Source: Kiloniella laminariae DSM 19542
Lineage (GTDB): Bacteria; Pseudomonadota; Alphaproteobacteria; Kiloniellales; Kiloniellaceae
NCBI RefSeq assembly: GCF_000374005.1
Contig: NZ_KB893135.1
Location: forward strand, 1-64,000
Direction of reading: 5' to 3'
DNA length: 64,000 bases
In this document: in pieces, positions 1 through 64,000 of the stretch
Numbering within the stretch: position 1 is the first letter of the stretch
Layout: each line of letters starts with the position of its first letter
Made by a program: the position numbers and the translations under genes
The notes under the pieces: model-generated
What the model was told of the DNA's origin: nothing
Database searches by the model: none
What the model saw: only the letters and a program-made list of their open reading frames with translations

Positions 1-559
1 TGTCCTGATTGGGGCCTTTGCAAAAGGGGCAAATGACCTCGAAGCTGCCATCCCTGTGCATGTCATCCAGCGCTGTTGCCAAAAGAGGGGCCAGAGCGCT
101 GTGTTTTTTATGCAGATAGAGATAGGCATTCCGCTGTTCCAGCGGTGTCACTGTCAGGCCTGAATATCCGCTTTGTTCCTGTTCGGAAGATATGCGGAAA
201 AGCTCTTTCCAAACCAGAGCTACCTGAAACCGCCCGGCCTTGAGCATTCTCAGGATATTGCTTTCCAACTCTACCGGCGCAGGGTGGCCATAGTCCCCGG
301 TCCGGCTGGAAAAGATCATCCAGTCCGCCGGGTAACCGACCGAATAGTTGCGCAGAGAATTCCAGTCAGAAATACGGACCGCGGGATCAAAGCTCAGGGC
401 AACCACCTCCCCCCAGATCAGCGGAGACTCAACCCGGACCAGGTTTTTAAACTCCTCCTCAATTCCTTCAATCCTCGGATAGTGACCATCTGCAACCCCG
501 CTGTCTGCCGCACGCCCAGATCGGCGAAAAGCAATACAAGATCCGCCCTCTTCAATCAT
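1..559 (-). pseudogene. 5'-truncated family-3 periplasmic solute-binding protein
   Basis: The minus strand is open from 559 to the window edge with no stop. It encodes the middle and C-terminal part of an SBP_bac_3-type protein. Seen: a core such as GRAADSGVADGHYPRIEG matches the segment about 70 residues into the complete paralogue at 46837-47592 (RALAVANSGSVDGELYRI), and the C-terminal HSALAPLLATALDDMHRDG matches that family's last helix. The signal peptide and first lobe strands are missing. The apparent ATG at 559 overlaps the end of the phage DUF1353 gene, so upstream sequence is phage. Inference: the gene was cut by insertion or deletion at the phage end. The stop codon lies outside the window. 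Confidence 0.75.
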
Positions 560-974
560 CATCCTCCCACGCCCCTCTCCCCCCGAACCGCACAGCCAGA
601 TAAGCCGCCCAGCGTTTGAGACAGGGCATGCGGTCCTGTTCTGCCACAGCCTTCAGGATCGCGTCCGCCACAGCGCGGGAGCCCTCCCTTGTGGCGTAGA
701 GCAGATCATGCAGGGAAGCCGCACGAAAAAATCGGGCATCGGCACGGGGGATAAACCACCAGAGCGGACGCGGCACCGAAGCACCGTCATAGTTAAAGCC
801 CGCCTGCATCACGATATCCATGCCCACAGGACCCGTGATCTTGTGATCACAGGCCGCGGTAAAGGGGTTATCCGGATCACCCGGCGCAATCCAGACCAAC
901 ACGCCACCGGGCGGGCGGGATTGCCGGATCTTGACCGGGTTGATTACAGGATTGAAGGTGAAAACCTTGCTCAC
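552..974 (-). CDS. DUF1353 family phage protein
   Basis: 140 aa, last gene of the late phage block. The central motif NYDGASVPRPLW followed by FFRAASLHDLLYA is characteristic of DUF1353, a family common near phage lysis or tail ends whose function is not established. There is no signal peptide or membrane segment. Its ATG overlaps the stop of the 65-aa gene upstream by four bases, indicating translational coupling. Its stop falls exactly at the junction with the truncated binding-protein gene, so this is the left limit of phage-derived coding sequence. Confidence 0.8.
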   Translation of the reverse strand: MSKVFTFNPVINPVKIRQSRPPGGVLVWIAPGDPDNPFTAACDHKITGPVGMDIVMQAGFNYDGASVPRPLWWFIPRADARFFRAASLHDLLYATREGSRAVADAILKAVAEQDRMPCLKRWAAYLAVRFGGRGAWEDDD

Positions 975-1168
975 TTCTGTTCCCCTGCTTTATCCCCCGC
1001 CGCATCCCAAGCCGCCCAGGCATCGTCAAGCCGTGCCGAAATAACGGCCCATTCAGCGCGGATTTCCTCTGGCGTTTTATCACCGTTCTGCACGGCACGG
1101 ATCGATTTGAACGCAAACAGGCCGATTTCCACCAGCGCGTTTACGGTTGCGATTGTTGCGGGGTTCAT
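971..1168 (-). CDS. small phage protein of unknown function
   Basis: 65 aa, mainly helical and rich in alanine, with no membrane segment or recognised domain. It overlaps the genes on both sides by four bases (ATGA type), so it belongs to a tightly coupled string with the lipoprotein upstream and the DUF1353 gene downstream. Position after the endolysin suggests a lysis-region accessory gene, but nothing in the sequence specifies a role. Confidence 0.65.
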   Translation of the reverse strand: MNPATIATVNALVEIGLFAFKSIRAVQNGDKTPEEIRAEWAVISARLDDAWAAWDAAGDKAGEQK

Positions 1169-1476
1169 AGTGCGGCCTCCTTACGAATGGTCAGCAGGGT
1201 AAAAGCGGCATCGGACAGGGTAACCAGTGCAGCCGTGTAATCCGTGACCGAGCCGTCACAGAGCGCAACGGTAGAAGGCCGCAGCTCATCGACCAGCTTG
1301 ATCGAGCTTTCGGACAGTTGCCCGGCGGCGCGATACCCGGCCAACACCTTGACTGTGGAGGAAATCCCGTCACAGGTCAGTTGTAGCTGCTGCTCTGGTG
1401 TGAGTTTGTTTCCGGCTGGCGTGGTGCAGCCGGCAGTGATCAGGGCCAGCCCGATCAGGAGAACTTTAAACTTCAT
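1165..1476 (-). CDS. small phage lipoprotein (lysis region)
   Basis: 103 aa. Starting at the ATG at 1476, preceded by AAAGGAA at good spacing, the protein opens with a short basic n-region, a hydrophobic stretch and a lipobox (ITAGC) at about residues 12-16, so it should be an acylated lipoprotein. The remaining about 85 residues are helical with two further cysteines. It overlaps the end of the preceding exported-protein gene by 11 bases. Downstream of holin and endolysin, a small lipoprotein could be an outer-membrane spanin subunit, but it lacks the proline-rich look of classical Rz1. That is only a positional suggestion. A longer frame to 1551 has no signal sequence and is rejected. Confidence 0.65.
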   Translation of the reverse strand: MKFKVLLIGLALITAGCTTPAGNKLTPEQQLQLTCDGISSTVKVLAGYRAAGQLSESSIKLVDELRPSTVALCDGSVTDYTAALVTLSDAAFTLLTIRKEAAL

Positions 1477-1807
1477 TGTCGTGTTCCTTTTGTTGGGGGA
1501 GTTCGCGCCAGTTCTCACCGGCAAAGACAAGGCAGCTGACCCGGACACCATCGGGGTTCACCTTTGTAAAAATCACGCTGTAGGTTTCACCCCCGGGTGA
1601 GAGGAAAACCGACACCACATGCCCACGGGTCGAGATTGAGCTATAGGCAAGCTGCTCGTGATAATCGGCAGCAAGCCGGGCTGTCATGGCCTCTTGCGTC
1701 AGGCAGCGTCCAGCCGTCTGAGCCTGGGCAGGTCCCATAATCCCGGTGAGAAAACCGGGCACAAAAAAAGCCGCCAGAAAGGCGACTGTCAGCAGGATAT
1801 GTTTCAT
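1466..1807 (-). CDS. exported phage protein, lysis region
   Basis: 113 aa from the ATG at 1807. The N-terminus MKHILLTVAFLAAFFVPGFL followed by AQA is a signal peptide, with probable cleavage near residue 30. The mature part is about 85 residues with two cysteines that could form a disulfide, and no family I recognise. It lies between the endolysin (stop at 1812) and the lipoprotein gene, overlapping the latter by 11 bases, so it is probably co-translated with the lysis cassette. Upstream in-frame methionines would bury the signal peptide and were not used. Confidence 0.6.
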   Translation of the reverse strand: MKHILLTVAFLAAFFVPGFLTGIMGPAQAQTAGRCLTQEAMTARLAADYHEQLAYSSISTRGHVVSVFLSPGGETYSVIFTKVNPDGVRVSCLVFAGENWRELPQQKEHDNEV

Positions 1808-1811
1808 GGGT

Positions 1812-2228
1812 TTAGTAACTCCATAAAGCCGGACGCCCCGCAGTGGGATGCCCCGTGTCCAGATGAATAAAAGACTTCGCCACACCAATACCGACAAAAT
1901 CCAGGTCGAGCGCGGTTTTCAAAAACTCATATCTGCCGCAGGACAGCGGCACCACATCCGCCGCCAGCCCAGCAGAATGGGCGCCGGGAGCCTTTTTCTT
2001 GCGTTCTTCCGGATGACTGGCACAGCGAAAACCACTGGTGATTTTCAGCGGCCCGACCGCAAGACGCAGCTGTTGCAATTTATGCATGAACTCCGTGTCC
2101 ATATCGGACCGGTTGCAGCCGCAGCGGCAGGTGAATTCTTTGACGGTGAAGTTTGGATATAGGGACCAGTCAGGTGCCACAATTTCCTTTACTGACGGGG
2201 AAGATATGCCATGCAATAGGGTAGCCAT
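1812..2228 (-). CDS. peptidase M15 family endolysin
   Basis: 138 aa. Matches the short M15 (M15_3 type) zinc D,D-peptidases used by many phages to cleave the peptide crosslinks of peptidoglycan. Visible metal site: SGFRCASHPEE then GAHSAGLAADV (His84, Asp91) and FIHLDTGH (His122). The N-terminal part has the usual NFTVKEFTCRCGC segment, with cysteines. There is no signal peptide, so export would rely on a holin. The gene directly downstream of the holin candidate and upstream of two exported small proteins is a standard lysis arrangement. Confidence 0.85.
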   Translation of the reverse strand: MATLLHGISSPSVKEIVAPDWSLYPNFTVKEFTCRCGCNRSDMDTEFMHKLQQLRLAVGPLKITSGFRCASHPEERKKKAPGAHSAGLAADVVPLSCGRYEFLKTALDLDFVGIGVAKSFIHLDTGHPTAGRPALWSY

Positions 2229-2300
2229 AAAACATTCCTCAACTTAACTCGGTTTGTTATAAAGGTTAAAATATCGCCTGACAGACAAATTGAGCCATTA

Positions 2301-2522
2301 TTACTCGCCCTGTTGAGGGCCAGCTTTTTTGTTCACCCAATCCTGGTAGGCAGAAAGCACTCTGAAAACCACAATCAGAATAGTACCAAGGCCGACAGTT
2401 AGAGCCACAGCGCCGTTGAGATACTGCAACCAGATTGGAACCGTCAGCACGGGGAGCGCTGCAACCTTGTCCACCAGCGGGATCTGTTTAAAGACTTCAT
2501 TGATCACCGGGTCAGTCCTCAC
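2301..2522 (-). CDS. putative holin
   Basis: 73 aa with one clear membrane helix (about residues 34-57), preceded by a moderately hydrophobic segment (19-33) and followed by a charged C-terminus (NKKAGPQQGE). Size, charge distribution and position immediately upstream of the M15 endolysin fit a phage holin. No holin family signature is recognised, so this is a positional call. Its start overlaps the end of the preceding tail-region gene by 11 bases. Confidence 0.5.
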   Translation of the reverse strand: MRTDPVINEVFKQIPLVDKVAALPVLTVPIWLQYLNGAVALTVGLGTILIVVFRVLSAYQDWVNKKAGPQQGE

Positions 2523-3180
2523 CCGCTTCCGGCCAACCCGCGGCTAGATTAAGCACGGCAAGCTTGGCAAGACTGTCCGTCGTTTCGGCAACGATCCTTG
2601 CTTCCAGCTCCGCGAAGTGCTGCCAGGCTGCCAGGCTCTGCTGCCCCTTGGTAAAGGCCATATCGTTGATCTGATCCGGGGTCAGCGGCGCTGTCCAGCC
2701 GTTGTCCGCCGTACGCCACGGCTGTAATGCCTGTTCTGCGGGCGCACCACGGGCAATCATTTCCCGCAGCAGATCCCGCGACCGCTCCATCTGGGTAAGG
2801 GATGACGCTTTCCCCTGCAAACGGTAGGTCACATCGTCCAGGGGCCAGAGAAAGTTCCCGTCATCAGCAATGGCATCGCGTTTCTGCTTGATCTCAGCCA
2901 GCGCCAGCTGCTTTGCCTGCTCCAGCGGAATATCCATCGCCGAACGGGTGATCACCCATTCCCCATCTACAAGCGCCCCGGCATCCTCAACCAGCATCTG
3001 GTACTTGCCCACCGTTGTGGCGGTAAAGCGCACTGAACGCAGGGTTTTACCTCCGCCCAGATCCAACGGAATTGTTTTGGGAGCCGAGAGGTTTCCCGCC
3101 AGCCCACAAGCCACCGCCAAACGCGGCACCCATGCTGAAGGTCCCATTACAGCCGCACCGTCTTTTTCAATGATATACAT
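2512..3180 (-). CDS. DUF4376-type phage tail-associated protein
   Basis: 222 aa from the ATG at 3180, chosen because AAAAGGAA lies just upstream. The frame opens further to 3213 without a better site. The C-terminal half (about residues 95-205) resembles DUF4376: a lysine/arginine-rich helix EIKQKRDAIADD, then FLWPLDDVTYRLQG and a series of helices. In phages this domain sits in proteins encoded just after tail fibres, possibly as assembly or attachment factors. The N-terminal half (MYIIEKDG...) has no clear match. It lies 14 bases after the giant tail protein gene. Confidence 0.6.
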   Translation of the reverse strand: MYIIEKDGAAVMGPSAWVPRLAVACGLAGNLSAPKTIPLDLGGGKTLRSVRFTATTVGKYQMLVEDAGALVDGEWVITRSAMDIPLEQAKQLALAEIKQKRDAIADDGNFLWPLDDVTYRLQGKASSLTQMERSRDLLREMIARGAPAEQALQPWRTADNGWTAPLTPDQINDMAFTKGQQSLAAWQHFAELEARIVAETTDSLAKLAVLNLAAGWPEAGED

Positions 3181-3194
3181 GTTTGAAATTCCTT

Positions 3195-6100
3195 TTATCG
3201 CGCCAGAGGCCACGGCAGATCCCCGCCGCCTGCTTCTTCAGCTAGTGCGAGGTAGATGTACTTTTGACCAGAGGCATTAATGCCAACATGTGTTGCCCGT
3301 GGCTTGAAGCCGTTTGAAAGTAGATCAACCGCGTTCGTATTTGCGGTTTCGGCATTTGACAAATCCGCAAACAATGCCTGTACCGTACTGCCGTTATTAA
3401 TTGGCTGGCGGGCAGTATCAATCAGCGCCCATGAGGCTGTAGACGTGGCTACTTTATACAAGATCCACCTTGGCTTAAATCCGCAGTGAACAAATGGACC
3501 ATCAACAGAGCCGTTCCCGGTGTAGCCCCCGACTTTGCACAGGCCCGGAACTGAGCGGAAAAGATAGTGTATATAGTTGTCATTTAGTCGGTTCACCTGA
3601 AGTTGATTAGCTAACCCTACCGTATCCACCGAGAAACCCCCGAAGCGCTCGGTTGTCCCTTCACCCATCGTCAAATTTAAGTACAACGGGTCATATTTGA
3701 CACCATCGACATCAAAGGCACTTCCCCAATCGTACCCACCGTCCCGATTTTTCGAGATAATACACTCGGCTTTTCCGGGCAATCCATGTCCAATTGTACC
3801 AGCAGAACCAGTTCCAACATGCGACACAATCGAGAAATGCCCGGCCTCAGCGACCGAAACCATACACGGGATTGTACCGTCGTTGTTGGCAACAGGAGCC
3901 CCACCAGCCCGGAACAGCCAATTAACGTAAGATACGCCGTTTTGATTGACCCCAGAGTTTGGATCAGCGCCAAGCGTCACACCATCCGCATCAAAAGAGA
4001 TAAGACTGTCTGTTTGGTTACTCTCCGCCGCTGTTGCCGAGGAGGAAAGGACGAGACTAGCCCCTCTTACGCGATCGAGTAGCCTGTGATTAAAGGCCGA
4101 CGAACGGGCCTTACCCCAGTACAAATCAGGCGTAAAACCTGCCCCAGACAACCCTTTAACGGCACTTGTCCCCACATGCAGAAGGACATTAAACCAGTCC
4201 CGCCCATGATATTTAGGTGTCGGTAGGGTGGATGCTCGGAGCGCTTTAAAGCCGGTCGGAGGCGTGTAAGTAAAGGGTTTCTGTCCGAAGTTGACAATCT
4301 GGCTAAGCGAAGTAGCAGACGTGCTGTTTTTGTGCAGCGGATACCACGTTTGACCAGCCTCAATAGACCGCGTCCCGATAAGAACATTATCTTTGTAATA
4401 CGAGATTGTGTTAGCGTCACAGTCGAGCTTTATCCCGATGGTGACGGTCGGGGTGAATGTGTTTGAGTTACCTGTTGACGTACCGTTATCCACGTACTGC
4501 CCACGACTATCTATTAAATGGCTGTAAGGCGTCGTGTTCCCTGCAGGATCAACATTTTTATTTGACCAAGCTTCTGTAGCAATCCCACAGGCATGACCGT
4601 TCGCGGACGATCCTCCCGAGAATTTGACTTCCCAGTACCACTTTCCGGAAGTCATCCCCAAAGATCCCATGGCGGTGCCGGGATAGGCGCTATTGAAATT
4701 AACCCTTGTCCCTGCTTCGGTGATCGTTATGGATGTATTGCTGGCACTTAACGGGTTATGAACCGCAAAGGAATCACCCGGTACATCCGCGACCTGATCT
4801 CCTGAAGCAATCCCTGTCAGGGTCCAGTTGATCTTGTTCCCTGCTGTAACCTCACCAAGGTTCGCCGCATTCTCGAACAGAAGCTGACAGCCGTTGGGGC
4901 CATACTCAAGATCGGGTTGGTAAGCTGTTTGGCCATTGAGGTTTTGGAAACCTATTGGTGGCGTAGCTAAAAAATCCCAAGTGATTTGACTTGAAAAGCC
5001 GTTAAATTGAAACGCATATCGAGTGTTTGGAGTAATACTATACCCCCCGGTCCCGGCTACAGGATCACCGTCCCATGTTCCGTTTATAGCGTACCATATT
5101 TTAGAGCTGTCCAGATCTACCGCTATACCGACACGATCACCGTTCACCGCATACTGTGGGAATAATGGGCTCCCTTGAGACGCCCCCCCAACATAGTTGT
5201 AAAAACCCGCTGATGTGCGGCTATAAATAAGATTACTATCAGCTTGTCCATATGAGTTCGTTGTGACGGCTCTTGATGCCGGGCCTCCAATACCCACCAT
5301 AGTCTGTTCCGCATCATCTAAAACTGCTTCCGCATAATATTTTCCACGTACCATGTGGTATTTAGAATAAGACGCATCGTACAGATTATTTGGGCCAACG
5401 ACTGTCAGACCGTTGTTAGAAAATACATGAGTTGTACTTGCACCATGTACCGCTTTGTTCGGACCATTCGGACGCAACGTATCGAAATCCACAGATGCAG
5501 GACCCACAAATCCGGCAGGAGGTGTATGGGTAAAGGGACTGTCCCCGAAGTTCCAGTACAGCCCCGTATGGTTGTGTAGGCCGATAGCAAACTTGAGGTT
5601 CCCCGGAACGATTGTATGAAGCGCCCCCGTTCCAGCCGAAGGATCACCTGTCCAGTTGCCATTCACGCCGTACCAGATCTTCCCGGTGTCAACATCAACC
5701 GCAACCTGCAAGGTCTGGGTATTGGAAATGCTTCCAGAGGCCACAGATCCGGGGATGCCTTTCGAAGTCTGGGAACCGCCCGTCCGATATTCATAATCCG
5801 TCCACCCCCCTGAATATCCGTACATCCCGCCAGAGTTGGGCTGGTTTCCGGGGAAGGTCATGTTGGCCGCAGCATTGTGTGACGCCACACCGACAATGGT
5901 ACTTTGGCCGCTGTTCACACATTTGAACTCGGCATAATATTTCCCGCTCGGCATCACAAAGTTTGAGACGGCTGAGTACCATGCTGCAGCGCCCTGATTG
6001 CAACGGTCATTCACATTATCACAGATGACATCCCCATAATGCGGAGCCATGTTCAATCGTTTCAGATCAGACTTGGCTGGTTCCTTGAGCGGACCATATC

Positions 6101-7250
6101 CGGCAACAGGGTAGGCGTAGTCTTTCTGACCAAAGTTGACCTTGGCACCTTCCAGACTATGCATATTACTATAAAGTCGAACATCACCAGACTGTATAGC
6201 TACCCCCCCCGTCCCGGATGCCGGATCTCCTGTCTGAGGTACACCATCGATTGAGTAATAGAATTTACGAGCAGTTAAGTTTACTTGTATCGAAAGAACT
6301 TGTCCGATTGCAGGTGCTGGACTTTGTAACAAACCACTCTCGACACCATTGTTGTTTTCGACGAAAGCATTACCCCCAGCATACATACCCGTAGGCGAGC
6401 TATAATTGGACCAAGCGCCTGTAATAGATGAATCATCGTCAGATCCCACAAAGACCTGTAAATTACCTGTATCCAGCAGCTCGTATTCCGCTTGAAATAA
6501 ACCAGTTTGAGGGAGCATTTCTGTACCTATACTTGCCCATCCAGCCGTGGTTCTTTTGATAAATTTGCCTTCATCATTAATTATGACATCCGCCACACCA
6601 GCAACATTACTGGTCAAGGTATAAAACCGCTCTGCTGTCCCCGCCGTATCAAACTTCTTCGTTGTGACGACACTGTTGTCCCCAAATGGAATATGCCGGG
6701 TACGATAGGCGATCATCTCAGCTGGGGTCAGGACTTCTCCATCAAGAATCACGAAGTCTGAGATGCTTACTTCAGCATCCCCAGAGGCTCCGTTAAATGC
6801 CCCCAGTCCCATAACAGCCCCGGCAAGGTTCATGTTTGATTGATAATTTGAATTAGGAAGGGTGCTTGTCTGCCACTCATCGACCTCTTGATCGTTTATA
6901 ACCATCTTAACGGTTCTTGATACCGTGTCGTAGGCAACTCCCAGAAAGAACCATTCAGTGTCCCTAAAAAGTCTCTTAGGTCCAAAGTCCCCGCCATTCG
7001 CAGCGGAGGTATACAATGATAACCGATCCGCCGCCGTAAACGAGAGATACCATGAAGATCCTGCGCTCAATATGTTGTTCAGGACACCGAATTTATGACG
7101 CCGCACATTCATCATCACGGTGAACTGTCGGCGATTTCCTGTAACCGTCGGCGTAACCGTCAACTTCTTCCCCGCAGACAGAGCAAGCGAAGCCTCTAGA
7201 TCGGGCGTATACTTTTTCTTGCCCAGCGTTTTGACAGCTCCAAAACTCAT
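3195..7250 (-). CDS. giant SPRY-repeat tail fibre / receptor-binding protein
   Basis: 1351 aa. Domains in order: an N-terminal LamG/concanavalin-like fold (about 1-195) ending in TPAEMIAYR; four SPRY-like repeats of about 190 residues, each with a glycine-rich body (SGKYYAEF, KIWYGVNG) and closing with a signature such as NFGQKPFTYTPPTGF near residues 372, 568, 763 (degenerate, WDFLATPPIGF) and 990; and a C-terminal about 350-residue domain (LLHVGTSAVKGLSGAGFTPDLYW...) similar to DUF7483-type tail domains of marine phages. It should sit at the tail tip and bind the host surface. Its start overlaps the preceding fibre gene by four bases. The repeats could be a substrate for recombination that shifts host range. 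Confidence 0.8.
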   Translation of the reverse strand: MSFGAVKTLGKKKYTPDLEASLALSAGKKLTVTPTVTGNRRQFTVMMNVRRHKFGVLNNILSAGSSWYLSFTAADRLSLYTSAANGGDFGPKRLFRDTEWFFLGVAYDTVSRTVKMVINDQEVDEWQTSTLPNSNYQSNMNLAGAVMGLGAFNGASGDAEVSISDFVILDGEVLTPAEMIAYRTRHIPFGDNSVVTTKKFDTAGTAERFYTLTSNVAGVADVIINDEGKFIKRTTAGWASIGTEMLPQTGLFQAEYELLDTGNLQVFVGSDDDSSITGAWSNYSSPTGMYAGGNAFVENNNGVESGLLQSPAPAIGQVLSIQVNLTARKFYYSIDGVPQTGDPASGTGGVAIQSGDVRLYSNMHSLEGAKVNFGQKDYAYPVAGYGPLKEPAKSDLKRLNMAPHYGDVICDNVNDRCNQGAAAWYSAVSNFVMPSGKYYAEFKCVNSGQSTIVGVASHNAAANMTFPGNQPNSGGMYGYSGGWTDYEYRTGGSQTSKGIPGSVASGSISNTQTLQVAVDVDTGKIWYGVNGNWTGDPSAGTGALHTIVPGNLKFAIGLHNHTGLYWNFGDSPFTHTPPAGFVGPASVDFDTLRPNGPNKAVHGASTTHVFSNNGLTVVGPNNLYDASYSKYHMVRGKYYAEAVLDDAEQTMVGIGGPASRAVTTNSYGQADSNLIYSRTSAGFYNYVGGASQGSPLFPQYAVNGDRVGIAVDLDSSKIWYAINGTWDGDPVAGTGGYSITPNTRYAFQFNGFSSQITWDFLATPPIGFQNLNGQTAYQPDLEYGPNGCQLLFENAANLGEVTAGNKINWTLTGIASGDQVADVPGDSFAVHNPLSASNTSITITEAGTRVNFNSAYPGTAMGSLGMTSGKWYWEVKFSGGSSANGHACGIATEAWSNKNVDPAGNTTPYSHLIDSRGQYVDNGTSTGNSNTFTPTVTIGIKLDCDANTISYYKDNVLIGTRSIEAGQTWYPLHKNSTSATSLSQIVNFGQKPFTYTPPTGFKALRASTLPTPKYHGRDWFNVLLHVGTSAVKGLSGAGFTPDLYWGKARSSAFNHRLLDRVRGASLVLSSSATAAESNQTDSLISFDADGVTLGADPNSGVNQNGVSYVNWLFRAGGAPVANNDGTIPCMVSVAEAGHFSIVSHVGTGSAGTIGHGLPGKAECIISKNRDGGYDWGSAFDVDGVKYDPLYLNLTMGEGTTERFGGFSVDTVGLANQLQVNRLNDNYIHYLFRSVPGLCKVGGYTGNGSVDGPFVHCGFKPRWILYKVATSTASWALIDTARQPINNGSTVQALFADLSNAETANTNAVDLLSNGFKPRATHVGINASGQKYIYLALAEEAGGGDLPWPLAR

Positions 7251-8182
7251 TGCATTGCCTCGATCCAGATAAAGTTCCCTGCAGCAGACTGTTCAACAAA
7301 ACAGCGGTACACATTTCCTGACGCCGCATCAAAGGCCCCCGATCCCGGCGCTAGGGTCAGACCCGACAACGTCACCGCCCCTGCCCCTGCGCCATTGGTC
7401 AGATAAATCACCTGCTCGCCACTGTTGACCGGATCTGCCGCCAGGATAAAAGCGCCATTATTGATCGCCCTGGTTATGCGCTGTTTGGTCAGATCAATGG
7501 TCAGGCTCTGCCCCGCTGTCAGGGTGCCATAGTCGTTTTCACTGGTCGGATAGCCAACATCCAGTGTTTTACTCTGGTCGCTCACCACCACCTTTTCTGT
7601 GCCGGTCAGCACGGAAAAGGGATGGCTGTGCGCCTGCCCCGTCTCCCCCGCCAAAGTAATCAGGTCCTGTACCGTCCCCATCAGGTTGCCAAAACCAACG
7701 GTCGAGGTCACCAGTTTGCCGCTCGTGTCGTAATAGGGAACCTCATTCGCCACCGGCGCGGGGAACTGCAGAGCATCCCCGCTATAGGAAACCGGCAGCT
7801 TGATCGCCAGACCAATCTGGTCGGCCTGTTCCTGGTTTTGAATGGTCAAAAGATCTACGGCTGTTTCGATCACATCCGCAGGCATACCATCACTGATCGC
7901 CAGATCGGTCTGCTGCTCCAGCGGTGTATTGCCCAGAATGGTCACCGTCTCTCCTGCAGCAGGGGCTACAGCCAGACTGACAGATCCACCACTGGCCTCG
8001 CCTGCACCGGTTACCAGCGCTGGTGCAACGGCAAGCTCGCTTCCGTCCGCCGCCGTTACCACGACCTTCAGGTGACTGTCAGTGAGAAACTTGAATGGCA
8101 CGGCAAAGGTCACCGTGGCCCCGTCCCCGCTATAGGAGGCCCGGCGCGGCGTCGCAGAAATTGTCATGTCAGAAATTCCCAT
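7247..8182 (-). CDS. tail fibre / tail spike N-terminal adaptor protein
   Basis: 311 aa. The first 110 residues (ATPRRASYSGDGATVTFAVPFKF) have the beta-rich head-binding form seen at the start of podoviral tail spikes and fibres, where it attaches to the tail tube. The rest is a mixed beta region without an enzymatic motif. It is translationally coupled (ATGA) to the SPRY-repeat protein, so the two probably make the fibre together, this one proximal. The start at 8182 follows GGAGG seven bases upstream. That ribosome site lies in the 3' arm of a terminator-like hairpin (see 8183-8208). Confidence 0.7.
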   Translation of the reverse strand: MGISDMTISATPRRASYSGDGATVTFAVPFKFLTDSHLKVVVTAADGSELAVAPALVTGAGEASGGSVSLAVAPAAGETVTILGNTPLEQQTDLAISDGMPADVIETAVDLLTIQNQEQADQIGLAIKLPVSYSGDALQFPAPVANEVPYYDTSGKLVTSTVGFGNLMGTVQDLITLAGETGQAHSHPFSVLTGTEKVVVSDQSKTLDVGYPTSENDYGTLTAGQSLTIDLTKQRITRAINNGAFILAADPVNSGEQVIYLTNGAGAGAVTLSGLTLAPGSGAFDAASGNVYRCFVEQSAAGNFIWIEAMQ

Positions 8183-8208
8183 AAAAAAACCTCCGCCAAA
8201 GCAGAGGT
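8183..8208 (-). terminator. intrinsic terminator-like hairpin carrying the ribosome binding site
   Basis: On the minus strand, ACCTCTGC-TTTG-GCGGAGGT forms an 8-bp stem (one G-T wobble) followed by seven Ts, then directly the ATG at 8182. The GGAGG of the fibre gene is inside the 3' arm, and the T-tract is its spacer. Folding would both terminate transcription and hide the ribosome site. The structure is seen in sequence; the regulatory effect is inferred. Confidence 0.7.
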
Positions 8209-8366
8209 GAAGACCTGTTTATCCAGAACCGATTATAAAGAGTGAGAAGACAGGCAACAATTCATCAGATCAAAAGCAAATCAAGTGACGTTCACACCTG
8301 GAACCCCACAGAAGACACAGCCGCTGTCAACCAATTACCATCTCTTTACATACCGTGTTCTCCGCG

Positions 8367-11300
8367 TTACATTTTAAAAATATCAGCAAGAACTCTTTTA
8401 CCTAAATGCTTTTCAATAGATTTCCCTATTTTGTAATCGTCACTTTCAGATTCATCCAATACGATATTATCATTACTGCTAGAGGTTGACTGAACATAGC
8501 CTTTTTTAGCAACATCTTTAGAATAACCACCAATAAAACCTCTAGTCTCGGCACCCGCAGTACCTATTATCTCTTTTGCCCCAAGTTGAATCATAGATTT
8601 TACAAATAATCTATCTTTCAAAGCATCTTTCATGGCTCTTTCTATTCTCTTATTTACTACATCAGATCCTTGACCAACTGCCAACCCCAAGGCTGCTGTA
8701 GTTAGACCTATCCCCATGGATAAATACCTGGCGGTTTCCTCATTAAATGGTACGCCTGATTTTAATGCAATATCCCTTAATTCCAGATACAGTGCCCCAC
8801 TTTCCAACTGATATGTTTCATTAGCCATGTTGAGTTTAAACCCAAGACTAAAAGCGATCATAAATGTCCCAGGTACAGTAGCAACTTCTTCTGGAAAGAG
8901 CGCTTGAGGGCCTGCAACGCCTATCGCCGTCGCCAAGCTTACCGCAGCCGCTCCAGTTACCGCACCAACTACAGCACTTTTTGCATAAGGCTCAATTCCT
9001 TCTGCAAATGTATTGATACTTGGCAAAACATAACGCCCTAGGCCGTTTTCCAAGCCAATGCCCTTAATTTCATGATTATCAATCAGTTCTATTTCCCTGA
9101 TAATATCATCAGGATTTCCTTGATTCGTCATCAAGTAAAATCCCAACCTCTTTTTTCTGTTAGCCATCAATCCCTGATGAACAGATACTTTAATTTGTCC
9201 TGTTACCCCACTACGAGCTAACTCACTGTTAGAATTTGCTTTCTTAATGTTATCTTTAACCTCATTATTCTTGCTCAACACATCATAAAATTTGCGGCTT
9301 ACTATATAAGCCTGAATACCCATTTTCTGCCTTTTTAGCTCAGCTACTTTCTTATTAAGTACATGCTTAGGATTAAATCTCACCTCATCAGTGTCTCTAA
9401 GCTTATCAAGGTCATTGATTTTTTGATCAATCTTGTTGATTTTTTCTTCATATTTTTGTCGAGAACGAATTATAGATTTATAAAAAGCAACAACACCTTC
9501 ATCAGTTATTCCAAGATCATTTTTCTTTAGTACATCTGCAAAAAAAGAGAGCTGCTCTACCGGAATTTTTTTAAGTTCTTGTAGTACGGGCAAGTAACGA
9601 CGAATATCGTCAACAGTCGGAACTGTGATGAAATATTTTAAGGCAAAGGCTGCTTCTTTAACCTCTTCCTCTTTACCTGCAAATTCAGAGAAAAATTGGG
9701 CATATTTTTCTGACCTAAACTTACTTGGGATCACCCCGTTTTCACCCAAATCCATAAGGATTTTATCCACATTATATTCAATCAGGTGCTTATCAGGGTG
9801 ATGTGTCAGAACGTCCTCAGGAATTCTCTTTATCACCTCTTGTTGAAATTTTACATAACCCTTATCGCCATACTCATCTCCAACACTATTTTTGGTAAGT
9901 TCGCCCCAAGCATTCCTGATCCGATCGTCCGCATAAAGTAAATTGTTATTTTTTATACTGATCAACCTCTCGAATGGCTTATTTCCTGAGGATTTACCGG
10001 GCGTTTTACGCCTACCCATTTCGTTATAATAATCTGTGACCATCCCCTGAGAGGCCAGGTAGGGAGAAGAATATTGATTGCGTGTATTTTGTGGAGACTT
10101 CTCGCCATCCTGCTCAACCACACCCTCACCCGGTGTCCACCTGACATTTCTCCTGGAGCTAGGTTCGTCCGGCAAGCGTCGATCTGCCACCTCCTCAACT
10201 TCATTGCCGTTCTGATCTGTAACGACCAGTTTATAGCTCGGCTTTCCGGTTTTGCGGGCTTCAGCTTCGGTTTGCTCGTCAGCCACAACTGAAACCTGGC
10301 TGCCTTCCGGTAATGCCAGTTTCTCCACATCCGCTTCCAGTTCCTGGCGGATCAGATTTCTCTCTCGTCCTTTGCCATAAAACCTGTCGGGCGCATTTTT
10401 CATAAATTCCAGCCGTCCGTTTACTTCAGTCGCGCTCCAACTCCGCCGTACAACATTCTCCGCATAATCCTGTGCCAGATTGCCATCACCTGTCAGGACG
10501 TACTGCTGCTGGAAGACACTGTTCAATTCGGCGGCAAGGCGTTCTTTCGCCTCATCCGAAACAAAAACCGCTCCTGCGGGTGTGTTGTCGTTCAGCGACG
10601 CGCCAATAAACGCTTCAAGTGAAAGAGCAGCATTTGCAGCCTCAGATGCATAAGGACCACCGCTGGGATAAAGTCTGGAGAAAGCATAATCGCGCTTTTC
10701 GTATTGTTCAGAAATGGTCGGATCGGTTTTCGCAATGGCATCCTCAATTGCTTTATCCGCTTGTTTCCCTGCTTTAATACCCTGATTGATCACCAACAAA
10801 CGGGCGGCTTCTACAGGCGGAATATCGGAAATGACATTTATCGGAAGATTCTGGGATCGTGCAAAAAGATCCGCAGCACGCACCTGGCTTTCGACACTCC
10901 CTTGGCGCCCCTTTCGAAGGCTCTGCCGAACAACATTTGGAACAATTCCAACTTTCTGGATGAAATCTACAGTGAACTGATTTTGCTCTTCCATCGGCAA
11001 CTCTGAAACACCAGATCCTTTCAGAATTTCGACATATCTTTCTTCCACTGCCTGACGATGCTCAGGAATGTACGGATCAAGGCCAATCCCGGTCTCCATA
11101 CTGTATTGAACGGTATCGGCACGTTTTTGCGCCTCTTGCAGTTCGAATGAAACCTGCGCATGACGTTGCCTTAATTCCTGTGATTGCTGTTCATCAATCA
11201 GCTCCTGCTCCAGAGCAACCGCAATTTCCTGCTCCCCGGCCTCTCCGCTCTCCACAGCCTGCCACAAGCTTTGAACCTCAAGCGTATCTGACTCCTGCCA

Positions 11301-12086
11301 TTTGGCCGCAATCAGGTCCCCGAGGTCTCGCTTGGCTTCATCCCCAAGAATTGTATCAAAGCTGGTTGCCTTGTTTGTGGCCGGCTCCAGCCATTCTCCC
11401 AGTAAAAGCGACTGCGCTGCTTCAAACTGTTTTCTCTCGACCAGGGAAAGAACAGTTCCTTTAACCAGATTGAAAGTGCTTTCACGCAATACCGCCTGCA
11501 TTTCCGAGGCGCCCAGGCTGGCCACAAGCTTCTCACTCTTGGCTTTCAAATCATAAATTGCTGAAAAAAGCGTCCCCGGTATCGGATTGTTGTATATCAA
11601 GACACTCTGATCATAAACGTTATTCAGCCAGGTTTTTTCCGCGTCGGCTCCAACACCTTTAGAGTGCAAATTGAGCAACAACTTCAGCCCGCTCTCATTT
11701 TGGGCATCAAATTCAGCGAGTAACTCTTCCCGACTACCCTCAGTATAAAAATTAACCCCCTCGATCACAGAGTTGCGACGTAGGGCTTCCTCTTCATGCC
11801 ATTTCTGTGTGATTGTTTCGGCGTCCGCATTGGCAAAATCAGGATCACTGGCAAGAAGTCCGACTGCTGCTTCTGTATTTTGAATATAGGCATTCTTGGC
11901 TTTAATCTGCTGGACAGCAGATTTGGTTGCGCGATCCTTTTCGATCTGCACCTGCTGATCGCCAAAGTGCCCAAGCGCCTCAGAAAGGGCCTGAATTCCC
12001 TCGGTAATGTATCCTTCCCCTGTATCAGGGATCTTCTGGCGACCATCTCCGGTCACAATGTTCTGGCTGTCTGGAATATTTGGCAT
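8367..12086 (-). CDS. large internal virion (DNA ejection) protein, composite
   Basis: 1239 aa from the ATG at 12086. By position (after tail tube B and a gp14-like protein, before the fibres) it corresponds to the T7 gp15/gp16 internal core proteins that pass into the cell with DNA. Residues 1 to about 690 are soluble, helical and glutamine/glutamate-rich. The remainder is lysine/asparagine-rich with coiled-coil segments (KINKIDQKINDLDKLRD) and, near the C-terminus, two hydrophobic glycine/alanine-rich segments (SAVVGAVTGAAAVSLATAIG; TTAALGLAVG). The DNA is distinctly more AT-rich from about 8.4 to 10.0 kb than upstream, suggesting an exchanged C-terminal part. No lysozyme motif was seen. 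Confidence 0.6.
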   Translation of the reverse strand: MPNIPDSQNIVTGDGRQKIPDTGEGYITEGIQALSEALGHFGDQQVQIEKDRATKSAVQQIKAKNAYIQNTEAAVGLLASDPDFANADAETITQKWHEEEALRRNSVIEGVNFYTEGSREELLAEFDAQNESGLKLLLNLHSKGVGADAEKTWLNNVYDQSVLIYNNPIPGTLFSAIYDLKAKSEKLVASLGASEMQAVLRESTFNLVKGTVLSLVERKQFEAAQSLLLGEWLEPATNKATSFDTILGDEAKRDLGDLIAAKWQESDTLEVQSLWQAVESGEAGEQEIAVALEQELIDEQQSQELRQRHAQVSFELQEAQKRADTVQYSMETGIGLDPYIPEHRQAVEERYVEILKGSGVSELPMEEQNQFTVDFIQKVGIVPNVVRQSLRKGRQGSVESQVRAADLFARSQNLPINVISDIPPVEAARLLVINQGIKAGKQADKAIEDAIAKTDPTISEQYEKRDYAFSRLYPSGGPYASEAANAALSLEAFIGASLNDNTPAGAVFVSDEAKERLAAELNSVFQQQYVLTGDGNLAQDYAENVVRRSWSATEVNGRLEFMKNAPDRFYGKGRERNLIRQELEADVEKLALPEGSQVSVVADEQTEAEARKTGKPSYKLVVTDQNGNEVEEVADRRLPDEPSSRRNVRWTPGEGVVEQDGEKSPQNTRNQYSSPYLASQGMVTDYYNEMGRRKTPGKSSGNKPFERLISIKNNNLLYADDRIRNAWGELTKNSVGDEYGDKGYVKFQQEVIKRIPEDVLTHHPDKHLIEYNVDKILMDLGENGVIPSKFRSEKYAQFFSEFAGKEEEVKEAAFALKYFITVPTVDDIRRYLPVLQELKKIPVEQLSFFADVLKKNDLGITDEGVVAFYKSIIRSRQKYEEKINKIDQKINDLDKLRDTDEVRFNPKHVLNKKVAELKRQKMGIQAYIVSRKFYDVLSKNNEVKDNIKKANSNSELARSGVTGQIKVSVHQGLMANRKKRLGFYLMTNQGNPDDIIREIELIDNHEIKGIGLENGLGRYVLPSINTFAEGIEPYAKSAVVGAVTGAAAVSLATAIGVAGPQALFPEEVATVPGTFMIAFSLGFKLNMANETYQLESGALYLELRDIALKSGVPFNEETARYLSMGIGLTTAALGLAVGQGSDVVNKRIERAMKDALKDRLFVKSMIQLGAKEIIGTAGAETRGFIGGYSKDVAKKGYVQSTSSSNDNIVLDESESDDYKIGKSIEKHLGKRVLADIFKM

Positions 12087-12133
12087 GATCAATCAATCCG
12101 GATAAAAATGTTCTGGGCTTGTGGCAAAAAATG

Positions 12134-12604
12134 TTATGGTTGTGGTCCAAACAACGTTGGATATGTCTGTTTCAGCAGCCTGTTATCGGCAATACCACCG
12201 AGTATCCCGCCGCCTGCGCTCAACCCGCCACCAATAAGGGCATTACGCCCCTGTTTTTTCAGGGCTTTCGCCTGCATATCGCCGTACCTAAGGATGCTGT
12301 CTGCTTCCTGATACCCCAACTGTTCGGTCTCTTCGATCAACAGGGCCGGACTGCCTTCAATCTTCAATCCTGCCGCGGCAAAATTCGCCCGCTGCTGCCC
12401 AGATAAACGCCTGGTCTGAATGCGTTTTCTCTCTGCATCAAAGGCAGCCTGTTCCCGCGCCTGCCTGGCCTGCTTTTTTGCCTGTTTATTTTGCTGGATG
12501 CCGCCATAGAGAGACGCTCCCGCCCCAAGCAGGGATGCCGCAGCTTTTGCAGTACCTGCGAGCCCGCCCAAACCTGAAAAAATCGTTTTTATAAACCCGA
12601 ACAT
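12134..12604 (-). CDS. gp14-like internal virion protein
   Basis: 156 aa from the ATG at 12604, chosen for GGAG six bases upstream. It has an N-terminal glycine/alanine-rich hydrophobic segment (GLAGTAKAAASLLGAGASLYGG), a long charged coiled coil (NKQAKKQARQAREQAAFDAE), then RRLSGQQRANFAAAGLKIEGSP and a second Gly/Ala helix (GGGLSAGGGILGG). This is the usual pattern of T7 gp14-type proteins, which exit the capsid first and form the outer-membrane part of the ejection channel. It lies 47 bases upstream of the large internal protein gene. Confidence 0.7.
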   Translation of the reverse strand: MFGFIKTIFSGLGGLAGTAKAAASLLGAGASLYGGIQQNKQAKKQARQAREQAAFDAERKRIQTRRLSGQQRANFAAAGLKIEGSPALLIEETEQLGYQEADSILRYGDMQAKALKKQGRNALIGGGLSAGGGILGGIADNRLLKQTYPTLFGPQP

Positions 12605-12883
12605 CCAAAGCTCCATACATGTGACAACACCCGAAATTTCGGGCTGAATTCCTTGATTAAAGGCAGCAGAATAATTCGCGCAAAACCCGGTTCTGCACGT
12701 CAGCTCATCGCTCATTCATCTAATAAAAATCGAACACCCCGGATCTCAAGCCCGACAAGCAACCATGAACGACGAAACAAAAAAGGGATAAACCGGATTG
12801 TTGCACAACCCGATCAGCGATATCCTCTAAAGCAGAGCCAGCAACAACTCCCGCAAAGACGATACCCCTGCCAGAGAACACAA

Positions 12884-13510
12884 ATGCACTGGATTGTTAG
12901 ACAATTTATAAAATTTCATGAGAAACACCCATGGATCTATACTGGGGTTTCCTACGGACTTGGGGTGTTTTTTATCTATTGCCTTATTATCGCTTTCCAG
13001 CTTTTCACACCTGCAAAATTGCTCCGTCAGGCAAGCTGGTCAACACCTCCAGAATTACTGGATTTCAGTCAGTACCAGATCTATTTTTTCTCACTCGGGC
13101 TCTTTACGACCTTGGTGATCGCTCTGTTGATGGCCTTGGTTGGTCCGCTTTACCTGTTCCACAAAAAGGCTGTTGATACCTTTATCCTTCAACAAAGACG
13201 TCGATGGCTCATCCCCCTTGAAGGTACTGGTGTTATAAAAAAAGGCATTCTGCTCTTACTGGCTCTCTGGGTTCTGATCTGGAGTATTGTTACCCTGCAA
13301 ATACTCTCAGGAGCCTACCCGCCGAGTTTGATGGAAATCATGCGCCAGACATATGGAATCTCTGGTTCTGACCACTATGCTGACTTTATCAACTCGCTGT
13401 TTTTCCGGCTTGTCATCCTTGGCAGCGCCATAACTTTTTTCCCTGTGGTCTTGTATGGATATTTTCGTTTCACAACAAAAAAGAAAGCCTGCAGTTTGCC
13501 TCCTCAATAA
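12884..13510 (+). CDS. four-helix membrane protein, moron (paralogue 1)
   Basis: 208 aa, on the opposite strand to the surrounding structural genes. Four membrane helices are evident (about residues 18-40, 62-90, 122-145, 175-198). It shares with the next gene FxEKHPWIY near the N-terminus, a TPPELxxxSQY segment, GPLYL after helix 2 and AYPPSLMEIMRQ(T/I)YG between helices 3 and 4, so the two are duplicates. The family is not one I recognise. Strand and location are those of a moron, a lysogeny-expressed cargo gene. Plausible roles are superinfection exclusion or immunity to the protein encoded head-on at 14143-14733. Both are inference. The frame opens further upstream without a credible start. 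Confidence 0.6.
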   Translation: MHWIVRQFIKFHEKHPWIYTGVSYGLGVFFIYCLIIAFQLFTPAKLLRQASWSTPPELLDFSQYQIYFFSLGLFTTLVIALLMALVGPLYLFHKKAVDTFILQQRRRWLIPLEGTGVIKKGILLLLALWVLIWSIVTLQILSGAYPPSLMEIMRQTYGISGSDHYADFINSLFFRLVILGSAITFFPVVLYGYFRFTTKKKACSLPPQ

Positions 13511-13564
13511 AGCCACCCAAGAGGAAAACCTAAAAGAATAATCAGCCCCAAACATGAGATATGC

Positions 13565-14173
13565 ATGTCATCGATATTCACAAAACTCTCACCGTTCTAC
13601 GAAAAACACCCCTGGGTCTACAGGACTGTTTCCTGGTCTTTCGCTATCCTGCTTACTCTTTCCCTGATTTTTGCCTTCATGTTTTTAACACCTGCAGATT
13701 TTTTGCGTGCCGGAAGGGACGTCCGACCGCCTGAACTACAGGCATACAGTCAGTACAGAGACATTTTTTTGTCTTTTGGGATTTTCATCTTTCTCTTTAT
13801 CTTCCTGACCATCACTCTGCTCGGACCACTCTACCTGCAAAACAAACCTGTGATGGATGCCTTCATCAACCACTCCAAACAGCAACTCGGCTCTTTCATC
13901 GAAAGCTCCAGAAACATAAGAGCGTTTCTATGGCTTGCCTTGTGTATCTGGGTACTAACCTGGGGTATTGTTACACTCCGGCTTTTATTTGCTGCCTATC
14001 CGCCAGACATGATCGAAACCATCCGTCATATCTATGGCGATCCCAGCGCAGAACATTTCAAAAATTCGGCCCAAAATTTATTTTACCACTTTCTGATCAT
14101 CGGCAGCATACTCACATTTACACCCGTATTTCTGGTGTTCTGTTATCGCCTGAGGGCGAAAGGGACTGATTGA
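13565..14173 (+). CDS. four-helix membrane protein, moron (paralogue 2)
   Basis: 202 aa with four predicted membrane helices and the same conserved blocks as the gene 54 bases upstream (YEKHPWVY, RPPELQAYSQY, GPLYLQN, AYPPDMIETIRHIYG). The two proteins diverge mainly in the helices, consistent with an old tandem duplication. Its 3' end overlaps the 3' end of the minus-strand DUF6973-like gene by 31 bases, so the two genes converge. No enzymatic motif is visible. The short spacing suggests that both membrane proteins are made from one transcript starting upstream of 12.88 kb. Confidence 0.6.
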   Translation: MSSIFTKLSPFYEKHPWVYRTVSWSFAILLTLSLIFAFMFLTPADFLRAGRDVRPPELQAYSQYRDIFLSFGIFIFLFIFLTITLLGPLYLQNKPVMDAFINHSKQQLGSFIESSRNIRAFLWLALCIWVLTWGIVTLRLLFAAYPPDMIETIRHIYGDPSAEHFKNSAQNLFYHFLIIGSILTFTPVFLVFCYRLRAKGTD

Positions 14174-14733
14174 AGTTTCCCCTCGCGAAAGAGTTCCATG
14201 ATTACATCTTCCGGATTTCGACCTTTATTTTTTAAATTCCCTGCCGCATCCCGACCAACACGATTATTATAAAGATCCTGTAATTCACTTTGGTCGTTAT
14301 CATCGTCTAATCCAATATACCCCAATGGAAAAGATGCTCTTTCATGGCCATCTGTTATTTCCTTTGCTCTTCTGACGCCATACTTTTTCACCAAAAGATA
14401 ACTACCTAATGCATGACGTACAGCATCCTGAGCATCATCATATCCCCTCCCCGGTACCAGGCGCCTAGCTGTCTCCTCCGCCTCATCGACAGCATCTTCC
14501 GGATCACCATCATTGGAGAGATAATTCCCCACATCCCCTGGACCGTTATCCGGATCGTAGTCAAGAAATCTATAGTACTGCTCTTTATTCACAGGCTCTG
14601 GTGTGGGCTGCGGGAGAGTAACATACCTTCCGTTGTACAACCCTGCTCCTCTTGCTGGCTTCCTCTCCGGTGTACGCTCAGGATTGCCTCCCAGCTTTCC
14701 ATTCCCGGATAATTTATACTCCAGAAACCCCAT
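14143..14733 (-). CDS. DUF6973-like protein in virion gene position (possible effector)
   Basis: 196 aa. The N-terminal 60 residues are basic and proline-rich. The C-terminal half contains DAVRHALGSYLLVKKYG (103-119), ITDGHE (126-131) and DLYNNRVGR (153-161), a histidine/glutamate/asparagine pattern I associate with DUF6973 domains found at the tips of polymorphic toxins. That assignment is from memory of the motif, not a search. It sits two bases after tail tube B, where T7-like phages encode small internal virion proteins, so it may ride inside the particle. The ribosome site GGAGGGATAGAC precedes the ATG. It could equally be a structural protein with a converging domain fold. Confidence 0.55.
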   Translation of the reverse strand: MGFLEYKLSGNGKLGGNPERTPERKPARGAGLYNGRYVTLPQPTPEPVNKEQYYRFLDYDPDNGPGDVGNYLSNDGDPEDAVDEAEETARRLVPGRGYDDAQDAVRHALGSYLLVKKYGVRRAKEITDGHERASFPLGYIGLDDDNDQSELQDLYNNRVGRDAAGNLKNKGRNPEDVIMELFREGKLQSVPFALRR

Positions 14734-14735
14734 GT

Positions 14736-16499
14736 CTATCCCTCCGACTGGACTTCGGTGATCAGTGATCTGATGGTCGCGGGCAGTGGTTGGCTGGCGC
14801 GGATATAGATCTGGGCCTTGTCGTTAAAACCGTTGTCCGGGTCGATTTCCAGATAGCCGGTGTAGAGATCCGGTGATTGGCCAAAGGGGGTCGAGCCGTC
14901 GCGGAAGATATAGGTCTGGGTCTCGTCTGGGTTCTCTCCGGCTTCAAGCGTTCCGGTGTTCATCACATCCACCCCCATGGAAACCACGCGCTTTTTCTTG
15001 CCCCGCCCGGTGCCACTTTGCGTGGCGACAATCGGCGACAGCGGCTGGACCAGCGATTGATAGGGCAACCCCGCCGTAATCTTCACGCCCTTGCGGTTGT
15101 TCGGCAGGGTCACCGACCCATCGGCAATCACAATCGCCTGGGGCGATACCTTGCCATCGTGCAGAATGTCCAGCGTCTCGCCAACCAGATGGGAAAACCC
15201 AGTGATGGTTCCTGCGGTTTCGCCGCTATAGGTGCCGCCACAGTCGACAAAAAAGGCATCATCCTTGACGGCGTCGTCGTTGAAAACGGCTTCCATATAT
15301 TCGATATGCCGCACCACCGCGCCATTGACCTTACGCTTGACCGACAGCCACAGCACTTCGCGCTTGGCTTCATAGGTCACGGCGACGGTTTCGGCTTCGC
15401 CCCAGGGGTGCTCGTCGGTTTTGCCGCCCAGCTTGTGCCGATGGAACGCCACCACTTCCTGTGATTTTTCATAGGTCACACCGACCAGCTGCCCGTCATC
15501 CCGGACCATCCAAATAATTGCATCTGGGTCGTTCTCCATATCCATGGCCTTGATGCCCTTGCCCGTAATGTGCTGAGACAAAAAGGTCAGGTCGGGTGCG
15601 ATAAAACTGTCACGCTCGAACGAGAAAACAAACTCGTGCAGGCGCTTGCGGTTACGACTGAGGAACAGTGCCACCTCGCCTTTCTGGATCGGGGTAATGG
15701 CTGCGGACCCTTCGGTGGTGTGACGACGATTGATCACCGAGGTAACGGTCAGCGCCTCGTTGGCCGAAGATCCGCTCAATGTCCGGGTCGCCCCGGATGT
15801 TCCCATCATCAGCGCCCGGCCCTCGACCATCCACTGGATATGGTTGACCTGCCCGGCCTTGATCGTCGCCTTGAAGCCGTCATCCGCATTGGTGCCCAGG
15901 GTCAGGTTTTTTTCGTCGGATGTTTTTGATGTCCAGATGGTTTGCGGCTGATCGGGCGGCGAGGCAAAGATCGAACGCTGCTGATAAAAGGAACAGCGAC
16001 GCGGATAATTCCCCGCCTTCCATTCCGCAGGTTTGGCGGTAAAGACAATATCACTCAGGGTCCAATCGTCGTGATCATTGCGCTTGAGTTCTTTGGGCGG
16101 GTGATCCTTGTGCACAATCCAGAGTGAATTTTCCGTCTGGGTCACCACCAGTTCAAACAGCTGGGCCTCGGTGTAGGGCGTGACGATTTCATAGGGCGCA
16201 CTGTCTTTCTGGATCTGGCCGAAGTCACGATAGAACCGCATATAAAGATCCCCGACCTCGATAGTATAGGCATCCTCGGTCGAGTATTCAAAGGTGATCA
16301 GGCGACATTGTTTGTCCGCATGTTTGGCACTGGCAACAAAGCGCGTGCCCGGCCTGCGGGTCAGGCCACCATGCGGCAGCACGATCCAGTTTTCACAGAT
16401 CGCCAGCCCGGACTGATAAAGCTGGGTATCCTCTCTACCATGCAATCTTGGGGTAATCTCGCCGCGGACAAAGCTGGCCTGGAGTGTTCTCTGGGTCAT
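14736..16499 (-). CDS. tail tubular protein B (gp12-like, tail nozzle)
   Basis: 587 aa. The start QASFVRGEITPRLHGREDTQLYQSG and the following GGLTRRPGTRFVA segment are hallmarks of the podoviral tail nozzle protein, here usual in length. The body is beta-rich with repeated TGE/VGVTYE elements. Six copies would form the distal tail tube to which fibres attach. Its ATG overlaps the stop of tail tube A by one base, and the next gene starts two bases after its stop, so the block is one translational unit. Confidence 0.85.
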   Translation of the reverse strand: MTQRTLQASFVRGEITPRLHGREDTQLYQSGLAICENWIVLPHGGLTRRPGTRFVASAKHADKQCRLITFEYSTEDAYTIEVGDLYMRFYRDFGQIQKDSAPYEIVTPYTEAQLFELVVTQTENSLWIVHKDHPPKELKRNDHDDWTLSDIVFTAKPAEWKAGNYPRRCSFYQQRSIFASPPDQPQTIWTSKTSDEKNLTLGTNADDGFKATIKAGQVNHIQWMVEGRALMMGTSGATRTLSGSSANEALTVTSVINRRHTTEGSAAITPIQKGEVALFLSRNRKRLHEFVFSFERDSFIAPDLTFLSQHITGKGIKAMDMENDPDAIIWMVRDDGQLVGVTYEKSQEVVAFHRHKLGGKTDEHPWGEAETVAVTYEAKREVLWLSVKRKVNGAVVRHIEYMEAVFNDDAVKDDAFFVDCGGTYSGETAGTITGFSHLVGETLDILHDGKVSPQAIVIADGSVTLPNNRKGVKITAGLPYQSLVQPLSPIVATQSGTGRGKKKRVVSMGVDVMNTGTLEAGENPDETQTYIFRDGSTPFGQSPDLYTGYLEIDPDNGFNDKAQIYIRASQPLPATIRSLITEVQSEG

Positions 16500-17077
16500 T
16501 ATTGCCGCGCCTCCAGCCAGCCTGACGGCAGAATTTCAGTGATCCCGTCTTCCATCATGTCATTGGCCTTGGCATCGCGCAGATCGTTGCGATAAAGCGC
16601 CAGTGCTGTCTGCAGTTTGGATTGTGATCCTGTCAGCACCTCGGCCAGGCGCACCGCCAGCTGTGTCGCAATCACCCGGCGCAGATCCGGCGACATTTCC
16701 ACCGGGTCCAGATTGCTGGTGATATAGCGGTATTTCAGCGGCGCAGGCAGATCGCAAAGGATAAACCGCCCCTCAAGCTGATAGCGCAGTGGCAGACCAT
16801 CTGCTTCTCCCGTGGTCGTAATCGGCAGGGCCTGCAGATCATCGACCGGGCGACGATAGCGGTGCCAGTTGCCAAAAGCTACGGCCTCGGCAGAGACTGC
16901 CAGCTTCACCCTTCTGATCGCGCAGGACCAGGGATATTCCCGCAAGACTGTCTCGACCGCCCGGGGATAGGCAATCTTGCACTGGCGGGCTTCCTTGCTG
17001 TTTTCCTCCAGCGAGACAATCGACTTGTCCCCCAGGATCTGCAGGGCATCCCGGCAGATTTCAACCTTGCTGGTCAT
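16499..17077 (-). CDS. tail tubular protein A (gp11-like, tail gatekeeper)
   Basis: 192 aa. Starts MTSKVEICRDALQILGDKSI and continues ARQCKIAYPRAVETVLREYPWSCAIRR, which is the conserved N-terminal half of podoviral tail tube A / connector proteins. Twelve copies normally sit between portal and nozzle. The C-terminal part (RRVIATQLAVRLAEVLTGSQ) is the expected helical segment. It overlaps the downstream nozzle gene by one base. A terminator-like hairpin lies between it and the capsid block upstream. Confidence 0.85.
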   Translation of the reverse strand: MTSKVEICRDALQILGDKSIVSLEENSKEARQCKIAYPRAVETVLREYPWSCAIRRVKLAVSAEAVAFGNWHRYRRPVDDLQALPITTTGEADGLPLRYQLEGRFILCDLPAPLKYRYITSNLDPVEMSPDLRRVIATQLAVRLAEVLTGSQSKLQTALALYRNDLRDAKANDMMEDGITEILPSGWLEARQ

Positions 17078-17117
17078 GGCTCATCCCGTCCTGATTTCAA
17101 TTGCAACAACGCGAAAG

Positions 17118-17147
17118 AAAAAGGCTCCACTCCAAAGGAGCAGAGCC
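17118..17147 (-). terminator. intrinsic terminator between capsid and tail blocks
   Basis: Minus strand: GGCTC..CTCC-TTT-GGAG..GAGCC with a 2-by-2 internal loop, followed by five Ts then CTTTC. It lies between the 76-aa gene (stop at 17216) and tail tube A (start 17077), so it can end head-gene transcription or attenuate read-through into the tail genes. Confidence 0.7.
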
Positions 17148-17215
17148 ATTCTCAAACAAACCGGGGAAAGAAAACCTGTTCCCTTCTCCCGGTTACAAAC
17201 AGCCTGCTCAGGCTG

Positions 17216-17446
17216 CTAAAGCTTTTCCATCCAACTGGTGGAAAAATGCGCCGGATCCCGCAGGTCAAAGGCATCCCCGACCTGACGCAACTGCACGCCG
17301 TAATAGCCCAGCTTAATCGCCCGGACTTTCACAGGGGCAGTTGCCCCGGATTTTTCAGGAGCTTCTGCCGTAGCCAGAGGAACACGAGCCGTTTTCACAG
17401 CCGCTGCTTTTGCCGCCGTCGGTTTTGCCACCTCTTTTGCCGTCAT
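17216..17446 (-). CDS. small head-region phage protein
   Basis: 76 aa. An alanine/lysine-rich, probably disordered N-terminus (about 1-40) precedes KVRAIKLGYYGVQLRQVGDAFDLRDPAHFSTSWMEKL. This YYG...R.GD.F....FS..WMEK pattern recurs in small proteins encoded between capsid and tail genes of many phages, with no known function. Its ATG overlaps the stop of the cement gene by one base. The terminator follows about 70 bases downstream. Confidence 0.65.
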   Translation of the reverse strand: MTAKEVAKPTAAKAAAVKTARVPLATAEAPEKSGATAPVKVRAIKLGYYGVQLRQVGDAFDLRDPAHFSTSWMEKL

Positions 17447-17868
17447 CAGCTCTGCACACCGGCAACGATGGCAGCAGAGATTTTACCGCTGCTCGGGTTG
17501 GTGCCCGTCACGGTATAACGCAGACGCATATAACGCTCGTTCAGTCCCTTGGGCAGGATATGAAACGAGGTCTGTTTGCCCGCTTTCAGTTCCGCCAAAG
17601 GAATGGTCTGGGCCAGGATTTCACGGGCCGAGGAAAAACCGGTGTTGTCATCAACTTCGATGGCAATTTTCAGGTTGGTCAGGTTGTTGAAATTCTGGGT
17701 CACCTGCACATTGATCGGCACAGCCGTGCCATTACCCGGATCAGAAGTCAGAGCCGCAGAGGCCCCAACGACAGTTCCTGTGGTCCCCAGATCAAGAATG
17801 TTGGTTGACGCAGCTGTTGCGGTAACCGCCTGCTGGTCGGAAAAGGTAAGCTGTTTACTGTGGATCAT
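17446..17868 (-). CDS. capsid cement/decoration protein (Bbp16-like)
   Basis: 140 aa, beta-rich and without cysteines. The opening QLTFSDQQAVTATAASTNILDLG and the closing RYMRLRYTVTGTNPSSGKISAAI fit the Bbp16-type capsid cement proteins of Bordetella phage BPP-1 relatives, which decorate and stabilise the shell. It follows the major capsid gene by 16 bases, the usual place for a cement gene. The assignment rests on motif recall plus position. Confidence 0.7.
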   Translation of the reverse strand: MIHSKQLTFSDQQAVTATAASTNILDLGTTGTVVGASAALTSDPGNGTAVPINVQVTQNFNNLTNLKIAIEVDDNTGFSSAREILAQTIPLAELKAGKQTSFHILPKGLNERYMRLRYTVTGTNPSSGKISAAIVAGVQS

Positions 17869-17884
17869 AAATTATCCCTCCTTA

Positions 17885-18904
17885 TCAGGCAGACAGAACG
17901 CGGGCTTCGGAATTCAGAAGCGCATCGGTTTCACGGATTGGAATGCCGCGGAATGTCAGAACTTCCTGACCTTCCAGTTCGGTGGATTTCAGGCGAACAA
18001 AATTGTCACCTGACCCGGCATTGGTTGCCAACGCATCAAGCGCTTCGAGCACATCGCGGTTGCAATAGATCACCTGACGGCCACCCGCCGCATCACCGCG
18101 ACGCATGCGCGACTGCAGTTTGTAGTAAGCTTTGCGCATGAAGTCATAAAGCGCCACATTGCCCGCCTGCATTTCTGAGACATCAATGTTGGCCACACGC
18201 GATACATAACGCCAGTCTTTCACCGCCAGACCCAGATGCCAGGTGAACTTCTCTTCCTTGACGTAATAGGGATTGCTGTTTTCATCCAGCACCCGCTGAC
18301 GGCCCATGTCATCGCGCTGCAGGCCCGCTTTTGTGCCCTGCGGATAAAGCAGGTGACAGTGACGATCGCCCCAGGTGACAAACCAGATCGAGGTATTGTC
18401 CGACCCTGTACCGCCAGCATCAATCACCTGTTCCCCGGCATCACCGCCGCCGATGACGTTAAAGCGGGCAGACAGGCCCTTGAACTTTTCCGGGGTGGTT
18501 GCCGTGTCGTGATAGAATAGGCCACGAGCCGCTTCCTGGTTCATTGATTCCATAAAGGCCATGGCTTCGTTCAGCCGTACACCCGCTTCATTGCGCGACA
18601 GGCTCAACACCCGCTCGTCAATGGTTGCCAGCGCTTCCAGATAGCCCGTGGTATCGGTGACCTGCTGCTGTTTCGCCTTGGACTGGGTGATGCCCTGATA
18701 GAGCGCGCCCCAGCTGACGGACGGTAGCCCCGTACGAATAGTGTGCAGGTGTTCACCACCCTTGTTGCACTCCATGGCAATGGCATCATCCAGAATGGGG
18801 TTCTGCTGTTTCAGCAGCTCGATGATGGTCGCGGTTGATCCGTTGGGATCGGTCTGTTTGTAGATGTCGATCAGATCGACAAAGGTATTTCCAAGTGTAG
18901 CCAT
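17885..18904 (-). CDS. major capsid protein (BPP-1/podovirus type)
   Basis: 339 aa. Features of the podoviral coat family: an N-terminal helical arm (MATLGNTFVDLIDIYKQ), LPSVSWGALYQGITQSKAK, a long spine-helix region (LSRNEAGVRLNEAMAFMESM), and a beta-rich A-domain ending FRGIPIRETDALLNSEARV, which matches the typical capsid C-terminal strand. It lies between scaffold (two bases) and cement protein. HK97-like fold is known for the family and not visible directly. Confidence 0.85.
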   Translation of the reverse strand: MATLGNTFVDLIDIYKQTDPNGSTATIIELLKQQNPILDDAIAMECNKGGEHLHTIRTGLPSVSWGALYQGITQSKAKQQQVTDTTGYLEALATIDERVLSLSRNEAGVRLNEAMAFMESMNQEAARGLFYHDTATTPEKFKGLSARFNVIGGGDAGEQVIDAGGTGSDNTSIWFVTWGDRHCHLLYPQGTKAGLQRDDMGRQRVLDENSNPYYVKEEKFTWHLGLAVKDWRYVSRVANIDVSEMQAGNVALYDFMRKAYYKLQSRMRRGDAAGGRQVIYCNRDVLEALDALATNAGSGDNFVRLKSTELEGQEVLTFRGIPIRETDALLNSEARVLSA

Positions 18905-18906
18905 TT

Positions 18907-19767
18907 TCAGCCTTCCTTAGTAGATGATGGGTAGAGAATTTCCGCAGCAGATCTGTTGCGTCGGGTTGCACCGGCTCCGCCGGGACTGCTGTCCTCTACC
19001 AGGGAGAGGCCAGCCTTGTGAAAAGCGCGCAGAACCACGGGATCATTAAGAACCCCTGCTTCGTTCAGCACACTTTCCAGTTCAGACCCGCCAAAGGCCC
19101 TGAGCGCCCGATTGGCGGTTCTGACATTCGCATCCAGATTGGGACCCCACTCCTGCCGCAAGGTACTGATGGTGTCGTCAACCTGTTGTTTGAGATATCG
19201 TTCGCGTTCGACCTGTTGGCTTTCCATCGACTGGGCCTTGGCCTGCAGATCGAGGTCAGACAGGGCCTGTGCCTGTTGCGGAGACAGCCCCAGGGCATGG
19301 GAAAGCTCGCTGATGGCAGAACGATACTGCCCCCATTGCTCTTCCGACCCTTCAAGCTCCAAAGCTTCCGGGATCTGTAGCTCATAGCCTTCCGGGCTTT
19401 CCGGCACCCCGAGCGCGGCATAAAAAGCATCGACCTCTTCCGGGGAAGCATCTTCCCCCGGCAGCCGGACAAAGCCTTCGGCTTCTTGCTGTGGTTTCAT
19501 ACCTTCTGCGGCTGTGGGATTTTGCTCACCTCCGGCAATAGCTGGATCATTCAGATAGTGGCTATCTATTCCCGGTTCCTGATCCCCTTCTGCTTGAGAT
19601 CGGGCATAAAAAATCCCGCTCTCTTGTGAGGCGGGACCGGAAGCATAGTCTCCATCCTGTCGATCAGGCCGATAACCTGGGGGATCAGCAGTCATAGGTG
19701 ACCCACTGGGGGAACCGGGAATACCCGGTCCGTTGTCAAAAGAACTAGAGACGTCAAAATCACTCAT
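18907..19767 (-). CDS. capsid scaffolding protein
   Basis: 286 aa, acidic. The first about 110 residues are low-complexity, rich in Gly/Ser/Pro/Asp. The centre is a glutamine-rich coiled coil (ELSHALGLSPQQAQALSDLD, then KAQSMESQQVERERYLKQQV), and the end is basic (GATRRNRSAAEILYPSSTKEG). Acidic coiled-coil proteins immediately before the coat gene are scaffolds, whose basic C-terminus contacts coat protein. The terminal AEILYP resembles the start of the C-terminal module found in four accessory proteins of this phage. The start codon overlaps the stop of the preceding gene (ATGA). Confidence 0.75.
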   Translation of the reverse strand: MSDFDVSSSFDNGPGIPGSPSGSPMTADPPGYRPDRQDGDYASGPASQESGIFYARSQAEGDQEPGIDSHYLNDPAIAGGEQNPTAAEGMKPQQEAEGFVRLPGEDASPEEVDAFYAALGVPESPEGYELQIPEALELEGSEEQWGQYRSAISELSHALGLSPQQAQALSDLDLQAKAQSMESQQVERERYLKQQVDDTISTLRQEWGPNLDANVRTANRALRAFGGSELESVLNEAGVLNDPVVLRAFHKAGLSLVEDSSPGGAGATRRNRSAAEILYPSSTKEG

Positions 19768-20042
19768 TCCTGTTGATCTTCCTCTTGTGCGAGATAGGCG
19801 GCTTTCGCCAGCTCGGCCCGAAGGTCGGCGCTGATCGAAGCCTTGCGGAGAATGTCAAAGGCAATGGCCCGCTTGCCATCATTGAACACGGACGGCCCGC
19901 CCGGTGGCGTGGCTTCAAAAGCCGCCGCCTGGTCCAGAATATCCGCCAGAACCAGTTGTCCGTCTGCACTTGCGAACAAACGGGCATAGGCATCAACCAG
20001 CTCATGCTGTTTTTTCAGGGAAAAATTCCAGCCCTTAAGCAA
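19764..20042 (-). CDS. Bbp19-like small head protein
   Basis: 92 aa if translated from the TTG at 20042, which is preceded by AGGAGGAGG at good spacing. No ATG fits, and the open frame to 20087 begins inside the portal gene. YARLFASADGQLVLADILD and NDGKRAIAFDILRKA match Bbp19-type proteins encoded between portal and scaffold in BPP-1-like phages. It overlaps the portal stop by eight bases and the scaffold start by four, so expression is probably coupled. Confidence 0.65.
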   Translation of the reverse strand: MLKGWNFSLKKQHELVDAYARLFASADGQLVLADILDQAAAFEATPPGGPSVFNDGKRAIAFDILRKASISADLRAELAKAAYLAQEEDQQE

Positions 20043-21714
20043 GCTCACCTCCTCCTGCGACAGCAGCTTCCAGTGCAGCCGGATCAATTCCCGCCGCCCC
20101 CATCGCTTCCATCACAGGCAGAGCCTTGCCAGCCATATCAATACTCTGGGCCTGTTGCGCCGCCATGGCCTGTTGTTGTTCAGCCTGTGCTCTGGCCTGT
20201 CGACGGGCCTCGACCAGCTCAATCGGGTTGAGCAGATCCGCGGGCATACCATTGATATCGGCCCGCGCCCGGATAATCCGGTCATGGTCAAAGTTATCCA
20301 TGATAGACGGATCAAACTGGGCCTGTTGCGCAGCCGTTTCCAGGGTGCGCTGAATACCGGCATCCTCGGCAGCCCGGCGCAGTTTTGCCATCGGGCTGGT
20401 GAATTTCAGCGACAGCTTGCGTCCCTGCAGTATTTCCGGGCGTGGCGGCAGGTCAATAATACCATCGGCGGCCTGCCGTTCGAGAATGGCATTTTCACGC
20501 ATCACGATTGAGGCCAGCATTTCCTCCTGCTTGGCAAAAGGCGGGCCGATCAGCTCACTCTTTTCCTGCGCCCGCAAAGCCGCTTCATAGGCTGTCATGT
20601 CCGGCTTGTTGACCAGGATCTGCCAGAGATCGACATAAAAATTGGCTCCGATATCCGCCTGCTTCTTGGCAATCAATTGCTCGCCGATATCCGGGCGAAC
20701 GCCTGTGGCAATCGGCTGAATTTTCAATCGCCCGTCTTCTGTGATCAGATCTGGATTGATTGCCCCGGCACTGAGGTTCAGACGACGCTTGAGCTTCTGC
20801 ACTGTGGCAAAAGCGGGGGATACCGCCTGTTCCGCTGCGGCGATCGTGGTCTTGTTCATGATGTTGAGCTGCTTGATATCCGGCAGCGCCATCATTCCCG
20901 GTCCCCAGCCATAGGCATGACCATCGCTTTCGACAAAGGACGAGGCATGGATTGGGAATTCGTAATAGCCCGACTGTCTCAGCACATGGTTCTGCCCTTT
21001 AAGCACATGTACCGACGGCCAGGGCAACTGCGTTGCCACCCCGTCTGCAAGCGAGGTATCAATCGCGTGTATGATCTCGAATTTCTGTTCCAGAATATCT
21101 GGCTTGTCCATCCGGACCTTCAGAAATTCCGGCAGGTTTTCCTCACCGAATTCCTGGATCATCTGACGCAGTGTCAGTTTATAAACCCGATAGAAAGTAT
21201 CTATCTGCCCCCAGGCCGTGGTTGCCAGGAAGCATTCAATCATCGGGATCATGCGATAGCGGATCGGTGGCAGATCCATTCCACCGGGGCCGCGCCCCAG
21301 CACTTCCTCTGTCATCATTACCTGATTGCCATAACAACCGAGTGAGCGGAACATACGCTGGGTATTGGCGACAAAACCGGACTGCGCCATATAGCGTACA
21401 GCAAAAAGCTTTTTGGTCTGCGCCTCGGCCCAGACCTGTACCTCGTCGTTCTGCTTGAGCTCATCATCCATCGGCTCCAGCCCGTGCCAGATCGACCCGC
21501 GCGGGATCAACAGGCTTTCAATCGCAGCCGCAAAACGCGCCAGATCCTGCAAGGGACGCGAGCTGTACATCTTGGACATATCGCCGATAGAGCCTTCGAG
21601 CACCGACCCAAAGGGATCAAGACGTTCTGCTGTCTCCCTCCAGATCTTCTCGAACTTCTGCCGCTCCTGCTGCAACACGCTCTGGCGGTTGATCACCTTT
21701 TCAGCAAGTTCCAT
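20035..21714 (-). CDS. portal (head-to-tail connecting) protein
   Basis: 559 aa from the ATG at 21714, chosen for GGAGAGCTTT upstream. The longer open frame to 21846 runs through a terminator hairpin and was rejected. Typical podoviral connector: ELAEKVINRQSVLQQERQKFEKIWRE start, SSRPLQDLARFAAAIESLLIPRG, WGPGMMALPDIKQLNIMNKTTI, a mid-region with QKLKRRLNLSAGAINPD, and a glutamine-rich C-terminal barrel (RQARAQAEQQQAMAAQQAQ). Twelve copies form the DNA channel. First gene of the head operon. Confidence 0.9.
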   Translation of the reverse strand: MELAEKVINRQSVLQQERQKFEKIWRETAERLDPFGSVLEGSIGDMSKMYSSRPLQDLARFAAAIESLLIPRGSIWHGLEPMDDELKQNDEVQVWAEAQTKKLFAVRYMAQSGFVANTQRMFRSLGCYGNQVMMTEEVLGRGPGGMDLPPIRYRMIPMIECFLATTAWGQIDTFYRVYKLTLRQMIQEFGEENLPEFLKVRMDKPDILEQKFEIIHAIDTSLADGVATQLPWPSVHVLKGQNHVLRQSGYYEFPIHASSFVESDGHAYGWGPGMMALPDIKQLNIMNKTTIAAAEQAVSPAFATVQKLKRRLNLSAGAINPDLITEDGRLKIQPIATGVRPDIGEQLIAKKQADIGANFYVDLWQILVNKPDMTAYEAALRAQEKSELIGPPFAKQEEMLASIVMRENAILERQAADGIIDLPPRPEILQGRKLSLKFTSPMAKLRRAAEDAGIQRTLETAAQQAQFDPSIMDNFDHDRIIRARADINGMPADLLNPIELVEARRQARAQAEQQQAMAAQQAQSIDMAGKALPVMEAMGAAGIDPAALEAAVAGGGELA

Positions 21715-21763
21715 AAAGCTCTCCAGTCTGTCTCTTTTCAAGGAGACCCGGTTAAAATCAGGC

Positions 21764-21811
21764 AACAAAAAACCCTCCCAAAACCGGTAAAGGTTAGGTT
21801 GAGAGGGTTTT
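21764..21811 (-). terminator. intrinsic terminator upstream of the portal gene
   Basis: On the minus strand AAAACCCTC pairs with GAGGGTTTT across a loop of about 25 bases (itself partly paired), followed by a run of Ts. It lies between the CPBP protease stop (21936) and the portal start (21714), so it can end the accessory transcript or act as an attenuator of the head operon. Confidence 0.6.
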
Positions 21812-21935
21812 AAACAATCTTGGGAACCACCTTGCAGCAGACCCATTTATCCAAGGACGAATATAGCCCCTGTCAAAAGATCAAACAAAGTATCATGGAA
21901 AATAATTTCCTATATTTTGATATATATCTGCGCTT

Positions 21936-22910
21936 TCATTCTCCGCTTGACGGAACTGCTTCGATAGAACCGCTGAACCCGCTGGAGATATTTTTCCTGT
22001 AAAACGTCATCCCCAGATAATAGAGCAGCGCCGCCAGAAAAATATTCTGAACCGCTGTAAGAATGCCGGGTTCAAAATCCATCATAATAGATCCTATCCC
22101 CATATACATGTCAGAACTTAGCCGGGTATCAAATATCAGAATGGACCAGTTCCAGCCTATATGAAGCGCAATGGAATATTCCAGACGCCCCGTTTTCAAA
22201 GCCAGAAATGTAAAAAGCAACGACGCCAGCCCATAACTCAGATAGGCGTACCAGCCAAAAACCTCAACTGGGGGATTGGTCAGATGCATGGCAAAGAAAA
22301 GCCCGGCAACAATCAGAAGTATAAGCCACCAGCGACGGGTAAAACGTCCGACCAGCTGCAGCAGATATCCCCGGAAAAACAGCTCCTCGGCCATGGCCTG
22401 AACAGCCACAATCGGGATCATTACAAGAACAGCGCCCCACCCCCAACCGACATGGGGTTCAAAGGAAAATGTACTCCCGTCGAGCCACCCAAAAATAAAA
22501 GCTGAAATCGAAACCAGCACCAGACATGTAACTGCCAACCCCCAGATGCTTTTCCATTGGACGACATCACCCGGTGCGATAAGATTGGAAACTTTCATCC
22601 GGAACATCTTGAGTGCAACAAAAATTCCGGGAAAAACGACCGCAACCGAAAGAAAATAAGTCAGGGTGCGCCGGATCGTAGCGTCCCGGTCGAAGTCCTC
22701 TATTTTCATCAACAGTTCTGGAGTTTTCAGTAAAGCAGGGTTTTTCAACACGTCAGGATTGGACAGAAAATACCCGACACCAACAACAACCATAAGAATT
22801 CCGGAAATAAGTACCAGCGGCAAAAAACTGACGACCCAGACCCAGAACCCGGTCTCTCTGTTATCAAAAGCAGATAAGAGTTTGTTGGTGGTGATATCAA
22901 TATTCTGCAT
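21936..22910 (-). CDS. CPBP family intramembrane metalloprotease
   Basis: 324 aa from the ATG at 22910, next to GGGGGGAAAT. The upstream ATG at 22931 lacks a ribosome site. Eight or so hydrophobic helices carry the CPBP (Abi/CAAX) motifs: MAEELFFRG (Glu-Glu...Arg), FAMHLTNP and HIGWNW, all metal/catalytic residues present. Family members cleave membrane or prenylated substrates, and several protect against bacteriocins or phage. It lies alone between the portal terminator and the LYP-module genes, same strand as the phage. It is a probable cargo gene; its substrate is unknown. Confidence 0.8.
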   Translation of the reverse strand: MQNIDITTNKLLSAFDNRETGFWVWVVSFLPLVLISGILMVVVGVGYFLSNPDVLKNPALLKTPELLMKIEDFDRDATIRRTLTYFLSVAVVFPGIFVALKMFRMKVSNLIAPGDVVQWKSIWGLAVTCLVLVSISAFIFGWLDGSTFSFEPHVGWGWGAVLVMIPIVAVQAMAEELFFRGYLLQLVGRFTRRWWLILLIVAGLFFAMHLTNPPVEVFGWYAYLSYGLASLLFTFLALKTGRLEYSIALHIGWNWSILIFDTRLSSDMYMGIGSIMMDFEPGILTAVQNIFLAALLYYLGMTFYRKNISSGFSGSIEAVPSSGE

Positions 22911-23079
22911 ATTTCCCCCCGGAAATTTCATGATGGTTATTTTTGCTCAGGTTTCTCACCCAACAATCCAGAGCCAGCCACCACTAGCATTTTCTCGGGT
23001 TTCGTCAAAAGAAATTTATTCAAGTTTAGCGAGAAAAAGGAACAATACAATCTACTCAAAACACTCCGGCCAAACTCAC

Positions 23080-23376
23080 TTAAATATTTCCTCGCTCATA
23101 AAGTGCCCGGCGAACATTTAGGGTTCCCATGCCCCGCAAACGCTGCACCGGAGAAGGCCCCAATGATGCATAAGGGGAAAGTATCGGCTTTTCCTCAAAC
23201 GGGCGATACTGTGGATAGAGTACCTGTTCTGGCCTTCTTTGCGTGGCTGTAAAAGGCCCCATACGAATTCCGCCCCCACTGTTCTTTACAGATCCCGGAT
23301 TTGACAGGGACTTGCGAACAAACTCTCCCTGCTCCCGGACAGGTTCCTCTCCAGAGGAAATAGCCAAAAAACTCAT
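23080..23376 (-). CDS. LYP-module phage protein A (short)
   Basis: 98 aa, no membrane segment. N-terminal about 45 residues are polar and probably disordered. Residues 46-98 form a module starting RRPEQVLYPQY, continuing PYASLGPSPVQRLRGMG and ending LNVRRALYERG. Over that module it is nearly identical to the next gene upstream (23394-23705), and clearly related to the C-termini of the proteins at 23708 and 31195. The ribosome site AAAGG precedes the ATG by eight bases. It is the last of three genes in a row with 17- and 2-base gaps. The function is unknown. The shared tail suggests a common binding partner. Confidence 0.65.
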   Translation of the reverse strand: MSFLAISSGEEPVREQGEFVRKSLSNPGSVKNSGGGIRMGPFTATQRRPEQVLYPQYRPFEEKPILSPYASLGPSPVQRLRGMGTLNVRRALYERGNI

Positions 23377-23393
23377 TTATCAAACCTTTCCAC

Positions 23394-23705
23394 TCAATTG
23401 TCGCCACGTTCATAAAGCGCCCGGCGGACATTCAGCATCCCCATACCGCGCAGGCGCTGCACAGGCGATGCTGCTAATGACACATAGGGTGAAAGCGCTT
23501 TCTTTTCCTCAACAGGGTGGTATTGGGGATAAAGTACTTCCTCCGGGCTTCGATCAATTCGTCTCAACGACGTCAGAGAGTTTGCCCCTACCCTGTTTTG
23601 AACTGGTTTTGACGCTGATCCGTTTCGGGATGCAACAAGACTGTTTTGCCGTTCCCGCCATTCTGCTGTAGGTTTTTGGGGTGTCCTGCTGCTCACCAAA
23701 CTCAT
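23394..23705 (-). CDS. LYP-module phage protein B (short)
   Basis: 103 aa. A polar, glutamine/asparagine/serine-rich N-terminus (1-50) is followed by the same 52-residue module as protein A: RSPEEVLYPQY, SPYVSLAASPVQRLRGMG, LNVRRALYERG. The two genes are tandem duplicates that keep the module and diverge in the N-terminus. Its ribosome site (GGGAG) is inside the last codons of protein C, so translation is coupled. Confidence 0.65.
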   Translation of the reverse strand: MSLVSSRTPQKPTAEWRERQNSLVASRNGSASKPVQNRVGANSLTSLRRIDRSPEEVLYPQYHPVEEKKALSPYVSLAASPVQRLRGMGMLNVRRALYERGDN

Positions 23706-23707
23706 AT

Positions 23708-24616
23708 CTATACTCTCCCGTAAGCGGCACGCCGCCTGTTCAAGGCCGACAGTGCCGGCGCCCGCCGAACCGGCGTACTGCCAAAAGAAACCCCGGGTGC
23801 CGCAGGCAGATCTTCAACCTCTAGGGTGTAGGGATAGAGAATATCCTCGGGGCGTTTTTCAATTAGCCTGGCTGGGGTCCTGTATTCGCTCGAACGCTCT
23901 GGGGTAGTAGACCTTTCATCCAGTGCATCGGACATACTTTGTGTATCAACCAGATCCCTGGAGCGATACCCTGCCATGTCAGCCGCAGCCAAGGCTGTTT
24001 TTGCAACTACACCAGCAGGGGTCGTTTTCCCAATTCCCATAAAATGTGGACTTAATAAAGCTGCTGTGAACTCAGGAACATTAAAGCGTTTCTCTGTTGC
24101 TAGATTTCCATAGCTATCATAGGTCAATTCTCCACGCACCCCAGGAATCAAGTTAGATAAAAAACTATGAAAAGCAGACCGAACTGGATGATTATATTTA
24201 GCTACAGTTTTAGCATACGCTTGGGCAGCAACAGGCTTCATCTGTGACATTTTTCTGACTTCATGGAATCCCATCGGAGTTCCACTCATACCTGAATATT
24301 TCCCAAGCTCGTTAGCTTTATTGTATTGATCACTCCACTCCTGCCAGCTACCAGTAAATTCGTCAGGTGGAGCAGGTGTGGGATTCCATCCATGTTTTTT
24401 TGTTTTCGCACGTATTTCTCTCATACGCTCAACGCTAACAGATGGAGCCTGCTTGCTCGCCGTTCCCCATGTACCGTTCCCGGCTTTGCTCATCCGGTCT
24501 TCTGGCCTGTTGTCACCGGGCGATCTACTGTCATTTGAGCGTTCACGACCAAAGCCTCTATCTGAACCGCCAAACCCTTCGTTTGTACCGCCACCTTCTG
24601 TTGACCCAAAACCCAT
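23708..24616 (-). CDS. LYP-module phage protein C (long)
   Basis: 302 aa from the ATG at 24616, with AGGAG upstream. The frame opens to 24910 but passes through a terminator and lacks a start signal. Three parts: a Gly/Ser/Asn/Arg-rich disordered N-terminus (about 1-60); a helical middle with AFHSFLSNLIPGVRGELTYD, FNVPEFTAALLSPHFMGIG and an alanine helix (GVVAKTALAAADMAGYRS); and a C-terminal module KRPEDILYPYT, GVSFGSTPVRRAPALS, LNRRRAAYG. Middle and end both align with the protein at 31195-32202, so these are paralogues. No enzymatic residues are recognised. It may be a virion-associated or late accessory protein. Confidence 0.65.
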   Translation of the reverse strand: MGFGSTEGGGTNEGFGGSDRGFGRERSNDSRSPGDNRPEDRMSKAGNGTWGTASKQAPSVSVERMREIRAKTKKHGWNPTPAPPDEFTGSWQEWSDQYNKANELGKYSGMSGTPMGFHEVRKMSQMKPVAAQAYAKTVAKYNHPVRSAFHSFLSNLIPGVRGELTYDSYGNLATEKRFNVPEFTAALLSPHFMGIGKTTPAGVVAKTALAAADMAGYRSRDLVDTQSMSDALDERSTTPERSSEYRTPARLIEKRPEDILYPYTLEVEDLPAAPGVSFGSTPVRRAPALSALNRRRAAYGRV

Positions 24617-24672
24617 TTCGGCTCTCCTAAGATATAACTTGTCCATCTTTATTGCGGGACAGACCTTCCAAC

Positions 24673-24698
24673 AAAAAAGGCCGCGCACTTGCGCAGCC
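24673..24698 (-). terminator. intrinsic terminator upstream of the LYP gene trio
   Basis: Minus strand GGCTGCGC-AAGT-GCGCGGCC (one mismatch in eight) then six Ts. It lies 57 bases upstream of the protein C start with no minus-strand gene nearer than 31.2 kb before it, so an attenuator of a long late transcript is the likely role. Confidence 0.65.
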
Positions 24699-25198
24699 TG
24701 CAAAAAAACTCTGGAACAAAAGACACAATGATCCGGAAAAGAGTTTATCCGCTGGGCAAGAGCAATAAAAAGTATCTCGCGCAGCCAGAGGGAAAATAGA
24801 GAACAGAAATAATACTGCCGTTCTGCTTTCCTATGCGTAGATACAGCTGCAGGAAAACAAACCAGCATCAGTGATTGATCAGAGATTTGTTGCGCCAGCT
24901 CGCCCCTCAAAACTTCATTTCAAAATAAATCGTGATTTCATAATAAAATTATTTTTCACCCTGCCTTTTCATTTAAGGAGTGTTTCTCATTATAAAAAAC
25001 AACCATAAGAATATTTTATGCACTTATTAGGAGATAAACACACATAACCACACCTAATTAAAGTATAAAAAAATAGATTCGAAATAAAAAACCCACTTAA
25101 CCAAGAATTAATTGAATCAATATAAAAATTCATTCTCGTTATTAGCGCTGTCGTTGAATATTCATTTCGTATACAAACCAACAACAAGGAACTGTACA
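24699..25198. other. AT-rich intergenic region before the pilus operon
   Basis: About 500 bases without a credible gene. From 24.9 kb the sequence becomes strikingly AT-rich (many runs of A and T), up to the TTG start of the pilin gene. Such a leader commonly contains promoter elements and binding sites for silencing proteins, and the pilin, chaperone and usher genes read away from it. I could not identify a convincing -35/-10 pair. Minus-strand open frames here have no ribosome site. Confidence 0.5.
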
Positions 25199-25693
25199 TT
25201 GAAAAATTCACTAAAATACATCGCCTATAGTGTTATTACTATGACCGGAGTTGTCGCTTCAACAGGCACCATGGCTGCTGACGGAACCGGAAATGCCTCT
25301 GCCCAGATCCAGCAGGCCATCTCAATCACCGAAGACACCGCCATGGATTTCGGGAACACTGCCGTTGATGCCTCCGGGGGAACTGTAACCATTTCTACGG
25401 CTGGTGCTGTCTCCGGCCCGGCTGGGTACACCTTCTCCGGCTCCCCTGCTGCAGGTGCCTTCACCGCTTCCGGTGATGCCAGTACAGCTGTAACCATCAG
25501 CTTTACCAACGGCTCGCTAACGGGCCCGGGGACAGCCATGACCCTGAACAACTTTACCCATGATGCCGGGGGCACACCAACCACAGACGGTTCTGGGGAT
25601 CTTGCCTTCAACGTTGGCGGGGATCTGGTTGTCAACGCCGCACAGGCGTCTGGTGCCTATGCCGGAACCTATACCGTAACAGTGAACTACTAG
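25199..25693 (+). CDS. DUF4402 family pilin-like exported protein
   Basis: 164 aa from the TTG at 25199, supported by AAGGA eight bases upstream and because it yields a compact signal peptide (KNSLKYIAYSVITMTGVVAS...AADG). The mature protein is Gly/Ala/Ser/Thr-rich beta sequence with ISITEDTAMDFGNTAV at the start, TYTVTVNY at the end and no cysteines, as in DUF4402 proteins secreted by alternate chaperone-usher systems. It should be the polymerising surface subunit. The following hairpin and then chaperone and usher genes complete the operon. No separate tip adhesin gene is present. Confidence 0.75.
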   Translation: MKNSLKYIAYSVITMTGVVASTGTMAADGTGNASAQIQQAISITEDTAMDFGNTAVDASGGTVTISTAGAVSGPAGYTFSGSPAAGAFTASGDASTAVTISFTNGSLTGPGTAMTLNNFTHDAGGTPTTDGSGDLAFNVGGDLVVNAAQASGAYAGTYTVTVNY

Positions 25694-25708
25694 ACCAAAA
25701 CTTCGATG

Positions 25709-25729
25709 GCGGCTCCTTTACGGAGCCGC
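25709..25729 (+). terminator. attenuator hairpin between pilin and chaperone genes
   Basis: GCGGCTCC-TTTAC-GGAGCCGC is a perfect 8-bp stem 15 bases after the pilin stop, followed by a weak GGTTTTA rather than a long T-run. Partial termination or mRNA-end protection here would give more pilin than chaperone/usher, as is usual in fimbrial operons (inference). Confidence 0.6.
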
Positions 25730-25768
25730 TGCCGGTTTTACAGATGCTATCTTCCGGGGGGAAGTAAG

Positions 25769-26671
25769 ATGAAAAACAATTCTGATATCATTGCAGCAGA
25801 TCACAACAACTCGACATCAATTCGAAAAGAGCTCTGCAATAGAGAAAATTTTAAAGTAAAATTGTTTTTTTTACTTTCCCTCTCCTTCTCTTTACTCTCC
25901 TCGCTCATCCCCGCTTCTTCGCCTCAGGCTGCTGGTGGGCTGGTTGTCACCCCGCAACTGGTTGAACTCGACAGTCGCAACCGCAGCACAGTCCTCACCC
26001 TGGCCAATCGCGGTGACAAGCCCGAAACCTACCGTATCTCGGTCATCAACTACCGCATGGATGACCAGGGCAACCTCTTCCCCACCGGCACACCGGCTGC
26101 AGATGAAGGTTTTGCCGAAGGTCTCTTCCGCTATGCCCCGCGCCAGGTCACTTTGGAGCCGGGCAAACCCCAGACCGTGCGCATTCTCTATCGCCGCCCG
26201 GCAACACTGGCCGAGGGGGAATATCGTTCCCACCTCCTGTTTCAGCAGGTTCCTGAAGCTCTGCCCCAGGCCGCAAGTTCCTCAACCCAGGCCGGACTTT
26301 CTGTCGAGATCAAAACCATCTTCGGCATCACCATTCCTGTTCTGGTCCGCCATGGACAGCTGGAATCCCAGGGGCAGCTGACCAATATCCAGCCCTCACA
26401 GCACAACGGCGAAAAAAATATCAGCCTGCGTATCGCCCGATCCGGCAAACAGTCCCTGCGTGGCGACCTTGTTGCTCTGGCTGGTCGCACCGAAGTTGGC
26501 CGCCTGAACAATGTTGCAGTTTATCTTTCAACCCCTTACCGCGACGTAGTCATGCCTCTGCAGCAGGATAAACTCTCTGTTGCCCCGGGTCAGGATATCC
26601 TGATCGAATACCGCCCCCGTGGTGACGACAAGGCCCCGGTCATCGCCACAGGCAAGGCAATAATCAATTAG
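25769..26671 (+). CDS. periplasmic pilus assembly chaperone
   Basis: 300 aa from the ATG at 25769 next to GGGGGGAAG. An unusually long n-region (about 35 residues) precedes the signal hydrophobic core (LFFLLSLSFSLLSSLIPASS). The mature part has the PapD-like first Ig domain: LVVTPQLVELDSRNRSTVLTLANRG, RYAPRQVTLEPGKPQTVRI with the subunit-binding Arg/Lys region, and EGEYRSHLLF; then a second Ig-like domain. It holds DUF4402 subunits in the periplasm until donor-strand exchange at the usher encoded next, 35 bases downstream. Confidence 0.8.
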   Translation: MKNNSDIIAADHNNSTSIRKELCNRENFKVKLFFLLSLSFSLLSSLIPASSPQAAGGLVVTPQLVELDSRNRSTVLTLANRGDKPETYRISVINYRMDDQGNLFPTGTPAADEGFAEGLFRYAPRQVTLEPGKPQTVRILYRRPATLAEGEYRSHLLFQQVPEALPQAASSSTQAGLSVEIKTIFGITIPVLVRHGQLESQGQLTNIQPSQHNGEKNISLRIARSGKQSLRGDLVALAGRTEVGRLNNVAVYLSTPYRDVVMPLQQDKLSVAPGQDILIEYRPRGDDKAPVIATGKAIIN

Positions 26672-26706
26672 GAACAACTGAGAACGCCAGACAGCGGTCT
26701 TTGGCC

Positions 26707-29703
26707 ATGCGACGCTTCCCGCCACTTATATTTCTGCTGACAATCGCCTTCACCCTTCATCTCGGCCCGCTGGCTCTCTCAGCAAAGGCCGGGGATCTGG
26801 ATGAAAAGCTTCTTCCGGCATTTGTAAAATCAAAACTCCAAAAGACTAAAGCCCAGTCCTCCGAGACACTTCAGACCGCACAATCACCAGGAACACCTCC
26901 TCCCGCTCCCTCTTCTGATCTCGAGCAGGAAGTTTTCCCTCTCCCCTTACCCGGGGAATTGACCTGGTCAGAACGCCCTGACGACGAGATATTTGTTTTT
27001 GGCCTGCAGCTTGAACGCTATGCCCTGAGCGATGCCTTTCTAATTTTCTATGATGGCCGGGAAGCCTTTGTCCCGCTTGGTTCTTTTTTGGAAGAGCTGG
27101 AATTCCCCATCACAGTAGATCCGGAAAGCGGCACGGCTTCAGGCTGGTTTCTCAATGATGACCGGGCCTTCTCTCTCGATCTTCAGGCTGGCCAGGTCAC
27201 CATCCAAGGCCGTATCCGCCCGATCACGCCCGGGCGGGTAGAACGGCATCCCGATGACCTTTATGTATCTCTGTCAGAACTGGAAAGCTGGTTTCCGCTT
27301 CTACTCGAAGTGCGGTTTCAGGAACTTCAGATCGCCATCCGCCCCCTCGAGCCCCTGCCACTTCAGGAACGCATCGCCCGCGAGATCCGCCGTGCCCACC
27401 TGACAGATCTGCACGAGATCAAAAAGCTGCAGCGGATTGAGCCGGAAAACGACTGGTTCGAATGGCCTTTCGTCGATACCAGTATCCAGATCTCGGGACG
27501 AAACACAGCAAACGAGCGACAGGGGCAAGCCCGCCAGACCACAACTGTCGCCGGGATCTTCGCCGGGCTCGACAGCGAGGCAACCACCGTCGCCAGTACC
27601 GATCTTGAAAATCCGAACATGCGTCTGCGCATGGGCCGACGATCTCTGAGTGGCGGACTGCTGGGTCCCCTGGATGCCCGCTCCTTTGCTATCGGCGACG
27701 TATCAACCCCCGACTTGCCCCTGGTTGCCCAGAATGCCGTGGGCCGGGGGTTTGAGATTTCATCTTTCGACCTTGATCGACTGGAACAGACCAACCGTGT
27801 CACCCTCCGCGGGGAACTTCCGGTCGGCTGGGAGGTCGAAGTTTATCGCAACGGCGAGCTGCTTGATTTCCAGACCGACCAGGACATCGGCAATGGCAGG
27901 TATGAATTCGCCAATCTGCCAACCCTTTCCGGTTTCAATGAATTTCGTCTGGTGTTCTTTGGCCCCCAAGGGCAGAAACGTGAAGAATATGAACGTTACT
28001 TTGTTTCGCCGGAACTGGCTGAACCGGATCGAACTTCCTTTCGCCTTGCCTTTAACCAGGCCAATCGCGATCTGATTTCTTTTGACGATCAGCAGAACAG
28101 CAAAACAGACGACGGCGAAAATCGCTTTATCTTTCAAGCTGAACACGGCTTGGGCGAAACGCTTTCGGTCTCGGCGGGCCTTGCCTCGCTTTCTGTAGAT
28201 GGAGAACGGCATCAGTATTTCTCCACCGGGGCGCAGACCACGCTCTTCGGCACCCTCGGCAATCTGGATCTGGCAATTGATGATACCGGAGGCCTGGCCA
28301 TTGGCGGGCGGGTCCAGACACAGGTCGGGTCCTGGTCGCTTTTTGGTGAACAGGTCTGGTATCAGGATTTCCATTCGGAACAATCGGGAAGCGGGTCTGC
28401 CGACAATCATCTTCGCAGCAGGTCCACGGCAAGGATCAATGGTCACCTTCCCGATCTCGGGCTGGGTCATCAACCGGTTTCGGCCTCCATCACTCATGAG
28501 ACAGGGGAAGATGGCAATTGGCAGACCAATATTTTCAATCGCATCTCAACTGTTGTGCGCCCCCTGAACCTCGCCCTTTCCTCCAGTACCCGGTTATCCC
28601 GCGATCAGGAAACTCAAAGCGATGCCCGCCTGCTGGTCAGCACTTTGGTTGACGACTTCCGCCTGCGCGGCGAACTCGGGTTTGACGTCGCGCCAGCCCA
28701 ACAGTTCACTCTGGCGGCCTTTACCACGGACTGGCGGATCAATCAGGATATGGGGGCCCGGGCCGGACTGCGTCATTCCCGTGGCGGGGAAAGCATCACA
28801 ACAGCCAGCCTCGGATTGAATCGGCAGTATGAAAATTTTTATCTTGGCCTCAATGTCGATGCTGACAGCAAGGGAGACTACGGCGCCCGCCTCGGTCTGT
28901 CCTTCAGCTTTGGCCACAACCCCGCCGATGATACGATCGAAGTTCGCGGCAGACCCTTTGCCCGGCAAAGCGCTGTCAGCGCCCATGTTTTTCTCGATCG
29001 TGATAACGATGGCCTCTTCGGCCCCGGCGACGAGGCCATCGAGAATGCTGGTTTCAAAGGCTCGCATCTTCCCCGGGGCACCATAACAGATCCAGAAGGA
29101 TCTGCCTTTGTTGTCGGGCTGCAACCTTACAAAGCGGTTGATATTGCCCTCAACGAAGCCACACTAGAGGACCCCTTCTGGATGTCGGCCCAACCGACAC
29201 GTGAACTGGTCATGCGCCCTGGCACCACAACGTCACTCCAGTTTCCCGTTATTATGACTGGCGAGATTGATGGTACGGTTCTTCTGGCCGATACAGAACG
29301 CCCTCCCCTCGAGACCGCTGCCGGGCCAGCAACAATTCCCAATATCACAGAGATCCTGCCGTCCTATGACCCGACTGCGCGCCCTGGCGATGCCCCGAAG
29401 AACCTGGGATCTCCTGGCCTTGATAACTCCGGGGGCCCTACGGACCTACCTTCCGGCACAGAACCCGGTGCTGGTATCAACATAAGGCTTCATGACAGCA
29501 ATGGCACTCTTGTTGCCGAGAGTATCACAGCCTATGACGGCTTCTTTTTCCTCAACCGCATTCCCTACGGAAGCTATACTCTCAGCCTGGATCCCGAACA
29601 GCTGTCCCTGCTCGGCTACAGCCCCGGCCCGGGGCAAGAGCTGACCATCACAGACGACCAGCCTTTTGCCGAAAGCATGATACTCACAGCCTACAGGCCC
29701 TAG
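26707..29703 (+). CDS. outer membrane usher-type protein
   Basis: 998 aa from the ATG at 26707. After a signal peptide (LIFLLTIAFTLHLGPLALS...AKAG) come an N-terminal chaperone-binding part (FVFGLQLERYALSDAFLIFYDG, VPLGSFLEELEFPI), a long beta-barrel with an embedded plug (VTLRGELPVGWEVEVYRNGELL...GRYEFANLP) and a C-terminal region with VSAHVFLDRDNDGLFGPGDE and a proline-rich stretch before a final carboxypeptidase-regulatory-like beta domain (SITAYDGFFFLNRIPYGSYTL). This fits the atypical usher family paired with DUF4402 subunits. It forms the outer-membrane pore. It closes the operon; no terminator is obvious in the following 200 bases. Confidence 0.8.
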   Translation: MRRFPPLIFLLTIAFTLHLGPLALSAKAGDLDEKLLPAFVKSKLQKTKAQSSETLQTAQSPGTPPPAPSSDLEQEVFPLPLPGELTWSERPDDEIFVFGLQLERYALSDAFLIFYDGREAFVPLGSFLEELEFPITVDPESGTASGWFLNDDRAFSLDLQAGQVTIQGRIRPITPGRVERHPDDLYVSLSELESWFPLLLEVRFQELQIAIRPLEPLPLQERIAREIRRAHLTDLHEIKKLQRIEPENDWFEWPFVDTSIQISGRNTANERQGQARQTTTVAGIFAGLDSEATTVASTDLENPNMRLRMGRRSLSGGLLGPLDARSFAIGDVSTPDLPLVAQNAVGRGFEISSFDLDRLEQTNRVTLRGELPVGWEVEVYRNGELLDFQTDQDIGNGRYEFANLPTLSGFNEFRLVFFGPQGQKREEYERYFVSPELAEPDRTSFRLAFNQANRDLISFDDQQNSKTDDGENRFIFQAEHGLGETLSVSAGLASLSVDGERHQYFSTGAQTTLFGTLGNLDLAIDDTGGLAIGGRVQTQVGSWSLFGEQVWYQDFHSEQSGSGSADNHLRSRSTARINGHLPDLGLGHQPVSASITHETGEDGNWQTNIFNRISTVVRPLNLALSSSTRLSRDQETQSDARLLVSTLVDDFRLRGELGFDVAPAQQFTLAAFTTDWRINQDMGARAGLRHSRGGESITTASLGLNRQYENFYLGLNVDADSKGDYGARLGLSFSFGHNPADDTIEVRGRPFARQSAVSAHVFLDRDNDGLFGPGDEAIENAGFKGSHLPRGTITDPEGSAFVVGLQPYKAVDIALNEATLEDPFWMSAQPTRELVMRPGTTTSLQFPVIMTGEIDGTVLLADTERPPLETAAGPATIPNITEILPSYDPTARPGDAPKNLGSPGLDNSGGPTDLPSGTEPGAGINIRLHDSNGTLVAESITAYDGFFFLNRIPYGSYTLSLDPEQLSLLGYSPGPGQELTITDDQPFAESMILTAYRP

Positions 29704-29903
29704 ACTTGCTCGGGTAAATCAGGGTTTTCAGACAAACACCTCGCCCCCAACCAAACTTCCTTACCGTTTCTAGCTGTTATAGCCCGCAACGCGACCCCGA
29801 ACAAAACTGTCGAGTTTTTCGCTCTGTCAGGATAACATCGCCAGATCACGGGAAAGGATATACCTCCGTACCAAAGGAAGAGATAAAAGAAAAGAGGAAG
29901 AGC

Positions 29904-30323
29904 ATGTCGGTCAATATACTGTCAGTAGAGCTGCTTTCGGAAATCAACTGGTTTGCCGTTTTGACCGGAACCTTGGCGGCTTATGCTTTTGGCGCGCTCT
30001 GGTACTCACCACTTCTGTTCCTGCGCAGCTGGTCACTTGCCGCGAACCTGAACGACAAGCTCAGCCCCGGACCAGTCGTTTTTGCCAGTGGCTTTCTCCT
30101 AACCCTGCTCGCGGCGACAGCTCTCGCTGTTCTTTTGGGCCCCGCGCCCCAGCTTTGGGACAGCCTTATCCTCTCTTTACTTTGTGGCGGCGCTCTGATC
30201 TGTTCCTCCATCGGTGTAAACTATCTTTTTGCCGGGCGCAGTCTGCGACTCTGGCTCATAGATGGCGGCTTTCAGATCGGGCGTTTTCTATTGATCGGAC
30301 TTGCCCTTGGGCTTGGGCACTGA
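29904..30323 (+). CDS. DUF1761 family membrane protein
   Basis: 139 aa with four membrane helices. The first carries NWFAVLTGTLAAYAFGALWYSPLLF, the recognisable start of DUF1761, followed by three more helices. Function of the family is unknown. GAGGAAG precedes the ATG at suitable spacing. It stands alone 200 bases after the usher on the same strand within the phage accessory region. Base composition resembles the chaperone-usher genes, so it may have arrived with them. Confidence 0.7.
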   Translation: MSVNILSVELLSEINWFAVLTGTLAAYAFGALWYSPLLFLRSWSLAANLNDKLSPGPVVFASGFLLTLLAATALAVLLGPAPQLWDSLILSLLCGGALICSSIGVNYLFAGRSLRLWLIDGGFQIGRFLLIGLALGLGH

Positions 30324-30539
30324 ACAAGCCTGAAACCCGACAAAAGTACCCGGCATCAAGCTTTTTGACCTGCTCAGGATTTCTTAAAAACACTAAACCC
30401 TTGATTGTTGATAAAAATAAATCAAATATATTTACAATTCAATTTCTTGACATATATCAGTTACTAGATCAAAATTTCATACAACCTTAAAGACACACCA
30501 TGTCTTTGGACAAGCGTAAAGCTTACTCCAGATGAGATT

Positions 30540-30953
30540 ATGACCACACCGACCAAACAAATTTCATCTTCTGGCAGTGCCCCCGCTTCCTCACTTGCCT
30601 ATACCCGGGCTTCTTTTCATCTGAAGCCTGCAGAGAAGTTCACAGAGAAATTAATGCCCAGCTCTGACATGAGTTCCAAACCCGCCAATGCAGACGACCA
30701 CAAAATCCGCAAGGCCGGTACAGGCAATGCCAGGGACCAAAGAGACATAGACGCTGATCCAGAAACCTCTTCAAAGAGATTTCTGAGAAAACTTCTTGCC
30801 AGCTTTGCCGGGGCCGTTCTCGGTGCAGCTTTCGCCCTGGCCCTCAGTTGGTTTACAATTGAGTTTATTGGCGGCGATTATGGATTGAGTACCTTGATCC
30901 TTGCCCTGGTCGGCGGCGTTATTGGCTCCGCCACAGGCCGCCTTATCAAATAG
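30540..30953 (+). CDS. small membrane-anchored protein of unknown function
   Basis: 137 aa. The first about 80 residues are polar and probably cytoplasmic (many Ser, Lys, Asp). Two glycine/alanine-rich membrane helices follow (about 86-108 and 115-133), the second ending GGVIGSATGRLIK. No family recognised. Several internal methionines (for example at residues 39 and 44) could be the real start, since no clear ribosome site precedes 30540. It is followed by the hairpin at 30995. Confidence 0.45.
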   Translation: MTTPTKQISSSGSAPASSLAYTRASFHLKPAEKFTEKLMPSSDMSSKPANADDHKIRKAGTGNARDQRDIDADPETSSKRFLRKLLASFAGAVLGAAFALALSWFTIEFIGGDYGLSTLILALVGGVIGSATGRLIK

Positions 30954-30994
30954 CTTTCAGCAACATCTCGCCTGCTGCCTTGATTAACAACCCC

Positions 30995-31038
30995 AAAAAC
31001 CAAAAGCGCCGCTTCGGTCACAGGGACCTCACGGCGCT
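30995..31038 (-). terminator. terminator after LYP-module protein D
   Basis: Minus strand AGCGCCG ... CGGCGCT encloses a second small stem (GGTC/GACC), then TTTTGGTTTTTGG. It lies about 155 bases past the stop of the minus-strand gene at 31195. The T-tract is interrupted, so strength is uncertain. Confidence 0.5.
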
Positions 31039-31194
31039 CAGGTACAATCAATCAGTCGTGGGCGCATCCTAGCCAAATTAGGAAGCTGCGCAACAGTTAA
31101 TTCAGCAGATACCCCTTTTGACACAAGCTTTAACAATTGCTTAATATTACACTGGCCTGAGACACAGCTTCCCCCTGAAACGGCATAAAAGCAT

Positions 31195-32202
31195 TCAGCC
31201 TTTATCAAACCTAGCCCGTCGGCTGTTAAAATTGGACAGTTTTGGCGCCCTGCGTACGCCCGACGGTACAAAAGTAACCCCCACGCCAAACTGCGGCTTG
31301 TCTTCTTCCTTAAGCGCATAAGGATAAAGCGTTTCTGTAGCCCTTTCATACAGCGACTTGGCAGGCTCAAAATTCCCATGATTATCATCCTGCCTCTCCC
31401 GAATCCCGCCACCCAGGCCAGTGCCCAAACCCGAACCCGAACCAAGACCAGAAGGTCCTGGAAGTCCTGCAGCCCCATAACCCGACTTTATCCCGGATAC
31501 CTGTTGGCCATTTCTGAAATTGGAATGAGCCCTGGTCGAGCTGTTGGTTGGTGCTTGGACACCAAATTCGTTCAACGCACGATAGCCGTATCTTGCTAAC
31601 TGGCTCGCGGCTGGCGCCCCCCTGCCCCCGACCAATCCAAGGCCAAGACCAACGGCGTCAAATTGATCAACACTGGCCAGTTCACCTGTTTTGGGATCAA
31701 GGCTCAGGTGTGAATCCACACCGGGCATAAAAAATGACCCAAACCTGTGCATAAAGGCCGCAAACGGGCTCCGGTGTTTTGCGATAGCCCGACGCGAGTT
31801 TTCTGTAATTGTGTCATACCCTCGCGCCTTTCCCATCGCATCAAGCTGCTCGGGACTATAGGCTTCGGCTTCGGTTTTAAAGCCGCCGCCCCTCACATTT
31901 GGAACGCGTGAAATTCCATTGAGGGCCACGTCCTTCTCATCCAGATAATCTTCAAGTGAGGAAAGAACGGCCTGGGTTACCGCTGTTCTCGTTCTTGTTC
32001 TCTGGCTTGGTGGCTTGTTCAGCTCTCTGGTTGCGATACTGCGGTTATGGCTGGAAGTATCAGAACCGCCATTACCAGCATCACTCCGCCCGTTACCTGT
32101 GGCGTCACTTCCGCCCCGACCTGCCCGCCCCTCCAAATCTCTGTTACCTTGATTGTTATGGCTCCCGGTTCCTCTTGCTCCCCGACTTGATCCCTTGGGC
32201 AT
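31195..32202 (-). CDS. LYP-module phage protein D (long)
   Basis: 335 aa from the ATG at 32202 with AAGGAG eight bases upstream. The N-terminus (1-70) is disordered, rich in Gly/Ser/Asn/Arg with repeated GxGGSD. The middle contains HRSPFAAFMHRFGSFFMPGV, LSLDPKTGELASVDQFDAVG and a glycine/alanine segment, aligning with protein C. A glycine-rich linker (GLGSGSGLGTGLGGG) leads to the C-terminal module ERATETLYPYAL, GVGVTFVPSGVRRAPKLS, FNSRRARF. It is the only minus-strand gene among plus-strand cargo, which marks it as original phage content. Role unknown; possibly carried in the virion. Confidence 0.65.
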   Translation of the reverse strand: MPKGSSRGARGTGSHNNQGNRDLEGRAGRGGSDATGNGRSDAGNGGSDTSSHNRSIATRELNKPPSQRTRTRTAVTQAVLSSLEDYLDEKDVALNGISRVPNVRGGGFKTEAEAYSPEQLDAMGKARGYDTITENSRRAIAKHRSPFAAFMHRFGSFFMPGVDSHLSLDPKTGELASVDQFDAVGLGLGLVGGRGAPAASQLARYGYRALNEFGVQAPTNSSTRAHSNFRNGQQVSGIKSGYGAAGLPGPSGLGSGSGLGTGLGGGIRERQDDNHGNFEPAKSLYERATETLYPYALKEEDKPQFGVGVTFVPSGVRRAPKLSNFNSRRARFDKG

Positions 32203-32281
32203 TACGATCACTCCTTATGCTGGATAAATGACTCTTCTCTCCCCCCCTTTCATTCTGGGAGCGAGATTAAGGAGTCTGTTT

Positions 32282-32656
32282 ATGTCTGTATGGAAGATAT
32301 TTGTTTTATTTCCGGCCACTTTTCTGGTCGGCTGCCTGACGCCTCTGGAGCAGGTCGGAACAGTCGTGGGTACCCACTTTGCAATCAAGACCACGGACAA
32401 TATGCAAATCCGCTCTTACGGGAACAGCAGTCCTGACGGCAACAGCGGATCAACCTTTAAAAAAGATAACCGGGCCGCCAGCGCCTCCTCTCCCCTTTCT
32501 CCTCCGGCAACAGCTCCAGAGCTGATCTGCACAAAAAAGGGAGATAAGTGTCAGGCGATCTCTCAAACTGAAATTGGCCAAATGACCCTGGAAAAAGTAT
32601 GTGAAAAGAAGAGCAAAATGGATTGCTGGTATTATAAAGTCGAGCCGGAGACTTGA
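32282..32656 (+). CDS. small lipoprotein
   Basis: 124 aa from the ATG at 32282, with AAGGAG seven bases upstream. VWKIFVLFPATFLVGC is a signal peptide ending in a lipobox (LVGC), so the protein should be lipidated. The remainder has a Ser/Ala/Pro-rich linker and a C-terminal cysteine-containing domain (LICTKKGDKCQAIS, EKVCEKKSKMDCWYY) with four cysteines that could form two disulfides. No family recognised. It diverges from LYP protein D with 79 bases between starts. Confidence 0.65.
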   Translation: MSVWKIFVLFPATFLVGCLTPLEQVGTVVGTHFAIKTTDNMQIRSYGNSSPDGNSGSTFKKDNRAASASSPLSPPATAPELICTKKGDKCQAISQTEIGQMTLEKVCEKKSKMDCWYYKVEPET

Positions 32657-32856
32657 TATACTTATCCCGCATTTTCATATGCGTTTTGCACATTGATCCA
32701 GAAAAAGAATAAATTTTATTTTCCTTGGAAACAAAGTATCAGAAACAGGATATCCGCTCAGGCCAGACTGCCGGCTTCTGTTTTCTTGACAGCTTTGCCC
32801 CTACCCGGCCAACATTCCTCGATCCATATTTTACCGGGCAAGAACAACGGACCCTC

Positions 32857-33144
32857 ATGACCAGCAGACAACAGATATTCGAAGGACTGCTTTATCTTCT
32901 CTTCCCCCACGTCGGAATATCCGTCTGGATCAGTGAACGGATTTCTCCGATGGCAAGTGGTATTCTTGCCGCTGTCTATGCCCTTCTGCTCAGCTACCTG
33001 ATTTTTATCGACCGTCCACTCTTCTCTTATCACTTCTCCAGCTTGTCACTTGTACTGCTTACGCTTTACATCGCCCTGCCCGGCCTGTTTTTCCTCGCCC
33101 GCTCTTTTGATGGTGAAGATGAAGAAGATAATTCCGGATACTGA
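32857..33144 (+). CDS. small membrane protein
   Basis: 95 aa from the ATG at 32857 with three hydrophobic helices (about 8-26, 31-50, 58-80) and a very acidic tail (DGEDEEDNSGY). No family recognised. The frame opens further to 32725 but that extension is polar and has no better start. It is probably in one transcript with the lipoprotein before it and the 318-aa gene after it. Confidence 0.5.
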   Translation: MTSRQQIFEGLLYLLFPHVGISVWISERISPMASGILAAVYALLLSYLIFIDRPLFSYHFSSLSLVLLTLYIALPGLFFLARSFDGEDEEDNSGY

Positions 33145-33294
33145 TCCCCTAGCTGATCCCGGTACTGGCACCGAAAAAAAGATCAAAAAAAACCGGAAAC
33201 TTGGCAACAACCACAAGTCGTGTCACGCTGGTTCTCTCTAGTTCGGTCACTGTTGAAATATCACGCCAAAGTATTTGAACAAGGAGAACACCAG

Positions 33295-34251
33295 ATGAAA
33301 AACCCGCCCCAAAATCCCGTTTTTTCCACAGCTGGAACCAGTCTTTCGTTACAAATGGATGGCACAGAAATCGAACATGACGTCTTCGATTACATGCAAG
33401 CCTACGTCCAGGAAGCCTTTCCTGAAAAACTTACGCCTTTGCCGGGGAACCTGCTGACCCAGCTTTGCCTCTACCTGCAATCCCTGACGGATGCGCCCAC
33501 GCCTCCTTCTCCCGAACTTGTTAATGCCTATCTCTCTTATCTGGAACCACAGGCACAACAGACTGCCCGGCTTGGTGACTTCGCCCATTTCAAAGGCGCC
33601 TTGCAAACAACTCTTGAGAGCCTGTCTGGCCCCTTGTTGTTTGAACCGGCATCGCCCGAATTTATTGAAACCACCATCCAGAAAGTGGTGATCGGACGCG
33701 ATCCCACCGGTATCGGCGACAGCCTCCTTCTTACGCTCAAGGCCCTGGCCAAAAGACTTGAGTTAACCCTGCCATCGAGTTTCAACCTGATCGACAAGGC
33801 TTTTGCCCGGCGCGGGGACTTCCATGTTTGTCAGGTCGACGAGTTTTTGCTGACCAAAAGTTTTCCCCTGAGCGAAATGATCCTCTTTGAACCAGACCGG
33901 ATCAGATCCGCGGAAGTTTGGCGTCTGGTCGACACACCCGACATAACTGACTTTGTCGTACCATCTCTTGCCGGGTTCAGCTTTTTTCTCACAAAAGACG
34001 CGCCCCAGAAATTCCGCTCCGATGGGTCCACAACAGGGATGGCGCACGAGGCACCTGGAAAAGACCCCCTCGGCCCCTTGAGTTCCCACGTGACCGCTGA
34101 TTTTTTCTATCTCAAAGGCAGCCGCAACGTCAAAACCACCCTGACTGTCTTCCCTCTGTATTTACGGTCCAATGCAGATGCGACCAAAGATTATTTCCTC
34201 AATGTTGCCGCAAAGGTTTTTGTCACCCACTATTACGCCATTGTGAAATAA
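33295..34251 (+). CDS. protein of unknown function, cytoplasmic
   Basis: 318 aa from the ATG at 33295 with AAGGAG nine bases upstream. No signal peptide or membrane helix. The first half is helical (DYMQAYVQEAFPEKLTPLPG, LLTQLCLYLQSL), the second half mixed with beta segments (FHVCQVDEFLLTKSFPLSEM, VPSLAGFSFFLTKDAP). I recognise no domain or catalytic motif. Same strand and spacing pattern as the small membrane and lipoprotein genes before it, so it may belong to one cargo operon. Confidence 0.55.
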   Translation: MKNPPQNPVFSTAGTSLSLQMDGTEIEHDVFDYMQAYVQEAFPEKLTPLPGNLLTQLCLYLQSLTDAPTPPSPELVNAYLSYLEPQAQQTARLGDFAHFKGALQTTLESLSGPLLFEPASPEFIETTIQKVVIGRDPTGIGDSLLLTLKALAKRLELTLPSSFNLIDKAFARRGDFHVCQVDEFLLTKSFPLSEMILFEPDRIRSAEVWRLVDTPDITDFVVPSLAGFSFFLTKDAPQKFRSDGSTTGMAHEAPGKDPLGPLSSHVTADFFYLKGSRNVKTTLTVFPLYLRSNADATKDYFLNVAAKVFVTHYYAIVK

Positions 34252-34420
34252 CGCCCCCGGCAAGAGGACAAAAAGCAGGGGACAACCGGAAGATAGCGCC
34301 CCAGGTTTTTTCTGCCTTGCCGTTATCACGCCCCTATCGTGGTCGGCAGAGGCTCAAGCCTTGTCTTGCCAGCCGTACAAACTCCCCCTAAACTCGCTAC
34401 AACTATTGGGGGTTATTTAC

Positions 34421-35074
34421 ATGAAATCTGCTCTGAAAGCATTCCTGCTGTCAGCATCTGTCCTGCTGCCAGCCCAGGTCCTTGCCGAAACCGGCACGTT
34501 GGAACAGCAAACCGCGATCTGGCTGGAACACATCCGCGCGCCTTCCCCGGAAGCAGCAGCGTTCTATCAAAAGCAGAGCGAACTCTACCGCACAAGTTTT
34601 ACCGCCTATCCCGGTGCCGTCCTTGGCCCGCTCCAGGAACTGGCTGCCCATTTCTCTGCCCCCGGCGAAGCCATCCCCTATGGCGACTGCATGATCGAAG
34701 GCCAGCAAAAAAAGGCCTTTCTCAACACCCCTGCCGGACAGGAAGAATTCAAACAGATGCTGGCCGTCGCACCGCCGCAGCTTCACAGTCTGGTCAAAAA
34801 AATGGCCGAAAAATCAACTTCGATCACCCTCGGGGAACAGGTCTCGGCCTGTCGCTGTGCCAATGAACACACCTGGAACAGCGTCCTGACGGCCGACCAC
34901 CGCGCGGTCTACAACAAAATGGTCCAGGGCATCAGCCTCGATCAGTCCGAACGCAAAACCCTGACCACAGAAGCCAGCAGCTTTACCCCCCTCAGCAGCG
35001 GTTACGACCCGATGGAATGCGGCCTGAAAGCCATTGGCCTCTATGATGAATATCTGAAAATTCAGGGATATTGA
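34421..35074 (+). CDS. exported protein of unknown function
   Basis: 217 aa from the ATG at 34421. MKSALKAFLLSASVLLPAQVLAETG is a clean signal peptide with cleavage after LA. The mature protein is helical, with four cysteines: one in GDCMIEGQQ, two in VSACRCANEH and one in PMECGLKAIG. The CxC and the repeated aromatic/charged helices suggest disulfide-stabilised periplasmic structure. No family recognised. Confidence 0.6.
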   Translation: MKSALKAFLLSASVLLPAQVLAETGTLEQQTAIWLEHIRAPSPEAAAFYQKQSELYRTSFTAYPGAVLGPLQELAAHFSAPGEAIPYGDCMIEGQQKKAFLNTPAGQEEFKQMLAVAPPQLHSLVKKMAEKSTSITLGEQVSACRCANEHTWNSVLTADHRAVYNKMVQGISLDQSERKTLTTEASSFTPLSSGYDPMECGLKAIGLYDEYLKIQGY

Positions 35075-35140
35075 GACGAATAAAACAGATCTCATATTAC
35101 ACCAGCGCTGAATTATAGAAATCACTAGTGAGAAATGTAG

Positions 35141-35476
35141 ATGAGAACAAAAAATATCATATTTTTTTGTGGAACAATATTTTCAACAATAATTCTGGCA
35201 TCAGTATCATATGCCCTGACGTTTGGAGATTCTAACTTTGGGTATAATAATTATCCCTCTCACTCCTGTAACAAGCCACGTACTAAACCACACAAGCCCT
35301 ATCGGATCACTCAGCAGATAGAAATAGATCAGTACAATCAGCAAGTTAGTCGCTACAACCAAGAAATAGAAGAATATTTCAACTGTATAGATAGTTATGT
35401 CGAAGCCGCCAAGAACGATATGGATCGTATCAGAGATAAAGCCAATGAAGCCATATCAGAAGCCAGAAGGCTGTGA
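35141..35476 (+). CDS. small exported coiled-coil protein
   Basis: 111 aa with a signal peptide (IIFFCGTIFSTIILASVSYA) followed by a Pro/Asn/Tyr-rich stretch (NYPSHSCNKPRTKPHKPYR) and a long helix (QYNQQVSRYNQEIEEYFNCI... through AKNDMDRIRDKANEAISEAR). Two cysteines flank the helix start. The DNA is more AT-rich than neighbours, suggesting separate acquisition. It converges on the terminase gene with 26 bases between stops. Confidence 0.55.
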   Translation: MRTKNIIFFCGTIFSTIILASVSYALTFGDSNFGYNNYPSHSCNKPRTKPHKPYRITQQIEIDQYNQQVSRYNQEIEEYFNCIDSYVEAAKNDMDRIRDKANEAISEARRL

Positions 35477-35502
35477 TCGATAAAGATCCTTCCCCCTTAG
35501 CC

Positions 35503-36960
35503 CTACCCCCCCGGTTCGTAATCCATAATTGCCGTGTCAAAATCGCCGGGTTCGTCGCCCCATTTGACAACCTCTTCGGCGAAGGTCAGGGCCAGGGCGT
35601 CGGCGACATCGGGTGAGTGCAGGCCGCGCTTTTTCATGTCGGATTTTTTCTCCAGCTGCAGGCGGTTTTTGGCGTCAAAGCCGTATTCAATCCCGGTCAG
35701 GTCGCTTTCAAGTTCGCTGTCATCCGCCGGAATATCCGCCGTCTTGAGCCAGTCGCGCAGGCGGCTCCACATTTCCGCGCGTTTGTTGAGAAAGCTCTTG
35801 TGATCCTGCGCGGTTGATCCGGCGTTGACGTCGATCACCGCATGGCCAAGCTGGTGCAGGCGATCAACCACGCCGCCGCCAACCCCGACGCCATCGACCA
35901 GCACGCCGTCAGGTTTGTAGCGTCCGATCGCCTCGATCACAAAGCTGGCAAGGGCCATGGTATCAACCCGGTATTTGCGAATTTCCAGCAGCTTGCGCCC
36001 CTGACGGATAAGGATCACTGACTGGTCATCGCCAAATCTTGCCACATCCACGCCGATCACTATCGGCTGTTCCGGCTGCGGTGGCAGCTCACGCGCCCTG
36101 GCTTCAGCCACCAATTGCCCGGAAATAAACTGGGTCGAGCCCGCGCGGGGGAAGACACCACGCACCCGCACCCGGACAAAATCGCTGTCCTCGCCATAGT
36201 CTTCGACCCACTGCTGCATCAGATCGGCGTTGGTGCCTTCAACCGCGCGACTGTCGATCTGGCGGCTGTGCCAGCGGTGGCGCAGGCGGTGAAAACACTC
36301 AAAAAACCGCCCGGAATTGCGGGTTGGGTTGCCAAAGACAAAGCGCATCGGCTCCCCATCGGTCAGGCCCCCGTCCGACACTTCCCAGATTTTATCCGGC
36401 ACCGCCGAAGCCTCATCAAACAGATAAAAAGGCGTCGAGTTGGCGGCGTGCAACCCGGCAAAGCTTTCCGAGTTTTCCTCGCGGCAGGTCTGCGCGTCAC
36501 AACGCCAGCTCTCGGCGTGGCTCTTGTGGCTGAGCGACATGTTGCCCTTGCTCGCATTGTACTGAAACCAGTGTCCGGTCAGACAGCGGCGGTGCCACTT
36601 TCCCAGCTCGGCCCAGGTCTTGGTCCGTAGCTGATCCCCGGTGTTGGAAGTCACGACCCCCTTGGCAAAGGGCCGGGTCGAGAGAATAAACAGGATCAGC
36701 CATGCCGACATCGCCGACTTGCCAATGCCGTGGCCTGACGCCGTGGCGATATCGGTCGGGGCGACAGGATGCACGCCGTCAAAGCCTCTGCTGCGGATCT
36801 GTGCGCCCAGATGGTCCAGATAGTCACGCTGCCAGGCACGCGGCCCGGCAAAGTCCGCCAGATCGCCCCTGCCCCAGTCAAACGCCCAGAGCACAAAGCC
36901 GAGCGGATCGGCATAAAAGCGCGCGCAATCCTCGGCAATGTCCAGATCAACCCTGGCCAT
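35503..36960 (-). CDS. terminase large subunit
   Basis: 485 aa. The ATPase domain has Walker A SGHGIGKS (75-82), Walker B FYLFDEAS and a coupling motif region (FVFGNPTRNSG). The RNase H-like nuclease domain has VIGVDVARFGDDQS, GVLVDGVGVGGG and HSPDVADALALTFA, supplying the acidic metal ligands. It packages DNA into the procapsid through the portal. All motifs look intact. It follows the small subunit by 62 bases, with the accessory region beyond. Confidence 0.92.
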   Translation of the reverse strand: MARVDLDIAEDCARFYADPLGFVLWAFDWGRGDLADFAGPRAWQRDYLDHLGAQIRSRGFDGVHPVAPTDIATASGHGIGKSAMSAWLILFILSTRPFAKGVVTSNTGDQLRTKTWAELGKWHRRCLTGHWFQYNASKGNMSLSHKSHAESWRCDAQTCREENSESFAGLHAANSTPFYLFDEASAVPDKIWEVSDGGLTDGEPMRFVFGNPTRNSGRFFECFHRLRHRWHSRQIDSRAVEGTNADLMQQWVEDYGEDSDFVRVRVRGVFPRAGSTQFISGQLVAEARARELPPQPEQPIVIGVDVARFGDDQSVILIRQGRKLLEIRKYRVDTMALASFVIEAIGRYKPDGVLVDGVGVGGGVVDRLHQLGHAVIDVNAGSTAQDHKSFLNKRAEMWSRLRDWLKTADIPADDSELESDLTGIEYGFDAKNRLQLEKKSDMKKRGLHSPDVADALALTFAEEVVKWGDEPGDFDTAIMDYEPGG

Positions 36961-37022
36961 AGTTCAATCCTGTCCTGCTAAAGAATAAGGGATGTTTTCT
37001 ACAATAAAGCCCGCAAAGCAGG

Positions 37023-37655
37023 TCAGTTGGCCTGTTCGGGTTGGGTGGCCTGTTCGGGTTGCCCGGGCTGCACCCCGCCAGCCTGAACCTCGCCAACCTG
37101 AACCCCACCGGTCTGAACCCGTTTGCGTCCACGGGCGAGGCGTTCCATCAGAGCACTTTCGATCCCGACATCCACCCGTTCCTTGAAGGCCTGAACCGAG
37201 ACATGTTTGCCGATCAGCTCCAGCGCCTTGCCCGCGCCCGCATACTGGAACTTGTATTCCCCGGCCGCATCCGGTACCGGGCTGCGCTGCATACAGCGTT
37301 CGAACAGCTCAACCGCCCCGCGCAGCACGTAATCCGCATCGATTTTCAAGCGCGCGGACCGCTCGGCCAGCGCCTGATCCACCGCTGTCCGTACCGCTGG
37401 CATGCCCAGCACCCGGCTGCCGCTCTGCTGCGCGCCTGCTGGCGAATATCCCGCCCGCACCGCCGCCTGTGTGGCATTGAGATCAACCAGATATTCCTCG
37501 ACAAAACGGCTTTGCCGCGCCGACAGTTTGGCACTGGACTGTTCATGAAACTTTGCCTTGATAGCTCTCTGGGTCGTTCTCTGGGACTTTCCAGACGCGT
37601 TGCCCGGATCTGACGCCCCAGCCTTCCCGGCTTCCGGTTTTGACTTCTGCTGCAC
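37023..37655 (-). CDS. terminase small subunit
   Basis: 210 aa if started at the GTG at 37655, which has GGAGG just upstream. A 279-residue frame exists to 37862, but its extra N-terminus is unlike the family. The Terminase_2 domain is clear: KLSARQSRFVEEYLVDLNATQAAVRAGY (helix-turn-helix), then SGSRVLGMPAVRTAVDQALAERS and a helical oligomerisation region. The C-terminus is a repetitive tail rich in Gly/Val/Gln/Pro (two 18-bp and three 15-bp DNA repeats). It recognises viral DNA and recruits the large subunit. Confidence 0.85.
   Translation of the reverse strand: MQQKSKPEAGKAGASDPGNASGKSQRTTQRAIKAKFHEQSSAKLSARQSRFVEEYLVDLNATQAAVRAGYSPAGAQQSGSRVLGMPAVRTAVDQALAERSARLKIDADYVLRGAVELFERCMQRSPVPDAAGEYKFQYAGAGKALELIGKHVSVQAFKERVDVGIESALMERLARGRKRVQTGGVQVGEVQAGGVQPGQPEQATQPEQAN
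37028..37121. repeat. tandem repeats at the 3' end of the small terminase gene
   Basis: Two copies of an 18-bp unit (37028-37045, 37046-37063), then three of a related-looking 15-bp unit (37077-37091, 37092-37106, 37107-37121). All are in frame and encode the PEQATQ and VQxGE-like tail of the protein. Confidence 0.8.
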
Positions 37656-37975
37656 AACCCCTCCAAAACCGTTCAAGATCAATAGACTGAACAGAATTTT
37701 AAGGCAGCCAGAGCCGTCCCTCAACTCATCATAAGCTTGAAACACAAACCGGGATGGCCCGGAAGGGAAGCTTTCCCTTTCGGAGAAAACATATCGCTGG
37801 TAACACCAGCCCCGCCTGACCAGCCCCAATACAACACCAGTCCCGGCACAGTCCCGCCCCAAAACCCGGCGGGTTAAAAAAAATCTCCATTCGGGACTTA
37901 TGCTTTTGCTGGCTTTGGGTGCTGGCTTTGGGCTAAAAGCGGATAACGGTGTGTTTGAGAGTTAGGGATTGCGGA
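37656..37975. other. intergenic region between terminase and topoisomerase genes
   Basis: About 320 bases between divergent genes. No convincing gene: the open minus-strand frame is an extension of the small terminase frame without family similarity. Runs of A (GTTAAAAAAAATC near 37880) and Pro/Gly-coding-like low complexity are present. Promoters for both directions should lie here, but no clear boxes were identified. Confidence 0.5.
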
Positions 37976-40900
37976 TTGTCGACCATAGTTATTACGGAAA
38001 AGACTTCTCAGAAGCGGGATGTCCAGGCGGCGGTTGGCAATGACTACGGGCGCATTCTCCCGGCAGAGGGACACCTGCTCAGCCTGCAGGAACCGCAACA
38101 GGTTGAAAGCAGCTGGGGCCGCTGGTCCTTTGACCTGCTCAAGCCCGATGACTTTTACCCGACCTGTCCCGCGCCCGATGCCTCGCCCTCGGCCAAGTCA
38201 AAGCTGCAGGCCATTGCCGATGCGCTCAAGACCGCCACCCGCGTCATTATCGCGACCGACTGCGACCGCGAAGGTCAGTTGATCGGCGAGGAAATCCTGC
38301 GCCACTACAAATTTTCCGGCAAGGTCGAACGGGCCATGTTCACCGCGCAGGATGAAAAGACCCTGCGCCAGGCCTTTGCCAATCTGGAACCGAACGAAAA
38401 GTATTACAATCTGGGTCAGGCCGCGGTGGTGCGTCAGCAGGCCGATCAGGTCTACAACCTGTCGCTGACCCGCGCGGCGACGGTCGCATTGAAACAGCCG
38501 GGACAGTACGGTGCCATTGGTATTGGCCGGGTCAAGACCCCGACCATGGCGATTGTCTGCATGCGCGAGCTGGAAATCCGTGACTTTACGCCCCAGGATT
38601 ATTACCACCTCGTCGCCACTGCCAATGTAAAGCTCCAGCTGGGAACCGACGCCGCCCCACAGGAACAAGACGGCACGCTCGATCTGCGCCACGCCCCGAA
38701 AAACAAGATCCTCGACCCGGATCAGGCCGAGGCCTTGCGCGCTGCGGTCGAGGGTTATCAGGGGCCGCTGAAGGCCGAAAAGAAGATCAAGTCGACCAAG
38801 CCGCCGCGCCTGCTTGATCTGCCGGAACTGCAAAAGATCTGCGCGCGACGCTGGGGCTGGACCGCCGACAAGACCCTGAACATTGCCCAGGAACTGTACG
38901 ATGGCGAAGGCAAGAAGATCCAGACCTACCCCCGCGCTGAATCGCGCTATCTGGCGGAAAACCAGATCGAGGACATTGCTGAGATTATCCAGGGTCTGAC
39001 GGGTCTGCCGCAGTACCAGAACATCGACCTGAGCAAGCCGGAAGTGCGCAAGGGCAAAAGCGGCCATTTCTCGGATGCGGGGCTCAAGGGGGTCTCGCAC
39101 CACGCGATTGTGCCGAACAAGAACACCATGGACCGCATCACCACGATCTATCCGCGCCTGAGCGAAGACGAGCAGCGCATGTTTGATCTGGTCGCCAGTT
39201 CCTATCTCGCCATTCTGCTGCCCGATTATGTCTATGAGTCCACCACCGTGGCCATGGATGTGCCGGTCACCCTGCCCAACCCCGACGGCAGCCCCGCAAA
39301 GGAAAAGATCCTCGACTTCAAGGTCACCGGGAACATTCCGAAAGAACAGGGCTGGAAAGCGGTCTACACCGATGTGATGGAGAAAAAGGAAGAGGACGCC
39401 AGTGAAGAGGGGCGTGAGTTACCTCCAGTGCAGGACGGCGACCTTGCCACGCTCAATCCCGTGACCACCGACAGTAAAAAGACCAAGGCCCCGCCACGTT
39501 ATAACGAGGGTACGCTGATCGATGCCATGCAGAACGCCTGGCGCTTTGTCGAAGACAAGGACCTGAAAGAACGGCTCAAGGAAGCCAAGGGCATCGGCAC
39601 CCCGGCGACCCGCGCCTCGGTCATTACCGGGCTCAAGGTCCAGAACTTTCTGGCCCAGAGCGGCAAGCACATCATCCCGACCGAGGCTGGCCTGACGCTC
39701 TACAGCACGCTCAAGACCGCCGCGCCTGAACTGGTGGATCCCGGCGTGACCGCGATCTGGGAAATGCATCTGGATGACGTGCTCGAAGGCAAGCAGTCGG
39801 CGCGACAGGTCTGGGACGACATCGGCAGGGATACTGCGCGTCTGATCAACATCATCAAGACCAACGCCGCCTCTGCCCCCAAGATCAACACCGGGGTTGC
39901 CATGCCCAAGGGGGCCGGGCGGGGCAAGCCGACCGACAAGATGAAAGAAACCGCCAAATCCATCGCGGCGGCGCGCGGCCTGAAACTGCCCAAGGGCTAC
40001 ACTTCAGACTTTGAAACCTGCCGCGACTTTCTCGATGAACATCTCGGCGGCAAGGGCAAGGTTGAAAGCCCCGAAAAACAACGTGAACGCCAGATCGCCA
40101 GCATGGAAAAGCAACTGGCGGGCGGCATGATCAAGGGGCTGGGGGCCAAGGCCGCCAAACAGCTGGCCGAAACCTTTGGCCCGGAAGCGCTGGATATCAT
40201 CCTCAACCAGCCGGACAAGCTCGAGGCACAGGCCAAGGACCTGGGCCTGACCAAGGCCAAGCTCACCCTGCTCAGCGATTGGGCCAGTGAACGCCGGAAC
40301 TCTGCCCTCCTTGCCAGCTTCCTGCATAACCACGGGGTCGAGCCCGTCCGCGCCCTGCGCCTGCTTCAGGCCTGGCCCGGCAAGACCGCCGCCGAGATCA
40401 TCGATCTGCTGCGTGCCGATCCCTATTGTTTCCTGCGGGTGACCCGTGGCCTGCCCTTTGCCATGGCCGACACCCTGGCCCACCGTCTGGGGCTGGAGCC
40501 CAATTCCCCCCTGCGCGCCCGTGCCGCCCTTTATCACGCGCTGGCCCAGGCGGCGGATTATCGCGGCAGGAATGCCCTGCTGGCCCAGCTGGAAAAACGC
40601 CTCGACCTGCCGCTGGATCTGCTGGTTTCTGCGCTAGAGGCCGAACGGGCGGACAAACAGATCCATCTGGTCAAGGACCGCAAGCGCTACGAAGAAAAAC
40701 CTCCCCAGAATCAAACAGGCTATGAAGTTGAAGAACTGATCCTGCACGACCACTGGCAGGCCGAACAGAAAATCAGCAAGCGGCTCAAGGCCCTGCGCGA
40801 CGGCAGCGCGCTCTGGGCCGGGATCGAGGCTGAAAAGGCGGTGGACTGGGTGCGGGACAAGGGCAAGATCCCCCTGACCATCAACCAGAAACAGACCGTC

Positions 40901-42451
40901 ATCGGCCTGCTCGCCAAGCCCGACACGGGCAAGATCCGCCTGATCAATGGCAGCCCGAACACAGGCAAGTTGACCGTCACCCGCGCCTTCCTGCGCATCC
41001 TCGCGGCCAAGGGCTTTTCCATTGCCCTGACCTCGGCCAGTGCAGCCGAAGCCCGTGATCTCGCCAAAGACCCGGCGCTCAAGGACTACAGCGCCACCTC
41101 GCTGGTCAAGCTGCTGGACTACACCGCCAAATCGGGCAATTTCAAACACAACAGCCGCAAGCCGCTGGATTGCCAGCTGCTGGTGATTACCTCTGCCGCG
41201 TTGCTTGATCGCGCCCTGCTGCTGGCGGCGCTCGAAGCCCTGCCCGAAGACGCCGGATTGCTGCTGATCGATGACATGACCCGCCTGCCCGCCGCCGGAT
41301 CGGGCCGGGTACTCGAAGAACTGACCCGACAGGCCGATGTGCCCTGGCTGGCGCTGTGGGATCTGCCGCCAGAACTGGAACACAACCGCCTGTCCGATAA
41401 CCAGCTGCGCCTGTTCCACGGCAGACCGCCCAACCTGAAGCGCGAAAAACCTGCTGCAGAAATGCAGGCAAAAATGGCCGAAGACAAACACCCCCATCCC
41501 TCTCGTATCAAGGATGGCAAGACCGTAACCCTCAAGACAGGCCCCAACGCGCAGGGCAGTTTTTATCTGGTCGAGACCAGTGACCCCGCCGACAGCCTGC
41601 GCAAGATCACCGAAATCATCAGCAACCGCCTGCCCAAATCCTTCAAGCTGGACCCGCGCAAGGACCTGCAGGTCATCTGTCTTTCCGCCTTGGGCGAACT
41701 CGGCCCGCGCAAGCTGAACCTGCGCCTGCAACAGCTGCTCAACCCGCCCGAAGACGGCCTCTTTGTCGATCGTTTTGGCTGGCGCTTTCGCATCGGTGAC
41801 AAGGTTACCTTGAGCGAGAACGACCCCGAACGCGACCTGCTCGCGGGCGACTGTGGCATCATCAAGGACATCACCCGCGATGACCTGCCGCCCCTGGCCG
41901 GGCCAGTCCCGGCGACAGCTTCCGGGCCACGATCAACGACTGTATCTGAAGATATATCTGCCCCAGCAACCCTGACAGCATCTTCCCCCGATGCCGCGCT
42001 CCCTGCAGCCCCCACAGCCTCTGGCACAGCCACGAGTACGGCCTCTGCCATGACCTCGAACATCGCAGCGCCACAGACAACAGAACCCGCAGCAGTGCAA
42101 GATCAGGATAGCAGACTGGATACAGGCTCCAGGCTAGACACAGTTCCCAAGCTGGATACAGGCCGCATCACCATCGACTTCCAGGGCAAAAGCCACGACC
42201 TCGCCTTTGACGAGCTCGACCGCCTCTCCCTCGCCTATGCCCTGCATGCCCCGCGCAGCCGCGCCCAGCAAAGCACCGCCGCCCTGATCATCGGCCCCTG
42301 TTCATCTGGAAATACATCTGGCGCGCCATCAGACAGCCCGCCCGCCGCACTCCCCAGCGACGAAGAAAAGAAAACCCTCTACAGCGCCCTGACCCACCCC
42401 CACGACCTCGCCATCATCCTCGCCCCCAAATCCGCCGTCGATTGGGTGTGA
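37976..42451 (+). CDS. type IA topoisomerase fused to a RecD2-like (degenerate) helicase
   Basis: About 1491 aa from the TTG at 37976 (AGGG eight bases upstream); the GTG at 37949 adds nine residues and sets the numbering here. Topoisomerase III-like part (11-650): Toprim VITEK (Glu17) and ATDCDREGQ (Asp104, Asp106, Glu108), GRVKTPTMA, and catalytic Tyr327 in TYPRAESRYL. RecD2-like part (about 710-1500): helix-hairpin-helix/N-terminal region (FGPEALDIIL, RGLPFAMADTLAHRLGL), Walker A GSPNTGKL (1001-1008), then LLVITSAALLD where RecD2 has a DEAS Walker B, IDDMTRLPAAGSG, FRIGDKVTLSEND, and LSLAYALHAPRSRAQQS where the HKSQG motif VI belongs. The helicase fold is kept but catalytic residues are lost. 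Topoisomerase is probably active; the helicase half may be a DNA-binding platform. Confidence 0.85.
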   Translation: MSTIVITEKTSQKRDVQAAVGNDYGRILPAEGHLLSLQEPQQVESSWGRWSFDLLKPDDFYPTCPAPDASPSAKSKLQAIADALKTATRVIIATDCDREGQLIGEEILRHYKFSGKVERAMFTAQDEKTLRQAFANLEPNEKYYNLGQAAVVRQQADQVYNLSLTRAATVALKQPGQYGAIGIGRVKTPTMAIVCMRELEIRDFTPQDYYHLVATANVKLQLGTDAAPQEQDGTLDLRHAPKNKILDPDQAEALRAAVEGYQGPLKAEKKIKSTKPPRLLDLPELQKICARRWGWTADKTLNIAQELYDGEGKKIQTYPRAESRYLAENQIEDIAEIIQGLTGLPQYQNIDLSKPEVRKGKSGHFSDAGLKGVSHHAIVPNKNTMDRITTIYPRLSEDEQRMFDLVASSYLAILLPDYVYESTTVAMDVPVTLPNPDGSPAKEKILDFKVTGNIPKEQGWKAVYTDVMEKKEEDASEEGRELPPVQDGDLATLNPVTTDSKKTKAPPRYNEGTLIDAMQNAWRFVEDKDLKERLKEAKGIGTPATRASVITGLKVQNFLAQSGKHIIPTEAGLTLYSTLKTAAPELVDPGVTAIWEMHLDDVLEGKQSARQVWDDIGRDTARLINIIKTNAASAPKINTGVAMPKGAGRGKPTDKMKETAKSIAAARGLKLPKGYTSDFETCRDFLDEHLGGKGKVESPEKQRERQIASMEKQLAGGMIKGLGAKAAKQLAETFGPEALDIILNQPDKLEAQAKDLGLTKAKLTLLSDWASERRNSALLASFLHNHGVEPVRALRLLQAWPGKTAAEIIDLLRADPYCFLRVTRGLPFAMADTLAHRLGLEPNSPLRARAALYHALAQAADYRGRNALLAQLEKRLDLPLDLLVSALEAERADKQIHLVKDRKRYEEKPPQNQTGYEVEELILHDHWQAEQKISKRLKALRDGSALWAGIEAEKAVDWVRDKGKIPLTINQKQTVIGLLAKPDTGKIRLINGSPNTGKLTVTRAFLRILAAKGFSIALTSASAAEARDLAKDPALKDYSATSLVKLLDYTAKSGNFKHNSRKPLDCQLLVITSAALLDRALLLAALEALPEDAGLLLIDDMTRLPAAGSGRVLEELTRQADVPWLALWDLPPELEHNRLSDNQLRLFHGRPPNLKREKPAAEMQAKMAEDKHPHPSRIKDGKTVTLKTGPNAQGSFYLVETSDPADSLRKITEIISNRLPKSFKLDPRKDLQVICLSALGELGPRKLNLRLQQLLNPPEDGLFVDRFGWRFRIGDKVTLSENDPERDLLAGDCGIIKDITRDDLPPLAGPVPATASGPRSTTVSEDISAPATLTASSPDAALPAAPTASGTATSTASAMTSNIAAPQTTEPAAVQDQDSRLDTGSRLDTVPKLDTGRITIDFQGKSHDLAFDELDRLSLAYALHAPRSRAQQSTAALIIGPCSSGNTSGAPSDSPPAALPSDEEKKTLYSALTHPHDLAIILAPKSAVDWV
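42110..42163. repeat. 18-bp in-frame tandem repeat in the fusion topoisomerase
   Basis: Three copies (42110-42127, 42128-42145, 42146-42163) encode SRLDTG, SRLDTV, PKLDTG. They sit at the end of an Ala/Ser/Thr/Pro-rich linker inserted between the FRIGDKV segment and the final RecD2-like domain. Confidence 0.85.
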
Positions 42452-42677
42452 GGGGGGGCTGGTAAAGCAGTAAGTATAGGAGAATCTAAGAACCATAATT
42501 TGATGACTGCTTTGTGCCATTAGCGGACCTTCACTACTGGCGCATAAAAAGCTGCTGTGTTTTACCAATACCGCAGCTACGCCAAGAATTTGAACCAGCG
42601 CTTATACTTACCAATGGGCCTAACTCAACCCTCCGAGATTGTTACGGTCAATAACCATTCTCAGAGGGGAACGATTT

Positions 42678-44651
42678 CTATATGTCGTCACCATAGTGAG
42701 ACTGCTGATATTTATGAGCTTCTTCTGGATCATTAAGCATTTGGAAGAGTTCCTGCAGGCAAATAACCTCAATATAAGAGTTCGCTGAGCAAAGCCGATG
42801 TGTTAGGCCGTGGTGTGATCGACGGTGAGTTAGTTCTGAATCAAGATACGAAATCACTGAATATTCTTTGTCGAAATCTTTGCCCATCTCCCAAAACACT
42901 GCAAGATCGACATCGTTCTCGTGTTTGTCTCCACCTTCAAACTCTCTGATCAATCCATCTAAACAGAATTTATACTCAAGAACCTTCGGTTGAGTCGTGT
43001 ATGTCTTTGTAAGCTGTTCTCCGAACACTCCGAGCGGATTATTTTTTTGGCAGAATTCATATGCCGACAATGGATCTTCCGCGGAGAAGCGGAAAACGCC
43101 GTCGTATTGGGATGATTGTGAAGTTGCGAGTAGCTTTAATCCACGAATAACCCCACCTGCGATTAATTGATTGAATAAAACGATTACGTCTTGCTCGCTT
43201 TGTGGGACACACATAACAGAAATCTTTTTCGTAGGCAGAAAGAAGCCATCATTTTTAAGCACTAGGGGGTGATCGGCCTCATATTGTTCTTGATATTTTA
43301 GCCATTCATGTACCTTAAGCTCTTTATCGATATCAGTATGTGCACCGCTATCCGATTTCAAGATATCCTCTCTTCTCGCGCTTAGCTGTTTAACGACCCC
43401 CGCAGCAATTTTTTCGGCCAGTTCTTTAAGTTCAGGTTGAAACCCCTTCCGACCCAAGTCAGGTTCAGCGCCCTCAAAGTGAACGATCACATGGCTTTGG
43501 TTTTGATGGCCCATACTCTTGGACAATGGAATGGTAATAAGCTCACCTTGCGGCATGCTGTTGCTTGCAATTTGGAGGCCACCTTTGATGATTCTCAATC
43601 CCTGCCTGAGTTTAGCCTTCTTGTCATTTAATTGGTCCCAAATCTCGGTCGAATATACAAAGTAACCGTAGGCAGTAACATTGTGAGTTTTAGCCAGTTC
43701 AATTTCATCATCTGATAGTCGAGCTAACGGCAAAACTTGGTCGAGCGAATAAACTTCATAAATACCATTCGATTTTCGAAATTTGTCTATTGCTCTCGCA
43801 GGGTCTTTACCTTCGTTCAAAGCTTTTTGCTGAATCTCAACAATCTTCCGAAGTTGTTGGCTTGCATGGACCTCTAAGTGGGGAAACTTATATTTTGCTT
43901 CCTGCTCTTCAAGGCTTGTAACTTTGCCATCCTTGTCCATGACCCTCAAATCAAATTGGATATTTGAGGCAGAACAACTTGGTAATTTAATCGAACCAAG
44001 AGGTGTCTTAATAAGCAGCAAATACAGCCACTGTTCTGCTGTTTTTGCTTGATACCACCCAAGATTTTTAGGGCGAACATGCTTGCCTGAGAACGCAATT
44101 TTGAAGCTGGTTCCTTGGTCAAGCGCATCGAACGCGTTGCTCTTAGTCTTTGCTGGCTCAATAAGCGGACGCGAAACAGTCCCCTCGTGATCCTCAATCC
44201 ACTCGCGCCCTCTGCGCATCGTGCCTTGATAAGAGAAGAGGCGATTCTTCGTCCGTATAGTTAGGTCATTAAACCCATATGCAATGTACGTGACACCAAC
44301 GCCCTTGTTGCCCCGTGTCTCGCCTCCCGACTTGAACGAAATACTCGGTGCTAGGAACGCTTTAAATTCTGCTTCCTCAAATCCACATCCATTATCCAAA
44401 ACTTCGATAGAATTCTCATTCAGATCAACGATGATCGTGACCTTAGGGTAGATCTTCGTATCTGCCTCGCACCTCTTCTCAACTGCGTCCATAGCATTTT
44501 GGATCAACTCGGAAAGGGGGTCATAATTACTTACATATGACTTCAAAATATTCTTGATTTCGCGTTTTTTCGCAGAAGCAAGGACATTTGCATCTGTTAA
44601 ACCAGCGGCGTCGAGTGGGTCCCAGGTCACAGATTGATTGGTTGACGTCAT
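42678..44651 (-). CDS. GHKL (HSP90/MutL/MORC-like) ATPase, possible defence protein
   Basis: 657 aa. The N-terminal GHKL ATPase is complete: SELIQNAMDAVEKR (N-box, Asn52), DNGCG (86-90) and GNKGVGVTYIAYG (114-126), followed by a transducer-like region (QGTSFKIAFSGKH). The C-terminal about 400 residues are alpha/beta with no family I recognise (for example RQGLRIIKGGLQIASNSM, ISVMCVPQSEQDVIVLFNQL). Composition is more AT-rich than flanking genes, suggesting transfer. Stand-alone GHKL proteins of this build occur in restriction or phage-defence loci, but there is no partner nuclease or methylase here. The start at 44651 is followed upstream by an inverted repeat. Confidence 0.7.
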   Translation of the reverse strand: MTSTNQSVTWDPLDAAGLTDANVLASAKKREIKNILKSYVSNYDPLSELIQNAMDAVEKRCEADTKIYPKVTIIVDLNENSIEVLDNGCGFEEAEFKAFLAPSISFKSGGETRGNKGVGVTYIAYGFNDLTIRTKNRLFSYQGTMRRGREWIEDHEGTVSRPLIEPAKTKSNAFDALDQGTSFKIAFSGKHVRPKNLGWYQAKTAEQWLYLLLIKTPLGSIKLPSCSASNIQFDLRVMDKDGKVTSLEEQEAKYKFPHLEVHASQQLRKIVEIQQKALNEGKDPARAIDKFRKSNGIYEVYSLDQVLPLARLSDDEIELAKTHNVTAYGYFVYSTEIWDQLNDKKAKLRQGLRIIKGGLQIASNSMPQGELITIPLSKSMGHQNQSHVIVHFEGAEPDLGRKGFQPELKELAEKIAAGVVKQLSARREDILKSDSGAHTDIDKELKVHEWLKYQEQYEADHPLVLKNDGFFLPTKKISVMCVPQSEQDVIVLFNQLIAGGVIRGLKLLATSQSSQYDGVFRFSAEDPLSAYEFCQKNNPLGVFGEQLTKTYTTQPKVLEYKFCLDGLIREFEGGDKHENDVDLAVFWEMGKDFDKEYSVISYLDSELTHRRSHHGLTHRLCSANSYIEVICLQELFQMLNDPEEAHKYQQSHYGDDI

Positions 44652-44673
44652 TGATCCATCTTTCTTGTTGTAT

Positions 44674-44710
44674 CACACAGTTAAGTCTTGAATATTGGCA
44701 TCACTGTGTG
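44674..44710. promoter_or_regulatory. inverted repeat upstream of the GHKL ATPase gene
   Basis: CACACAGT (44674-44681) and ACTGTGTG (44703-44710) are perfect 8-bp arms 29 bp apart start to start, close to three helical turns, located 23-59 bases before the start codon. This geometry fits a dimeric repressor contacting one DNA face. No regulator gene is adjacent. A transcript hairpin is also possible. Confidence 0.45.
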
Positions 44711-45449
44711 GCGATCTCTATGCAATTTTTCAAACATTAAAGCTAGTCAGTGCGCAACACAACATGGTTTAAAGGAGAGCCGAAATTAAGACCGTTTGAC
44801 TGAACGCTGGGTCCGTCCTTGTCGAAATTATACAAAAACGAGGCCCGCTCAGCCTTCGGCTAATGATTTTGCCCTCCAAAAAGCTCATGCACGAAACAAT
44901 TTCTATTTCCCGCATTTCTCGCGATCTTGACTTTGAATTTGGTCAATGGCGGGTAAGTCACCGACGGCTCAAGAAACGGTTGGTCAGTTACAGCGATTTG
45001 GAGGCATTTACGGATCGTTCGGTAACAAGATCTGTCTTGGGTAGCAATGGGAATGACGAAGGCAAACTTTTCTTAATTTCCTCACTGGGCCGCACCACCT
45101 TGATGTGCTTGTAATCGGCAAGTTCGAGGACGGTGTCGGGCAGTAAAGTCCACATAGTTGTCGTTTCGCTATCTGAATGGTGAGGACCGCTTCGGGTTGA
45201 AAGCTTACATTCGGATCAATCAAAACGACAAATCATCTTGCTCTTATTTCACAAAATTTACGAAACTAAAAATCCCTTTATAGCTGCAAAAACACTATAC
45301 AAATCTACTAAAGAGATCAATCAAGATTAAGCATCCATCGGCGCCAATCACCACCTCAGGGCGAAATTAACCATTGCGCAAACACTTTGTTCACGATAGG
45401 TTCCCGTCAAAAGCACCCCAGACGAACAGACCCCACAAGGACAGCGACG
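44711..45449. other. gene-poor interval right of the GHKL gene
   Basis: About 740 bases with no gene I can support. A minus-strand frame at 44988-45155 (55 aa, ATG start: WTLLPDTVLELADYKHIKVV...) reads like real protein but has no ribosome site and no partner. A plus-strand frame at 44863-45114 overlaps it. The interval may hold a gene remnant marking the edge of acquired DNA. The stretch 45240-45380 is AT-rich and precedes the PfpI-type gene. Confidence 0.4.
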
Positions 45450-46019
45450 ATGGCTAAAATTGCGGTACTACTCACGCCAGGTTTTGCTGATTGGGAATAC
45501 GCCTTGATTGCGGGAACAGGCGGGCCGTTTTATGGTCTCGATGTCCGTTTTTTTGCGCCTGTGACGGGCGATGTGCAATCCCAGGGCGGGCTGACGGCCC
45601 TTGTTTCACAGGATCTGGACGCGCTTGCAGCGTGGCAGCCCGCGGCGGTTGTGGTTGTCGGCGGCATGATCTGGGAGACGGATCAGGCACCGGATATCAG
45701 CGATCTTCTCAAGGCTCAACATGCCCGTGGCGCTGCGGTTGCGGGGATCTGTGGCGGCACGCTGGCCCTTGCCCGGGCCGGACTGCTCAATGATCTGCGC
45801 CACACCTCGAACGATCCGGATTTTCTCACGCGCAATGCCGCGACTTACGCGGGTTCCGCGCATTATGTCAGCAGCCCTTGCGCGGTCTCGGCGGATCGGG
45901 TGATTACCGCCCCCGGCACCGCCCCGGCCAGTTTCACAGCCGAAGTTTTTGCCGCCGTGGGCTTCGCCCAGGAAGCAGTGGCACAATTCAAGGCAATGAT
46001 GGCCGCAGAACACGCCTGA
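45450..46019 (+). CDS. DJ-1/PfpI family (type 1 glutamine amidotransferase-like) protein
   Basis: 189 aa from the ATG at 45450, with AAGGA upstream. MAKIAVLLTPGFADWEYALIAG is the family's opening with the conserved Glu (DWEY), VVVVGGMIWE is the second strand, and VAGICGGTLALARAGLL carries the nucleophilic-elbow cysteine. A histidine follows in RHTSNDPDFL. Members act as glyoxalases, deglycases or peptidase-like enzymes; the substrate cannot be read from sequence. It is a single-gene unit followed by a terminator. Confidence 0.8.
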   Translation: MAKIAVLLTPGFADWEYALIAGTGGPFYGLDVRFFAPVTGDVQSQGGLTALVSQDLDALAAWQPAAVVVVGGMIWETDQAPDISDLLKAQHARGAAVAGICGGTLALARAGLLNDLRHTSNDPDFLTRNAATYAGSAHYVSSPCAVSADRVITAPGTAPASFTAEVFAAVGFAQEAVAQFKAMMAAEHA

Positions 46020-46163
46020 CCCTCAATAGTCCCATCTCAAAATCCCCGACTGACCCAAACGGTTGCGCTTTCGAACAGCTCAATCGAAGCACCCCTTTTT
46101 GGGGTCAGCGCCTGTTCGGCCCTCCTGCCCGAATAGCCCTGTCCAGCAGATAATCCCGCTATT

Positions 46164-46195
46164 GGGCTCCCGGGCCTCCCCGGGCGGTTCTTTTT
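46164..46195 (+). terminator. intrinsic terminator after the PfpI-type gene
   Basis: Plus strand CCCGGG-CCTC-CCCGGG with flanking GC pairs, then CGGTTCTTTTT. It is well placed about 145 bases after the stop at 46019 and 80 bases before the YaeQ gene. Confidence 0.6.
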
Positions 46196-46274
46196 AAGCT
46201 TTCCCAAAGTTGCCAGACCCAGTACACATCCCTGATTGTGATATTCCCCGGATACATTTCCCCAAGGACAAGAC

Positions 46275-46814
46275 ATGGCGCAGAAAGCCACCATCTATAA
46301 AGTTGAACTTTCCGTTGCCGATATGGATCGTCACTATTACGAAACCCATAACCTGACCGTTGCCAAACATCCGTCCGAAACCGATGAACGCCTGATGGTG
46401 CGCCTTCTCGCTTTTGCCCTGAATGCCCATGAACAGCTGGAATTTACCAAGGGCATCTCGACCGATGACGAGCCCGACGTCTGGCAGAAAAGCCTGAGCG
46501 GCGAGATTGAGCTGTGGGTGGCGCTGGGCCTGCCGGGCGAGAAAATCATCCGTCAATCCTGCGGCAAGGCCGATAAGGTGATTATCTATTCCTACGGCGG
46601 CAGTACAGCGGATATGTGGTGGGAAAAAACCAGAAACAGCACCACCCGGTTTGATAATCTCCAGGTGATCAATTTTTCCAGAACAGACACCAGTGAACTG
46701 GGAAAACTGGCCAACCGTTCAATGCGGTTGCAGGTCAACATCCAGGACGGCGATATCATGGTCTCTGTCGATGACAGCAGCTTGCACATCACCCCGATCA
46801 AGTGGAAATCCTGA
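46275..46814 (+). CDS. yaeQ: YaeQ family protein
   Basis: 179 aa, the family's usual length, recognisable from end to end: ATIYKVELSVADMDRHYYETHNLTVAKHPSE, LARLLAFALNAHE-like segment (RLLAFALNAHEQLEFTKGIS), DEPDVWQKSLSGEIELWVALG and the final LHITPIKW. YaeQ proteins have a PD-(D/E)XK nuclease-like fold; in the family the Glu/Lys pair lies in IELWVALG. Cellular function is unsettled. GGACAAGAC precedes the ATG. It converges on the binding-protein gene at 46837. Confidence 0.9.
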   Translation: MAQKATIYKVELSVADMDRHYYETHNLTVAKHPSETDERLMVRLLAFALNAHEQLEFTKGISTDDEPDVWQKSLSGEIELWVALGLPGEKIIRQSCGKADKVIIYSYGGSTADMWWEKTRNSTTRFDNLQVINFSRTDTSELGKLANRSMRLQVNIQDGDIMVSVDDSSLHITPIKWKS

Positions 46815-46836
46815 TCCGGCAGGCCTGCCTTAATCC

Positions 46837-47592
46837 CTAGCTGGCAGAAGATATTTCTTCAATGTATTGGGCCCGGATCTTTGCGATGGTGCCCTCTCTT
46901 TCCATTCTTTTCAGAACCGCCGTCAGCTTTGGCACCAGATGCTGGTTCTTTTTGTGCAGGTAATGGAACAAGGGGTAGGTCTCGACCACGTGGTAATAAA
47001 CCGGGGTCTTCATCTCCTTAACAAATTTCTTGGCAAGGGGGATAGAGGTCAGACGCGCCAAAATAATCACGTCGCATCTGTTGCTGCCCAGCTTTGTAAA
47101 AAGCTGCTCGTTGGAATTGCTGGTATCGACGGGTAAATCCCTGGTACCGATTTCGGAAAACTTTACACCGTTGCGAATGCAAACCCGATAGGGCTTCAGA
47201 TCTTGCCACGCTGACAAGGTGATGTCGGGGTCTGTTGTAATGGCAACTCCCTCCATAATCCCGATGGGCACGGGCAGCATAAGGAGGTTTTTGTATCTTA
47301 AGTGCACATTTTTAATGCGGTAGAGTTCTCCATCGACGCTTCCCGAATTAGCCACCGCCAAGGCTCTGGCGGCAGGCAAAGCAGAAAACCGGGCCTCGAT
47401 ACCCATCCGCGCATAAGCTTCGCGCATGACGCGTTCACTAATGGTGGAGTAGGAAGATTTTTCAATTGCGGAAAAGACAAGCGGCTCTTGCGCCGCCACC
47501 AATTGTGATAGCGCCACCGATAGCGACACCGATAACGAAGCCGAACAAAGAAAAATGAGCATCCTGATAAATCGATTGGACCTCTGACTCAT
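46837..47592 (-). CDS. family-3 periplasmic solute-binding protein
   Basis: 251 aa. Signal peptide to about residue 34 (MLIFLCSASLSVSLSVALSQLVAAQ), then an SBP_bac_3 two-lobe protein: LVFSAIEKSSYSTISERVMREAYARMG, LPAARALAVANSGSVDGELYRI, and C-terminal HLVPKLTAVLKRMEREGTIAKI. No ABC permease or ATPase gene is nearby, so it is an orphan that may feed another system or act as a sensor. The hydrophobic core of the signal peptide is encoded by a threefold 12-bp repeat. Paralogue of the truncated gene at 1-559. Confidence 0.8.
   Translation of the reverse strand: MSQRSNRFIRMLIFLCSASLSVSLSVALSQLVAAQEPLVFSAIEKSSYSTISERVMREAYARMGIEARFSALPAARALAVANSGSVDGELYRIKNVHLRYKNLLMLPVPIGIMEGVAITTDPDITLSAWQDLKPYRVCIRNGVKFSEIGTRDLPVDTSNSNEQLFTKLGSNRCDVIILARLTSIPLAKKFVKEMKTPVYYHVVETYPLFHYLHKKNQHLVPKLTAVLKRMEREGTIAKIRAQYIEEISSAS
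47507..47542. repeat. 12-bp tandem repeat in a signal peptide
   Basis: Three copies of a GATAGCGnCACC-like unit (47507-47518, 47519-47530, 47531-47542, the last diverged) encode the SLSVSLSVALS part of the signal hydrophobic core of the adjacent binding protein. Confidence 0.75.
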
Positions 47593-47915
47593 CCCTGATC
47601 CTTGTTTTTATACTGGTCTCCAAAATCACACTGAAAATCTGTACCGGGTATCATCATAAAGACGGAAAATAAAAATTGGCTTAAAGCCTTCAAGGTCAAG
47701 CGCTCAAACGGTGGAGCGGTGGAGCGGTGGAGCGCAGCCCCCCGGAATAGCTGACGATTAAAAGCGGATTGAGAATATCCTTATCCCTGCCCAGCACCTG
47801 AGAAAAGGAAGTTGGGCAATTCACCAGTGAAGAGGCCCCCGTTTCGCCCGGGCAACCGTCAACCTCGGAACAAAATACCAGCACCTTCTTTTGAAATCAG
47901 TGGTATTATAACCCC
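47593..47915. other. intergenic region with an 8-bp triplet repeat
   Basis: No gene is supported. It contains three exact copies of CGGTGGAG (47709-47732) and a following C-rich run. The minus-strand frame at 47696-47884 has no ribosome site and is driven by the repeat. Confidence 0.5.
47709..47732. repeat. three exact 8-bp tandem repeats
   Basis: CGGTGGAG three times in succession. It is non-coding; the unit is not a multiple of three, unlike the repeats inside genes of this window. Confidence 0.9.
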
Positions 47916-48135
47916 ATGAAGAAAAGCACTCACTCAGAAAAAACTGCCGCAAATGCTCGCTTTGCCAGCAAAACGATCGGTGCCACCAGGGCGGCCAAAT
48001 TTCTGGTTGTGGAGGGGCTGACCTTAAGCCCGAAATCAGCCCAGACTTTATAAAGAGCTTAAGGCAATCGGCCTAAAAGGTGACCCTCTGCGTCGGGCCA
48101 TATCAGCACACTTCAAGGCAGCAAAGCGTGCATGA
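47916..48135 (+). pseudogene. small protein gene with a one-base frameshift
   Basis: The ATG at 47916 opens a frame (KSTHSEKTAANARFAS..., AAKFLVVEGLTLSPKSAQTL) that hits TAA at about 48051. Moving one base forward continues seamlessly as KELKAIGLKGDPLRRAIS then AHFKAAKRA and stops at 48135. The two parts read as one about 72-residue basic helical protein, so a single base was probably lost at TTATAAAG. Programmed frameshifting at the stop is a less likely alternative. No family recognised. The plus-strand ribosome site is poor. Confidence 0.55.
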
Positions 48136-48246
48136 GCCGCTACAACTCTGTCAATCAGGAAACAATACTCCCCTGACAAACTGCATAGGCGACATGATCG
48201 AATAAAGGGCAAAGATAAAGGGTTCTTACCAAGGCTATTCAGACAC

Positions 48247-48762
48247 CTAGCCAATCGAAAAGCGGAGCTTGTTTTGGGCTTTTGCGCCCAGTGCCTGATA
48301 GAAAGCAATGGCCGGGGCGTTCCAGTCCGGGGTTTGCCATTCCATGGTTTCCAGCCCCTGATCGCGGGCTTCGGCCTGTGCAGCCGCAAAGAGCCGTTGG
48401 CCCAGCCTCGATCCACGCTGGCCCTCTTCGATAAAGAGACAATCCATATGCAGATAGTCCTGCGCCCGCCAGGTGGAAAATTCCCGCGACAGCGCGACAT
48501 AGCCCACCACAGTTCCCTGATCTTCCGCCAGATAGACCCACAGACGCGGCATGGGAGCAGAGAGGGCTGGGCCAATCCCCCGCTCAAAACATGCCGCATC
48601 AAATCCGGCCCCTTCAAAAGCAGCATGGGCGGCGCAGAGCCGGGAGAGAGCGGCAATATCACCCTCCCCCGCCCGGCGGATATTCACGTCTGATCCGGGC
48701 TTGTCTGATCCGGGTATATCTGGTCTGGGCAAATCTGATCCGGGCAAATCACGGCTGCTCAC
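48247..48762 (-). CDS. GNAT family acetyltransferase
   Basis: 171 aa from a GTG at 48762 that overlaps the rhodanese stop by four bases. After a repetitive PGSD/PGS leader (residues 7-25, encoded by four 15-bp repeats) the GNAT fold is clear: VNIRRAGEGDIAALSRLCAAH, DYLHMDCLFIEEGQRGSRLGQRLF (acetyl-CoA loop, here QRGSRLG), then WQTPDWNAPAIAFYQALGA. The real start may be closer to VNIRRA, the repeat being an expanded linker. Co-transcribed with the rhodanese gene. Substrate unknown. Confidence 0.8.
   Translation of the reverse strand: MSSRDLPGSDLPRPDIPGSDKPGSDVNIRRAGEGDIAALSRLCAAHAAFEGAGFDAACFERGIGPALSAPMPRLWVYLAEDQGTVVGYVALSREFSTWRAQDYLHMDCLFIEEGQRGSRLGQRLFAAAQAEARDQGLETMEWQTPDWNAPAIAFYQALGAKAQNKLRFSIG
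48691..48750. repeat. 15-bp in-frame tandem repeat at the acetyltransferase N-terminus
   Basis: Four copies (48691-48705, 48706-48720, 48721-48735, 48736-48750) of a TGATCCGGGnnnnTC unit encode alternating GSD/PGSDLP-type residues. Confidence 0.9.
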
Positions 48763-49220
48763 GCCTCAACCCCGACCGCGCCGATATCCACCAGACCGGG
48801 CTCAGTGTCCCCCGGAGCTGTCAGAGCGAAGCCCTCATCCAGCCAGCCGGTAATCCCGCCGATCATCATCTTGACCGGCAGGCCCAGCCGGGACAGCCGC
48901 AGCGCCGCCTTGTTCGCGCCATTGCAATGCGGTCCCGCGCAATAGACAACAAAGAGCTTGTCCTTGGGGAACTGCGCCATCCGCGAGCCGATCATCTTGC
49001 CATGCAGCAGGTTGATCGCACCCGGCACATGCCCCTTGGCATACATATCAGGACTGCGGACATCAACCAGAATAAAGTCCGGCTCCGCGCCTTTCTGTGC
49101 CGCCATCTCAAGGCTTTCATGGGTATCCCAGCAATCGGTCTCAAAGCCCAGCATGGCGGCAAAATGCTGCTGGGCCAGATCGGATGGGGCTGCCGGGGTC
49201 TGGGTTACGGAACTGGTCAT
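48759..49220 (-). CDS. rhodanese-like domain protein
   Basis: 153 aa from the ATG at 49220, with AAGGAG six bases upstream. Longer frames lack this signal. Single rhodanese domain: FILVDVRSPDMYAKGHVPGAINL, then DKLFVVYCAGPHCNGANKAALRLSRLG with the active-site cysteine in YCAGPHCNG, and VKMMIGGITGWLDEG. It probably handles sulfane sulfur. It is divergent from the ftrA-like regulator, a pairing known in several proteobacteria, and overlaps the acetyltransferase gene by four bases. Confidence 0.85.
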   Translation of the reverse strand: MTSSVTQTPAAPSDLAQQHFAAMLGFETDCWDTHESLEMAAQKGAEPDFILVDVRSPDMYAKGHVPGAINLLHGKMIGSRMAQFPKDKLFVVYCAGPHCNGANKAALRLSRLGLPVKMMIGGITGWLDEGFALTAPGDTEPGLVDIGAVGVEA

Positions 49221-49287
49221 GATGAACTCCTTGGTCTGGACGCTTCGGTCTTGGGTGAATGCCCCATATAAACCCGCTCGATGAAAA

Positions 49288-49302
49288 AACGCCATTGGCG
49301 TT
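49288..49302. promoter_or_regulatory. palindrome in the rhodanese/ftrA divergent region
   Basis: AACGCCATTGGCGTT is a perfect palindrome with 7-bp arms around one central base, 68 bases from the rhodanese start and about 95 from the preferred regulator start. A probable operator for the adjacent AraC-type regulator or another dimeric protein (inference). Confidence 0.55.
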
Positions 49303-49396
49303 AATGACAAAGACTGGTAATATTTCGCCAAATAACTGGAAACTGATCTACAGCCCAGAAAACCAGCCCCTTTTCTCTGACCTTCAGCGATTTTCC

Positions 49397-50473
49397 ATGC
49401 CGCCAGTGACTGACCATTTGGATTTCACCTCAAAAGACACGCTGAAAGAACGCAGACAGCAGGCCCATCCCCTTGATGATCTGCCTCAACAAGATCGCAA
49501 CAGCCAGGACCCTGGACTTGTCGTTGTCATTGCCTATGACGGTCTTTGTACCTTTGAGTTTGGCATTGCGGTTGAGGTCTTTGGTCTAGCCCGTCCCGAG
49601 TTTGATTTTCCCTGGTACCGCTTTGCCGTGGTCTCGGCCGAAGGTAAAAAAGTTCGGGCAACGGGCGGTATCATGGTCGAGGCTGATGCGGGGCTGGAGC
49701 TGTTGCAACAGGCCCGCACCATCATCATGCCTGGCTGGCGCGACCGGGCCGAACAGCCCCCTGCTGCCTTGCTTCAGGCCATTGCGGCGGCTTCACAACG
49801 CGGCGCACGCTGTCTGTCGATCTGCTCCGGCGTCTTTGTTCTCGCCGCGGCGGGTATTTTGCAAGACAAACGCGCCACCACCCACTGGCGCCACATGCCG
49901 CATCTCAAGGAGCGCTTTCCCGACCTGCAGGTTGAAGAAGACGTGCTCTATGTTGATGAAGGCTCGGTGATCACCTCTGCGGGCAGCGCTGCGGGGATTG
50001 ATGCCTGTCTGCATCTGGTACGCCGGGATTTTGGCAGCGCCGTTGCCAATAGCGTGGCCCGGCGGCTGGTCACACCGCCACACCGCGATGGTGGGCAGGC
50101 ACAGTATGTCGCCGCCCCGATCCAGCAACGCCCGGGCCAGAGCATGAGCGCGGTGATGGACTGGGCCCGGGATCACCTGTCAGAACCGCTGGATATCTCG
50201 GCACTGGCCAACCGCGCCGCCATGAGCGAACGCACCTTCTTGCGGCGCTTTTGCGAAACCGTCGGCAGCCCGCCCATGGCCTGGCTGCAACGCGAACGCA
50301 TGTACCGGGCCCAGCAGATGCTTGAAACCTCGTCCTCTGCACTGGATGACATCGCCGAAGACTGTGGCTACCGCTCGCTCGAGACCTTTCGCGTCGCCTT
50401 CCGCAAGCTGGTCGGCACCTCCCCCGCCGCCTACCGCAAACGCTTTGCCCAAAAGGAAAAGACAGCGCAATAA
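49397..50473 (+). CDS. ftrA: FtrA/GlxA-type transcriptional regulator (DJ-1 + AraC domains)
   Basis: 358 aa from the ATG at 49397; ATGs at 49304 and 49259 are possible but place the start over the palindrome, and none has a strong ribosome site. N-terminal DJ-1/PfpI-like domain: LVVVIAYDGLCTFEFGIAVEVFGLARPE, IIMPGWRDRAEQPP, CLSICSGVFVLAAAG. C-terminal AraC domain with two helix-turn-helix motifs: EPLDISALANRAAMSERTFLRRF and ALDDIAEDCGYRSLETFRVAFRKLVGTSPAAYRKRF. It likely activates the divergent rhodanese-acetyltransferase pair. The gene symbol follows the FtrA family and the rhodanese neighbour. Confidence 0.8.
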   Translation: MPPVTDHLDFTSKDTLKERRQQAHPLDDLPQQDRNSQDPGLVVVIAYDGLCTFEFGIAVEVFGLARPEFDFPWYRFAVVSAEGKKVRATGGIMVEADAGLELLQQARTIIMPGWRDRAEQPPAALLQAIAAASQRGARCLSICSGVFVLAAAGILQDKRATTHWRHMPHLKERFPDLQVEEDVLYVDEGSVITSAGSAAGIDACLHLVRRDFGSAVANSVARRLVTPPHRDGGQAQYVAAPIQQRPGQSMSAVMDWARDHLSEPLDISALANRAAMSERTFLRRFCETVGSPPMAWLQRERMYRAQQMLETSSSALDDIAEDCGYRSLETFRVAFRKLVGTSPAAYRKRFAQKEKTAQ

Positions 50474-50605
50474 AAGACAGCAGAACCAGAAGGAATAGAT
50501 AACGGAAACGCTTTTATGCTTCAGCTTAAATGAAATGTTCCGGCAACAGCGTTCCCAGATCTTGTGAAATTTTGCCCGGAACAGAGCAGAACGGAACAGA
50601 AAGCC

Positions 50606-52630
50606 TCAATGCACCATGGCTACAGCCGGGGCGATCTCCTTGCCAAGCACCCGTTCACCCGGGAAGATCAGAACCACTTCGGTGCCAACGCCGGGGTTGC
50701 TGCGGATGTCGATCTTGCCGCCATGCATTTCCATCATGTTCTTGGCCAGCGGCAGCCCCAGCCCGGTGCCCCGGCTGCTGCCATCATAAGCGCCCTTGAC
50801 CATGCCAAAGGGGGTCAGGGCGGTGACCAGCCCCTCGTCATCCATGCCGATCCCGGTATCGGTGACCGCCAGGCAGAAATGCCCCTCACCGTCCCAATAA
50901 CGCGACAGCATGACTGACCCATTTGCCGGTGTAAACTTAACAGCATTACTCAGCAGATTGACCAGGATCTGCTTGATCAGACGGGCATCGCCCCAGAAGC
51001 GCATCGCCTCTTCTTCGCTGTCGAGCTCAATCCTTATTCTGGCTTCCTGAGCCTGGAAACGCACCATCTGTACTGCCTCGTCCAGCGCCTGATTGAAATC
51101 AAACGGCGCCTCGTTCATTTCCAGCCGTCCCGCCTCGATCGAGGAAATATCCAGAATATCATTGATGATATCCAGCAGGTGTTTACCGGAAAGTCCGATG
51201 TCGCGGACATATTCCTCATAGCGGCTGTTGCCCAGCGGCCCAAAGGTTTTCATCTGCATCACTTCGGAGAAGCCAATAATTGCATTCAGGGGCGTGCGCA
51301 GTTCATGGCTCATGGACGCCAGAAACTTGCTCTTGGCCTGGTTGGAGGCTTCCGCAGCACCGCGCAGATAGGCCAGAATACGGACCTGTTTGCTGATTTC
51401 GCGGAATATCAGACTGACCAGCAACAGGAAAACCCCCGCGCCCGTCAGGCTCAGGATAGAAACGATAATCCAGGTGGTTGAAAGCTCGTCGCCCGACCGG
51501 AGATCAACCTGTTTCTGGCGGTTTTGCTCAAACTGGACAAAGCGGGCCCAAGCCCTTTCAAAGTTGCCCGAAAGAACATCCAGATTTTGTTGCAGGCTTC
51601 TGCGTTGTAACTGCAAGAACAGGTAATCCCGGCGCAAGGGATAAAACCCGTCTCCGGTAACATGAATGGTCTGGTGACGCTGATCAATCACATAACCCGT
51701 ACCGAAAAGCGACTTCATCAGCCCCTCCAGCTCGGTTTCCCCGAAAACAATCCCGTTTTCCCCGGCCAGATTAAGCGCCACCATATCGCGCTGTAGACGC
51801 TCCAGAGCCGGTTTCAGCTTGTTGTCCTTGATATCAACCAGATGATCATAGTTATCTTCACCTGACAGGACCTCAATCAAACGCTGTACATCCGCCAGTT
51901 CCCGCTGCAAATTGCCCCAGGTTCCCCGGATATAGCGGATGTGGGTATCGACCAGTTCATGGGCCATTTTTTCCGCCTCATCACCTGTGGCTTCCTGGTA
52001 TTTCTGAATCTGTCGGGCAGACACGATCCGTTCACGCCCAACCACCGCTGTCAGAATGCCATGCATGGCCGTAATTTCGCCGCGGACCTTTTCCAGTGAC
52101 TTGCGGCTTTCGATATCATTCAAGATCGGTTTATAGGCTTTGCGCCAGCGGTGAACCTGGTCAAGCAAGGTGACAAAGCCTTCAGCAGAACTGCGCAGCG
52201 CCAGGCCACCGCCCCTGTCACTTTCCCCGTCATCATCCAGAAGATGCAAAAGGCTGTCGCGGAAATTTACAACCTGCTCCGGCCCCCCCTGCTGCTGGAC
52301 AACCCCTTCCGGGTTAAGAACATCATTGATTGTCGCCCGGCTCCGGCTGAACAAAAGCCTGATCTGGGCGCTCTGGGCAGCAAAGCCGACCTTTTCCGCC
52401 GTCCTGTCTGCCAGTTCTTTTTGCTGGCTGAGAACACCCCAGCCCATCAGAAGGTTGATCGACAGGGCAGTCACCAGAATCAATCCCACCAGAGCCCACA
52501 ACATCCGGTTAACCTGTCTGGCCTCCATGTTGGGTGTTTCGGCTTTCCCCGGCAAGGCAGAGCCTCCAACAGCCGAAGACTGTTCGGCAGGCTCTCTTTT
52601 CGGAGAAGGATTATCTGTCCCTGGCTTCAT
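50606..52630 (-). CDS. membrane sensor histidine kinase
   Basis: 674 aa. A polar N-tail, a membrane helix at about 43-65, a large periplasmic helical sensor domain (about 66-385) and a second membrane helix (TWIIVSILSLTGAGVFLLLVS). No clear HAMP or PAS domain is seen. HisKA has FLASMSHELRTPLNAIIGFSE (His near 440). HATPase_c has NLLSNAVKFTP (N-box, near 561), DTGIGM (near 593) and GTGLGLPLAKN (near 623). No response regulator is adjacent. It starts 12 bases after the periplasmic binding protein gene, implying a TorT/TorS-like arrangement in which that protein presents the signal. Confidence 0.88.
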   Translation of the reverse strand: MKPGTDNPSPKREPAEQSSAVGGSALPGKAETPNMEARQVNRMLWALVGLILVTALSINLLMGWGVLSQQKELADRTAEKVGFAAQSAQIRLLFSRSRATINDVLNPEGVVQQQGGPEQVVNFRDSLLHLLDDDGESDRGGGLALRSSAEGFVTLLDQVHRWRKAYKPILNDIESRKSLEKVRGEITAMHGILTAVVGRERIVSARQIQKYQEATGDEAEKMAHELVDTHIRYIRGTWGNLQRELADVQRLIEVLSGEDNYDHLVDIKDNKLKPALERLQRDMVALNLAGENGIVFGETELEGLMKSLFGTGYVIDQRHQTIHVTGDGFYPLRRDYLFLQLQRRSLQQNLDVLSGNFERAWARFVQFEQNRQKQVDLRSGDELSTTWIIVSILSLTGAGVFLLLVSLIFREISKQVRILAYLRGAAEASNQAKSKFLASMSHELRTPLNAIIGFSEVMQMKTFGPLGNSRYEEYVRDIGLSGKHLLDIINDILDISSIEAGRLEMNEAPFDFNQALDEAVQMVRFQAQEARIRIELDSEEEAMRFWGDARLIKQILVNLLSNAVKFTPANGSVMLSRYWDGEGHFCLAVTDTGIGMDDEGLVTALTPFGMVKGAYDGSSRGTGLGLPLAKNMMEMHGGKIDIRSNPGVGTEVVLIFPGERVLGKEIAPAVAMVH

Positions 52631-52642
52631 AAGGATCCCGTC

Positions 52643-53986
52643 TCAACGCGGAAGGAAAGAAGATATTTGTGACCAGTCAAAAGGGACGAACTCCCCGTCG
52701 ACAAAAACTGTCGGCCAGACTTCATGACTGGCCTGATGCTCCTGCTGATCTAAATAGAGTGCATGTCCGGTACCGATATCAAACCTCCCAAGCTTTTCCA
52801 GTGCGTCAACGATATTATCCCGATTTGGCTCTTCTTTTAGGCTTTCCAGGGCCTTGATAAAGATACGGGCCGCGATATACCCCTCCAGACTGCCAAAAGA
52901 CTCAGGTTTCCCCGGCGCATGTTCGGCCAGAGCCTTGTGGTAGTCCCGGACAACAGGCACCAGCAGGTCTTTGGGATGGGGAACAACCTGGGTTACGATC
53001 ACCCCCCTGGAATAATCCACAGTCTCGTCGTGCTCTATTTCAAATGTTGTCAGCGCGTTTCTTGCCGCTTCACCCTCCTGCGCAAATTCGTGAATAGCCA
53101 TCGGCTCTTCTGTCAACTCGCGCGCCAGCGAACTGCTGCCGACAAAAGAAACATTCAGAAACAGAGCTTTTATTCCTGCATCGCGGGCCAGATGGATAAA
53201 GCGTGCACTCGGCGCATAGGCCCCAACGATAATCACGGCCTTGGGTCTGGGTTCAGCCAGCAGAATATCTGCCAAGGCATTTTCCACAGCCAGTGTATTG
53301 CGTTCATAGCGTGCGTGCGTGATTGCCGCCGGGGAACTCAGGCCATGCTGCATCAACGCGGCAACCCCTCCAACATATCCAGCATCTCCATAGGAATCCC
53401 ACTGGGTAAAAAAAGCGACCTCCTCCGGCTTGACCCCACCTTGTTCGATCAGGGCTTCAACCATGGCCGAGGTTTCCTGAGCATAACTGGCCCGATAATT
53501 GACGATGTAACGATCCGGCGGGTTCTTGCGCAAGCCCCCGGCACCGCTAAAGGGCGCAAAAAACAGAACCTTGGCATCATTCACTATTGGCAAGGCGGCG
53601 ATGGCCGTTGGTGTTCCGACATTGCCGATAATTGCCAGAACATTTTCCTGATCAATAAGACCATGAATATTCGGCACGGTACGCACAGGCTCATAACCAT
53701 CATCCAGGGCAACCAGGCGAAGTTTTTTTCCCTGAATCCCCCCTTTTGTATTTTGCTCAGCCAGCCCGATCCGCACCCCCAGGTACATATTTTGCCCCAG
53801 ATCCGCGGCAGGTCCACTCAGAGCCGTTGACATCCCCAGCTTGATTTCTCTCACAAGACTTTCTGGGCCCTGATTTTCTGGACCCTGACTTTCTGGACCC
53901 TGACTTTCTGACCCGTCTGCCGCTTTGGCAAACGAACCTGTCAGGAAAAAAACCACCAGCCACAAACTGCACAAGAGCTGTGTCAT
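52643..53986 (-). CDS. periplasmic binding protein (branched-chain amino acid/Peripla_BP_6 type)
   Basis: 447 aa from the ATG at 53986, which gives a good signal peptide (LLCSLWLVVFFLTGSFAKA); starts at 54028-54031 would add 15 residues. The mature N-terminus has an acidic repeat linker (ESQGPESQGPENQGPES), then a two-lobe fold: IKLGMSTALSGPAADLGQNMYLGVRIGL, GKKLRLVALDDGYEP, VLAIIGNVGTPTAIAALPI, GYIAARIFIKAL. No permease genes follow; instead the histidine kinase gene does, suggesting a sensory role. The ligand is probably a small organic solute. Confidence 0.85.
   Translation of the reverse strand: MTQLLCSLWLVVFFLTGSFAKAADGSESQGPESQGPENQGPESLVREIKLGMSTALSGPAADLGQNMYLGVRIGLAEQNTKGGIQGKKLRLVALDDGYEPVRTVPNIHGLIDQENVLAIIGNVGTPTAIAALPIVNDAKVLFFAPFSGAGGLRKNPPDRYIVNYRASYAQETSAMVEALIEQGGVKPEEVAFFTQWDSYGDAGYVGGVAALMQHGLSSPAAITHARYERNTLAVENALADILLAEPRPKAVIIVGAYAPSARFIHLARDAGIKALFLNVSFVGSSSLARELTEEPMAIHEFAQEGEAARNALTTFEIEHDETVDYSRGVIVTQVVPHPKDLLVPVVRDYHKALAEHAPGKPESFGSLEGYIAARIFIKALESLKEEPNRDNIVDALEKLGRFDIGTGHALYLDQQEHQASHEVWPTVFVDGEFVPFDWSQISSFLPR
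53858..53912. repeat. 15-bp in-frame tandem repeat in the binding-protein linker
   Basis: Three clean copies (53858-53872, 53873-53887, 53888-53902) and a diverged partial fourth of an ACTTTCTGGACCCTG-like unit encode QGPES repeats just after signal peptide cleavage. Confidence 0.9.
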
Positions 53987-54167
53987 TCTCGTCACAGAAA
54001 AAAAATTCAAGGTGTCTGGCTGCGTCATCACTTTATTTATAAAGATGAACTTATTGCTTGATCCTAGTATCGCATATGTTGATATGCAGTTAACTCCTGC
54101 CAGAATTACTCAAAAGAACAGGCTCCTGTCAGAAAACCCTGACCGTGTGATCCTGCTTTATCGACCT

Positions 54168-54992
54168 TCAATTTACCAGATCCAGTGTGTCTGTTGTCCG
54201 GGCAACATAACCTTTTGTTATTTTATCAATTTCTCCCTGATCAGCGAGCCCCTGCAAAGTTACATTGAACTTTTCCCTCAACCTTTCCGACCCAGGCAAG
54301 CTCCGGGGAAAGATTACATAACCCTGATCCACACTGACCACAGATCCAGCGGCTATAACCTGATCTCGCTGTTCACCAAGATGTTCATGGCGGGCAATCT
54401 CGGCAACGATGATATCCTCGATGAAAAAATCTGCCCGGCCATTGAGCACCATCAGCCAGCAGCTTTTGATAAAGGGAGGACGGATACGCCGGATTTCTTT
54501 TGCGGCATGCATCCGGTCCAGTTGCTCCAGACCGCCATAGTGATGCGGCAGACATTCGGTCAAACCTGACAAACCCGACAGATCTGACAGATCTGACAGG
54601 CTATCAAATTCAACTTCAGCCTCGCGGCGGACAAATATCCTGCTCCGCCATTCAATCACCGGGTCACTGAACAGAAAAGCAGCTGACCTGACATCCGTGC
54701 GCAAATAAGGGAAAGTAGCAGCAAAATCGCCTTTTTCTGTCAGGACATAGCCTCTCTTCCAGGGCAGGAACTCAATGGAAGCTTCCAGATCCATCCTGGC
54801 AAAAACAGTGCGGACAACCTCGGTTACCAGACCGCCGCCTTCTTGTTGTTCTGCGGTAAAGGGAGGATAGTTTCCCGTAACCAGCTTCAGTTCACCCGCC
54901 TCGCCCTGCGGGGAAAAACAGACAGGAACAATCAGCGCAAAACTGCCCAGAAACCGGGTAATCTGCACAGATAGGCGCGGGATATCAAACAT
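54168..54992 (-). CDS. family-3 periplasmic solute-binding protein
   Basis: 274 aa. Signal peptide FLGSFALIVPVCFSPQGEAGE, then SBP_bac_3 features: LKLVTGNYPPFTAEQQEGGGLVTEVV, EFLPWKRGYVLTEKGDFAATFPY, FLFSDPVIEWRSRIFVRR. The segment that normally reads as a short linker before the second lobe is stretched to SLSDLSDLSGLSGLTE by four 9-bp repeats. Ends with a C-terminal helix (LQGLADQGEIDKI). An orphan like its paralogue at 46.8 kb, with no transporter genes nearby. Confidence 0.82.
   Translation of the reverse strand: MFDIPRLSVQITRFLGSFALIVPVCFSPQGEAGELKLVTGNYPPFTAEQQEGGGLVTEVVRTVFARMDLEASIEFLPWKRGYVLTEKGDFAATFPYLRTDVRSAAFLFSDPVIEWRSRIFVRREAEVEFDSLSDLSDLSGLSGLTECLPHHYGGLEQLDRMHAAKEIRRIRPPFIKSCWLMVLNGRADFFIEDIIVAEIARHEHLGEQRDQVIAAGSVVSVDQGYVIFPRSLPGSERLREKFNVTLQGLADQGEIDKITKGYVARTTDTLDLVN
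54562..54597. repeat. 9-bp in-frame tandem repeat in a binding protein
   Basis: Four copies (54562-54570, 54571-54579, 54580-54588, 54589-54597) of AnAnCTGAC-like units encode (S-D/G-L)n between the two lobes. Confidence 0.9.
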
Positions 54993-55123
54993 GGTTCTCC
55001 ACGATCATGAAAGGCTGTGACTACAATTTTATCCTTGTAAACAAGCCTAGCCGGAAGACCTTTTAGATTTTGTTAAATGCCAAGACCACCCTGCTTCTGC
55101 GCTCCGCAGAACCTGGTCGCTCG

Positions 55124-57295
55124 TCACAAAGCCGGAGCAGAACGCCGCAATACGCTGGCAGCTTCCCTGACAAAGCGGACATAGGTTGTATTTTTCCGCC
55201 CCGAGGCATCCACCAGTGTGATCTCGGTAAAGCCGGGTCCATCTGGTATCAGCCGGGGAGTAGTTGAAAATCCCTGAACCGCTTCTGTCTGGAACGGACG
55301 ACCGTTAATTATCCAGCGATAGGGACGGCTCCCCCCTTCAGCCTCGAGGGGAATTCCCCGCCCGGCCAGCTCCACCATATCCAGCGGGATCTCGGCCCCG
55401 GGAAGGGGAAAGAGAATACGCGGCCCCGGGCGACTTCGCTCCCCCCGGTCTGCCAGGGGCCTGTCGATATACTGCAGTCCCGGCGGCAAATTCGGGTTTT
55501 CCAGTGAAACAGTGACCAGTTTGGTTTTCGTCCTCCCCTCCCGGTTTTCCGGCAGGGCATCAAAAACCTCGAACATCAGCGGCGCAGCGGTTTTATAGCC
55601 GTAATGATCAGGATTAGGTGTTCCATCAGGGCGACCGATCCAAACTCCCACTGTAAAGGTTTCGTTAAACCCCAGCGCCCAGGCATCCCGGAACCCGTAA
55701 GAGGTCCCGGTTTTATAGGCGACGCTCTTCGCCTTGCCCGAAGCTGCAAAAACCGGGCGGTCAACCCCCAGCAGGATTTGGTGTATCTGGGCCCGGGCTT
55801 CCGACTTCAACAACGGACCATCTGGCTGTTGTTCCATAAAATTTTGCAGATCTTCCGGACCATAGACCAACGGGCGAACCATTCCGTCATCCGCCATTGC
55901 CGCATAAAGTCGCACCAGATCCTCCAGCTGCATCCCCACACCGCCAAGGGCAACTGGCAAGGCGGGTTGACTGTCATCAGGGAAATGCATCCCGATCTTG
56001 TCACGGCGTAACCGTTCTACAAAATTGACCGGACCAAGTCGTTCCAGTAACAGAACTGCAGGAACATTGAGCGATTTTCTCAGGGCGTCAGTCAGGTCAA
56101 CCTCGCCGTAATAGCGGTCCTGGAAGTTCTTTGGCACATAGGCACCGAAGGGACGCGGTGCGTCATTTACACGGCTGGCGGGATGGGCAAGCCCGCGTTC
56201 AAAGGCCAGACCGTAAATCAGGGGTTTGAGGGTCGATCCCGGCGAGCGCACCGCGCTTATCATATCCACCTGCCCCTGGTTTTCCTCTGATCGGAAGTCG
56301 GCAGAACCGATATAGGCCCGAACTTCCCGGGTGGCATTCTCCACCACCAGTACCGAGATACTCACCGCTGGCCCCAAATCGCTTGCCCCCCGCCTGACGA
56401 GCTGCTCAAGTCCCTGTTGCAGAGCCCCGTCAAGCGTGGTCTCGATCCGGTTTTTATCCGGCTGGCTCCGCTGCATCCGTTCCGCCAGAAGCGGGGCAAT
56501 AAAAGGCTGATCAGATCGCCCCCGAGGCAGTCCCTCCGCCAGCAGGCGCGTCAGATGTCCAGCCTCAAGCGTTAGAGATTCCGCAACCCGGGTCAGCACC
56601 TTGTCTCTTGCTGCCCTGGCCGCAAGAGGATGTCGATCCGGTCGCAGACGGGTGGGCGACTGCGGCAAAGCCACCAGCAATGCCGCTTCCGTTGGGGTCA
56701 GATTCCGCGGGGGACGCCCCAGCAGTACCTGTGCCCCGGCTTCCACCCCTTCAACATTGCCGCCAAAGGGGGCCAGTGTCAGATAGATCGACAGGATCTC
56801 TTCTTTGTTGTAGTGCCGCTCCAGCTGCAGCGCCCGGGCCATTTCAATCAGCTTGTTGGCAAGGGTACGCGGACGGGGCTCAAGCAACCGCGCCGCCTGC
56901 ATTGTCAGGGTCGAGGCACCGGAGACAACCCGGCCAGACCCCAGCATCTGTCCGCTGGCCCGGAGCAGAGCCAGCAGATCAACACCGGGATGCTCATAGA
57001 AACGCTTGTCTTCATAAGCAACCAGCATTGCCAGATAACCGGAATCAACATTGCTGCTCAGCACCGGCAGGCGAAAACTTTCATCCTTGCTCAGGTAATA
57101 ACGCAACGGCATTCCCTGACGATCCACCACCACCCGGGCCAAGTCCTGGTAACGGGCCAAATCCGGCGGGAACAATCGATCAAGGATTGCCGCTCCCCCG
57201 CCCAGCAGAAGGCCAAGCAACAACAGCACCACTGCAGAAACCTGCAATCGCCTGATCAGCTTCTCGATCCACTGGAACCGGGGTAAGGGCAACAT
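55124..57295 (-). CDS. pbpC: penicillin-binding protein 1C
   Basis: 723 aa. One N-terminal membrane anchor (VVLLLLGLLLGGGAAIL), glycosyltransferase 51 domain with YEDKRFYEHPGVD, GASTLTMQAARLL and KEEILSIYLTLAPFGGNVEG, transpeptidase domain with SPGSTLKP (Ser near 353), KSLNVPAV (SxN) and YKTGTSYG (KTG near 527), and a C-terminal PBP1C beta domain (WIINGRPFQTE). It polymerises and may crosslink peptidoglycan. It follows the alpha-2-macroglobulin gene by 55 bases, an operon conserved in many proteobacteria. Confidence 0.93.
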   Translation of the reverse strand: MLPLPRFQWIEKLIRRLQVSAVVLLLLGLLLGGGAAILDRLFPPDLARYQDLARVVVDRQGMPLRYYLSKDESFRLPVLSSNVDSGYLAMLVAYEDKRFYEHPGVDLLALLRASGQMLGSGRVVSGASTLTMQAARLLEPRPRTLANKLIEMARALQLERHYNKEEILSIYLTLAPFGGNVEGVEAGAQVLLGRPPRNLTPTEAALLVALPQSPTRLRPDRHPLAARAARDKVLTRVAESLTLEAGHLTRLLAEGLPRGRSDQPFIAPLLAERMQRSQPDKNRIETTLDGALQQGLEQLVRRGASDLGPAVSISVLVVENATREVRAYIGSADFRSEENQGQVDMISAVRSPGSTLKPLIYGLAFERGLAHPASRVNDAPRPFGAYVPKNFQDRYYGEVDLTDALRKSLNVPAVLLLERLGPVNFVERLRRDKIGMHFPDDSQPALPVALGGVGMQLEDLVRLYAAMADDGMVRPLVYGPEDLQNFMEQQPDGPLLKSEARAQIHQILLGVDRPVFAASGKAKSVAYKTGTSYGFRDAWALGFNETFTVGVWIGRPDGTPNPDHYGYKTAAPLMFEVFDALPENREGRTKTKLVTVSLENPNLPPGLQYIDRPLADRGERSRPGPRILFPLPGAEIPLDMVELAGRGIPLEAEGGSRPYRWIINGRPFQTEAVQGFSTTPRLIPDGPGFTEITLVDASGRKNTTYVRFVREAASVLRRSAPAL

Positions 57296-57350
57296 TCCTA
57301 TTTATATCTCACCATTCAGATTGTTTACCTGTCTCATTTTTTCCCCGAAT

Positions 57351-60300
57351 TTATTTCTCCACCGTGATCCCGGCCATTTCACCCCGGGCGTGGAATTGAG
57401 GCTGATACATGTCCTCGATAAACACACCGGGCTGGACGAAGCGTCCGGGTGTTACAGCCCTGACGATGTAGGCCAGCTTGAAAGTCTGGTCGCCCCAAAG
57501 GTTGATCGCCGCGACATAACGATCATCGCGCGCCATGACAAACTCTGTAAAACTCAGCTCCCCGAGAAATTCCAGCTCGTCCGCATTCCGGCCATTACCG
57601 ATTGCCGAATTTTCGATTTCAAACCCGGCGGGCAAAAGATCCACCACCAGGGCCTCGTGCCGGCTATCGCCAAGAACATGACCTTCAATTTCCACGACCA
57701 GCAGATCGTTCTGCTTGAGCTTCTCCGGCTCCAGATATTCTCCGTCCATGCTGTAGTAACGGCGCTTGATCCGGAAACCTTCTTCCACCGCGGGCAGATC
57801 AGCGCTCGGCACGCCCCGGATGGAACGGATAACCCGGAGACTGCCCTCGCTACTGTTGATCACATCAAGCTCCTGTGCCATCTGCTCAACTTCCCGACGC
57901 AGATAAAGCGGCGCCCGTCTTGGCGACTGTTCTTCGCCGTTCAACGTTACCGTCATATCGGTTTGTGGTGCTGTTGCCATGGCATGGGTTGCCTGTAACA
58001 GCCAGGCCTGTTCCTGGGTGCTGAAATAGCGCCGCTTGGTAAAGATCTCCTCCACCGCATTGCCCATTTCCTGCATTTTCTGGGTATCGTCCAGATTTTC
58101 ACTCATCAGGGCCAAAAGAGCTGCACCATCGCGCAGATCCGAGCCATAGTCGTGATACCACTGGTTCCAGGGACGCTCGAAAGTCATCGCCGACGCAAAC
58201 AGTTCGCCCGCCCGTTCTTTTTCCCCGGTAATGGCCAGAGCCGCCGCCAGCTGCCCCTTTGCCAGACGGGTTTCAAGGTTTCCGGCGTTCTGTTCAGCAA
58301 AATATCGCACCTCACTTGCCCGGACATCACCTGTCCGCGCCAGCACATAATACCCATAAGCCTGGGTTACCAGAACATGAGAGCGCGGATCAGGAGAGTA
58401 ACGGTCCTCCAGATAGCCTTTCAGCCAGGTTCGGGTCAGATTATAGGCCGCGGTCGGAACCTCGTATCCCTGTTCCCGGGCCCGTGTCAGGAAGTCAAAA
58501 GTATAGGCCGTCAGCCAGGGCTGGGCCGATCCAAAACCATGCCAGGTGGCAAAACTGCCATCCGGGCGCTGGCGCTCCAGTACCCGGGCAATGCCGCTGT
58601 CCACTTTGAACCGCAGGTCATTCCGGTCGAGGTCCTGGTCCCACTGCTCTGCCACATCGGCCAGATACAGCAACGGCAGGCTGGCACTCACGGTCTGTTC
58701 CGTACAGCCATAGGGATAGTGGTTCAGCTCCTCCAGCAGTCCCGGCACGTCAAAATCAGGACGGGTCGCCAGGGTCACACTCATCTCGGCAGTTCCAGGC
58801 AGGTAACTCTGGTTGCCTTCCTGATTGAGATTAAGTTTTTCCCCCGGTTTCAGATAGCTGACCAGACGATCGGTTACAAAAGGCTGTGCCGCACGCACGG
58901 CAATGTCCCATTCCCGATCAAATGACAGCGCCGGCGTTTCTGGATCACCGACCTTCTCTGCCGTCACCTGCATCGATATTTTGGCATCCCCGACTTTCTT
59001 GCCGCGCAACGGCAGTACGATATCACGTTTCCCGCCATCCTTGACGATAAAAGGGGGAATATCAAAGGTTGTCTTCTGGCTTGCCGTCTCCACCACACCG
59101 GTCTTGCCGCTGTTCGACAGCTCTACGCCATCGCTATAGTTAAAGCTCACCATCAGCTTCTGATCACCGCCGGAAAGGTTATGTACGGACAGGGTTGTCT
59201 CGGCTTCATCTCCCGGTGCAAGGAAGCGTGGCAACAGTAAATCGGCAACCACCGGATCGCGCACGATCATGTCGGCTGCATCAGATCCAACAGCATCACT
59301 GCTATAGGCAACGGCCATCAGGCGCAACTGCCCGGCAAAGTCCGGCAGCTCCAGCGTGATCACACCCTGACCTTTAGCGTCAAGCTCGACATCGCGTTCG
59401 AACAAAGCAACCGTTTTGACCGTGCGGGTATTGGTGCCTTTGGTGTTTTGCAGGGCAACACCGTCCCCCCCGCTGCGCAACTCACCCAGGGCGCCTTCTT
59501 CGCTGCGGATCAGACGGCCATAGATATCACGGATATCCAGCCCCAGAGAGCGCTGCCCGAGGAAATGTTTCGCCGGATCAGGACTTTGGTACCCGGTCAG
59601 CGCCAGAATGCCCTCATCTACCGCAGCAAGCACCACCCGAACGGAACCCGAAAGCTTTTCTCCCGACAATTTTTTAACCTGCAGCGGAATATCGATGCTC
59701 TGGCGAGGCAGGGTTACTTCCGGCGCGGTTATCTCAACAGCCAGCTCACGGTTCTTGCGCCCGATCGAAAACCATTCCAGCCCCATGGCCCGGATCGGCA
59801 ACAGCGACACCTTCCCGGCTTCGGGACGGAAAGCCGTGACCATCACATAAGCTCCCGGGCCCCAGTCATCTTCAACGTCGATCTCGACTTCAGAGCCCTC
59901 GGCATCCAGATCAATAACCTCGCTATAACGCAGGCGCTCGTTCACGACCGAGACCAGCGCCTTGCCTTCGAACGGGGCACGAACAAAAGCCTTGATTGTC
60001 TTGCCCGGCTCCAGATCTTTTTCAGAAAGGGTCAGCTCCAGCTGATCCGGTGTATTCGGCTGATCAGAAGCAGACCACCAGCCCGCATAAAAGCGATAAC
60101 TTGCCGTAGAGGTTCCATCGGCATCCCGGATATCCAGGCGATAGCGACCATAGCCCAGTGGCTGGCTGATTTCGGCCATCCCGCCTTTATCGCTGGTCAC
60201 TTCTCCCGCCGCAAAGGGCTTGTCATAATAATCACTGCGGGAATACCAGGAACCGTTCTGCCAATACCAGTTATAGTCGTACAGTTCCTCGACCCATTGA

Positions 60301-62759
60301 TAGGCGATCTTCCGGCCCTCAAGAACCTCACCTTCTCGCGACAGGGCAAGAACATCAAAGACCGCCTCTTCGTTTTCACCAAGACTGCCGGTGAAACGGG
60401 GTTTAAGACCGACTTCGACCTCGCGGGGACGAATGGGAATGCGCTTGATCCCGGTAACCGGGCGGCCGCCGCTGTCAAAAATACTGCCCATAAAAACTGC
60501 CTGGAGCGGGGTTGATACTTCGGGCATCCCCTCAAGGTTCCGGCTGATAGAGGCCTTGCCTGCCGCATCTGTTCTAAAGCTTTCGGTCGTAAACTGATGG
60601 GTTACAAAACCTTCCTGAATTTCGCCAAACTGGTAATCCTTGTAAGCGGGATAGGGTGTCGGGTTGGCCTCGATTGAAAAGGCCAGCTCCCCTTTCAGAT
60701 CAGCCGCGGGCGGACCAAAATAGAATTTCCCCTCAACCTGGAACTTGGCAAGGCTGTCAGCTGTCAGAAACGCATCGGCGTTACTCAGCTCGACCGCCAT
60801 CCGCTGCGGCACAAAGTCTTCCACCTGAAATCCTACCGAACCGAGAATGCTGCTATCTTCGCCCAGATGGGCTGTGACCTGCCAGGTTCCCGAACGCGCC
60901 GCGCCGGAAATCGGAATATCCAGTCCCAGTCCCCCTTGCCCGTCGCTGGTGATGGTTTTTTTCCACAGTTCGACACCACCGGGGCGCATGACCCGCAGGG
61001 TCAGGGGAACATTCCCGGCCGCTTTGGCTTCGGCATCGCGCAAAATGGCAGACAGCCGGACCGTTTCACCCGGGCGATAAACCCCGCGTTCGGTAAAGAG
61101 AAAAGCATCCATCGACTGCGGTGCCTGACGGCCGGAAACCCCGCGTTCGCTCAGGTCCAGTGCCGGACCATCAAGCTGAATAAAGTTATAATCCCCCTTT
61201 TCACTGCGGGCCGTCAGATAGGCGGGGCTGTTCCCGCCCTTGCCACGCAGCAGTCCGGGCGCAAAAGAAACCATACCCTGATCATCACTCTCAAGCGTGC
61301 CGAGGATCTCGTTGTTTCGCGCAACAAGCTCCAGCGTTACATCCTCCAGCGCTTCGGCACTTTCCAGCGAGCGGGTGAAAACATGCAGCCCGTCAGCTCC
61401 GGTAAAGCTGGTCAGCCCAAGATCAGATACCACCAGCCACTGGGTCGCCTGGGCTTGCCAGCGCGTTTCCTCATCGCGATCTGCCGGGCTTGCCACCAGC
61501 GCATAGATCCCCGGCTTGCGGGCTTCGCTCTTGGTCTCGAACAGCCCATCAAGCGGGATATTGGTCACCACTTCCCGGTTTGCCTGGCTGGCAATTTCTA
61601 CAGTTCCCTGCCAGACCAGCATCCCGCTGTTATATTCGATCTCCTGCTCCATATAGGCATTGAGGTCACTGCTCAGCAGCCCCTGAATCAGAACCGTATC
61701 CAGATTGCGGCTGCCAATACGATAGAGACTGAGCTGGACATCATCGTGATTGACCGTCTTCAGAGGCACAACATTGTTGCTTTGGGCAGGAAGCACATAG
61801 TTATCCCGGCCCAGCAGGATGCGCGACCGCATATCTCCAACTTTGAAAGACCGGGTTGTCGCCTGATAAAGCTTACCGCCTTCCTCACCGGGAAGACCGG
61901 CCTTGACCGTAACTTCATAGGTCTTGCCAAACTCCAGTCCGTTGAGGCAGATCCGCTCGCCAGCGACCGAAATGTCCAGATCGGTTTCTTCGCTCAGGCT
62001 CACATAGTCTTCGCCGTGAAACGCCGGGTCACGGGGCAACAGAGCCGAAAAGACCAGACAGGCATTGGGCTGCGCTTTTTCCAGATCGACCGCAATATTC
62101 ACAATTTTCAGATCATAGCGTTCGAGCAGGGTTTGATACCAGTTCTGCATCGACTCATTATTCGCAAGCTCAAGCCCTTTTCTAAAGAGATTAAGCCCCA
62201 GTTTGGAATCTCCCTGGGCAAGCGCTACTTGTCCCATGGAGAAAATAGTTGATGCCGTTTCTATGGCATAGCTGCTCAGTTCGTATGAACGATAAGCAGC
62301 TCCCATAGCAGCCTCATAGTTGCCTTCCCGCAGATACTGGTGGTACAAAGCCGCCCAGTTCGGCAAATGATCCGGATACTCAACCGCCCTGACCTCGAAG
62401 TGATATCCACTTTCCCAGCCACTGTCCTGATCAGGACTGATCATATCAGCATAGAGATCGCTGCCGCTCAGCTTCTGCTTGCGCTTCTCCTTGTCCTTGA
62501 ACCGGGCAACCAACTCTTTCAGCGTGCGCTCCAGCTTGCGGGCCTTGTCGGAATAATCAGGCACAACAAAATCCGGATCAATCAGTGATGCTTCTGTCTC
62601 GCTGCTCTCTACCGCCGCCACCGTTTCAGGTACGGCTTCGACTTGGGCATGAGCCACAGACAGCAGTCCACCCCCGCCTGGAACCGCAAAAGAAACCAGA
62701 ACGGTCATCAGAAAAAGCACAAAAAGCGTGGTCAACCTGCCAGCCTGAGAATATCGCAT
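57351..62759 (-). CDS. bacterial alpha-2-macroglobulin family protein (YfhM-like)
   Basis: 1802 aa. Signal peptide to about residue 38 (ending VAHA), then an N-terminal helical/TPR-like region, successive macroglobulin beta domains (including a typical TERGVYRPGETVRLSAILRDA) and the thioester domain HYPYGCTEQTVSASLPLLYLAD, whose CTEQ forms the internal thioester (Cys near 1354). It ends in a receptor-like beta domain. Such proteins trap proteases in the periplasm while PBP1C repairs the wall; pbpC is the next gene. It lacks a lipobox, so it is probably soluble rather than anchored. AGGAAAAATTCG precedes the ATG. Confidence 0.92.
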   Translation of the reverse strand: MRYSQAGRLTTLFVLFLMTVLVSFAVPGGGGLLSVAHAQVEAVPETVAAVESSETEASLIDPDFVVPDYSDKARKLERTLKELVARFKDKEKRKQKLSGSDLYADMISPDQDSGWESGYHFEVRAVEYPDHLPNWAALYHQYLREGNYEAAMGAAYRSYELSSYAIETASTIFSMGQVALAQGDSKLGLNLFRKGLELANNESMQNWYQTLLERYDLKIVNIAVDLEKAQPNACLVFSALLPRDPAFHGEDYVSLSEETDLDISVAGERICLNGLEFGKTYEVTVKAGLPGEEGGKLYQATTRSFKVGDMRSRILLGRDNYVLPAQSNNVVPLKTVNHDDVQLSLYRIGSRNLDTVLIQGLLSSDLNAYMEQEIEYNSGMLVWQGTVEIASQANREVVTNIPLDGLFETKSEARKPGIYALVASPADRDEETRWQAQATQWLVVSDLGLTSFTGADGLHVFTRSLESAEALEDVTLELVARNNEILGTLESDDQGMVSFAPGLLRGKGGNSPAYLTARSEKGDYNFIQLDGPALDLSERGVSGRQAPQSMDAFLFTERGVYRPGETVRLSAILRDAEAKAAGNVPLTLRVMRPGGVELWKKTITSDGQGGLGLDIPISGAARSGTWQVTAHLGEDSSILGSVGFQVEDFVPQRMAVELSNADAFLTADSLAKFQVEGKFYFGPPAADLKGELAFSIEANPTPYPAYKDYQFGEIQEGFVTHQFTTESFRTDAAGKASISRNLEGMPEVSTPLQAVFMGSIFDSGGRPVTGIKRIPIRPREVEVGLKPRFTGSLGENEEAVFDVLALSREGEVLEGRKIAYQWVEELYDYNWYWQNGSWYSRSDYYDKPFAAGEVTSDKGGMAEISQPLGYGRYRLDIRDADGTSTASYRFYAGWWSASDQPNTPDQLELTLSEKDLEPGKTIKAFVRAPFEGKALVSVVNERLRYSEVIDLDAEGSEVEIDVEDDWGPGAYVMVTAFRPEAGKVSLLPIRAMGLEWFSIGRKNRELAVEITAPEVTLPRQSIDIPLQVKKLSGEKLSGSVRVVLAAVDEGILALTGYQSPDPAKHFLGQRSLGLDIRDIYGRLIRSEEGALGELRSGGDGVALQNTKGTNTRTVKTVALFERDVELDAKGQGVITLELPDFAGQLRLMAVAYSSDAVGSDAADMIVRDPVVADLLLPRFLAPGDEAETTLSVHNLSGGDQKLMVSFNYSDGVELSNSGKTGVVETASQKTTFDIPPFIVKDGGKRDIVLPLRGKKVGDAKISMQVTAEKVGDPETPALSFDREWDIAVRAAQPFVTDRLVSYLKPGEKLNLNQEGNQSYLPGTAEMSVTLATRPDFDVPGLLEELNHYPYGCTEQTVSASLPLLYLADVAEQWDQDLDRNDLRFKVDSGIARVLERQRPDGSFATWHGFGSAQPWLTAYTFDFLTRAREQGYEVPTAAYNLTRTWLKGYLEDRYSPDPRSHVLVTQAYGYYVLARTGDVRASEVRYFAEQNAGNLETRLAKGQLAAALAITGEKERAGELFASAMTFERPWNQWYHDYGSDLRDGAALLALMSENLDDTQKMQEMGNAVEEIFTKRRYFSTQEQAWLLQATHAMATAPQTDMTVTLNGEEQSPRRAPLYLRREVEQMAQELDVINSSEGSLRVIRSIRGVPSADLPAVEEGFRIKRRYYSMDGEYLEPEKLKQNDLLVVEIEGHVLGDSRHEALVVDLLPAGFEIENSAIGNGRNADELEFLGELSFTEFVMARDDRYVAAINLWGDQTFKLAYIVRAVTPGRFVQPGVFIEDMYQPQFHARGEMAGITVEK

Positions 62760-63299
62760 CGAATTTTTCCTGTTTTGCCCTGCAGCAGGGTCATATCTGG
62801 ATGTAGCAACGAAGAACGAACCGGAATTGGCTCACAAAAGTGGTATCACCAGGAAACAAATCTGCCTGTGATCAACACAGCTGTGATCAGCAGAAAAACA
62901 GATCCCGACTGGTAACTCGTGTGACCGAAAACCAAAGAGTGATGAAAGAATGTGACTGTAAAATGTTACAATCGAGACCTTTTACACGTCATGGGCGATT
63001 CCGCCCAGAGACAAATAAGCCCGATGGTATTTTTTATTCCGAATATTTTGAACATACCCTTACATCCCTCCGGCAAGTCAACCAGTCGGGTAGAGACATT
63101 TCCAGCCTCTTGCTTATTTCTTTCCTTGTTCTCCTCTTATACCCTGGCATTAAAAATCCTGAATTTTAAAAAACACTGATCTCACTCTTAAAATCCCGTA
63201 CGAAAATTAACCCTGTGCAAACGACTCTCCGCTATACTCGGGTCAGGATAAATCAACCGTATCTCCTTTGCTTAACAGATCAGGTAAACCTTGCCTCCG
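62760..63299. other. divergent intergenic region
   Basis: 540 bases between the alpha-2-macroglobulin gene (leftward) and the MASE1 gene (rightward). Open frames here (for example 62840-63169 plus) have no ribosome site and no protein-like composition. It is moderately AT-rich near 63.1-63.2 kb and presumably carries promoters in both directions. No terminator or RNA gene was recognised. Confidence 0.5.
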
Positions 63300-64000
63300 A
63301 TGGACCTTGGTATAAATCAGTTGCCCCCCCGCCCCCTGTATTCCCCATCCCATGAGACAGGATCCGACAGGCAGGATCTGGGCAATGAAACCATCTCCTT
63401 TCCGAAGGAGGGCAGAGGACTGGAGACGGATCAAACCTTGCCACAGCAACAGGACGCCCCCCGACCGCTGTACGGTCTGTCCCTGCCCCTTGCCATCCTG
63501 CTTGTGGCTACCGCCTATTTCATTACCGGTTGGGCCGGTTTGACCTGGGCGATTGATACCGGCTTTGCCACCGCAGTATGGCCACCTTCCGGCATTGCTC
63601 TCGCGGCTGTTCTTCTTTTTGGGTACCGGGTTGCCCCAGGAATCTTTATTGGCAGTTTTCTTGCCAATGTCTTGTCAGGAAATTCTTTTGAACAGCTGAT
63701 CCTGTCCACGCCAACGGCGCTCTTTACCGCCGCCATGATTGCCATAGGCGCGGCTGTTCAGGCACTGGGCTCAGGGTTTCTGGTGCGTTATTTTGGCGGC
63801 TACCCCAATCCCCTGATCACTCCTGGGAAAATCATTCTGTTTTTCATCTATGCCGGACCACTGGGCTGTCTGATCAATGCCATAATCGGTTCATCAACCC
63901 TGATGGTTACCGGAACAATTCTTCCAGAAGTCTGGTTGGCGACAGCAGTAACCTGGTGGAGTGGCGACACTCTTGGTGTTCTGATTTTTACTCCCCTGAT
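63300..64000 (+). CDS. MASE1-domain membrane sensor (partial, runs off the edge)
   Basis: At least 233 residues from the ATG at 63300 (TTG at 63291 is possible; a stop precedes both). A polar N-tail of about 60 residues leads to a MASE1-type integral membrane sensor: LAILLVATAYFITGWAGLTWA, TAVWPPSGIALAAVLLFG, GIFIGSFLANVL, and WLATAVTWWSGDTLGVLIFTPL, which is the family signature. Output domains (histidine kinase, GGDEF or EAL) would lie beyond the window, so the final function is open. Confidence 0.8.
   Translation, partial: MDLGINQLPPRPLYSPSHETGSDRQDLGNETISFPKEGRGLETDQTLPQQQDAPRPLYGLSLPLAILLVATAYFITGWAGLTWAIDTGFATAVWPPSGIALAAVLLFGYRVAPGIFIGSFLANVLSGNSFEQLILSTPTALFTAAMIAIGAAVQALGSGFLVRYFGGYPNPLITPGKIILFFIYAGPLGCLINAIIGSSTLMVTGTILPEVWLATAVTWWSGDTLGVLIFTPL

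Follow-up and report, generated by a model that had tools for sequence, protein, structure and literature searches.

The capsid targeting signal of phage T4 is N-terminal and is cleaved by the head protease. In T-even phages, the internal proteins (IPI–IPIII in T4) combine very diverse bodies with this one conserved capsid-targeting signal (PMC3012670). In the 80alpha system, a helix and hook made up of the C-terminal 16 scaffold residues dock into a cleft in the coat protein. SaPI1 CpmB, a protein of 72 residues, has the same C-terminal RIIK helix-and-hook motif and changes the size of the capsid (PMC5644958). RcGTA-like gene clusters are reported to be absent from Kiloniellales (PMC6821227).

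Here we describe proteins of the genus Kiloniella that carry a common C-terminal module, starting from four of them (M1–M4) encoded in the window, the whole 64,000-nucleotide stretch of K. laminariae DNA that was analysed. As with CpmB and 80alpha, a second set of proteins resembles the C-terminal, presumably coat-binding, end of the scaffold. Unlike that pair, the Kiloniella motif is LY-P/G and belongs to a different capsid lineage, the copies are encoded together with the scaffold in one cluster, several per genome and with long proteins among them, and the tag continues for ~40 more residues. The T4 internal proteins offer a second likeness, one short conserved signal on diverse proteins, with the T4 signal sending its bearers to the prohead scaffold core. 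In Kiloniella, however, the conserved signal is C-terminal in all 24 tagged proteins and resembles the tail of the scaffold itself.

The structural cluster and its inheritance in Kiloniella

The window is the start of a 561-kb contig in a genome of 4.4 Mb. A podovirus-type structural cluster similar to those of Bordetella phage BPP-1 and Salmonella phage epsilon15 occupies its minus strand from ~1165 to 37862, with GP7-type capsid, Bbp16-like cement, connector, terminase and tail proteins in order, and with a putative scaffold, an internal virion protein and an M15 peptidase (Table 1).

Table 1. Coordinates of the tagged proteins, the scaffold and neighbouring genes in the window
Feature	Position	Strand	Remark
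Bbp16-like cement protein	17446..17868	-	
Major capsid protein, GP7 family (PF20911)	17885..18904	-	presumed docking partner
Putative scaffolding protein, phrog_458/phrog_3742	18907..19767	-	annotated 'protease' in relatives
Scaffold tail, RRNRSAAEILYPSSTKEG	18910..18963	-	element proposed to be copied at module start
Portal / head-to-tail connector (PF12236)	20035..21846	-	
M1, tagged protein, 98 aa, short class	23080..23376	-	orthologue in G002, dN/dS 0.14
M1 C-terminal module, RRPEQVLYPQY...LNVRRALYERGNI	23083..23238	-	
M2, tagged protein, 103 aa, short class	23394..23705	-	dN/dS 0.29 vs G002
M2 C-terminal module, RSPEEVLYPQY...LNVRRALYERGDN	23397..23552	-	
M3, tagged protein, 302 aa, long class	23708..24616	-	start by ribosome-binding site and homologues
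M3 C-terminal module, KRPEDILYPYT...LNRRRAAYGRV	23711..23857	-	
M4, tagged protein, 335 aa, long class	31195..32202	-	
M4 C-terminal module, ERATETLYPYA...FNSRRARFDKG	31198..31347	-	
Large terminase	35503..36960	-	8/9 genomes of genus
Small terminase (PF03592)	37023..37862	-	right end of cluster
Host topoisomerase/RecD-like gene	37949..42451	+	conserved right neighbour

The close relatives in GTDB are K. laminariae, K. majae, K. litopenaei, K. spongiae, strain EL199 and a MAG. The capsid gene is present as a single copy at the cluster, 94–100% identical, in seven of the nine Kiloniella genomes; all eight genomes that are at least 90% complete have the large terminase. Among the other members of the family, 14 genomes were searched and none has the cluster. 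The right end always adjoins the same host gene. Between G000 and G002, dS amounts to 0.44 for the capsid gene and 0.42 for this host neighbour, and in the remaining pairs it mostly ranges from 0.6 to saturation for both genes; the dN/dS of the capsid gene is 0.003–0.027. No integrase, repressor or replication genes were seen in the cluster, and several plus-strand genes had no match of any kind. As judged from these sequence comparisons, the cluster is apparently a vertically inherited, domesticated phage element of the genus and not an ordinary or recent prophage. Like RcGTA, it is a phage structural cluster that is inherited vertically at one locus and evolves under purifying selection, with no replication or integration genes seen, which makes it a candidate for a new gene-transfer-agent-like element; it differs from RcGTA in its podovirus, BPP-1-like ancestry. 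Our literature search found no description of the cluster. A second GP7 capsid gene of the relative K. laminariae genome, divergent (53%) and located near a contig end (L083, G002:C61:124000-143539), perhaps belongs to an ordinary related prophage.

Several other genes lie within the cluster. Between M3 and M4 (25112-29703), three plus-strand genes encode a DUF4402 protein, what is probably a pilus chaperone, with a weak match to PapD, and an usher-like protein of 1000 aa, with homologues at the same place in the relative K. laminariae genome and none in the other species examined. An Rce1-like CAAX-type membrane protease gene between the portal gene and M1 (21936-22931) is likewise found only in the window genome and in the relative K. 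laminariae genome. Plus-strand ORFs opposite the tail genes (12653-14173) are partly conserved in other Kiloniella (24–47% identity) and have no Pfam match, and a DUF6973 protein of the tail region (14143-14733) is present in only some species.

A C-terminal module on four proteins of the cluster

The preliminary description had claimed that four minus-strand genes, here M1, M2, M3 and M4, encode one C-terminal module of ~50 residues, and our searches bear this out. Leave-one-out HMMs, each built from the other three proteins and run against the 356 window ORFs, recover M1, M2, M3 and M4 with E = 1.7e-26, 1e-25, 5.5e-16 and 3.7e-11, respectively, and the next-best window ORF reaches only E > 0.1. 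With M3 as a single query against its own whole genome, M4 (2e-6), M2 (3e-5) and M1 (1.5e-4) are the only matches. The most likely start of M3 is 24616 (ribosome-binding site AGGAG), replacing 24910, and that of M4 is most likely 32202. The second half of the module reads PVRR...L..LNxRRA. The middle PGV..L..D..G.LA block, which had also been claimed for the two long members, is indeed common to M3 and M4 and recurs in most long homologues of other species.

Across seven Kiloniella genomes, the module is found on 24 proteins, three or four per genome, which fall into a short class of 98–107 aa and a long class of 264–417 aa (the start of one copy, in G004, is unclear). Of the 24 modules, 23 retain LYP even though the remainder diverges, and the tagged proteins, with dN/dS of 0.09–0.29 where dS is measurable, evolve faster than the capsid yet remain under purifying selection. 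In each Kiloniella genome the module is confined to the capsid cluster. A search of 58 genomes of the order with M3, and of 385 genomes of the class with the full module, gave matches in Kiloniella only, setting aside one partial match in G272 (E 4.5e-4, model positions 22–51) that does not contain LYP and is taken as chance. No match was obtained with M4 in a single-protein search of viral contigs or with M2 in a tblastn search against phages, and the module alignment offers no segment of sufficient conservation for scanning viral contigs.

The module has no Pfam or PHROG family in searches with M1–M4. The body of M3 gives one below-cutoff match, to HABP4, as its only Pfam-type match, M4 gives a single PHROG match at chance level, and none of the four matches the Gp10-like family (PF21628) over the body. 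A profile match to a known unrelated family, for which the preliminary description had named the tail assembly chaperones, was looked for and did not occur; on these Pfam and PHROG searches, the module as a tail assembly chaperone or a member of another known family is rejected.

Scaffold tails and Gp10-like proteins

The gene that immediately precedes the capsid gene encodes a phrog_458 protein, which we regard as a putative scaffolding protein from its position and its tail; no protease domain was found in it, though databases label it a protease. This label, also relevant to the epsilon15 counterpart (L174:5224-5940), may be wrong throughout public annotation. In Kiloniella the protein ends RRN(R/K)SAAEILYPSSTKEG, and this tail is nearly invariant in seven species, with whole-protein identity down to ~60%. 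The scaffold had earlier been said to end in AAEILYPSS and thereby to echo the start of the module. The echo holds, with scores against the cluster's own scaffold tail of 33 for M2, 25 for M1, 23 for M4 and 21 for M3, as compared with nine of 4000 unrelated ORFs in other phages that score at least 20; the end point was wrong, because the true C-terminus is AAEILYPSSTKEG, almost invariant in the seven species. As an example, NRSAAEILYPSS of the scaffold is paired with YRSPTEILYPAE of a tagged protein of the Kiloniella MAG.

Capsid-anchored loci gathered from IMG/VR and phage records reveal the same tail beyond Kiloniella. Among 195 distinct relatives, 182 have [LMF]Y in the last 20 residues of the protein before the capsid gene, compared with 236 of 3153 other sense ORFs (7.5%). 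The tail usually reads LYP or LYG near the end, and most of the exceptions are LF or IY variants. Since the scaffold was picked by position, the tail is a family-level rule and not a curated annotation. In another phage, a 162-aa ORF (L195:6490-6978) ends HKIMYPTMFESNE and the scaffold contains AAEIMYPSM; this ORF is possibly a further tagged protein, of a different family.

We ran a profile built from the scaffold tails alone against every other ORF of either strand. Its best other matches, every one of them encoded on the coding strand, are the Kiloniella tagged proteins and a protein of ~105 aa that belongs to the Gp10-like family (PF21628/phrog_825). This family includes epsilon15 gp10 and BPP-1 Bbp20, and 69 of the 75 Gp10-like proteins found carry the tail. 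They share the LY-P/G tail with the tagged proteins and differ in having a beta-rich body and the tail at the extreme end; no member was recognized in the Kiloniella cluster. The tails of the scaffold and the Gp10-like protein vary together, as SAFYPKK and DAFYPDG in epsilon15 (common AFYP), RSAAEVLYGK and KSAAETLYGN in phiV10, and RAAKLY and RAAKFY in BcepC6B, and metagenomic loci pair DRVSLLYP with DRVKQLYG and DARSLYPNS with DARSLYPNS. In tests that kept a single phage from each capsid cluster, at 95, 85 and 75% identity (54, 32 and 13 clusters), the similarity of the two tails within a phage is reached by none of 10,000 partner permutations, with or without LY itself, although the relatedness of the phages restricts the number of independent events behind this figure. 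The tails of two unrelated proteins would have no reason to match within each phage unless they had one common partner. We also ranked all ORFs other than scaffold and Gp10-like proteins by how closely each resembles the tail of its own scaffold: the first three places, and seven of the first nine, go to Kiloniella tagged proteins. A general degradation tag was also considered and is rejected, as the tail varies among phages yet stays in step within each.

Proteomics of infectious epsilon15 particles picked up gp10, and re-modelling in 2022 assigned the outer-shell density probably to a 130-aa protein, which left gp10 without a place and its earlier placement on the outer surface judged wrong (PMC9207676). 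The Pfam name of PF21628, 'major coat protein-like', rests on the earlier cryo-EM assignment, now judged wrong, and epsilon15 gp10 itself (L174:7705-8040) carries the scaffold tail. In a fold search with the Gp10-like model, the matches were insignificant, the best being single-strand DNA-binding proteins (E 0.29), and therefore we claim no function for the family.

Possible roles of the tagged proteins

A C-terminal motif is common to the tagged proteins and the scaffold of the same capsid system, and the resemblance of the tag to the coat-binding end of a scaffold, as first proposed from the window, is strongly supported by the family-wide tail before the capsid gene and its co-variation with the Gp10-like tail. 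We consider it fairly probable that the module begins with a copy of the scaffold's coat-docking peptide, put to a second use in recruiting accessory proteins to the procapsid. By analogy with 80alpha and SaPI1, the SAAEILYPSS stretch would be this docking peptide, and a short amphipathic stretch ending in LYP would have been copied from it to the module start. The tagged proteins would bind the scaffold's own site inside the assembling capsid and would thereby become part of the procapsid, as internal cargo or as accessory head proteins. The same tail would bring in Gp10-like proteins as well as M1–M4, and the proteomic identification of gp10 in epsilon15 virions supports such incorporation. 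The other ~40 residues of the module (PVRR...LNxRRA), which are specific to Kiloniella, would probably provide extra affinity or retention. We infer the coat protein as the partner, a final position inside particles and a role for the proteins there.

Several observations count against this reading. The LYP lies ~40–47 residues before the C-terminus in the tagged proteins and within the last 10–15 in most scaffolds, the predicted structure of M3 is of low confidence (mean pLDDT 55) and without a usable fold, and databases carry a protease label for the phrog_458 protein, which we take for the scaffold from its position and the lack of a protease domain. In addition, a 2025 paper on epsilon15 still regards gp10 as a capsid staple, and a virion study of BPP-1 named only Bbp17 and Bbp16, the two most abundant proteins.

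As the main rival, the tagged proteins may be alternative or auxiliary scaffolds that dock on the coat by their tails, set the size or shape of the head and may leave the particle afterwards. M1 and M2 have only ~100 residues each, half of which is tag, and gene transfer agents commonly have small heads; the Kiloniella cluster is apparently domesticated. A precedent is provided by CpmB, which copies the 80alpha scaffold motif, binds the coat at the same site and alters the capsid size (PMC5644958). We nevertheless think this role rather unlikely, as the long-class bodies are variable, span 220–370 residues and have no confident fold, three or four tagged proteins per genome exceed the need of a size switch, and Gp10-like proteins bear the tail in ordinary full-size phages. 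It is less likely still that the shared tail binds a partner other than the coat (portal, terminase or a host factor) and marks helpers of assembly or packaging: the tagged genes are indeed located between those of terminase and portal, but scaffold C-termini of this design are known to bind coat, as in 80alpha and P22, and across the 195 relatives the tail tracks the gene directly before the capsid gene. A last reading takes the tagged proteins for ordinary phage accessory proteins that evolve fast and are related by duplication, their LYP likeness to the scaffold being coincidental. It is very improbable, because for all the shortness of the motif and its 7.5% background, M1–M4 all reach scores attained by only ~9 of 4000 other ORFs, and LYP is nearly invariant amid divergence elsewhere.

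Docking by a scaffold-like tail would constitute a testable capsid-loading signal for a large podovirus lineage that includes the model phages epsilon15 and BPP-1. If correct, it would explain why gp10 is found in epsilon15 virions despite its misfit to the outer-shell density, and attaching a tail of some ten residues could direct foreign proteins to these capsids. More tentatively, a domesticated BPP-1-like podovirus may have become an inherited particle that is loaded by the tag with fast-changing proteins and delivers protein and possibly DNA, with the scaffold tail serving the entire epsilon15/BPP-1 capsid lineage as a general code for loading proteins; we see this as a possibility and not as the expected outcome. 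For Kiloniella, the cluster represents a previously undescribed, genus-wide and apparently domesticated phage element, and a candidate for a particle of podovirus ancestry that is gene-transfer-agent-like or carries protein.

Follow-up and report, generated by a model that had tools for sequence, protein, structure and literature searches.

Helicase-topoisomerase pairs such as BLM-Top3, RecQ-TopB and reverse gyrase rely on ATP-driven unwinding. In reverse gyrase the helicase-like domain is N-terminal, belongs to SF2 and uses ATP (PMC10233626). Helicase folds can also be kept after activity is lost. The inactivated SF1 helicase domains of AddB and RecC retain the fold without the motifs, do not unwind DNA, and bind Chi at the former tracking site (PMC4824097). 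The domains at the C-terminus of type IA enzymes bind either nucleic acids or protein partners (PMC10969213). DpdF is a protein of Dpd defence; its variant model in PADLOC (PDLC02865, 1499 positions) has a type IA topoisomerase followed by a helicase, and its second half is of the RecQ type (SF2), with E. coli RecQ matching positions 748–1081.

The protein described here combines a type IA topoisomerase with a RecD2-type half. Like reverse gyrase, it has a helicase fold on the same polypeptide as a type IA topoisomerase, but the helicase half is C-terminal, of the SF1B type and, by its motifs, dead; the reverse gyrase model TIGR01054 matches the topoisomerase part only. The order of the two activities is that of the DpdF variant, whose model the topoisomerase half matches at E 4e-58, whereas the second halves differ: the best match to PDLC02865 is confined to positions 55–680, and the RecD2 half has no match at the RecQ region. 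Helicases thus were apparently attached behind a type IA topoisomerase at least twice, and these were different helicases. The fold and the domain order HhH, 1A, 2A, SH3 are shared with RecD2 (SF1B, TIGR01448; D. radiodurans structures 3e1s/3gp8), but the fusion does not have the N-terminal region of the RecD2 family and all its catalytic motifs are degenerate. AddB and RecC offer the same combination of a preserved SF1 fold and lost motifs; in contrast to the fusion they are UvrD-like, are part of a helicase-nuclease complex, and have a known Chi-binding function.

In the window (the whole analysed stretch of 64,000 nucleotides), the open reading frame noted by the first-pass annotation at 37949–42451 of the forward strand is present. 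Searches against Pfam, NCBIfam and PDB show that it encodes a topoisomerase III-type enzyme (residues ~12–640) continued in frame by the RecD2-type half (residues ~700–1500). The frame stands, but its proposed start at 37949 probably does not. In the other 12 fusion loci compared, the start-codon site corresponding to 37976 is TTG in Kiloniella and GTG in other genera. The conserved start (S/T)TIIITEKT follows immediately on this codon, so the GTG at 37949 is probably nine codons too early. Residue numbers are nevertheless counted from this GTG. Neither Rfam nor tRNA features were found in the 64-kb window.

Features of the fusion gene and the adjoining terminase genes in the window (residues counted from the GTG at 37949).
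Feature	Coordinates	Strand	Comment
Terminase large subunit	35503..36960	-	Divergent neighbour of the fusion in all eight Kiloniella-type loci
Terminase small subunit	37023..37862	-	Divergent neighbour of the fusion in all eight Kiloniella-type loci
Fusion gene	37976..42451	+	Probable 1491-aa protein from TTG 37976; GTG 37949 would give 1500 aa
Toprim domain	37982..38311	+	Residues 12-121; E17 and D104/D106/E108 present
Topoisomerase IA core	38399..39811	+	Residues 151-621; active-site Tyr327 in TYPRAE at 38927-38929
HhH region and HHH_RecD2 domain	40046..40567	+	Residues 700-873; best-retained portion of the RecD2 half
RecA domain 1A remnant	40874..41458	+	Residues 976-1170
Degenerate Walker A, GSPNTGKL	40949..40972	+	Residues 1001-1008
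Degenerate motif II/Walker B, LLVITSAALLD	41177..41209	+	Residues 1077-1087; T and S in place of D and E
Degenerate motif III, LLLIDDMTRLPAAGSG	41285..41332	+	Residues 1113-1128
RecD2 SH3 domain	41714..41881	+	Residues 1256-1311; retained, strongly constrained
RecA domain 2A, C-terminal part	42179..42448	+	Residues 1411-1500; degenerate motif VI APRSRAQQ at 42248-42271

The Pfam domains of the window protein are Toprim (E 6e-13), Topoisom_bac (8e-86), HHH_RecD2 (2e-16) and AAA_30 (4e-9); SH3_13 falls just below its cut-off (3e-10). The scores against the full-length models are low: 403.6 bits for TIGR01056 (topB; NCBI cut-off 515.75) and 259.5 bits for TIGR01448 (RecD2; cut-off 500), the latter match beginning at model position 56. 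By these scores, the topoisomerase half is a divergent topoisomerase III-like subfamily and not TopB proper. The full set of topoisomerase III-type catalytic residues, reported earlier for this protein, was found and is invariant in 12 aligned fusions (E17, D104/D106/E108, Y327, R329).

The motifs of the RecD2 half were compared in an alignment of 13 fusions and 22 standalone alphaproteobacterial RecD2 proteins. All 22 standalone proteins have intact Walker A, DExS, GDxxQLPS, FRQ/HRQ, HKSQG/HKAQG and TRGK/TRAR-type motifs, whereas the full SF1 motif set is absent from all 13 fusions. The window protein has GSPNTGKL for GGPGxGKT, LLVITSA for LLVVDETS, APRSRAQQ for IHKSQGSE and LTHPHD for VTRGKR, and the first-pass readings of Walker A, Walker B, motif VI and the final motif were therefore correct. 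Fusions keep from zero to five of 14 key catalytic positions (two in the window protein), and the broken motifs differ from genus to genus. Where RecD2 is at least 90% invariant, the fusions keep the residue in 26% of cases within motifs and in 56% outside them (Mann-Whitney p 1.4e-6, the positions not being independent). A distant intact RecD of K. litopenaei, taken as a control, shows the opposite pattern (77% inside, 47% outside), so the loss of motifs is not mere divergence. With four linker positions set aside, retention is highest in HHH_RecD2 (70%) and is also high in SH3 (63%) and in the early part of 2A (62%), and the RecD2 half also contains near-invariant residues specific to the fusions.

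Judged by these motifs, the RecD2 half is enzymatically dead as a helicase, and this state is fixed across the fusion family. The earlier suggestion of a probably dead helicase is thus borne out, and the degeneration of the ATPase motifs is not a one-off event of this genome. A fusion with an intact Walker B, which would have spoken against this conclusion, does not occur among the 13. Fusions with intact motifs were likewise not found in 58 relatives, 385 genomes of the class, 398 genomes of the phylum, plasmids and phages, nor in the orders of two fusion carriers or in genome_contigs; since the phylum-draw genomes listed were mostly Alphaproteobacteria, this absence is weakly tested outside that class. 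ATP binding, unlike hydrolysis, may persist in several Kiloniella fusions, which still have the GK of the P-loop and the Asp of Walker B. These residues, and the joining of a helicase fold to a type IA topoisomerase in a single chain, would suit an ATP-driven, reverse-gyrase-like machine in which the RecD2 half works via unusual motifs. We give this explanation hardly any credence, as none of the 13 fusions has either the Walker B Glu or the motif IV Arg, and that of G223 retains not one of the 14 key residues.

The dead half is nevertheless maintained. Reading frames are open to the end in all 13 fusions. In Nei-Gojobori estimates, which carry no standard errors, the comparison of the window species with K. 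laminariae (dS 0.34–0.37) gave dN/dS of 0.07 for the topoisomerase half and 0.24 for the RecD2 half; five other Kiloniella pairs gave 0.02–0.03 and 0.08–0.13, respectively. For the SH3 region, dN/dS is 0.04–0.09 where dS is unsaturated. Structure prediction, proposed as a check in the first-pass annotation, showed that the RecD2 fold (HhH, 1A, 2A, SH3) is kept: the core of an AF2 model based on 12 sequences mostly has pLDDT of 80–95, and its best structural match is D. radiodurans RecD2 (3e1s; Z 32.7, rmsd 3.9, 483 residues). The open frames, the dN/dS values and the confident fold indicate that the half is kept and is not decaying freely. It is under purifying selection, although it evolves several times faster than the topoisomerase half, with identity between genera down to ~36%. 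Such fast divergence would fit relaxed constraint too, and the RecD2 half could be a decaying passenger that came under relaxed selection after the fusion and has no function of its own. The heterogeneity of the divergence, the different broken motifs in each genus and a dN/dS several times that of the topoisomerase half agree with this possibility. We consider it unlikely, given full-length frames in every fusion, dN/dS well under 1 even in the closest pair, the constrained SH3 region and the confident fold.

The 13 fusions were found in Kiloniella, a Sneathiella-type genus, Aestuariispira and Terasakiella. All eight near-complete Kiloniella-type genomes have the fusion, and the window itself comes from a genome of this type; in the Sneathiella-type order it is whole in three of 25 genomes (including strain 46_93_T64) and fragmentary in one more. 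In a tree of topoisomerase halves, a branch with 97/97 support separates the fusions from unfused alphaproteobacterial relatives; one unfused row in this tree sits on a long branch, and the position of the root is uncertain. A single origin of the fusion is the simplest reading of this grouping. The sister group consists of topoisomerases of the plasmid or element type, for instance from plasmids of Azospirillum thermophilum, Bradyrhizobium and Roseomonas, which belong to the same family (mostly 45–55% identity over residues 10–698) but are unfused, 650–860 aa long, and have other tails (DUF5710 in G136). They reside on plasmids as well as chromosomes, in some cases next to integrases. No case can be made that the fusion took the place of a lost chromosomal RecD2, as the family relatives G009 and G011 show no RecD2 either. 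About 1.8 kb downstream of the gene in K. laminariae (G002) lies a fragment (L079:5780-5875) that matches the fusion's last 32 residues at 81% identity, perhaps a partial duplication.

Type IA topoisomerases were also found near helicases without being fused to them. In the alphaproteobacterial genome G136, successive genes on the same strand encode an integrase, a topoisomerase of the fusion's family and an intact RecD2. A 1663-aa fusion considered for this locus was rejected, as topoisomerase and RecD2 are encoded by two adjacent genes with stops between them. No second pair of this kind was observed among 14 genomes of that order, or at the other alphaproteobacterial topoisomerase loci with flanks, several of which are on short contigs. 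Three Paenibacillaceae plasmids (L113, L114, L115) contain a conserved array of recD-like, lepB and topoisomerase IA genes followed by a type IV coupling-protein gene. The motifs of these recD-like genes are intact, one of the three failing a simple DExS pattern, and the array is possibly a conjugation-linked topoisomerase-RecD2 pair. The few cases of a type IA topoisomerase beside an intact RecD2 make cooperation of both activities before the fusion plausible. In K. litopenaei the distant intact RecD-like helicase adjoins a type IIG restriction-methyltransferase gene (L108:3490-8629), a possible defence pair.

We consider it rather likely that the RecD2 half acts as an ATP-free pseudo-helicase, namely a DNA-holding or structure-sensing arm for strand passage. 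The observations pointing in this direction are the intact topoisomerase site, the family-wide loss of motifs, the best retention in HhH and SH3, selection, the RecD2 fold, the single clade, type IA topoisomerases near intact recD2 elsewhere, the AddB/RecC precedent, and the C-terminal domains of type IA enzymes; the residual GK P-loop and Walker B Asp of some fusions weaken it, as does the fast divergence of the RecD2 half. In the proposed scenario, a topoisomerase III gene of the plasmid or integrative-element type would have become joined to recD2 in an ancestor. The half derived from recD2 presumably lost ATP hydrolysis before the present genera split and kept its fold. The topoisomerase half would cut and pass single strands without ATP, as topoisomerase III enzymes do, and the other half would form a large, ATP-independent, predicted DNA-binding arm comprising the HhH, the SH3 and the old tracking groove. 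This arm may hold or recognise a single-stranded or branched region and present it to the gate, standing in for the tails of other type IA enzymes. The holding of single strands by the helicase half, suggested in the first-pass annotation, is thus plausible.

A dead helicase fold could instead be a protein-protein scaffold that no longer touches DNA and docks the topoisomerase on a partner, such as AddAB, SSB, or a replication or recombination factor. Retention of the fold with loss of the catalytic surfaces would be expected for a scaffold, as would the near-invariant fusion-specific residues, and C-terminal domains of other type IA enzymes do bind protein partners (PMC10969213). On the other hand, the modules retained best are those that might be expected to contact DNA. 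HhH and SH3 in RecD2 are of nucleic-acid-binding types, and we regard the scaffold as rather doubtful. For the DNA-binding arm, we tentatively suggest a more specific version, which would be another kind of topoisomerase-helicase machine: a RecC-like pseudo-helicase would sense a particular DNA structure or sequence independently of ATP and guide the type IA topoisomerase. Such a machine might have arisen from a mobile-element topoisomerase-RecD2 partnership and might since have been adopted by the chromosomes of marine Alphaproteobacteria for decatenation or recombination.

Both halves belong to known families, and the new part would be their combination with a helicase that is dead family-wide. 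No description of such a fusion was found in the open-access literature searched; RecD and RecQ domains go unmentioned in a 2024 review of type IA topoisomerases. A conserved pair with a permanently dead helicase would separate the placing of DNA from its unwinding, and allows one to ask, in a natural setting, how a helicase fold aids strand passage when no ATP is used. Few inactivated helicases are known to have been retained for some other role, and this one, derived from RecD2, would join them.

The terminase genes that the first-pass annotation had noticed beside the fusion do adjoin it, as part of a podovirus-like structural cluster on the reverse strand (2512–24910 and 35503–37862). The cluster includes a GP7-type capsid (PF20911), a head-tail connector (PF12236), tail tubular proteins A and B, a T7-type fibre and the terminases; no integrase or replication genes were noticed in it. 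It is co-linear in K. litopenaei and occupies the same place in six Kiloniella genomes. The capsid is 94–100% identical over the seven genomes having it (dN/dS 0.003–0.03), and its dS is similar to that of the neighbouring host-type gene. Near-identity of the capsid, low dN/dS and constant position across the genus are the behaviour of a domesticated element, possibly a domesticated phage or a gene-transfer-agent-like element. A structural locus that is genus-wide and selected deserves attention in its own right.

The same neighbourhood had led to the proposal that the fusion is a phage or mobile-element replication factor. It could serve a phage, or this cluster, in replication or DNA processing, considering that it is divergent from the terminase pair in 8/8 Kiloniella-type loci, that the selected cluster is close (capsid and fusion 12–23 kb apart in the six genomes with both on one contig), and that two IMG/VR provirus calls end at the fusion gene. 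The terminase neighbours do not make it a phage gene, since the fusion lives without them in other genera: no phage genes were found beside it at the loci examined from the Sneathiella-type genus, Aestuariispira and Terasakiella, and no capsid homologue in five fusion-carrying genomes outside Kiloniella. None of 50,697 phage records covers 80% of the fusion, and unfused relatives are on plasmids and chromosomes. The proposal is not supported by this comparison, and a phage role is very improbable.

Downstream of the fusion, at 42678–44651 of the reverse strand, a gene absent from the other Kiloniella loci compared encodes a protein of 657 aa whose N-terminus is of the sacsin/HSP90 ATPase type and which gives weak matches to PADLOC TmtA. 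The structural cluster is itself interrupted between portal and terminase (21936–35476) by unrelated genes, which include a CAAX-protease-like gene (21936–22931) and several forward-strand open reading frames without a family match.
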